IMG/VR virus record: IMGVR_UViG_3300025687_000338 | Location: 1-23,544 of that record | From: a virus | Reading direction: 5' to 3' (one strand) | Length of the DNA stretch: 23,544 bases | Shown here: piece after piece, positions 1-23,544 of the stretch | How the letters are laid out: the number at the start of each line of letters is the position of its first letter | Position numbering within the stretch: the first letter of the stretch is position 1 | Translations under genes and position numbers: made by a program | Notes under the pieces: model-generated | The model's input: only the letters and a program-made list of their open reading frames with translations | Databases searched by the model: none | Told to the model about the DNA's origin: nothing

Positions 1-141
1 ATCAGCCAGGTGGAGGCAACAAGGGTGCGCTTTCTGAAGGCTCGCTCTGAACTGCCCGACGCCAACGCAATCATCGATCCCGAATTCACGGGCGGCCTGA
101 CATCCGAGGAGTACTTGTCGAGGCTGCACGATGGCCAATAA
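1..141 (+). CDS. 3' end of an unidentified gene (partial)
   Basis: An open frame enters from the left edge and stops at TAA (139-141), giving the last 46 residues of a protein. The tail is acidic and ends SEEYLSRLHDGQ. I do not recognise the family. A short reading frame starts 11 bases before its stop, as in a coupled two-gene operon such as an antitoxin-toxin pair, but that is only inference. It points towards the leftward phage operon, so it may belong to flanking DNA rather than the phage. The opposite strand is also open here, but the plus-strand protein has the more natural composition. Confidence 0.45.
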   Translation: MSQVEATRVRFLKARSELPDANAIIDPEFTGGLTSEEYLSRLHDGQ

Positions 142-392
142 GTCGGAGCGTGTGTACTGGGCCGACATTCCCCAAGTGGCCTGCCTTCTGACGTGAAAAT
201 GGCCTGACTGCGCCAGCTGATCAAGCGTTTTCCGCCCCGAGCGGCGTCTGTGGTCGCGCGCACGTCCGAAGTTGGGCGAATTGGCCCGCAAACCCGCAGC
301 ATCCCGGCCCGGCGGCGACGTTTTTCAGCGCATCGGGCAGACTTGTCCTGCCGCTTTCGTTCAGTTTTGGCTTGGATCGCGGTCACGCGCAT
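3..392 (-). CDS. Possible last leftward early gene, 3' end undefined
   Basis: An ATG at 392-390 overlaps the stop of the preceding leftward frame by 8 bases. The frame then stays open to the window edge (130 codons). The first ~60 residues are very basic and rich in Lys and Arg. The distal part overlaps the rightward partial gene at 1-141 and reads like an antisense shadow. The simplest view is a small leftward phage gene whose natural end was lost at a junction around 180-250. No family is recognised. Confidence 0.22.
   Translation of the reverse strand, partial: MRVTAIQAKTERKRQDKSARCAEKRRRRAGMLRVCGPIRPTSDVRATTDAARGGKRLISWRSQAIFTSEGRPLGECRPSTHAPTYWPSCSLDKYSSDVRPPVNSGSMIALASGSSERAFRKRTLVASTWL
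131..196 (+). pseudogene. Possible truncated start of a second flanking gene
   Basis: The ATG at 131 overlaps the end of the preceding frame and reads 21 residues to TGA at 194-196. The piece RVYWADIP loosely resembles the N-terminus of PemK/MazF-family toxins, which often begin with a YW-D-P pattern and follow an overlapping antitoxin gene. Such toxins are normally over 100 residues, so if the resemblance is real this is a stump cut off near 190. The similarity is very short, and it could equally be a chance frame. Confidence 0.2.
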
Positions 393-523
393 AGCGGTGG
401 CGCTCGCAATCGGCGGATGGCGGCAAGAATGGCGCGCACCATCGGGCCGGTGACGGCCACCTCGCGGTCCAGCGCCAACGGGACGAGGCCCATATCCTTG
501 AGCTTTGCCCGGCCACGGGTCAT
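383..523 (-). CDS. Small hypothetical protein (46 aa)
   Basis: The ATG at 523-521 overlaps the stop of the HNH gene (ATGA), the same coupling used along the whole leftward operon, and the frame ends at TGA 385-383. The protein begins MTRGRAKLKDMGLVPL and contains a short amphipathic stretch (MVRAILAAIRRLR). I do not recognise it. Support comes from the overlap and position rather than from content. The last residues (APPLCA) look unnatural, so a frameshift near the 3' end is possible. Confidence 0.4.
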   Translation of the reverse strand: MTRGRAKLKDMGLVPLALDREVAVTGPMVRAILAAIRRLRAPPLCA

Positions 524-849
524 CGCTCCATTCTCCGCGTCCATGCGTTGTAGCCGGGCGGGGGCTTTCGGAAACCGCCCCGCTTGTCCTCAGCATTGAT
601 GTGGCGCTTCCTGATGCGCTTCGTCTTGGCGATCGCCGGCACGTCCTGAGTGTAGGTCTTGACGCCGTGGCACGACCGACAAAGCACCTGGCAGTTGTCG
701 GCTGTCGGCTCGCCGCCCACAGCGTCCGGCACACGATGATCGTAGTGGGGACCGTTGCCGGGCCTGATCTTCACGCCGCAGCTTTCGCAGCAGCCCTCGG
801 CGCGTTTGAAGGCGACCACCTTCACCTTGGCGGGAAACTCGCGCCTCAT
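520..849 (-). CDS. HNH endonuclease (109 aa)
   Basis: A small HNH nuclease. The cysteine pair CCESCG (residues 20-25) is followed by DHR (D37-H38), N52 and C57-x2-C60-H61-x2-K64. Together these form the His-Asn-His metal site and the zinc-binding Cys pairs of the HNH family. The tail is basic. I start at the ATG at 849, which overlaps the upstream stop (ATGA), rather than at an upstream in-frame ATG lying inside the neighbouring gene. Phage HNH proteins of this size may nick DNA during recombination or packaging. This copy lies in the early recombination operon, far from the terminase, so a role with RecT is more plausible, but that is inference. Confidence 0.82.
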   Translation of the reverse strand: MRREFPAKVKVVAFKRAEGCCESCGVKIRPGNGPHYDHRVPDAVGGEPTADNCQVLCRSCHGVKTYTQDVPAIAKTKRIRKRHINAEDKRGGFRKPPPGYNAWTRRMER

Positions 850-1304
850 GCCGCCCTCTCGGTCTGTCTCAGCAGCTCGTCCGGGTCGTGGCCGGTCTCG
901 GCGCGGATCACGTCGCAAACGGCGTCGGAGAGCCGGCAGAAGTCCGCGTGAGCCATCTTCGCAAAGCTGATCGACTTCGGTCGGAATACCACCAACGTGT
1001 CACCGTGGATCACCGGCATGGCGTAGGAGCCCGCGCCGCGGATGGCGGCCTCGGCCAGCATCATGGCTCGCTCCTTCGGCAAGCCGGTGAGCGGGATCTG
1101 CGCCCCGATCTCGCGCGCGCCGGCCTTCATCTGGAGGTAGGCTCTCAATTCCTCGCTGTTGGCGAACTGCCGCTCGTTGTCCTCGGGCCAGTGGAAGAAC
1201 GCGGCCTTGATGATCGCGAAGTAGCGCCGGATCTGCTCGACGCTCCTGGGCTTGCCGCCCGACGACGGGGCCAGCTCGCAGCCGCAGTGTGGGCAGTCCC
1301 TCAT
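846..1304 (-). CDS. DUF1367-like phage protein (152 aa)
   Basis: The N-terminus carries a possible zinc knuckle (CPHCGC, residues 4-9). Next comes RSVEQIRRYFAIIKAAFFHW, like the start of the DUF1367 core in which a basic segment precedes an F-x-L/I-x-x-A-F-x-x-W pattern. Near the C-terminus, RPKSISFAKM followed by a helix matches the most conserved part of that family. DUF1367 proteins sit in phage early or recombination operons and have no settled biochemical role. The start is the ATG at 1304, overlapping the upstream stop (TGA 1303-1301). A longer frame reaching 1595 is an antisense artefact over neighbouring genes. It is co-transcribed with recT upstream and the HNH gene downstream. Confidence 0.7.
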   Translation of the reverse strand: MRDCPHCGCELAPSSGGKPRSVEQIRRYFAIIKAAFFHWPEDNERQFANSEELRAYLQMKAGAREIGAQIPLTGLPKERAMMLAEAAIRGAGSYAMPVIHGDTLVVFRPKSISFAKMAHADFCRLSDAVCDVIRAETGHDPDELLRQTERAA

Positions 1305-1489
1305 GCGACATCCTCCACCTTTGGCTTTGGCCAGTAGGACATGGCCACTGTGCGCACGGCCTCTTTGTCGTGCCTGCCGATGAGGCCCTTGCGGAGAAGT
1401 TTCACGTAGGCGTCCTCCCAGCCGTAGCCAGCCCGCACATAGGTGCCGATCGCGGAGAACAGATGCGCCGGGATCTTGCGGTTGCTCAT
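1301..1489 (-). CDS. Small hypothetical protein (62 aa)
   Basis: The start ATG overlaps the upstream stop (1489-1486, ATGA), and the stop overlaps the next start. The protein begins MSNRKIPAHLFSAIGTYVRA and is mixed charge, without transmembrane segment, signal peptide or cysteine motif. The short helical middle (WEDAYVKLLRKGLIG) has no family I recognise. It is clearly a real member of the leftward operon because coupling is preserved on both sides. Function is unknown. Confidence 0.65.
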   Translation of the reverse strand: MSNRKIPAHLFSAIGTYVRAGYGWEDAYVKLLRKGLIGRHDKEAVRTVAMSYWPKPKVEDVA

Positions 1490-1797
1490 GGCGTGGGCTC
1501 CTCGCCGACATCCGCCACGAACTTTGCGGAAATCCCGATCTCGGCCAGCATGCCGCGGATCTGGTCCTCGGCAGCCTTGAGCCTTTCGTCAGCACGCCGC
1601 AGCAGGTCGTCCATGCGGGCCATCTCGGCCGCGTAGGCGCTCTCGAGGCGCTGGCGCTCGGTCAGGATCTCGTGCCGCTCCTCGATGGCGCGTTGGCGGA
1701 TGCCGGCGAGGCTCTCGAATGTCTGGCGCCGGATAGGGACCACGGTCTCGCCTGGGTCCGTCTGCGGCGTGGCGTTCCACCAGCGGCGTTCTTTCAT
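1486..1797 (-). CDS. Small coiled-coil protein (103 aa)
   Basis: After a Trp-rich start (MKERRWWNATP), residues ~25-90 are almost entirely charged helix with heptad-like spacing (EERHEILTERQRLE, then RADERLKAAEDQIRGMLAEIG). A dimeric coiled coil is therefore likely. There is no catalytic motif. Both ends overlap neighbouring genes by four bases. I cannot name a family. A scaffolding or partner-binding role for one of the adjacent early proteins is possible but only inferred. Confidence 0.65.
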   Translation of the reverse strand: MKERRWWNATPQTDPGETVVPIRRQTFESLAGIRQRAIEERHEILTERQRLESAYAAEMARMDDLLRRADERLKAAEDQIRGMLAEIGISAKFVADVGEEPTP

Positions 1798-2141
1798 GGC
1801 GTCTCTCCCCTTGCTTTGGAGAGGGCGGCACGGGCCGCTTTCTGCGCCGCCATGTAAACTTTCTCGAGTTCCACGGACGCAATGTCTTCATCGAATGCGT
1901 CGCTTGCTTTGAGAAGGTTCTCCAGCGCCGCGTAAAGCTCTGGCGCGGACGCGATCAAAGAAGTGTTTGCGCGGCAGTTATTTTTTGTCCGCCCATCAAC
2001 TTCGGCGATTAATGTTTTTCGTTTGGGTGAATCCCATATGAGTTCGCTATGAATATAACTCCCGTCGTGATCAGCGAGCTCGAACCCCCCATAATCACTT
2101 GTATAATACCACGGCCCCGGCGTGAATCTGGTCTCGCTCAT
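1794..2141 (-). CDS. Phage protein of the TPGPW / SLIASAPELY type (115 aa)
   Basis: The N-terminus reads MSETRFTPGPWYY and the middle NTSLIASAPELYAALENLL. This pairing of a TPGPW start with an N-x-x-LI-A-x-APELL-x-ALE block is common in small phage and prophage proteins and has no established function. The C-terminal half is helical and Ala/Lys rich. Both ends overlap neighbours (ATGA). The first half of the gene (about 1970-2115) is clearly richer in A and T than the genes around it, including an AT-only 8-base stretch near 1980, which suggests a separate origin or recent exchange. Confidence 0.68.
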   Translation of the reverse strand: MSETRFTPGPWYYTSDYGGFELADHDGSYIHSELIWDSPKRKTLIAEVDGRTKNNCRANTSLIASAPELYAALENLLKASDAFDEDIASVELEKVYMAAQKAARAALSKARGETP

Positions 2142-2308
2142 TTCTCATCCGCCTCCAGCTTGAGCCGCAGATCCTCGATGGCCTCCTCCTCCGTCGCGCC
2201 GTGTCCGACAGGACAGGGAGGGCCGTCGTAGGTATCGTCATCGACGGCGAGCCAATCGAAGCGGCGATCGGGGATAGGCTTTGGGTCGAATGTGGTGCGG
2301 ATGTTCAT
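2138..2308 (-). CDS. Small acidic phage protein (56 aa)
   Basis: The frame runs from ATG 2308-2306 to TGA 2140-2138 and overlaps both neighbours by four bases. The protein starts MNIRTTFDPKPIPDRRFDW and continues with a DDDTYDGPPCPVGHGATEEE segment and an acidic helix. This layout, a short D-P-x-P-I-P-x-R start, then a G-x-G-T-E-x-E-A-I helix, is one I associate with small uncharacterised phage proteins. No enzymatic motif is visible. Its length and context are typical of early-operon accessory proteins. Confidence 0.68.
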   Translation of the reverse strand: MNIRTTFDPKPIPDRRFDWLAVDDDTYDGPPCPVGHGATEEEAIEDLRLKLEADEK

Positions 2309-2538
2309 CGCTCGATCCCCATGGCTGAGCGGCAGGCGGCAATCGCCGTCCTGAGCCGCTTGCGGCCCTCATCCGTGAGCCCGTTGGCCTCGATGTAGCG
2401 GAGGCTTGTTAGACACGTCGCCATGGCGAGGCGATCGCTCACCGCGTCGGAGGCCATGGCGGCATCGAGGGCGATTTGCAGATCACGGCAGGCCTGCTCA
2501 TGAGCCTGCCATGCGGCGTCGAGAGGGATGGTGCCCAT
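2305..2538 (-). CDS. Small helical hypothetical protein (77 aa)
   Basis: The ATG at 2538-2536 overlaps the recT stop (TGATG). A GTG one codon earlier is an alternative start. The sequence begins MGTIPLDAAWQAHEQACRDL and is Ala-rich helix throughout, with a short linker at NGLTDEGRKRL. It has three cysteines without zinc-like spacing. No family is recognised. Position directly after recT, with translational coupling, suggests an accessory role in the recombination module, which is inference. Confidence 0.6.
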   Translation of the reverse strand: MGTIPLDAAWQAHEQACRDLQIALDAAMASDAVSDRLAMATCLTSLRYIEANGLTDEGRKRLRTAIAACRSAMGIER

Positions 2539-3458
2539 CACTCGGCCTCCACGGTGAGTTCCTGCAGCTCTTGCCGGCGATCGTTGATCTCCGTGGCGAG
2601 GATGCGCGCCCAGCCGTGCGGCAGCGTGTTGAGCAGGTCAGCGTTGCGCGTCTCGATAGCCTCCAGATCGGCCAGCGTGTCGGCACCGCTTACGGCGCCG
2701 CGTAGTTCGTTGAAGGCCACGTCGTCGCCGTCCCGCTTCGCCTGCGAGCTCGACTTGCGCATGGTGCTCGCCGGCGCCTCGTCCATGAGGTCGTTCGACG
2801 TGCGCTCCTGCACGTCCTGCATCTCTTCGGCGATGTAGATGCCGGCCAGCACGTCGGCGGCGCCGTCGCGAGCGGCGAGGCCGCGGGCGCGCATCTGTAG
2901 CATGCGGTCGGGGTATTGCTTCCATGGCCCCTGCTTGCCCCAGAGTCCTGCCGTCGTGGCGTCTGCCTGGGTGAAGGTGCGGATGATCTTCTCGCCGCCC
3001 GGCCGGATCACGGTGCACTCGGCAAACTTTCCGCCCGGTCCCGTGCCGATCTCCTCGATGATCTTAAACCCCTTGCTCCAAAGGATCGCCGGGATGGCGT
3101 CGCCCCAGAGCGTGGGCCTGCCGTTGACGACGGCGATCTTGTTGATGGCCATCATCGGCGGAATGCCGATCTCGAGCCCGTGGAGGATTGCCACCGTCAG
3201 CTTTTCGGCGCTCGCCATGTCGCGCGGGGCGAGGCCGCTCGCCGCCACGGCTTTGGCCAGCCGGAACACCTCTTCAATGCTGCCCGGTACGATGCCGGCT
3301 ATGACGCCGCCCGTCCTCAGCGCAACACCGCGTCCACCACCATTGCCGCCGCTGCTGAGAGCCCGACCGCCGTCACGCTCACCAGAAGGAGCGCCGTGCT
3401 CCAGATCAGAGCCGCTTCCCAGTTCCTGCGTCTGATGTCCATTGCCTGCCCCGGTCAT
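2538..3458 (-). CDS. recT: RecT-family single-strand annealing recombinase (306 aa)
   Basis: RecT-type annealases bind single-stranded DNA, pair complementary strands and usually act with a phage exonuclease. The conserved core begins around SIEEVFRLAKAVAASGLAP and continues with EKLTVAILHGLEIGIPPMMA, NGRPTLWGDAIPAI and YPDRMLQMRARGLAARDG, the signature blocks of the family. The C-terminus is charged and variable. I chose the ATG at 3458, preceded by a GGAG ribosome site. However, residues 1-50 are Gly/Ser-rich and unlike RecT, and overlap another small frame (3317-3442), so the real start may lie further in. I found no exonuclease partner of the RecE or lambda Exo kind in this window. Confidence 0.88.
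   Translation of the reverse strand: MTGAGNGHQTQELGSGSDLEHGAPSGERDGGRALSSGGNGGGRGVALRTGGVIAGIVPGSIEEVFRLAKAVAASGLAPRDMASAEKLTVAILHGLEIGIPPMMAINKIAVVNGRPTLWGDAIPAILWSKGFKIIEEIGTGPGGKFAECTVIRPGGEKIIRTFTQADATTAGLWGKQGPWKQYPDRMLQMRARGLAARDGAADVLAGIYIAEEMQDVQERTSNDLMDEAPASTMRKSSSQAKRDGDDVAFNELRGAVSGADTLADLEAIETRNADLLNTLPHGWARILATEINDRRQELQELTVEAE
3317..3442 (-). CDS. Tiny single-span membrane protein nested in recT (41 aa)
   Basis: A frame from ATG 3442-3440 to TGA 3319-3317 lies wholly inside the 5' part of recT in another frame. It encodes a basic start (MDIRRRNWEAAL), one strongly hydrophobic segment (about residues 12-36, including STALLLVSVTAVGLSAAAAM) and a short tail, which is a classic type II membrane peptide. 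A GGGGCAGG stretch six or so bases upstream could serve as ribosome site. It directly follows another tiny membrane protein. The overlapping recT residues look like filler, so this frame may be the truly selected one. Confidence 0.5.
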   Translation of the reverse strand: MDIRRRNWEAALIWSTALLLVSVTAVGLSAAAAMVVDAVLR

Positions 3459-3553
3459 CGTTTTATCTCCATCCACGCTATGGCCGCGCCTAGAGCGACC
3501 GAAACGACCACACAAACGAAAGCCCAGAAAAGCCACTCAACAGGACTGATCAT
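3455..3553 (-). CDS. Tiny single-span membrane protein (32 aa)
   Basis: ATG 3553 to TGA 3457-3455. The stop overlaps the recT start (ATGA), the same coupling seen along this operon. The product is MISPVEWLFWAFVCVVV followed by SVALGAAIAWMEIKR: one hydrophobic helix (residues ~5-27) with a basic end, consistent with an inner-membrane peptide with its C-terminus in the cytoplasm. The recT ribosome site (GGAG) lies inside its last codons. Function is unknown; tiny phage membrane peptides include superinfection and host-takeover factors. Confidence 0.55.
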   Translation of the reverse strand: MISPVEWLFWAFVCVVVSVALGAAIAWMEIKR

Positions 3554-3568
3554 TTTTTCACTCGAAAT

Positions 3569-3609
3569 GGCGGGGGCTGGTCCCCGCAACTATCCCGCCA
3601 GCCCCCGCC
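3569..3609 (-). other. Strong hairpin ahead of the small membrane protein/recT genes
   Basis: A perfect 12-base inverted repeat (3569-3580 and 3598-3609, GGCGGGGGCTGG and its complement) encloses a 17-base loop. It lies in the only sizeable gap of the leftward operon (3554-3664), about 16 bases before the ATG at 3553 on the minus strand. There is no T-run after it, so it is not an ordinary terminator. It could stabilise a processed mRNA end or damp downstream expression. A second smaller stem (CCGTTG/CAACGG) lies just upstream in the transcript. Confidence 0.6.
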
Positions 3610-3664
3610 GGTCGGCGCCGCCCGTTGCCCCCGCAACAACGGCCCTCAGGCGTCGCCAATCTGA

Positions 3665-3973
3665 TTATCGGTGCATCGGCAGCATGAGGCTGTCAGCCTG
3701 CCGCCAGAACGTCGTTGCCGGCTCGTGCTCGCCGGCGGCCCGCTCGATGGCGTCGGGCATCTGCTCATAGAGGTTGCGCGCGACCAGATCGAAGATGCCG
3801 CCCTTCGTGTAGGGCCGCGTCGCTGGCCCATAGGTGCGGTTGCGCTTGTCCCAGACGTAGAGGCCGACCTCCTCAATCACTCCGTCATGCGTGACCCATG
3901 CGACGCCGCGAGCGTGCATGTCGATGTCCTGACCGCCGTCTCGAAGCTCGAGATCGAATTCGAAGGTGGTCAT
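3665..3973 (-). CDS. Hypothetical protein (102 aa)
   Basis: The ATG at 3973-3971 overlaps the upstream stop (TGATG). GTG one codon earlier is an alternative. The protein starts MTTFEFDLELRDGGQDIDM and alternates short beta-like strands (ARGVAWVTHDGVIEEVGLYVW) with a C-terminal helix (IFDLVARNLYEQMPDAIERAAG). It is acidic overall, soluble, with no signal peptide or transmembrane segment. I do not recognise a family. It is the second gene of the leftward operon, so it should be expressed immediately after induction. Confidence 0.65.
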   Translation of the reverse strand: MTTFEFDLELRDGGQDIDMHARGVAWVTHDGVIEEVGLYVWDKRNRTYGPATRPYTKGGIFDLVARNLYEQMPDAIERAAGEHEPATTFWRQADSLMLPMHR

Positions 3974-4281
3974 CACACGTGCCCCCCGATGGTCTGCAGG
4001 ACCTCGATCATGTCGCTTGCGTGGAAAGCTCCGGCCTCGTCCGCTCGCGCCATCATCATGCCGACGAGCACGGTGGCGCTCGGGCGCTGCACCAGCTTCT
4101 GGGCGAGCATGTCGCGCTCGTCGCGGGTGCGCTCGTGGTCGGCCAGCTCCTTGAGCAAGAGGTCGGTGAGATCGGACAGCCGCCGTTCGAGGTAGACCAC
4201 CCGGTCCTCGGGCTTGGCGTCGCGGCAGTAGAAGAACGACCGGACTTCGGAGAGTGTCATGTCGGAAATATCGTCGAGCAT
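3973..4281 (-). CDS. Hypothetical helical protein (102 aa), first gene of the leftward operon
   Basis: First gene downstream of the leftward promoter, with a leader of about 90 bases. The protein begins MLDDISDMTLSEVRSFFYC and has a long charged helix (EDRVVYLERRLSDLTDLLLKEL and onward), probably a coiled coil, followed by an Ala/Met-rich segment. An internal ATG at codon 8 is an alternative start. No enzymatic motif and no recognised family. First genes of phage leftward operons often act as early regulators or host-interaction proteins, but nothing in the sequence shows that directly. Confidence 0.62.
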   Translation of the reverse strand: MLDDISDMTLSEVRSFFYCRDAKPEDRVVYLERRLSDLTDLLLKELADHERTRDERDMLAQKLVQRPSATVLVGMMMARADEAGAFHASDMIEVLQTIGGHV

Positions 4282-4306
4282 TGTCCCAGCCCCATGTGCC
4301 TAGAGG

Positions 4307-4376
4307 TCATCACCGGGACGCCGCGAGATGCTGTCTCACATCCAAGGGGGGAGGATGTTCGGCGCCCCGGTGATGA
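4307..4376 (-). repeat. Long inverted repeat in the leader of the leftward operon
   Basis: Positions 4307-4323 (TCATCACCGGGACGCCG) and 4360-4376 are inverted copies matching at 16 of 17 bases, separated by 36 bases. The element lies almost exactly between the expected start of the leftward transcript (~4374) and its first gene, so it would fold at the very 5' end of that RNA. It could be an mRNA-stabilising stem, an antitermination or attenuation element, or a pair of protein-binding sites. Part of it recurs near 13215. Confidence 0.65.
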
Positions 4377-4380
4377 GTTG

Positions 4381-4409
4381 ACACTAGTCGGACGCTAACG
4401 ACACGTCAA
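4381..4409 (-). promoter_or_regulatory. Leftward early promoter
   Basis: On the minus strand TTGACG (4409-4404) and TAGTGT (4386-4381) are separated by exactly 17 bases, a good sigma-70 arrangement. GTTGAC half-sites in opposite orientation (4377-4382 and 4405-4410) bracket the promoter and may be operator arms. The same TTGACGTG word forms the -35 region of the leftward promoter at 13713-13741. Confidence 0.6.
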
Positions 4410-4430
4410 CACAAATCGGATGCTTCCTAC

Positions 4431-4439
4431 TTATCCACA
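4431..4439 (+). promoter_or_regulatory. Perfect DnaA box
   Basis: TTATCCACA is identical to the strongest classical DnaA-binding site. It stands in the divergent control region between the leftward promoter and the first rightward gene, not at the putative origin in the O-like gene. Host DnaA could therefore act here as a transcription regulator, or mark an origin. A single nine-base match can occur by chance. Confidence 0.5.
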
Positions 4440-4458
4440 GTTGCACTCATGACACAGA

Positions 4459-4487
4459 TTGCGCCGTTGCATGAATCCGACTATCGT
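4459..4487 (+). promoter_or_regulatory. Possible rightward promoter for the small HTH gene
   Basis: TTGCGC (4459-4464) and TATCGT (4482-4487) have 17-base spacing and would start RNA at about 4494, at or next to the ATG at 4495. The transcript would then be leaderless, like lambda cI mRNA made from PRM. The spacer contains a GANTC site (GAATC, 4473-4477), the methylation target of alphaproteobacterial CcrM and the sequence around which GcrA acts. Both hexamers are imperfect. Confidence 0.35.
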
Positions 4488-4494
4488 TCGGGGC

Positions 4495-4728
4495 ATGACA
4501 AGCCTGCGCGAACAATTTCTAGCTGAGGTGGAGGCCTACTTGCAGGCCTCCGGCATGAACCCGTCGGACTTCGGCGGGGCTGTGCTCAAGGATAGGTCGT
4601 TCGTCACGAGGCTCCGCAAGGGCCGCGACGTGACGACTCACACGATAGACAAGGTGCGGCGTTGGATCGAGCGCCACCCTCCCAAGGCTCGCCCGTCCCG
4701 TGCGCGCGAGGTAAGGCCCGCCGCGTAA
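4495..4728 (+). CDS. Small helix-turn-helix regulator (77 aa)
   Basis: The protein has an N-terminal helix (FLAEVEAYLQAS), then SGMNPSDFGGAVLKDRSFVT and RLRKGRDVTTHTIDKVRRW. Residues ~21-44 fit a helix-turn-helix in which FGGAVLKD is the first helix and SFVTRLRKGR the recognition helix. The tail is basic. It is probably a DNA-binding switch protein acting on the divergent promoters beside it. ATG 4495 is preferred because it begins the conserved-looking part and lies beside a possible leaderless promoter. In-frame starts at 4471 (ATG) and 4459 (TTG) are alternatives. No peptidase domain is present, so this is more Cro-like than LexA/cI-like in size. Confidence 0.7.
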   Translation: MTSLREQFLAEVEAYLQASGMNPSDFGGAVLKDRSFVTRLRKGRDVTTHTIDKVRRWIERHPPKARPSRAREVRPAA

Positions 4729-4738
4729 GTCGGCGGGC
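4716..4738 (+). terminator. Hairpin at the end of the HTH gene
   Basis: GCCCGCCG (4716-4723) and CGGCGGGC (4731-4738) pair perfectly over 8 bases with a 7-base loop that contains the TAA stop codon. No T-run follows, so it may only attenuate transcription or need antitermination to be passed. Confidence 0.5.
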
Positions 4739-5039
4739 CTAGTCCCCTCCGTACAGCGTCAGTCTCAGTTGCATCGCGTCTGCTGGCCCTACCGCCAGCG
4801 GGATCGGCCATGTGCGCGCTCTAGGTCTCTCCGTGTAGAGGCGCCGCGCATGGGCGTGACCGGTCCCGCTCGCCGTGAGGCATAGCCTCCTGCTGCGCTC
4901 CTGTGCAGGCGTCCGGCGGCGTCTGACTGACTAGAGAGGCCCGATGCCCAGCAGCAGGAGGTCCCCATTGGGGGCACATCATGTGGGGTCAAATCGGGCC
5001 GTCCGCCGGAGAAATTCGAGTTGGGACAGTGGGGGTTAC
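4739..5039 (+). other. Long gene-free leader ahead of gcrA
   Basis: About 300 bases without a convincing gene. A perfect 10-base inverted repeat (CCTCCTGCTG at 4886-4895, complement at 4952-4961) could close a large stem, and CCCC-ATT-GGGG (4963-4973) is a small stem close to the gcrA start. I see no tRNA and no clear promoter hexamers. A frame running from 4944 into gcrA exists, but its N-terminal residues look non-coding. A long structured 5' leader controlling gcrA is plausible. Confidence 0.4.
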
Positions 5040-5573
5040 ATGTGGACAGATAAAGCGGTCGAAGATCTCAAGACGCTCTGGGCGAGAGGTCTTAGTGCCA
5101 GCCAGATCGCGGGCCAGCTCGGCGCTGTAAGCCGCAACGCCGTCATCGGGAAAGCTCATCGCCTTGGGCTTGCCGGCAGGGCTAGGCCAGAGCGTCAGGC
5201 CGTCGCCGCCAAGCACCAGCACCGCACGCGACACCGCTCCAAGGCAAAGGCGCCGCCGATGAACAAGCGCGAGAAGTCGCTGGCCGATCTTCTGACCGCC
5301 GAGCCCCTGCCGCCCAAGGAAGTCACCGACATCGCCCGCAAGACGTTCGCCGAGCTGGAGAGCACCGATTGCCGGTGGCCGGTCGGTGAGCCCGGAGAGC
5401 CCGGTTTTGGCTTCTGCGGCTGCAAGGCGTCGGCAGGCCTTCCTTACTGCCAGGACCACGCCCGCCGCGCCTACAGCGCCAGGATCGTCGGCCGTCCATC
5501 AGTTCCGACAGAGGTCGCCAGAGCGCCGGCATCGCTCACCGGCAAGGCCGTCCGCCATCTTTTTGGAACGTAA
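5040..5573 (+). CDS. gcrA: GcrA family cell-cycle regulator (177 aa)
   Basis: GcrA proteins bind RNA polymerase sigma-70 and activate promoters carrying methylated GANTC sites in alphaproteobacteria. The N-terminus, MWTDKAVEDLKTLWARGLSA then SQIAGQLGAVSRNAVIGKAH and RLGL, is the diagnostic GcrA helix-turn-helix (residues 1-44). After a basic, low-complexity linker (45-75), the C-terminal module has STDCRWPVGEPG and FCGCKASAGLPYCQDH (C111, C126, C128, C137, H140), as in chromosomal GcrA. The ATG at 5040 has a strong GGGGG ribosome site and begins the conserved sequence. It lies where lambda keeps cII, between a small HTH gene and the O-like replication gene. It may redirect host sigma-70 complexes to phage promoters according to methylation state. 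Confidence 0.93.
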   Translation: MWTDKAVEDLKTLWARGLSASQIAGQLGAVSRNAVIGKAHRLGLAGRARPERQAVAAKHQHRTRHRSKAKAPPMNKREKSLADLLTAEPLPPKEVTDIARKTFAELESTDCRWPVGEPGEPGFGFCGCKASAGLPYCQDHARRAYSARIVGRPSVPTEVARAPASLTGKAVRHLFGT

Positions 5574-5606
5574 AAAGAAAAGCCCCGGAGCTAGGCTCTC
5601 CGGGGC
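5572..5606 (-). terminator. Leftward intrinsic terminator between gcrA and the replication genes
   Basis: GCCCCGGAG (5582-5590) and CTCCGGGGC (5598-5606) form a perfect 9-base stem with a 7-base loop. Read leftward, the stem is followed by TTTTCTTTTT, so this is a textbook terminator for minus-strand transcription. Rightward there is no T-run. No leftward gene lies in front of it, which implies a short non-coding leftward transcript. Confidence 0.75.
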
Positions 5607-5668
5607 AATCCGTTGTCCGGGGCTTGGACAGGTACTCGAAACCAACTGATCCCGTCTGGAGGATCATT
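5572..5668 (-). ncRNA. Candidate short antisense RNA, position like lambda oop
   Basis: Bounded by the candidate promoter at 5675-5703 and the strong leftward terminator, a ~97-nt RNA would end at the gcrA stop codon and cover the GGAGG ribosome site of the short leader frame at 5669. Lambda encodes its leftward oop RNA in the same place, between cII and O. Only the terminator is strongly supported; the RNA itself is inference. Confidence 0.35.
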
Positions 5669-5722
5669 ATGCAAACGATAGCAAAGCAATTCGGCAGCAT
5701 CAAGGCGAGGGCCGCGAAATGA
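5669..5722 (+). CDS. Short leader peptide coupled to the replication gene (17 aa)
   Basis: ATG 5669 follows a strong ribosome site (CTGGAGGATCATT) and reads 17 codons (MQTIAKQFGSIKARAAK) to TGA 5720-5722, which overlaps the ATG of the O-like gene (ATGA). The O-like gene has no good ribosome site of its own, so ribosomes probably reach it through this leader. The basic peptide has no known family. The leader may exist only for coupling. Its ribosome site would be covered by the candidate antisense RNA on the other strand. Confidence 0.55.
   Translation: MQTIAKQFGSIKARAAK
5675..5703 (-). promoter_or_regulatory. Possible leftward promoter for an antisense RNA
   Basis: On the minus strand TTGATG (5703-5698) and TATCGT (5680-5675) are spaced by exactly 17 bases, with four of six consensus matches each. 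Transcription would begin near 5668 and run straight into the leftward terminator. Confidence 0.4.
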
Positions 5723-6501
5723 GTGTGTACGACGAGATGCGCGCCATCCTCGCCCTGGACCTCAAGCCGAACGAGCTTCGCGTCCTCATGACCTACCGCC
5801 TCGAGATGGACGAGGACACCCGGCAGGTGCGCGGCAAGACGCAAGAGCAATTGCGCGCTATGTGCGGTCTCAGCAAGTCGCAATTCAGCATGGCAAGCGG
5901 TGCTCTCGCCGAGCGCGGATTGATCGAAGTCGACAAGGCTCCGAACGCAGCAAGTACGGTCTTCGTTCTGGTTCCGAATTCCGATGGTTCCGAAAATCGG
6001 AACACCCGAAACTCGGAACTCGGAACACCCGAAATTCGGAACTCCGAGGTTCCGAATTCCGGAACTCCTCTTTATATCGGCTCCAGTAAGTCGGCTCCTA
6101 AGTCGACGAAAGGGGTTAGCGGGCGCGCGAACTCTCACAAATTCTGGTCGGAAGCGATCGGCCACGGAGCTCACCACCACGACGGCGGTGTTCGCATGGA
6201 CGGGGAGCGCATCGTCCTCGTCAACGGGACGAGAGCCGAATGGCTCGAGAAGTTCGACGGCGACGAGAACCGGCTCGACCTCGCCTTGCTGCAGGTTGCC
6301 GGTTTCATCCAGCCGAACAGTTCCCGCCCCCTGTCGGCGCAGGTCTCAAGCCAGCTCGCTCGCATCGCCGGCCAGCGCCACGACCAGACCATTCGCTACG
6401 AGGCTACGCGCGCCAAAGCGCAGCGGGCAGGACCGCAGCAGACCGGCAAGCGAACCCTTGCCGATGCCCTTCGTGATGCCGCAGCCAAGGAGTGCGCCTG
6501 A
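5719..6501 (+). CDS. Replication initiator-like protein, lambda O type layout (260 aa)
   Basis: Residues ~6-87 form a winged-helix domain of the kind in phage replication initiators and DnaD-like proteins: LKPNELRVLMTYRLEM, KTQEQLRAMCGLSKSQFSMA and GALAERGLIEVDK. A low-complexity linker (~88-125, rich in N, S, E, T, P) follows, then a C-terminal domain with helices (WSEAIGHGAH, RLDLALLQVAGFIQ). The linker is encoded by a cluster of short DNA repeats (5970-6062), just as the lambda origin iterons lie within gene O. By analogy it binds those repeats and recruits the helicase loader encoded by the next gene. The start ATG overlaps the leader frame. No helicase motifs are present, in line with an initiator rather than an enzyme. 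Confidence 0.72.
   Translation: MSVYDEMRAILALDLKPNELRVLMTYRLEMDEDTRQVRGKTQEQLRAMCGLSKSQFSMASGALAERGLIEVDKAPNAASTVFVLVPNSDGSENRNTRNSELGTPEIRNSEVPNSGTPLYIGSSKSAPKSTKGVSGRANSHKFWSEAIGHGAHHHDGGVRMDGERIVLVNGTRAEWLEKFDGDENRLDLALLQVAGFIQPNSSRPLSAQVSSQLARIAGQRHDQTIRYEATRAKAQRAGPQQTGKRTLADALRDAAAKECA
5970..6062. repeat. Iteron cluster, probable phage replication origin
   Basis: The word TCGGAAC or its complement GTTCCGA occurs seven times in about 90 bases (starts near 5971, 5988, 5997, 6013, 6020, 6036, 6049). Two 25-base copies beginning TCGGAACACCCGAAA (5997-6021, 6020-6044) differ at one base. GGTTCCGAATTCCG occurs exactly at 5970-5983 and 6048-6061, framing the array symmetrically. An AT-richer patch (TCTTTATAT, 6069-6077) follows. 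The array lies in the linker of the O-like gene, as in lambda. Confidence 0.75.
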
Positions 6502-7001
6502 TGTCGATTTCGCAGGAGATCATTGCCCGGTTTATGGCCGTATTTGGCGAGCCGCGCACGACCGATCCGGACCTGTTTCTCAAAGAATATGCCCGCTGCA
6601 TGGACGGCTACGATGAGGCCGCGCTGCGCAAGGCTGCCGACAAGCTGATCGCCTCGAGCACGTTCTGGCCGAAGCCGGCAGAACTTCTGGCCGAGACGCG
6701 GAAGGCGTTGGCCGACGCTGCGCGCCACCGCCGGCCCCATGTGCCGGCTGAGCATGAGCAGATTGAGCGGCGCGAAGTGTCGCCGGAGGCAAGAGCACGA
6801 ACCGACAAACTGGTCGCTGATCTCAAAGCCAAGCTGACGCTGACGAGCCAAGAGCCGACGCCTCGGCCGGTCGATGCCAGCGCCGGAAGCTTCTACGACA
6901 TGCAGCGCAACAGCCCCAACAAGGGCCTGCACATGACGCGGGAAGGCTTGGCCCGCCTCACCGAGCAATCCCGCCGCCAGACCGGGGAGCGCGATGAATG
7001 A
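6501..7001 (+). CDS. Helicase-loader-like replication protein (166 aa)
   Basis: The N-terminal ~75 residues are helical and end in a typical loader pattern: an F-G-E-P start, YARCMDGYDEAALRKAADKL and SSTFWPKPAELLAETRKAL, resembling the G39P/lambda P-like proteins that bind the replicative helicase (a GY-x-x-x-x-L-x-x-A helix followed by a P-x-P-A-E motif). The rest is charged and probably disordered, with ITAM-free, low-complexity segments. It has no ATPase motifs, so it is not DnaC-like. ATG 6501 overlaps the stop of the O-like gene (TGATG). Order O-like then loader matches lambda O-P. The similarity is by pattern only. Confidence 0.6.
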   Translation: MSISQEIIARFMAVFGEPRTTDPDLFLKEYARCMDGYDEAALRKAADKLIASSTFWPKPAELLAETRKALADAARHRRPHVPAEHEQIERREVSPEARARTDKLVADLKAKLTLTSQEPTPRPVDASAGSFYDMQRNSPNKGLHMTREGLARLTEQSRRQTGERDE

Positions 7002-7195
7002 TGGCCGACTTCGAGAAGCTCGCCCACGACGCCCGCCTCGCGGCGCAGAAATGGTCCGAAGACTGGCGCTATGAGTTCGAGGAGCGCGCCGCCATCAAGG
7101 AGATCGACGGCGGTATCCCGCGCGCAAGGGCCACATTCGAGGCCTTCTGCGAGATCCGCAAACGCAAGCAGGAATGGGAGGCCAAGGGGCAATGA
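6998..7195 (+). CDS. Small hypothetical protein (65 aa)
   Basis: ATG 6998 overlaps the upstream stop (ATGA); the next codon is also ATG. The product (MMADFEKLAHDARLAAQKW onward) is charged and almost all helical, with a short break at DGGIPRARA. No domain is recognised. It is translationally coupled both to the loader upstream and to the helicase downstream, so it probably belongs to the replication unit. Coding is supported by the overlaps and natural composition. Confidence 0.65.
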   Translation: MMADFEKLAHDARLAAQKWSEDWRYEFEERAAIKEIDGGIPRARATFEAFCEIRKRKQEWEAKGQ

Positions 7196-8598
7196 GCAAC
7201 TACATCGATCTTCTGGAAAGAAAAAACGCATCATTTTCGCCGCGTGGCATGGCGCGCGTCCCACGCCTGGCTGATGAGATGTTTCCGCATCAGAGACATT
7301 CGACGGAGTTCGCACTGCGCGCCGGGTGCTCTGCGATGTTTCTCGACACGGGCCTCGGCAAGTCGCTGTGCGCTCTCGAATGGGGGCGCGTCGTTGTCGA
7401 GCACACGAATAAGCCGGTCCTGATGCTGGCGCCTCTGGCTGTCGGTCCACAGCATCAACGGGAGGCGGAGAAGTTCGGCATCGCGGCCCGCTACATCCGC
7501 GAACCAGAGGATGTGAGTGGGGCCGGTGTGTGGATCACCAACTACGAGCGGCTGGAAAAATTCGACGCATCTAGTTTTTCCGGCGTCATTCTCGACGAGT
7601 CGTCCATCCTGAAATCCTTCACGGGAGCAACGACGCGAGCGCTCATGAGCGCATTTGCGGATACGCCTTTCAAGCTCGCGTGCACCGCTACGCCCGCGCC
7701 GAACGATCATACCGAGCTTGGCCAGCACGCGGAGTTCCTTGGCATCATGCGGACCATGGAAATGCTGGCCCAGTGGTTCATCAACGACACCAGCACGGCT
7801 AGTCAAGACTGGCGTCTAAAGAAGCATGCTGTGCGCCCCTTCTGGGATTGGGTCGCGAGCTGGTCGCGGTGCATCTCGAAGCCGTCAGATATCGGTTTCG
7901 ATGATGGTAATTTCTCTTTGCCCGATCTCGTCATGCACCAGCACGTAGTAGAGGTTGATCGTTCGGTTGATGCTGGCGAGGAGAAGGACGGCCAGGCGCG
8001 GCTTCTGCGCATGCCAGAAACCAGTGCGACGTCAATCCATCGCGAGAAGCGTATGACGGTTGATGCGCGGGCGGACAGGATCGCTGCCATGGTTGCCGCA
8101 GAGCGCGACGAGCCGTGGATCGTGTGGTGCGACACCGATTATGAGGCTGATGCACTCACGAACCGCATCCCGGACGCGATGGAAGTGCGCGGCTCCATGC
8201 GTGCCGACGTAAAGGAGGAGAGGCTGGTCGCGTTCAGTCTCGGCAAGGCCCGCGTGATCGTCACCAAGCCGAGTATCGCCGGATACGGTCTCAACTGGCA
8301 GCACTGCGCGAGGCAGGCATTTGTTGGCCTATCGTTCAGCTACGAGAGCTTTTATCAGGCCATTCGGAGATCGTGGAGGTTCGGCCAGACGCGGCCAGTG
8401 CACGTCCATGTCGCCATGGGGGACACGGAAAAGGCAATATGGGACGTGGTGAGCCGTAAGAGCGGCGATCATGACCGCATGAAGAACGAGATGCGCGGTG
8501 CCATGAGCCGCGCGGTTAACGTGCACCAGCCACGGAAGCCGTACACGCCGACAAAGAACGTCATCATTCCATCTTGGATCGAGGGGAGCGCAGCATGA
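7192..8598 (+). CDS. SNF2/DEAD-like superfamily 2 helicase (468 aa)
   Basis: An ATP-dependent DNA translocase or helicase. Motif I is DTGLGKS (residues 52-58), preceded by the FPHQ block. TNYERL (116-121) is motif Ia/b-like. Motif II is DESS (135-138), variant of DEAD/DESH, and motif III is TATP (165-168). In the second RecA domain come GYGLNWQHC and AIRRSWRFGQTRPVHVH, carrying the motif V and arginine-finger motif VI (RRSWRFGQ). This architecture is typical of phage SNF2-type proteins such as those next to VRR-NUC or methyltransferase genes. ATG 7192 overlaps the upstream stop. It is directly followed, with ATGA coupling, by a DNA methyltransferase, so the two may act on the same DNA. GC content at third positions looks somewhat lower than in the flanking genes. 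Confidence 0.88.
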   Translation: MSNYIDLLERKNASFSPRGMARVPRLADEMFPHQRHSTEFALRAGCSAMFLDTGLGKSLCALEWGRVVVEHTNKPVLMLAPLAVGPQHQREAEKFGIAARYIREPEDVSGAGVWITNYERLEKFDASSFSGVILDESSILKSFTGATTRALMSAFADTPFKLACTATPAPNDHTELGQHAEFLGIMRTMEMLAQWFINDTSTASQDWRLKKHAVRPFWDWVASWSRCISKPSDIGFDDGNFSLPDLVMHQHVVEVDRSVDAGEEKDGQARLLRMPETSATSIHREKRMTVDARADRIAAMVAAERDEPWIVWCDTDYEADALTNRIPDAMEVRGSMRADVKEERLVAFSLGKARVIVTKPSIAGYGLNWQHCARQAFVGLSFSYESFYQAIRRSWRFGQTRPVHVHVAMGDTEKAIWDVVSRKSGDHDRMKNEMRGAMSRAVNVHQPRKPYTPTKNVIIPSWIEGSAA

Positions 8599-9491
8599 AC
8601 ACCATTATCAATCAAGCCGACGGCAAGACATTTTCGGCGATTCATGGCGATTGCGTTATGGGCATGTCTGATCTGCCCGACGCCAGCGTCGGGTTCTCGA
8701 TATACTCGCCGCCATTCTCGGATCTTTTCGTCTATTCGGATAGCGCTGCCGATATGGGCAACAACGTCTCTGACAGCGCTTTTTTCGAGCAGTACGGGCA
8801 TGTTATCGCGCAAAAAATGCGCGTCCTGAAACCGGGGAGGTTGACTGCGGTACACTGCACGGATCTACCTGCCCGCAAAGGGAAAGACGGATATATCGGC
8901 CTCAAGGGCTTTTCCGACGACATCGTGCGCGCGCACCAGGATGCAGGGTTTATCTATCATTCGCGCATCACGATCTGGAAGGACCCTGTTGTTGAGATGC
9001 AGCGCACGAAAGCCATCGGTCTACTCTACAAGCAGCTCAAAAAAGACAGCGCCATGAGCCGGGCCGGCATGGCGGACTATCTGCTGGTGTTTCGGAAGCC
9101 CGGCGACAATCCCGAGCCAATCGAGCACTCGACACAGGATATCCCTGTCGATATCTGGCAGAAGTGGGCCAGCCCCGTGTGGATGGATATCAACCAGACT
9201 GACGTCTTGAATGGCCGGCAGGCGCGATGCGAGGAAGATGAGAAGCATATTTGCCCGTTGCAGTTGCCGCTGATCGAGCGAGCCATCCGGCTGTGGTCAA
9301 ACCAGGGCGATGTCGTGTTGTCCCCGTTCATGGGGATCGGGTCTGAAGGCGTTGTCGCCATGCGGACGCGCCGAAAGTTCATCGGGTTCGAGTTAAAGGA
9401 AAGCTACTGGCGGCAGGCATGCCGGTTCATTGCCGACGCCGAGGATGCGTCGGCCGGCGGATCGTTGCTCGACATTATGGGGGCGGCATGA
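8595..9491 (+). CDS. DNA (N4/N6) methyltransferase, beta-type motif order (298 aa)
   Basis: An amino-methyltransferase acting on adenine N6 or cytosine N4 in DNA. The catalytic motif IV is SPPF (residues 38-41), near the N-terminus just after HGDC. The SAM-binding motif I comes late, as SPFMGIGSEG (243-252), followed by GFELKESYW. This order (IV before I) defines the beta group. The target recognition region lies between, around residues 90-220. No restriction endonuclease is adjacent, so this is an orphan enzyme, perhaps protecting phage DNA from host restriction or altering regulatory sites. SPPF rather than DPPY argues against simple CcrM-like GANTC specificity, though specificity cannot be read from the sequence. 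Start overlaps the helicase stop (ATGA). Confidence 0.88.
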   Translation: MNTIINQADGKTFSAIHGDCVMGMSDLPDASVGFSIYSPPFSDLFVYSDSAADMGNNVSDSAFFEQYGHVIAQKMRVLKPGRLTAVHCTDLPARKGKDGYIGLKGFSDDIVRAHQDAGFIYHSRITIWKDPVVEMQRTKAIGLLYKQLKKDSAMSRAGMADYLLVFRKPGDNPEPIEHSTQDIPVDIWQKWASPVWMDINQTDVLNGRQARCEEDEKHICPLQLPLIERAIRLWSNQGDVVLSPFMGIGSEGVVAMRTRRKFIGFELKESYWRQACRFIADAEDASAGGSLLDIMGAA

Positions 9492-9709
9492 ATCTCGAAA
9501 TCTGGCTCCTGTGGGCCGTTCTGGAAACCGGCGAGTCTGGCCCTGTCCCTGTCTCCCGCATGATCTGCGAGCTCACGGAGAGCGAGGTCAGCGCCGGCAA
9601 GGTGGTGACGGCCGAAAGGGCTTTCGACACGCCGAGGATCTTGGAAGCCTCCTGCCTCGGTCCCTATCTCCCGCCGTCGGATGGGATTTGTGAGGAGCCT
9701 GCGTCATGA
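9488..9709 (+). CDS. Small hypothetical protein (73 aa)
   Basis: ATG 9488 overlaps the methyltransferase stop (ATGA). The product begins MNLEIWLLWAVLETGESGPV and ends in a Pro/acidic tail. The first 13 residues are hydrophobic but with a weak positive charge, so a signal anchor is unlikely though not excluded. Two or three cysteines are spread out. No family is recognised. The next gene again overlaps its stop. Confidence 0.6.
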   Translation: MNLEIWLLWAVLETGESGPVPVSRMICELTESEVSAGKVVTAERAFDTPRILEASCLGPYLPPSDGICEEPAS

Positions 9710-10290
9710 GGATAGCAATCGCCCTTGCCGCTGTGTGTCTCGCGTCTCCAGTGGCCGCCTACGACTACGACCAGCGCTGGATAGGCCAGACGATCAGGCA
9801 GGGCCATCACGTCGAGCACCGGGCCAAGCCGCGCCCGGTCAAGCGGCACACGCCGAAGCCCAAGCCGGCGCCGAAGGTCGTCAAGGACGAGCACCCCGAG
9901 GCCCGCGTCTACGGCGTCACCATCCGCATGGTCCAGATCGACAAGCGGGATTGTCACGGCGGCTGTTGCCCGGCCGTGGAGAACATCTCTCGTGACCACA
10001 GCAGCCAGGACCGCGCGTGGAACGACGCCCAGCTTGGCTGGATGAAGGCCGTGGCCGTCCGCTACGGCTCCATGTACGCGGACATTCAAAATTCCGACTG
10101 GTCGGGCCTCGTCAAGCAGTGCTTCCGCAGCTCGTTCGGGGAGAGCTGGCTCGATCGCAACCTCGAGGCGGCGGCGAAAAACACCGGCATCTCCGACGGC
10201 CACAAGTGGACCTGCCGCATCATCGCCCGCCCCTGCATCCAGCCCGTGGACGGTGCGATCGATACCAAGCTCAAGGGGGATAGCCGGTGA
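9706..10290 (+). CDS. Exported cysteine-containing protein (194 aa)
   Basis: A clear signal peptide (MRIAIALAAVCLASPVAA, cleavage likely before YDYD) indicates export to the periplasm; there is no proper lipobox. A basic, Pro/Lys-rich stretch follows (KPRPVKRHTPKPKPAPK), then a folded domain with DCHGGCC, a conserved-looking SQDRAWNDAQLGWMKAVAVR helix, and further cysteines (KQCF, WTCRI, RPCIQ). The paired cysteines suggest disulfides formed in the periplasm. I do not recognise the family. An exported protein in the middle of the replication/transcription region is unusual; it could modify the envelope in lysogeny or infection. Confidence 0.7.
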   Translation: MRIAIALAAVCLASPVAAYDYDQRWIGQTIRQGHHVEHRAKPRPVKRHTPKPKPAPKVVKDEHPEARVYGVTIRMVQIDKRDCHGGCCPAVENISRDHSSQDRAWNDAQLGWMKAVAVRYGSMYADIQNSDWSGLVKQCFRSSFGESWLDRNLEAAAKNTGISDGHKWTCRIIARPCIQPVDGAIDTKLKGDSR

Positions 10291-10493
10291 ACGCCAACCT
10301 CAACGTCGGCCAGATCATCAGCCAAGTTACGTCCATCATCACCACCATCGTCGGCATTGCCCTGCTGGTGCTCATTGCCGGCACCGTGGCGGCAAAGTTT
10401 GGCGTCCGGGCCAGCTTCCTGCCTCAGACGGGAGAGCAGGCTCTGGCGTGGCTCTGCGGGGCTTGGTGGCTCTATCGGGGAGGGAAGCTGTGA
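10287..10493 (+). CDS. Small two-span membrane protein (68 aa)
   Basis: GTG 10287 overlaps the upstream stop (GTGA). A Thr/Ile-rich hydrophobic segment (ITTIVGIALLVLIAGTVAA, residues ~17-37) is followed by a short basic piece (KFGVR) and a second weaker segment (GEQALAWLCGAWWLY). It probably sits in the inner membrane as a hairpin. Size and topology resemble small holins, but lysis genes are otherwise absent and the context is early, so I do not call it a holin. It follows an exported protein with which it may cooperate. Confidence 0.62.
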   Translation: MNANLNVGQIISQVTSIITTIVGIALLVLIAGTVAAKFGVRASFLPQTGEQALAWLCGAWWLYRGGKL

Positions 10494-10759
10494 TCGACGC
10501 CGACAGCGCTCGCCGCGAGTTGGCCCGCATGCACGAGTGCCTGCCGTATTTTACCGAGGCCGAATGCCGGCGGGCCGACCAACTGATCGACATCATCAAC
10601 GAGGCCAGCATGGCAACCCGCGTCAAAGGCACCGTGAAGGACGGCAAGTTCAAGCCGAAGGATTCCACCCCCGCCCCTCTCCGCAAGGGCAAGGCTCTCA
10701 AGGCTGCCCGCGTCGAGAAGGGCCTCAAGGCCAACAGGGCTCGATCGAAAGCGACGTGA
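10490..10759 (+). CDS. Hypothetical protein with basic tail (89 aa)
   Basis: GTG 10490 overlaps the upstream stop and is preceded by GGGGAGGGAAG, a strong ribosome site, which decides the start. The first half is an acidic helix (DADSARRELARMHECLPYFT, then EAECRRADQLIDIINEA). The second half is very basic (KGTVKDGKFKPKDSTP and many Lys/Arg to the end), suggesting nucleic-acid or membrane-surface contact. An internal ATG (MATRVKG) could give a short basic protein alone. No family is recognised. Confidence 0.6.
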   Translation: MIDADSARRELARMHECLPYFTEAECRRADQLIDIINEASMATRVKGTVKDGKFKPKDSTPAPLRKGKALKAARVEKGLKANRARSKAT

Positions 10760-10760
10760 C

Positions 10761-10802
10761 TGGTCGGAATTGGTCGGTGAATTTCCGACCATTTTCCGAC
10801 CA
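10761..10802. repeat. Nested inverted repeats TGGTCGG (four half-sites)
   Basis: Four copies of TGGTCGG or its complement occur in 42 bases: 10761, 10771 forward; 10785, 10796 reversed. The outer pair (TGGTCGGAA/TTCCGACCA) and the inner pair (TGGTCGG/CCGACCA, 7-base loop) are perfect. The element fills the gap between two genes and is either a stem-loop in RNA or a double operator. Confidence 0.65.
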
Positions 10803-10822
10803 GAGCAGAGAAAGATTAGGCC

Positions 10823-11062
10823 ATGATCAAGGCAAGGTTGCGGAAGCACGATATTCCGATTGCAGTATTGGTGTGGGACGACGAAGAAGGCGAAGGCCGC
10901 GTTGTTTGGGATAAGCACGCAGTAAAGCAAGCTGAACGCATCGTTATGCTGGACGGAATGGTAGATTGGCGGGCCGCTTTGATTGCCGAATACAATGCGT
11001 GGCTGGAGGACGAGACCAAAGGCATGCCCGAGGCCAACCGCGAGAAGGCGAGGAAGGCATGA
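10823..11062 (+). CDS. Hypothetical protein (79 aa)
   Basis: First gene after the TGGTCGG inverted repeats. It starts MIKARLRKHDIPIAVLVWDD and contains two short beta-like strands (IPIAVLVWDD, GRVVWDK) followed by a helix (AVKQAERIVMLDGMVDWRAA) and a charged C-terminus. No motif or family is recognised. The stop overlaps the next start (ATGA). The ribosome site is weak (AGAGAAAG). It might be controlled by whatever binds the repeats upstream. Confidence 0.6.
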   Translation: MIKARLRKHDIPIAVLVWDDEEGEGRVVWDKHAVKQAERIVMLDGMVDWRAALIAEYNAWLEDETKGMPEANREKARKA

Positions 11063-11298
11063 GCAAGCGCAAGCAGAGGCATGCAGTGTTGTCATTCATC
11101 CGAGAGCACATAGCTGAAAATGACTGCTGGCCAAGCAGAAAGGCCATCGGGCAGAAGATGGGCTGGTCCAGCTCGGCAGGCGTTGCGGACTGTCTTTGCG
11201 CTCTCCTGCGCTATGGAGAAATACGCCGCATCGAAGGTGCGGTGCCTCGCACGCCTCTTGGCGATCAATTTGAGTTGGTGGCGGAGGACCGCGCATGA
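11059..11298 (+). CDS. LexA-like winged-helix DNA-binding protein (79 aa)
   Basis: RQRHAVLSFIREHIAENDC, then WPSRKAIGQKMGWSSSAGVA and CALLRYGEIRRIEG, matches the layout of the LexA N-terminal winged helix: a first helix ending in I-x-E/N, P-S-x-x-x-I/A-x-x-x-G, S-S-x-x-x-V recognition helix, then a wing with G-x-I-x-R. The peptidase half of LexA is absent, so this is a bare DNA-binding module that could compete for or modulate phage or SOS operators. The ATG at 11059 overlaps the previous stop; longer frames upstream are artefacts. It belongs to the unit that ends with the NusG-like gene. Confidence 0.72.
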   Translation: MSKRKQRHAVLSFIREHIAENDCWPSRKAIGQKMGWSSSAGVADCLCALLRYGEIRRIEGAVPRTPLGDQFELVAEDRA

Positions 11299-11579
11299 CT
11301 AAGGCGAGGATTATGGCGGAGAGATTGATCACCGCGATGGATAAAGCACGGCGATCTGGCCGCGTCGTGCATGAGCATGAGTTGACAGAGGCGGCGTTCG
11401 ACGAGGCCATCGCCGCCGAGCGTGAGGCCTGCGCCAAGATCGCGGAGCAATGGGCAACCGAACTGGCAAAAGCGAGCGAACCGTACATGGCTACGCCGCA
11501 GGTGGCAGCACAATATCTGACGCGAGCGACAGATGCGGGCGACATCGCCGCCGCCATCAGAGCAAGAGGTCAGCAGTAG
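11295..11579 (+). CDS. Hypothetical helical protein (94 aa)
   Basis: ATG overlaps the previous stop (ATGA). The sequence begins MTKARIMAERLITAMDKARR and includes EAIAAEREACAKIAEQWATE, a block (A-x-E-R-E-A-C-A-x-I/V-A-E) that recurs in many small uncharacterised phage proteins. It is helical throughout with no transmembrane segment. No function is known. The next gene begins 14 or 50 bases downstream depending on its start. Confidence 0.65.
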   Translation: MTKARIMAERLITAMDKARRSGRVVHEHELTEAAFDEAIAAEREACAKIAEQWATELAKASEPYMATPQVAAQYLTRATDAGDIAAAIRARGQQ

Positions 11580-11629
11580 ACGCCAATTCCCCCGTGCCTG
11601 CGTACCAGATCACAACTGCGAGGCACTCA

Positions 11630-12112
11630 TTGACCTGGACCATACTTCGATCCGCCCCGTGCCGCGAATTTCGTGCAAGGGACGAGTTGCACAGACTCGG
11701 GCTCTCTGCCTACGTGCCCGTCGAGTTCGACGTGTCCCGCTTCGGCAGGGGCCGCGAGACCATCCGGAAGTCGCCCATCATCCGCGGCTACGTGTTCGCG
11801 GCCGTGCCTGACAGCCATTGGCCGACGGTCGCCGCCGTCCGGGACATCAAGGGCGCGATCATGTTTAACGGCCGGCCGGCCCGCTTGGCGCAGCGTGAGG
11901 TGGACGCCATCGAGCTGCTGTCCCGCCCCGTCGAGCGCCATCGCGGCGTCCGCTGGCGGCCCGGTGATTCAGTCGCCATTCGGCGCGGTGCGTTCGCCGC
12001 GCTCGAGGGCGTTGTCCGGCGTATCGAACGCGGGAAAATCATCACGGAGATCCACATGCTCGGAAAGCTCTGCGAGGTTCCTGTGTCGGCCGACCATCTG
12101 GAGGCCGCATAG
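11630..12112 (+). CDS. NusG-like transcription elongation factor (about 160 aa)
   Basis: NusG-family proteins bind the RNA polymerase clamp through an NGN domain and change pausing or termination. Here WTILRSAPCREFRARDELHR, then LGLSAYVPVEFD and IIRGYVFAAVPDSHWPTVAA, VRDIKGAIMFNGRPA form the NGN domain. The KOW-type tail follows, WRPGDSVAIRRGAFAALEGVV, with a beta-rich end, IITEIHMLGKLCEVPVS. The start is uncertain: TTG 11630 has GAGG just upstream and gives MTWTILRS; GTG 11594 would add 12 residues but has no ribosome site. A phage copy is likely a specialised antiterminator like RfaH or LoaP. The hairpin and TGGAACC array directly downstream are candidate targets. Confidence 0.78.
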   Translation: MTWTILRSAPCREFRARDELHRLGLSAYVPVEFDVSRFGRGRETIRKSPIIRGYVFAAVPDSHWPTVAAVRDIKGAIMFNGRPARLAQREVDAIELLSRPVERHRGVRWRPGDSVAIRRGAFAALEGVVRRIERGKIITEIHMLGKLCEVPVSADHLEAA

Positions 12113-12172
12113 CATGGCCTACAGACGCATCCCGCCGAGTAAAACCTAAGTCCCGCGTGTGCGAGACAAGAG

Positions 12173-12200
12173 GAACCCGCGTCGGTAACGGCGCGGGTTC
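12173..12200 (+). terminator. Hairpin after the NusG-like gene
   Basis: GAACCCGCG (12173-12181) and CGCGGGTTC (12192-12200) pair perfectly over 9 bases around a 10-base loop. There is no T-run afterwards, so it may be a weak terminator, a pause hairpin or a factor-dependent site. Confidence 0.55.
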
Positions 12201-12202
12201 GT

Positions 12203-12291
12203 GGAACCGGCAAACCCGCATGAACAGGGCACTTGGAACCGGGTGGAACTGAAACTGGAACCGGGTGGAACCGCGTGGAACCCATGGAACC
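12203..12291. repeat. TGGAACC repeat array with ~10-base period
   Basis: TGGAAC occurs at 12203, 12234, 12244, 12256, 12266, 12276 and 12285, mostly followed by C. Six are spaced 9-12 bases apart, about one helical turn. All point in the same direction, so this is a direct-repeat array between convergent genes. It does not overlap a believable gene and is unlike a CRISPR (units too short). Confidence 0.75.
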
Positions 12292-12296
12292 GAGGC

Positions 12297-12338
12297 TGAA
12301 AACAAAAAAGCCCCGGTCGGGATCGCTCCCGCCGAGGC
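12297..12338 (-). terminator. Strong terminator of the leftward membrane-protein gene
   Basis: On the minus strand AGCCTCGGCGGGA and TCCCGACCGGGGCT form a 13-base-pair stem with one bulged A and a GCGA (GNRA) tetraloop, followed by TTTTTTGTTTTC. It lies a few bases after the stop codon of the gene ending at 12344 and is the clearest intrinsic terminator in the window. Confidence 0.88.
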
Positions 12339-12343
12339 TCGGT

Positions 12344-13204
12344 TCAGGCTGCGGTGGCTCTCCGCCATGCCGTGGTTTTGGGCAGTCGCGGGAACCGCTT
12401 CTGCACCTCCGGGATCTGCGGGTTCCGCCCATGCACCCGGCGGAACTCTCTCACCCAGTCGATCACGGGGTCAACCGGCGCCTCGGCGGGCGGCAGCGGA
12501 TCGTTGGCCGGCAGGGCCGGGACGAGCCGAGGACGCCTCTTGTGGCCGAGGCCCAGATGCAGGAACGCGATCGTGCCGAGCTCGGTGATGAGCACCGTCA
12601 CGAACGGCATGTTCAGGGCGAGCCAGTCGTCCGTCACATGCAGGCCCCACGACGCAAGGACTTTCGCCGCGTGGCTGTACCCGCTCGGGGCTTGTGGGGC
12701 AGGCAGCGCCGCGAGCGTTGCCTTGTGGCCCTTAATGGCAGCCGCGTAGACGTTGACCGTCGCCTCGCGGCCCTGACAGCGCTTGCCGCGACCGCTGGCA
12801 CACTCCCGTGCCATGTCGGCCTGAGCCTCGGCGAGCATTGCCTCGGCCTTGGCAAGCAGCTCCTCCTCGTGCGCTCGAGTTTTGTTCGCGGCCTCGATCG
12901 CAGCGGCCTTGCTGCCGGCCTGCTCGGCGTTTCTGGCGCCGGACGAGACGACAACGTAGCCGGTCCCTCCGACGAACAGCATGACGAGCATGATGCCGGG
13001 GATGATGGCCCCGGTCCGGAGCGCAGGAGCGGCCATGTGGCCTGATGCAATGGCCGCCACGAGGGCCGCCAGCGCCAGGACATGGCCTGTGGTGATCGCC
13101 GCGCCGCCGAGTACGTCCGAGAACAGCACGTAAGCGGTGACGAGAGCGAAGAAGATCCCGAGGCAGATTGCGCCCCAGGACCGCACGGTGGTAGTGGTAG
13201 ACAT
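12344..13204 (-). CDS. Four-span membrane protein with coiled coil and C-terminal HTH-like tail (286 aa)
   Basis: Three N-terminal transmembrane helices (about residues 10-29, 36-55, 66-88) precede a charged, Ala/Glu-rich coiled coil (92-165) with a cysteine pair (C135, C143 in ECASGRGKRC). A fourth span (~198-220) is followed by HKRR, which places the tail in the cytoplasm and the coiled coil in the periplasm. The tail ends WVREFRRVHGRNPQIPEVQK then RFPRLPKTTAWRRA (250-283), resembling a helix-turn-helix with LPKTTAWRR as recognition helix. I start at ATG 13204; longer frames lack support. It runs against its neighbours and has its own terminator, like a moron gene expressed in lysogeny. A membrane-bound regulator or an exclusion protein is possible. 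The family is not recognised. Confidence 0.75.
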   Translation of the reverse strand: MSTTTTVRSWGAICLGIFFALVTAYVLFSDVLGGAAITTGHVLALAALVAAIASGHMAAPALRTGAIIPGIMLVMLFVGGTGYVVVSSGARNAEQAGSKAAAIEAANKTRAHEEELLAKAEAMLAEAQADMARECASGRGKRCQGREATVNVYAAAIKGHKATLAALPAPQAPSGYSHAAKVLASWGLHVTDDWLALNMPFVTVLITELGTIAFLHLGLGHKRRPRLVPALPANDPLPPAEAPVDPVIDWVREFRRVHGRNPQIPEVQKRFPRLPKTTAWRRATAA

Positions 13205-13311
13205 AGGGTCTAACTCCCGGTGATGTCGGGGTTGGATCAAGGGCCGCCTCGGTGCTCCAACACCGTTGCGGCCCGCTCTATGTGAGGATGTTCGGTCCCC
13301 CCTACGCCCTT

Positions 13312-13342
13312 CGGCTCCCTCTCGCTTTCGCAAGGGGAGCCG
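13312..13342 (-). other. Hairpin between the two leftward genes
   Basis: CGGCTCCC (13312-13319) and GGGAGCCG (13335-13342) form a perfect 8-base stem; the 15-base interior can pair further (CTTGC/GCGAG). It lies just after the stop of the 61-aa gene and before the membrane-protein gene. With no T-run it is a possible attenuator or processing site that sets the ratio of the two products. Confidence 0.5.
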
Positions 13343-13349
13343 GGAAGGG

Positions 13350-13535
13350 TTAGTTCTTGCGCGCGGCTCGGAGCCGTTCGCCCGCCGTCATCTGGCTAAC
13401 ATCGCCAGCCTTGACCGCGTGCCGCCTAGCGACTTCTGCGACCATCTTGGGATTGCCGCGCCCGGCTGCGATTTCAGCTTCGAGGTGGGCAGTCGTGTAG
13501 GCGGGGTAGGGAGCAGACTTGAAAGCTACGTCCAT
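13350..13535 (-). CDS. Small hypothetical protein (61 aa)
   Basis: ATG 13535 follows GGAGAGAG, a good ribosome site, and is preferred over an upstream in-frame ATG at 13580 that would run through a stem-loop. The product starts MDVAFKSAPYPAYTTAHLEA and continues EIAAGRGNPKMVAEVARRHA, ending in a basic SQMTAGERLRAARKN. The compact helical pattern with YTT-x-x-L-x-x-x-I-A-x-G-x-G-N-P is one I have seen in small phage proteins of unknown role. First gene after the leftward promoter at 13713-13741. Confidence 0.65.
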   Translation of the reverse strand: MDVAFKSAPYPAYTTAHLEAEIAAGRGNPKMVAEVARRHAVKAGDVSQMTAGERLRAARKN

Positions 13536-13563
13536 AGGTCTCTCTCCGTTGCTTGCACGCCCA

Positions 13564-13594
13564 AGCCCCGGCCACCGCATATCGCGGCCCGGGG
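13564..13594 (-). other. Stem-loop in the leader of the leftward unit
   Basis: GCCCCGG (13564-13570) pairs with CCGGGGC (13588-13594), with further partial pairing inside (CCGC...GCGG). It lies about 30 bases ahead of the 61-aa gene in the leader RNA. It could regulate or stabilise the transcript. Confidence 0.45.
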
Positions 13595-13712
13595 CAATGG
13601 ACTGTCAGGTAGTCAGGTCCGCCGAGGTGCCAGAGAGCTGGCCCTTTGGGCGGGGTGCGGTTTGCGGTGCTGGGCCGGTTAGAGCCGCCGCGGGACGACC
13701 GTCGATGGTTGG

Positions 13713-13741
13713 AATGTAGCGCATGATTGATGTCACGTCAA
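13713..13741 (-). promoter_or_regulatory. Leftward promoter with palindromic operator
   Basis: On the minus strand TTGACG (13741-13736) and TACATT (13718-13713) are spaced 17 bases apart. The -35 lies within a 15-base imperfect palindrome, TTGATGTCACGTCAA (13727-13741). The same TTGACGTG forms the -35 region of the leftward early promoter at 4381-4409, suggesting that one repressor controls both. Confidence 0.6.
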
Positions 13742-13770
13742 GCGATAAAACGACGCAGCATCAAAAAAGA

Positions 13771-13798
13771 TGGACGAAGCGGCAAAAATCTTTAAGAT
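13771..13798 (+). promoter_or_regulatory. Weak candidate promoter for the second HTH gene
   Basis: TGGACG (13771-13776) and TAAGAT (13793-13798) are spaced 16 bases apart; RNA would start at about the ATG at 13805, giving a leaderless mRNA. No ribosome site precedes that ATG, which agrees with the idea. The hexamers are imperfect. Confidence 0.3.
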
Positions 13799-13804
13799 AG
13801 CGGC

Positions 13805-14005
13805 ATGTCAAACGAACACGCCCTGTCCCTTCTAATCCAGTGCGCCGGAAGCCAGAGACGGCTGGCGCACGTCGTCGGTGTCTCTGAGGAGCACGTCTCC
13901 AGATGGATGAAGGGGCGCTACCCGATCCCCGATTGGGTCGTCGCCCTGGCTGAAGCAATGGAACGGCTGCCGCCGCAGCAGTGGCCCGAGCGGTGGAGGA
14001 CCTAG
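13805..14005 (+). CDS. Cro/YdaS-like helix-turn-helix protein (66 aa)
   Basis: The sequence MSNEHALSLLIQCAGSQRRL, then AHVVGVSEEHVSRWMKGRYP fits a classic helix-turn-helix (residues ~15-38): SQRRLAHVVGVS as first helix and turn, EEHVSRWMKGR as recognition helix. IPDWVVALAEAMERL makes the dimerisation helix. This is the size and shape of Cro-like or YdaS-like phage repressors. It is transcribed away from the leftward promoter at 13713-13741 and probably binds the palindrome there. The same half-site occurs in the main switch at 4377-4410, so it may also control the early leftward operon. No ribosome site is visible. Confidence 0.78.
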   Translation: MSNEHALSLLIQCAGSQRRLAHVVGVSEEHVSRWMKGRYPIPDWVVALAEAMERLPPQQWPERWRT

Positions 14006-14006
14006 A

Positions 14007-14111
14007 ATGGCGACGGTCTATCTGTTTGGTGTCGACGGCTGCTTTGAGGCGCACGAGAGGACAAAGGGCGGGCGCAGTAGCCCTCCATCCACAACCGTGG
14101 CTGAAAAGTGA
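14007..14111 (+). CDS. Very small protein after the HTH gene (34 aa)
   Basis: ATG 14007 starts one base after the TAG of the HTH gene, with a strong ribosome site (GGTGGAGGA) inside that gene's last codons. The product begins MATVYLFGVDGCFEAHERTK and ends in a Ser/Pro/Thr-rich tail before TGA 14109-14111. No family is recognised. The ribosome site and tight spacing are the main support; it is too short for content to decide. Confidence 0.45.
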   Translation: MATVYLFGVDGCFEAHERTKGGRSSPPSTTVAEK

Positions 14112-14281
14112 CTGACAAACGGCGCAATATCGTCTATAGCGATTCGTAACGGACGATGACGCGCGCCGCCCGCATTGTATGCTCGATTTTGTTCACGGCA
14201 GCCTTCGCGCACCCAGCCCGCCGACGCCCCCGCCGATGAGGGGCTCGAGAATCGGGCGACCTTTGAGGGGTCTGAAGAGAA

Positions 14282-15034
14282 GTGCCCAAAGCAATTGACC
14301 CTGTCATCTCCCAAGCGGAGGTGCGAGGGCGGTTCGACTACAACCCAGAGACGGGTGTTTTCACCGACAAGGCGACGGGTAAGGCTGCTGGGACGCCCAC
14401 GCCGAACGGTTATCTCCGTGTCCAGTGCGGCGGTCGCAGCGTTGGGCTTCACCGGCTCGCTTTCATGTGGATGTGCGGTCACTGGCCGCTGGAGCAGGTC
14501 GACCACGTGAACGGCGACCCATCCGATAACCGATGGTCCAATCTTCGGCCCGCTACCGCTCGGCAGAATGCCCAGAACCGCAGGCCGAAAGATGCCAACT
14601 TCGGCTACAAGGGCGTGCAGCAAACGAAGAGCGGCCGATGGGTCGCTAGCATTGTCGTCAACGGGAAAATCCAGAAGATCCCCGGCACGTTCGAGAGCGC
14701 CTATGCCGCGCATCAAGCGTATAGGGCTGCGGCGACACGCATGTTTGGCCAGTTCGTCTGTTTCGAGCCTCGGCGCAAGGGTAAGCCCGAGCGTGTTCTC
14801 CCGGTCGATGTGCAGCTTGACGAACTGGAGCGCCGCAAAGCCGACCTGGAAAGTCAGCTTCGCAACGTGAAGACGCAGATCTCCTCATTGTGCCCGGACC
14901 GCACGCCTGAAGAAGAAGAGATGCCGGGCAAGTACGCCACACGGGCGCAGGTGCTTGAGTACGAACGCAAACTCCGCGCGCGCCAACTGGAAGAATGGTT
15001 GGCGAAGCGTGCAGAGGCTCAGGCGACGCAGTGA
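14282..15034 (+). CDS. HNH endonuclease with AP2-like domain and coiled-coil tail (250 aa)
   Basis: Starting at GTG 14282, the N-terminus carries FDYNPETGVFTDK and GYLRVQCGGRSVGLHRLAF, then the nuclease core VDHVNGDPSDNRWSNLRPAT (H57; D74-H75, N77, N83, N87), the pattern of phage and intron-associated HNH homing nucleases. FGYKGVQQTKSGRWVASI and following (107-159) form an AP2-like DNA-binding domain. An unusual ~85-residue extension follows, with heptad repeats (LDELERRKADLESQLRNVKT) and a charged end. No intron or intein is visible around it, so it may be a free-standing homing nuclease, or domesticated. The 170 bases before it (14112-14281) hold no convincing gene. Confidence 0.85.
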   Translation: MPKAIDPVISQAEVRGRFDYNPETGVFTDKATGKAAGTPTPNGYLRVQCGGRSVGLHRLAFMWMCGHWPLEQVDHVNGDPSDNRWSNLRPATARQNAQNRRPKDANFGYKGVQQTKSGRWVASIVVNGKIQKIPGTFESAYAAHQAYRAAATRMFGQFVCFEPRRKGKPERVLPVDVQLDELERRKADLESQLRNVKTQISSLCPDRTPEEEEMPGKYATRAQVLEYERKLRARQLEEWLAKRAEAQATQ

Positions 15035-15216
15035 TGGACCAGGACGAGATCGATCTCGCCATTTTAGACCTGTTTCATTACGGCGACGAGTTCGGTGTGA
15101 GCGCCACCCAAATGGCCCGCCGGCTCCAGCAGGCCATCAACGACGCGTATTTGCTCGTCTCCGAGTTGGAAGACGAGCGCGCCCTTGACCCGATGCCCTC
15201 CGTAGCAGTCCACTAG
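15034..15216 (+). CDS. Small winged-helix-like protein (60 aa)
   Basis: ATG 15034 overlaps the stop of the nuclease gene (TGATG). Sequence MDQDEIDLAILDLFHYGDEF then GVSATQMARRLQQAINDAYL looks like a short helix-turn-helix or winged helix (residues 5-45): ILDLF helix, G-V-S-A-T-Q-M-A-R-R-L as turn and second helix, INDAYLLVSELEDER as third. It ends at TAG 15214-15216. It may be a small regulator, but the family is not recognised. Confidence 0.6.
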   Translation: MDQDEIDLAILDLFHYGDEFGVSATQMARRLQQAINDAYLLVSELEDERALDPMPSVAVH

Positions 15217-15228
15217 GAGACCACCCAA

Positions 15229-15804
15229 ATGCTGCGCACCATCGCCGCCGCGCTCGTTGGCGTGGCTCTCACTGCCGCGCCTGCTGTCGCTGGCGTCACC
15301 TGCTACGGCGAACTGAGCGCCGGGAAGACGGCCTCGGCCACCTCGACGGATCTCACCGGCCCCGTCACCGTCACCGCCAGCGGCCTGCAGGGCGGCGTGG
15401 GCTTGGGGTGCGATTACGCCATCGGCTCCACGGTGATCGGCGCTCTTGCCCGCTACGAGCTTATGGACGTGCATTCCACGCTCGGCACCGGATCCATCGA
15501 CATCGACCAGATGTGGACCGTTGCCCTTCGCGCCGGCGTCAAGATCAACCCCGGCACGCTCGTCTATGGCCTCGTCGGCATCAGCGGCACCGAGGTTTCC
15601 TACCCCGGCCTTGAGATCGACCCGACCGGCATCACCTACGGCGCCGGGTTGGAGATCGACATCGCCGTCGAGAACCTCACGGCTTTCGTGGAGTGGTCGC
15701 ACACCAGCTTCGACGAGAGAAAGACCGCCCTCGGCGCCAACATCGACCCCGAGAGCGACACGATCCGCGTTGGCGTGCGCATGAAGTTTGACCTCCTGAA
15801 GTGA
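15229..15804 (+). CDS. Outer-membrane beta-barrel protein (191 aa)
   Basis: A signal peptide (MLRTIAAALVGVALTAAPAVA, then GVTCYG) is followed by alternating strands typical of small OmpA/Omp25-type barrels: GLQGGVGLGCDYAIG, TVIGALARYELMDV, WTVALRAGVKI, LVYGLVGISG, GITYGAGLEIDIA, LTAFVEWSHTSF, and a C-terminal strand IRVGVRMKFDLLK. The last strand ends in hydrophobic residues, though not the usual terminal Phe. It would insert in the outer membrane. A strong AGGAG site precedes the ATG. Phage-encoded outer-membrane proteins can mask receptors and block superinfection, or be remnants of host genes. It is coupled to a membrane protein downstream. Confidence 0.85.
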   Translation: MLRTIAAALVGVALTAAPAVAGVTCYGELSAGKTASATSTDLTGPVTVTASGLQGGVGLGCDYAIGSTVIGALARYELMDVHSTLGTGSIDIDQMWTVALRAGVKINPGTLVYGLVGISGTEVSYPGLEIDPTGITYGAGLEIDIAVENLTAFVEWSHTSFDERKTALGANIDPESDTIRVGVRMKFDLLK

Positions 15805-15815
15805 GGAGCACGACG

Positions 15816-16838
15816 ATGCAGATCCCCGACGGCCTGAAATCCTATTTCCGGTGGTTCAGCGTTCTCGGCGTTCTGCTGATGGCAGGCGATATGTGGCTCA
15901 GCGCTAAGTTCGGCTGGTCGATCGCCACCGAGATGGCCATCATCTACGCGGCTGTGAGCCTTGCAAGCGGCATCCTGCTTGTCTTCGTCGTGTTCTTCAA
16001 TCGCATCGGCTGGGCGTGGATGTCCCGCGGACTAGGCTTTGCCTGGGCGCTGGCCTTCGCCTTCAATTGCTGGTCCAATATGGGTGTCAGCACCGCCAAC
16101 CGCATGGGCGAAGTGCAGTCGGCTAAGGTGCAGCAGACCACTTATGCCGGCCGTCAGTCCAAGATCGAGGAAAGCGAGCGCAGCCTGAATCTGTTCGAGG
16201 GGCAGCTCGCTAGCCTGCTTGAGCAGAACGCATGGGCGGCGACGGTAACGGCTGACGGTCTCCGCAAGCAGGTAGAGGGCCTGAAAGCCGCCGAAGCCTC
16301 TGAGAGCCGTCTCGGTGGCTGTGGCCGCAAGTGCCGCGCCATTCAGGATCAGATCGCCAGCATTCAGGGGCAGATTGCCGTTGCTGAGCAAAGTTCCGAC
16401 CTGACGCAGCGCATTGACGCGACCAAAAAGGTGTTGGCCAAGCTCCGTGCCGATCTGGCCGGCACTGACGCTGGCATCTCCAGCACGGCAAACCAAAGCA
16501 CGCTTTATGCGAAGCTGATCAGCTTCAACCTGGCTGCCGATCCTGACGCCGCAATGGTCACGGCTGCGAACGAGGGCACTGGCGTTGCAACGGCAATCAT
16601 CGTCGCTGTGCTTGCGTCGGTCGTCACGCTTGTCGCTGCATGGCCTGTCTTGATGGCCGTCAGCAGCAGCATCGTCACATCAATCACCCAACCCGTTGGC
16701 GAGCAGTCCGGCAATCGCCCCTCGGCCACCTCCCCCGAGGTGCCTGCTACTCGCGCGTACCCCAGGCCCGTAGCCCGCTCACAGACTCTCGGAGAGCTGG
16801 CATGCGCTAACGACCTCCGCAGACTGGCAGCAGCGTGA
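15816..16838 (+). CDS. Four-span membrane protein with periplasmic coiled coil (340 aa)
   Basis: Three N-terminal spans (about residues 12-29, 36-61, 72-89) are followed by a long coiled coil (100-235) holding a cysteine pair (GGCGRKC, C169/C173), then a fourth span (257-280) and a Pro/Ser-rich cytoplasmic tail. The topology matches that of the leftward protein at 12344-13204, including a Gly/Arg/Lys-rich cysteine pair in the coiled coil, though the tail here is not HTH-like. I chose ATG 15816 (GAGGAG upstream) over GTG 15801. It follows the outer-membrane barrel gene and overlaps the next gene, so it is likely part of an envelope pair. Function is unknown. Confidence 0.72.
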   Translation: MQIPDGLKSYFRWFSVLGVLLMAGDMWLSAKFGWSIATEMAIIYAAVSLASGILLVFVVFFNRIGWAWMSRGLGFAWALAFAFNCWSNMGVSTANRMGEVQSAKVQQTTYAGRQSKIEESERSLNLFEGQLASLLEQNAWAATVTADGLRKQVEGLKAAEASESRLGGCGRKCRAIQDQIASIQGQIAVAEQSSDLTQRIDATKKVLAKLRADLAGTDAGISSTANQSTLYAKLISFNLAADPDAAMVTAANEGTGVATAIIVAVLASVVTLVAAWPVLMAVSSSIVTSITQPVGEQSGNRPSATSPEVPATRAYPRPVARSQTLGELACANDLRRLAAA

Positions 16839-17203
16839 CCCGCCATTACATCGGCATTGCCCAAAGAGGCATCACGGCCCTCCGCAACGTCCGCAGGGAC
16901 AACACCGGAGAGCCGTTGATCCTCATGGACCCCGATCAAGTGGACACGCTCACGGTCAACTTCTCCGAGTTCCTGAATAGCGGTGAGACGATCAGCACAG
17001 CCACAGCAACGGCAGAGGGCTGCACAGCAACCGCCAGCACCTCGAGCCCCAACGTAACGCTCACCATCTCCAACCCGTCTGACGACGGCAAAATCACCCT
17101 GAAGGCAACAACCAGCGCCTCCAACGTCTTCCCCTTCACCATCAGGGTCAGGAAGACGCTCCGCTATGGAGATGAAGGCCTCTTGATCAGCGACTACGTG
17201 TAA
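16835..17203 (+). CDS. Beta-rich hypothetical protein (122 aa)
   Basis: GTG 16835 overlaps the upstream stop (GTGA). After a basic start, residues ~30-110 are Ser/Thr-rich beta strands (VDTLTVNFSEFLNSGETIST, VTLTISNPSDDGKITLKATT, FPFTIRVRKTLRYGDEG), similar in style to small immunoglobulin-like decoration or head-associated proteins found near phage terminase genes. It is immediately before terS (3 bases between stop and next ATG), so a structural role is likely but unproved. Confidence 0.6.
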   Translation: MTRHYIGIAQRGITALRNVRRDNTGEPLILMDPDQVDTLTVNFSEFLNSGETISTATATAEGCTATASTSSPNVTLTISNPSDDGKITLKATTSASNVFPFTIRVRKTLRYGDEGLLISDYV

Positions 17204-17206
17204 CAC

Positions 17207-17659
17207 ATGCCGGACACCAAGAGCGGCCGACCCACGAAGTACAAGCCGGAGTTCGCAAAGCAGGTTGTACCTCTCTGCGAACATGGCTTTACGGATCAGG
17301 AACTGGCCGACTTCTTTGAGGTAAATATTGCCACGCTTTACCGATGGAAGGCGGCGCACCCTGAATTTCGCGAGGCCATAAAAAGCGCGGGTGAGATCGC
17401 AGACGATCGCGTCGAGCGCTCATTGTACCAGAAGGCGATCGGCTATGAGCAGGACGCCGTGAAAGTGTTCATGCCGGCCGGCGCGTTGGAGCCTGTTTAC
17501 GCTCCCATCCGTGAGCGCGTAGCAGCCGACACGGCAGCCGCGATCTTCTGGCTCAAGAACCGTCGCAAAGATAAGTGGCGCGACAAGAGTGAAACAGGCT
17601 TCACCGACCCAGACGGTAACGCCATGGTTCCGGTGCTGAATGTCGTCAAGGCACAATGA
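17207..17659 (+). CDS. terS: Terminase small subunit (150 aa)
   Basis: TerS recognises phage DNA and recruits TerL for packaging. RPTKYKPEFAKQVVPLCEHG then FTDQELADFFEVNIATLYRW is the typical N-terminal HTH of many alphaproteobacterial phage small terminases (GFTD-x-E-x-A-x-F-F-x-V-x-x-x-T-x-x-x-W). The middle (VERSLYQKAIGYEQDAVKVF, APIRERVAADTAAAIFWLKN) is the oligomerisation helix pair, ending in RRKDKWRDK as is common. It ends inside the beginning of terL, overlapping by 20 bases, which is the usual arrangement. Confidence 0.88.
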   Translation: MPDTKSGRPTKYKPEFAKQVVPLCEHGFTDQELADFFEVNIATLYRWKAAHPEFREAIKSAGEIADDRVERSLYQKAIGYEQDAVKVFMPAGALEPVYAPIRERVAADTAAAIFWLKNRRKDKWRDKSETGFTDPDGNAMVPVLNVVKAQ

Positions 17660-19118
17660 ACTCAGCCTTGAGTTGCACGCCAAGCAATCCATCGCCTTTG
17701 ACAGCGCCGCGACTGAAATCCTCTATGGCGGTGCGGCTGGAGGCGGAAAGTCCCATCTCATGCGCGTTGCCGCCATCACATGGTGCGCGGCTGTCTCAGG
17801 GCTCCAGGTCTATCTGTTCCGCCGCATCCGTGACGATCTCATCAAGAACCACATGGAAGGCCCAAAAGGCTTTCGCGCCATCCTCGCCGGGTGGGTCATG
17901 TGCGGCTTCGTCAAGATCGTGGACGACGAAATCCGGTTCTGGAACGGCAGCCGCATCTACCTCTGCCACTGCAAGGACGAGAAGGACATCTACAAGTACC
18001 AGGGCGCCGAGATCCACGTCCTGCTGGTCGATGAGCTCACGCACTTCACCGAGAGCATGTACCGCTTCCTGCGCAATCGCGTGCGCATGGTGGGGCTTAC
18101 CGTGCCGGCAAACTACGCTGGCCGCTTCCCCCGCATTTTGGCCGGCGCCAACCCGGGCAACATCGGACATCTTTGGGTGAAGGCGACGTTCGTGGACCGC
18201 GGCTCCTATGAGGTCTACCAGGCCGCGCCGGAGGAAGGCGGCATGATGCGCCAGTTCATTCCGGCGTTGCTCGAGGATAACCCGAGCATGAGCGTCGATG
18301 ATCCTGGCTATGAGATGCGCCTGCAAGGGCTCGGGTCGGCGACGCTTGTGCAGGCCATGCGTTATGGCAATTGGGACGTGATCGAGGGAGCCTTCTTCGA
18401 TTGTTGGGCTCCTCAGCGGCACATTGTGCGGCCGTTCGAGATCCCGGCGCACTGGCTGCGTTTCATGTCGGGCGATTGGGGCTCAGCCAAGCCATTCTCG
18501 TTCGGCTGGTGGGCTGTCGCCTCCGACCCGATCACGGTGGAGGCGCGCGACGGTGGGCACCGCGTCCAGATCCCGCGTGGCTGCCTTGTCCGCTACCGTG
18601 AATGGTACGGCGCCAAGAAGCCGAACGAAGGCCTAAAGCTCCACGCCGACGCTGTGGCGCGCGGCATCAAGGAACGCGAGGTCAATGACACAGTGAAGCT
18701 CAGCTATCGCGTGCTCGACCCGGCAGCGTTCGCAGAAGACGGCGGCGAGTCGATTGCTCAGGCCATGGCGCGAGAGAAGGTCACGTTCCGACCGGCTGAC
18801 AATGCGCGCGTGTCTCAGCGCGGCGCCATGGGTGGCTGGGACCAGATGCGCGGCAGGCTCGTTGGCGATGAGGATGGGCACCCCATGCTGGTCACGTTCT
18901 CGACGTGCCATGACAGCATCAGGACGATCCCAGCCCTGCAGCACGACAAGGACAGACCCGAGGATATCGACTCGGACGGCGAAGACCACGCCGGCGATGA
19001 GTGGCGCTATGCCTGCATGTCGCGTCCTTGGGTGCGCAAGGCGCCGCAGGTCAAGAAGACGCCATCGGACGGCTATCGCCGTGCAAGCCAGTCAAGCGAA
19101 CAGAGCTGGAGGGTCTAA
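17640..19118 (+). CDS. terL: Terminase large subunit (492 aa)
   Basis: The packaging motor and nuclease. Near the N-terminus, LHAKQSIAFDSAATEILYGG precedes Walker A GGAAGGGKS (residues 30-38). VLLVDELTHF carries Walker B with the catalytic Glu (D131-E132). The coupling segment LAGANPGN follows. The nuclease domain begins at FMSGDWGSAKPFSFGWW (D279), with another acidic cluster around LDPAAFAEDGGES. Length is typical. The start at ATG 17640 overlaps terS by 20 bases. By motif type it resembles the P22/Sf6-like headful group, fitting the portal that follows, but the packaging mode is not visible directly. Confidence 0.92.
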   Translation: MSSRHNELSLELHAKQSIAFDSAATEILYGGAAGGGKSHLMRVAAITWCAAVSGLQVYLFRRIRDDLIKNHMEGPKGFRAILAGWVMCGFVKIVDDEIRFWNGSRIYLCHCKDEKDIYKYQGAEIHVLLVDELTHFTESMYRFLRNRVRMVGLTVPANYAGRFPRILAGANPGNIGHLWVKATFVDRGSYEVYQAAPEEGGMMRQFIPALLEDNPSMSVDDPGYEMRLQGLGSATLVQAMRYGNWDVIEGAFFDCWAPQRHIVRPFEIPAHWLRFMSGDWGSAKPFSFGWWAVASDPITVEARDGGHRVQIPRGCLVRYREWYGAKKPNEGLKLHADAVARGIKEREVNDTVKLSYRVLDPAAFAEDGGESIAQAMAREKVTFRPADNARVSQRGAMGGWDQMRGRLVGDEDGHPMLVTFSTCHDSIRTIPALQHDKDRPEDIDSDGEDHAGDEWRYACMSRPWVRKAPQVKKTPSDGYRRASQSSEQSWRV

Positions 19119-21041
19119 GTGCAGTCGTACGCCGTGACCGGCTCTGTCGCCGACAAGAAGGACGAGCCCGGCCTCCACCGCAAGCGCCGCTGGTTTCGTG
19201 CCTACGAGACCAACAAGCGGCAGGAGCAGGAGGAAGCCCGCGAGGCGCGGAAGTATTACCACGACAAGCAGTGGACAGACATCGAAGTCGAGCGCCTGAA
19301 ACGCCGCGGCCAGCAGGCGACGGTGCGCAACCGCATCAAGCGCAAGATCGACTTTCTCGTTGGCACCGAGCAGCGCCTGCGTCGTGACCCGAAGGCCTAC
19401 CCGCGGACGCCGCAGCACGAGAAGGACGCCGACGTGGCCACGGCCGGTCTGCGCTACGTCTGCGACCAGAGCCGCTGGGAAAAAATCTCGTCCGACGTGA
19501 TGCACGACGCTCTGGTGAGCGGCATCGGTGTGGCGTTCATCGGCATCGAGGGCAGCGATCCGGCCATCCGTCACGTCCCGGTCGATCGCTTCTTCTATGA
19601 CCCGCGATCGATCCAGCCTGATTTAAGCGATGCCCGCTACCTGGGCCTGCATCTCTGGTTCGACATCGACGAGGCCAAGGAGCGGTGGGGCCATGCGGCC
19701 GAAGCGCTCGAAAGCATGATGGACGCCGAGGCGGGAACGTCGTCGGCCATCATCGAGCACGATCGTCAGGAGCAGTGGGGCGACTTCGAGGGCCGGCGCG
19801 TCCGCGTGGTCGAGTTCTGGGAGCAGCGCAGCCTCGCGCCGCACATGCAGGGCTTCGGCTGGTACTTCTGTTTCTTCACGGGCGAGGTGGAGCTCGAAAA
19901 GGGCTGGTCGCCCTACACCGGCGAGAAGAACACGCCCGATTGCCCCTATGAAGCGTGGTCGCCCTACGTCGATGAGCGCGGCGACCGCTACGGCCTCGTC
20001 CGCACGCTCAAGAGCATTCAGGACGAGATCAATTACAGCGCCTCCAAGTTCCTGCATCGCCTGAGCACCCGCCAGTTCTTCTACAAGGAAGGCGCGGTTG
20101 ACGATGTGGACGAGTTCTCGCAGTCGATCGCTCGCCCGGACGGCAAGATCAAGATCGCCGCCCATACGAAATGGGGCGAGGACATCGGCCTTGTTGACGA
20201 TACCGTCGAGATGCGCGGCGAGGCCGAGCGGCATTCGATGGCGCTGTCCGAGATGGAAAACTACGGCCCGAACCCTGGGCTGGTCGGTCAGGGCGAAGGC
20301 GTTGACGGTGCATCGGGCCGCGCGCTTCTGGCTCAGCGCGACAGCGGCATGACCGAGCTTTCGCCGGTATTCGAGCGCCAGCGCGACTGGAAGCTCCGCT
20401 GCTATCGCAAGATGTGGAGCCGCATCCGTCAGGCCTGGCAGGGTGAGAAGTGGATACGCATCACGGACGACCAGAACGCGGTGCAGTTCGTCGGCATGAA
20501 CCAGTACGAGATGGACCCGATGACGGGCCAGATCATGGCTCAGAACGTGGTCGCGCAGATCGACGTGGACATCATCCTCGATGAAGGCCCCGACACCATC
20601 GTCATGAACGAGGAGCTGATGCAGCACTTCTCGAGCATGGGCGAGGCGGCATTCTCGCCGGCGGGCAAGCTGCTCATCGAGCTGTCTAACGTGAACAACA
20701 AGGATCGCCTGCTCAAGATGATCGACGAGGCGATGCAGGCCACGCAGCCGCAAGGCCCGCCGCCGGAGCAGATCAAGGCCGAGGCGCAAATGCAGCAGAT
20801 GCAGGCCAAGGCGCAGCAGGATCAGATGAAGTTCCAGGCGGACATGCAGTTGAAGGGCGCCGACTTCCAGCTCAAGCAGCTCGACCTCGAGCAGAAACAG
20901 CTTGAGGCCGAAACACAGCGCAACCTCAAGATCATGGAGCTTGACGCCGACCGAACGCGCCTCCAGTTCGAGCAGGAGAAGCATCGGATGGAGCTCGAGC
21001 GCATGGACCGCCAGGCCGAGCACGACCGGAAGATGCTCTAG
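19119..21041 (+). CDS. P22-like portal protein (640 aa; in-frame amber before a 12-codon extension)
   Basis: The dodecameric channel through which DNA enters the head. GTG 19119 directly follows the terL stop and has GGAGG upstream. ARKYYHDKQWTDIEVERLKR, IKRKIDFLVGTEQR, HVPVDRFFYDPRSIQ and SASKFLHRLSTRQF are typical of P22-type portals, as is the position between terL and scaffold. The last ~110 residues form a Gln/Met/Lys-rich helix (QMQQMQAKAQQDQMKFQ onward), comparable to the barrel helix of P22. The gene stops at TAG 21039-21041, but the frame continues with 12 more natural codons (HKAKSAKEKEAA) to TGA 21078-21080, which overlaps the next start. So a readthrough form or a recent CAG-to-TAG change is likely. 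Confidence 0.9.
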   Translation: MQSYAVTGSVADKKDEPGLHRKRRWFRAYETNKRQEQEEAREARKYYHDKQWTDIEVERLKRRGQQATVRNRIKRKIDFLVGTEQRLRRDPKAYPRTPQHEKDADVATAGLRYVCDQSRWEKISSDVMHDALVSGIGVAFIGIEGSDPAIRHVPVDRFFYDPRSIQPDLSDARYLGLHLWFDIDEAKERWGHAAEALESMMDAEAGTSSAIIEHDRQEQWGDFEGRRVRVVEFWEQRSLAPHMQGFGWYFCFFTGEVELEKGWSPYTGEKNTPDCPYEAWSPYVDERGDRYGLVRTLKSIQDEINYSASKFLHRLSTRQFFYKEGAVDDVDEFSQSIARPDGKIKIAAHTKWGEDIGLVDDTVEMRGEAERHSMALSEMENYGPNPGLVGQGEGVDGASGRALLAQRDSGMTELSPVFERQRDWKLRCYRKMWSRIRQAWQGEKWIRITDDQNAVQFVGMNQYEMDPMTGQIMAQNVVAQIDVDIILDEGPDTIVMNEELMQHFSSMGEAAFSPAGKLLIELSNVNNKDRLLKMIDEAMQATQPQGPPPEQIKAEAQMQQMQAKAQQDQMKFQADMQLKGADFQLKQLDLEQKQLEAETQRNLKIMELDADRTRLQFEQEKHRMELERMDRQAEHDRKML

Positions 21042-21079
21042 CACAAGGCCAAGTCGGCCAAGGAAAAGGAAGCCGCGTG

Positions 21080-21346
21080 ATGTTGCATGAGGAATTGAGG
21101 CTCAAGGCGCTGGAGGCCGCTCGCCAGGAAGGGCTGTCGGGTGACGCGCTCATGACCCGCGCCGAGGAAATCTACCAGTGGATCCGCTACGGCGCGGACG
21201 GCGCCACGGAGACGCGCAAGGCGCTGGACGGCATCTCGTTGACGGATGCCAGGACCGGCGAGACCCGCCCCGCCCGTGTCGTCGGGCGCGATCAGGACAT
21301 CATCGACAAGCTTCGCGATGCCGACGGGTATCGCAAGGACCAGTAA
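21080..21346 (+). CDS. Hypothetical head-region protein (88 aa)
   Basis: ATG 21080 overlaps the TGA that would end an extended portal protein (TGATG); GTG 21077 is an alternative. The product begins MLHEELRLKALEAARQEGLS and continues with SGDALMTRAEEIYQWIRYGA, acidic and helical, ending LRDADGYRKDQ. Small helical proteins between portal and scaffold genes occur in several phages but have no assigned role. No family is recognised. Confidence 0.65.
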   Translation: MLHEELRLKALEAARQEGLSGDALMTRAEEIYQWIRYGADGATETRKALDGISLTDARTGETRPARVVGRDQDIIDKLRDADGYRKDQ

Positions 21347-21481
21347 GCAGACCACGTGCGTAGCCTCGCCGGCTCAACCGGCGTTCCTCGCGATTGCGGG
21401 CGCGTAATCCCGCGACCTCGCCACGTCGGGCGTAAAGCGACGATCCCGTGACCAGCTACGATAAAGCGGACAGCAGGAAAC

Positions 21482-22348
21482 ATGCAGACTGATACTGGCA
21501 GGCCCGATGAGGGCTTCGACAGCGTGTTCGCACGCGACGACGTTGAGGACAGCCACGACAGCGGTGCGGAGCCCGTCGCACCGGAGGCAGCCCAGCCGCG
21601 GGACGAGGCCGGACGGTTCACGTCCGTCCATAACCAGCCCGTGGACGAGCCGCAGCAGGCAGAGCCGGCACAGCCGGAGCCGCCGCCGCAAGCCTCGCAG
21701 CCCGAGACGCCGCCCCAGCAACAGCCGCGCCTGATCCCGCTGCCTGAGCTTCAGAGTGAGCGTCAGAAGCGACAAGAGGCCGAGCGCCAGTTGGCGGCCC
21801 TACAAGGCCAGATGCAGGCGTTTCAGCAGATGTACCAGCGCCCCCCTCAGCAGGCGCAGCCGCAGCAGGAGGCGATGCCGGACCCCTATGTCGACCCGGA
21901 AGGGTGGGCACGGTTCCAGCAGACGCAGATCCAGCGGCAGCAGGAGGCAATGCAGCTTCAGGTCCGCGACCAGATCGCCAACATGAGCGAGGTCTGGGCG
22001 CGTCGCCAGTTCGGCGATGATCTGGTCCAGAAAGCCCAGCAGTGGGCGATCCAGACCGGCGCGGCACAGCATTTCTTCCTCAACGCCCGCGATCCCTACG
22101 GCGAGCTGATCGACGCCTACAAGCGTCAGGAGGCTTTGACCCGCATCGGCAGTGACGTGGACAGCTACGAGAAGCGCATCCGTGAGGAGGAGCGCCAGAA
22201 GGTGCTGGCCGAACTCAAAGCCGGTGGCGGACAGCCGCGGCCGACGTTCCCCGGAACGCTGGCGAACGGCACGCCGACAGGGCGCCAGGGGGGGCATCTC
22301 GATCCGCAGACCGCCGCCGATTCCGTGTTCGCGCGTCCCGGCGGCTAA
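21482..22348 (+). CDS. Scaffolding protein (288 aa)
   Basis: Position between portal and major capsid genes, acidic N-terminus, a Pro/Gln-rich middle (QAEPAQPEPPPQASQ, PPQQAQPQQEAMPDP) and long charged helices (ERQKRQEAERQLAALQGQM, YEKRIREEERQKVLAELKA) all fit a phage scaffold that guides capsid assembly and then leaves. DSVFAR appears twice, near the N-terminus (residues 13-18) and at the C-terminus (280-285). A good ribosome site (GCAGGAAAC) precedes the ATG. The ~135 bases before the gene contain only small stems, such as CGCCGG-CTCAA-CCGGCG (21368-21384). Confidence 0.82.
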   Translation: MQTDTGRPDEGFDSVFARDDVEDSHDSGAEPVAPEAAQPRDEAGRFTSVHNQPVDEPQQAEPAQPEPPPQASQPETPPQQQPRLIPLPELQSERQKRQEAERQLAALQGQMQAFQQMYQRPPQQAQPQQEAMPDPYVDPEGWARFQQTQIQRQQEAMQLQVRDQIANMSEVWARRQFGDDLVQKAQQWAIQTGAAQHFFLNARDPYGELIDAYKRQEALTRIGSDVDSYEKRIREEERQKVLAELKAGGGQPRPTFPGTLANGTPTGRQGGHLDPQTAADSVFARPGG

Positions 22349-22373
22349 TCAGCCATCACGGGAACCAACCTAA

Positions 22374-23501
22374 ATGGAAACCACCGTTCTTTCCGGTCTC
22401 GAGCTGACCAAATGGCAGCGGGACTTCATGAAGTCGTATGTCCGCGAGTCCGGCTTTGCCCCGTACATGGGCACGTCGGAGATGGACATCATCCACGTCA
22501 AGAACGACCTGCGCTCTGACGGCTATACGATCCGTATTCCTCTGCTGCTCGACCTCCAGAGCGAGGGCGTGAGCGGCAATACCCGCCTCAGCGGCAACGA
22601 GGAAGCGCTCGATCAGTACTACTTTGACGTGTCGTGGGAGTTCTACCGCCACGCCGTCGAGACGAGCAAGAAGGAGCGGGAGAAGTCGGCGAACAACCTG
22701 CTGGCCGCCAAGCGCCCGCTGCTGCGCTCCTGGGCGTCGGAAAAGATCAAGTATCAGATCATCGAGGCGTTCCACAAGATGGGAACGACCAACTACACCG
22801 ACGCGTCCGAGGCGACGAAGGATGCGTGGCTTGCGGCCAATACGGATCGCGTGCTGTTCGGCAACGCGATCTCGAACCATTCGGCCAACGACCATTCGGC
22901 GGCGCTGGCCAACATCGACACGACCAACGACAAGCTGACGGCAGCGTCAGTGCATCTCCTGAAGCGTCGGGCTCGCATGGCCTACCCGCGAATCCGTCCA
23001 TTCAAGACCGGCACGCAGGGCCGCGAATACTTCGTGATGATGACGCACCCGCGCTGCTTCCGCGATCTCAAGAAGGACACGACGATCGCCGCGGCGAACC
23101 GCGACGCGCGCCCGCGCGACGTAAACGCCAACCCGATCTTCCAGGACGGTGACATCATCTATGATGGCATCATCTTCCGCGAGATCCCCGAGTTCGAGGT
23201 GGCCAAGTTCTCGTCGTCGGTCAACACCGAGACCACGCTTGTCGGCGTCGGCAATTCGTCGTCGGACGTGGGCGTGAACTTCCTCTGCGGCTGCCAGGCG
23301 ATCGCCTACGTCAACAAGGAGATGCCGACGCCGACCTCCAAGAAGGAGGACGACTACGGCTACTTCTCCGGCGTCGGCATCGAGATGGCGCACGGCATCG
23401 AGAAGGTCCGCTGGGCCAACAACGCCAGCGGCAACATGGGCACGACGCAGAAGGATTTCGGCATCGTGACGGCCTACTTCTCGGCCTCGGCTGACACCTG
23501 A
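22374..23501 (+). CDS. N4 gp56-like major capsid protein (375 aa)
   Basis: The sequence METTVLSGLELTKWQRDFMK and SGFAPYMGTSEMDIIHVKND, followed by GYTIRIPLLLDLQSEGV and EEALDQYYFDVSWEFYRHAV, matches the N-terminal pattern of the N4 gp56 / DUF4043 major-capsid family. The middle holds LHRAR-type loops (KRRARMAYPRIRPF, REYFVMMTHPRCFRDLK) and the end carries NFLCGCQAIAYVNKEM and GYFSGVGIEMAHGIEKVRW, also conserved in the family. The size fits. It follows the scaffold gene after 25 bases. It is the most abundant structural protein expected. A hairpin right after its stop probably ends or processes its mRNA. Confidence 0.87.
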   Translation: METTVLSGLELTKWQRDFMKSYVRESGFAPYMGTSEMDIIHVKNDLRSDGYTIRIPLLLDLQSEGVSGNTRLSGNEEALDQYYFDVSWEFYRHAVETSKKEREKSANNLLAAKRPLLRSWASEKIKYQIIEAFHKMGTTNYTDASEATKDAWLAANTDRVLFGNAISNHSANDHSAALANIDTTNDKLTAASVHLLKRRARMAYPRIRPFKTGTQGREYFVMMTHPRCFRDLKKDTTIAAANRDARPRDVNANPIFQDGDIIYDGIIFREIPEFEVAKFSSSVNTETTLVGVGNSSSDVGVNFLCGCQAIAYVNKEMPTPTSKKEDDYGYFSGVGIEMAHGIEKVRWANNASGNMGTTQKDFGIVTAYFSASADT

Positions 23502-23507
23502 TGACGC

Positions 23508-23528
23508 GGGCGGGCTCAACGCCCGCCC
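23508..23528 (+). terminator. Hairpin after the capsid gene
   Basis: GGGCGGGC (23508-23515) and GCCCGCCC (23521-23528) form a perfect 8-base GC stem with a 5-base loop, 7 bases after the stop. Only a weak pyrimidine stretch follows (TCCCTTGCTCTC), so it is a partial terminator or an mRNA-protecting structure. Confidence 0.6.
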
Positions 23529-23544
23529 TCCCTTGCTCTCGATC

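Follow-up and report, generated by a model that had tools for sequence, protein, structure and literature searches.

What does a bacterial cell-cycle regulator do between the immunity and replication genes of a phage? The window (the whole stretch of viral DNA analysed here, 23,544 nucleotides) carries, in this order, a small HTH gene, a full-length gcrA, a leftward terminator, an O-like gene with origin-like iterons and a P-like gene, which recalls the cro-cII-oop-O-P region of λ. The initial annotation had proposed that GcrA, in the place of CII, could be the lysis/lysogeny activator of this phage. Previous examples of a phage-encoded GcrA came mostly from large or unrelated phages, and the protein has been discussed as a host-takeover factor. 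Both components, a phage GcrA and a λ-type early region, are of known kinds and are found here in a new combination, and the earlier interpretation is supported in its architecture only. From the sequence, we estimate at about one in two the probability that GcrA serves as an early phage-encoded σ70 cofactor supporting replication, in a λ-type operon with an oop-like element.

A near-identical record, IMG/VR 3300025646_000107 (40,730 bases, 99.97% identity), matches the window in two blocks that meet inside it: positions 1-18722 correspond to one end of the record, and 18560-23544 to its other end. The letters of the 163-base overlap between the two blocks are not fully identical. Most simply, this can be read as a phage genome of about 40.57 kb, apparently complete and either circular or circularly permuted. 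As this record supplies the remaining genome, gene content was analysed for the entire phage and not for the window only. The phage is alphaproteobacterial, with a P22-type portal and an early region built on the λ plan (Table 1). A search of the window against Rfam gave no matches.

Table 1. Features of the early region and its surroundings (window positions; +, rightward; -, leftward).
Feature	Position	Strand	Basis
Leftward early arm	520..4281	-	HNH 520-849 (PF01844 E 3e-9), RecT-like 2538-3458 (PHROG 561 RecT E 1.5e-35)
Divergent early control region	4282..4494		Sequence; one GANTC at 4473-4477
Cro-like small HTH gene, 77 aa	4495..4728	+	Alternative start 4471; fold model and family context
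gcrA, 177 aa	5040..5573	+	N-terminal DNA-binding domain with recognition segment SRNAVIGKAHRLGL; C-terminal sigma-interacting domain
Leftward intrinsic terminator, oop/tO-like	5582..5606	-	GCCCCGGAG/CTCCGGGGC then TTTTCTTTTT; 9-bp G+C stem
Candidate leftward promoter	5675..5703	-	TTGATG-17-TATCGT; consensus match, p about 0.02 in window
O-like replication initiator	5719..6501	+	PHROG O-like E 0.005-0.01 (weak)
Iteron cluster in O-like gene, putative origin	5971..6068		GTTCCGA/TCGGAAC, 23-bp period
P-like helicase-loader candidate	6501..7001	+	PHROG 2289 E 0.013 (weak); family alignment
DarB-like helicase and DNA methyltransferase pair, conserved downstream block	7192..9491	+	PHROG 62/16/67; PF01555 E 4e-21
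NusG-like antiterminator, early/late boundary (Q-like position)	11450..12112	+	PF02357 E 1.5e-9; PHROG 6386

The rightward operon was expected to begin with a small HTH gene, and it does. Its 77-residue product matched no Pfam family and gave no confident profile match. An AlphaFold model built with 10 homologues has a four-helix HTH fold (pLDDT 84), and its top PDB neighbours are XRE/Cro-type regulators, with a probability of 0.98 and a weak E value of 0.4. In locus L174, a prophage integrated in Rhizobiales bacterium 2SD, a member of the family and an S24 repressor are divergently oriented, and for this reason a Cro-like role is proposed. Together, the model and this context support a Cro-like first rightward gene, on weak sequence profile evidence. 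The GANTC of the control region is found 22 bases before the ATG at 4495, and would lie inside the gene if translation started at the ATG at 4471.

The identification of the slot gene was confirmed. The product matches PF07750 with an E value of 8e-44 (150 bits, residues 2-147), and PDB entry 7ye1 with 2.6e-31 over residues 2-162, as well as 5yiu and 5yix, with both domains covered; by its coordinates, the gene lies between the HTH gene and the O-like gene, in the slot of λ cII. Both SRNAVIGKAHRLGL and those C-terminal Cys/His residues that do not vary among 10 phage GcrAs are found in the protein. Values of dN/dS lay at 0.11-0.36 for five pairs of phage genes encoding GcrA or its DNA-binding domain. 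The window GcrA is full-length, and by these values its relatives are under purifying selection. From the conserved residues, it is predicted to bind σ70 and methylated GANTC, as GcrA was reported to bind σ2 and methylated DNA (PMC7403470). GcrA is also encoded by phiCbK-like phages, where it may switch on host replication genes (PMC3556154). Caulobacter GcrA (PF07750) and phiCbK gp222 share with the window protein the full length and both domains, and phage-encoded copies are known; the phiCbK-like phages, however, belong to a different type of large Caulobacter phage, whereas the window gcrA lies in a λ-type early operon, beside replication genes. Possessing a DNA-binding and a sigma-interacting domain, the phage protein could also act as a decoy or competitor, dislodging host GcrA from σ70 or from methylated promoters and arresting the host cell cycle, and versions reduced to the DNA-binding domain, which occupy the slot in some relatives, would compete as well. 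An activator would be expected to retain the residues that are invariant in the two domains, and the full-length form does so; we regard such a decoy as unlikely.

The replication genes also agree with what had been annotated, namely an O-like gene with internal iterons, on a weak profile match. Eight of the 22 GTTCCGR half-sites of the genome cluster at 5971-6059, and 23-bp iterons extend over 5997-6068. At a similar place, the O-type genes of relatives L015, L087, L089, L090 and L005 have internal repeats of their own, of 10-23 bp. The C-terminal domain of the window protein is common to the O-type genes of the relatives, and its N-terminus resembles that of L265. A structure model of this protein was of low confidence (pLDDT 53) and was set aside. 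The P-like product is 35% identical to that of the gene after O in MW202785, and its family consists of genes located 3' of O-type genes. Further downstream, the helicase allowed recovery of 80 viral loci. The methyltransferase (8595-9491) was considered as a phage CcrM; its match to CcrM (6pbd) covers 78 residues only and its motif is SPPF, on which basis it does not count as a CcrM orthologue.

Of the oop-like RNA suspected between gcrA and O, the terminator was found, and the promoter is just suggested, by a weak match. The terminator, read from 5606 to 5582, lies a few bases past the gcrA stop codon. With fixed criteria, it is the sole strong terminator on either strand of the 40.7-kb genome record; 0.43 terminators are expected per shuffled genome, and none with a 9-bp stem occurred in 30 shuffles. 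Leftward terminators were present at 5 of 65 distinct 3' ends of gcrA-type genes versus 6 of 805 other gene ends, and all five belong to the gcrA-O-P group. Later scans added L240, L252 and L299 at this junction. Among the 11 loci in which an O-type gene follows a gcrA-type gene, either immediately or after a single small gene, 8 have a leftward terminator. The loci are partly related and do not make eleven independent observations; four unrelated hairpins are involved. None is found in L215, L257 and L265, despite gcrA adjoining O, nor in L005, where a 133-residue gene separates gcrA from O. In L296, a leftward terminator precedes O with a different gene in the slot, and CI is present.

From the candidate promoter, an RNA of approximately 85-95 nt would be produced, overlapping the gcrA reading frame by about 3 nt. 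In λ, oop overlaps cII by 52 nt. This difference makes a role of the putative RNA in replication timing more likely than antisense control of the gcrA coding sequence. The comparison is with λ, where pO opposes pR in a dual promoter control that tunes replication initiation, and where oop RNA also targets the cII mRNA (PMC3985674, PMC5869508). The presence of an oop-like element in a genome where no lysogeny module is visible, and its nearly absent antisense overlap with the gene upstream, speak for pO as a replication control rather than for the cII-antisense view. The short overlap, together with the lack of a similar promoter match in the relatives, would also suit a hairpin that just insulates the genes or ends stray transcription, with no oop-like RNA at all. 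That the T-tract is on the leftward side only in all cases, a strong orientation bias, and that the genome has no other strong terminator, argue against simple insulation, which we hold to be possible but doubtful.

Is the position of gcrA a property of temperate phages? The λ-like order anticipated for the window is also found in temperate phages. MW202785 (Caudoviricetes sp. ct2G2228), a complete circular podovirus, has an integrase, a small CI-type HTH gene, a Cro-like gene, gcrA, a replisome organizer (O) and a P homologue. It resembles the window phage by its gcrA-O-P order, its NusG-like antiterminator, its NinB/Erf left arm and its 40-kb podovirus map, and differs by the presence of CI and integrase, the absence of a leftward terminator and a GcrA, unannotated there, that is only 36% identical. 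L257 and L005 have the order CI, cro-position gene, gcrA, O, and L252 the order CI, gcrA, terminator, O-like gene, DnaB. In L174 and L104, gcrA comes after cro. The L174 prophage (SCMY01000014) shares with the window phage the RecT left arm, a Cro of the same HTH family, gcrA, the same helicase/methyltransferase and NusG; it has, in contrast, an S24 repressor and a tyrosine integrase, and its replication gene is further downstream. L257 and L265 carry nearly identical gcrA genes in different immunity contexts, CI plus Cro in the former versus a gene of the window's HTH type with no adjacent CI in the latter, a sharing that resembles that of mosaic lambdoid phages. Compared with λ itself, the window has the gene order, a divergent left arm with a recombinase, a leftward terminator before O and iterons inside the initiator. 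It differs by GcrA in place of CII, by a CI and an integrase that were not found, and by a putative RNA that hardly overlaps the gene upstream; its O-like and P-like proteins are just remotely similar to those of λ.

The expectation of a conserved order in relatives thus held for the recurrence of gcrA before O, and failed for a fixed position. According to heuristic gene calls, the rank of gcrA in the rightward run varies from 0 to 12 over 91 loci, with 56 of the 91 at rank 0-2. In L004 it follows O-P, in L092 and L122 the helicase comes immediately after it, and in L097, L100 and L105 it lies after the methyltransferase. An O-anchored scan, which sampled the slot without bias towards gcrA, was also run. 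In L085, L295 and L297, gcrA is missing from the slot, which contains other small genes or none. Unrelated positions in related phages, which would speak against a conserved switch, were therefore encountered in part. The slot protein is the GcrA DNA-binding domain only in L087, L089, L090 and L299, and sigma contact is therefore not always needed there; relatives close by helicase identity have such a protein (L087, L089, L090) or none (L085). This variability could mean that gcrA is accessory cargo that occupies, by chance, an early-operon slot of variable content, a view we find rather improbable given purifying selection, the repetition of the gcrA-before-O order in distinct phages and the recurrence of a leftward terminator at the gcrA-O junction.

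If GcrA were a working analogue of CII, it would activate the repressor and integrase promoter and tie lysis/lysogeny to CcrM methylation. Its location beside CI between cro and O in MW202785, L257 and L005, or after cro in L174 and L104, fits with this, as does an oop-like terminator after gcrA, also seen with CI in L252. Moreover, no CII (PF05269) was detected above cut-off in any of the relatives searched; a sub-threshold match is at 13805-14005, and the slot gene is GcrA, not CII. The window phage, in contrast, shows no integrase or CI for such an activator to act on. No tyrosine integrase (PF00589) and no S24 repressor were found in the genome, whose one recombinase (193 aa) is of the invertase/resolvase type. 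No HTH match was obtained for the gene that diverges from the Cro-like gene, no recognised CI lies beside the latter, and the left arm contains no CI-like gene, its genes 3665-3973 and 3973-4281 having no PHROG match. Small HTH proteins elsewhere, at 13805-14005 and, with a LexA DNA-binding domain, at 11059-11298, could hide a repressor. A lysogenic state of this phage, through a small unrecognised repressor or plasmid-like, is unlikely. The same position of gcrA serves temperate relatives that keep CI and integrase; this phage shows just the Cro-like half of an immunity switch. Across gcrA loci, the divergent gene encodes an HTH_3 domain in just 14 of 57 cases and an S24 domain in 11 of 57.

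The distribution of GANTC points the same way. In the genome, 39 sites are seen versus 197 expected, a five-fold depletion. It is as strong in many relatives without gcrA, and so marks the host lineage rather than GcrA use; a similar depletion has been described in some pelagiphages (PMC9516812). At the early control gaps of 59 gcrA loci, 12 sites were seen versus 12.9 expected. Self-regulation through GANTC enrichment at phage promoters was therefore rejected, as intergenic ratios were no higher in gcrA phages than in those lacking the gene and the control gaps were at background, which removes the sequence support expected if phage promoters carried a switch that reads methylation. A published scan of GcrA sites across alphaproteobacterial phages found no positional bias (PMC9437464). 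GcrA might act at sites without GANTC. With these counts, an unfixed gcrA position and the occurrence of gcrA in phiCbK-like phages (PMC3556154), a CII-like activator in this phage seems hardly probable, and the proposed lysis/lysogeny role is left unsupported. In the temperate relatives, GcrA may have a CII-like role. In a broader version, GcrA would have taken over the role of CII in temperate alphaproteobacterial CI-cro-gcrA-O phages, lysogeny being read from the methylation and cell-cycle state of the host under control of the oop-like RNA, and the window phage would be a virulent descendant that kept gcrA; we consider this quite improbable.

The replication cofactor that we favour would work as follows. 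The operon runs from the Cro-like repressor through gcrA, the O-like initiator with its internal origin and the P-like loader to the helicase/methyltransferase pair and then the NusG-like antiterminator. GcrA would be made early, together with O and P, and would bind host σ70. The complex would bias host RNA polymerase towards GcrA-responsive, GANTC-methylated promoters, mostly on the host chromosome because the phage has very few GANTC sites. Host replication genes would then be active at the time when O and P initiate replication of the phage, a choice of targets suggested by the known partners of GcrA (PMC7403470) and by the phiCbK proposal (PMC3556154). A short leftward RNA, starting near the O start and ending at the hairpin after gcrA, would oppose the operon transcript, damp rightward transcription through gcrA-O and set when the origin fires, much like the pR/pO pair of λ. 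The recurrence of gcrA in the interval from cro to O, accompanied by an oop-like terminator, ties a bacterial cell-cycle regulator to the classic λ control region, and complete genomes with the gcrA-O order are now on offer for testing.

A recent capture of gcrA from a host was considered and found no support: phage and host rows are intermixed in the GcrA tree (8 label changes), where the window GcrA groups only weakly with phage L004 (84/86). The GcrA of MW202785 had no close relatives among viral contigs.

In four of the relatives compared (loci L087, L089, L090 and L299), the place before the O-like gene, held in the window by full-length gcrA, is occupied by small proteins lacking the sigma-interacting domain, which are apparently a regulator type of their own. 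In the complete temperate podovirus genome MW202785, the public annotation omits the GcrA gene and calls an opposite-strand hypothetical protein instead. GANTC, the methylation motif tied to GcrA-responsive promoters, is depleted about five-fold across the window (positions 1-23544; 21 seen versus approximately 115 expected), and the effect is far smaller for other gapped palindromes.

Features of the window and its relatives
Feature	Location	Strand	Remarks
Open frame, 17 codons	window 5670-5723		good ribosome-binding site
Helicase and DNA methyltransferase genes, tandem	window 7192-9491		likeness to split DarB-type protein
LexA DNA-binding domain-only protein, 79 residues	window 11059-11298		PF01726, E 8e-11
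HTH protein, 66 residues	window 13805-14005		YdaS/Cro similarity
Small serine recombinase	G001 19934-20332	minus	invertase/resolvase type
GcrA gene	MW202785 31944-32480 (L215 6995-7531)	+ (in L215)
Single GcrA-type DNA-binding domain protein	L087 3372-3689		slot before O
Same	L089 4077-4394		slot before O
Same, two	L090 4580-4876, 4921-5280		slot before O
Same	L299 225-542		slot before O

The 17-codon frame runs into the first bases of the O-like gene, with ATGA as the overlap, and possibly encodes a leader peptide. The LexA-type protein has no peptidase domain and could be an unusual repressor. Similarity of the 66-residue HTH protein to CII is weak and below threshold; late genes lie downstream of its gene.

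At least 80 viral contigs carry the helicase/methyltransferase pair, as do prophages from Rhizobiales, Azospirillum, Acetobacteraceae and a single Dictyobacter genome. The serine recombinase gene lies in the part of the phage genome that the window does not cover, carried by the near-identical G001 (IMG/VR 3300025646_000107); similar recombinases are found in the gcrA phages G003, G004 and G005.
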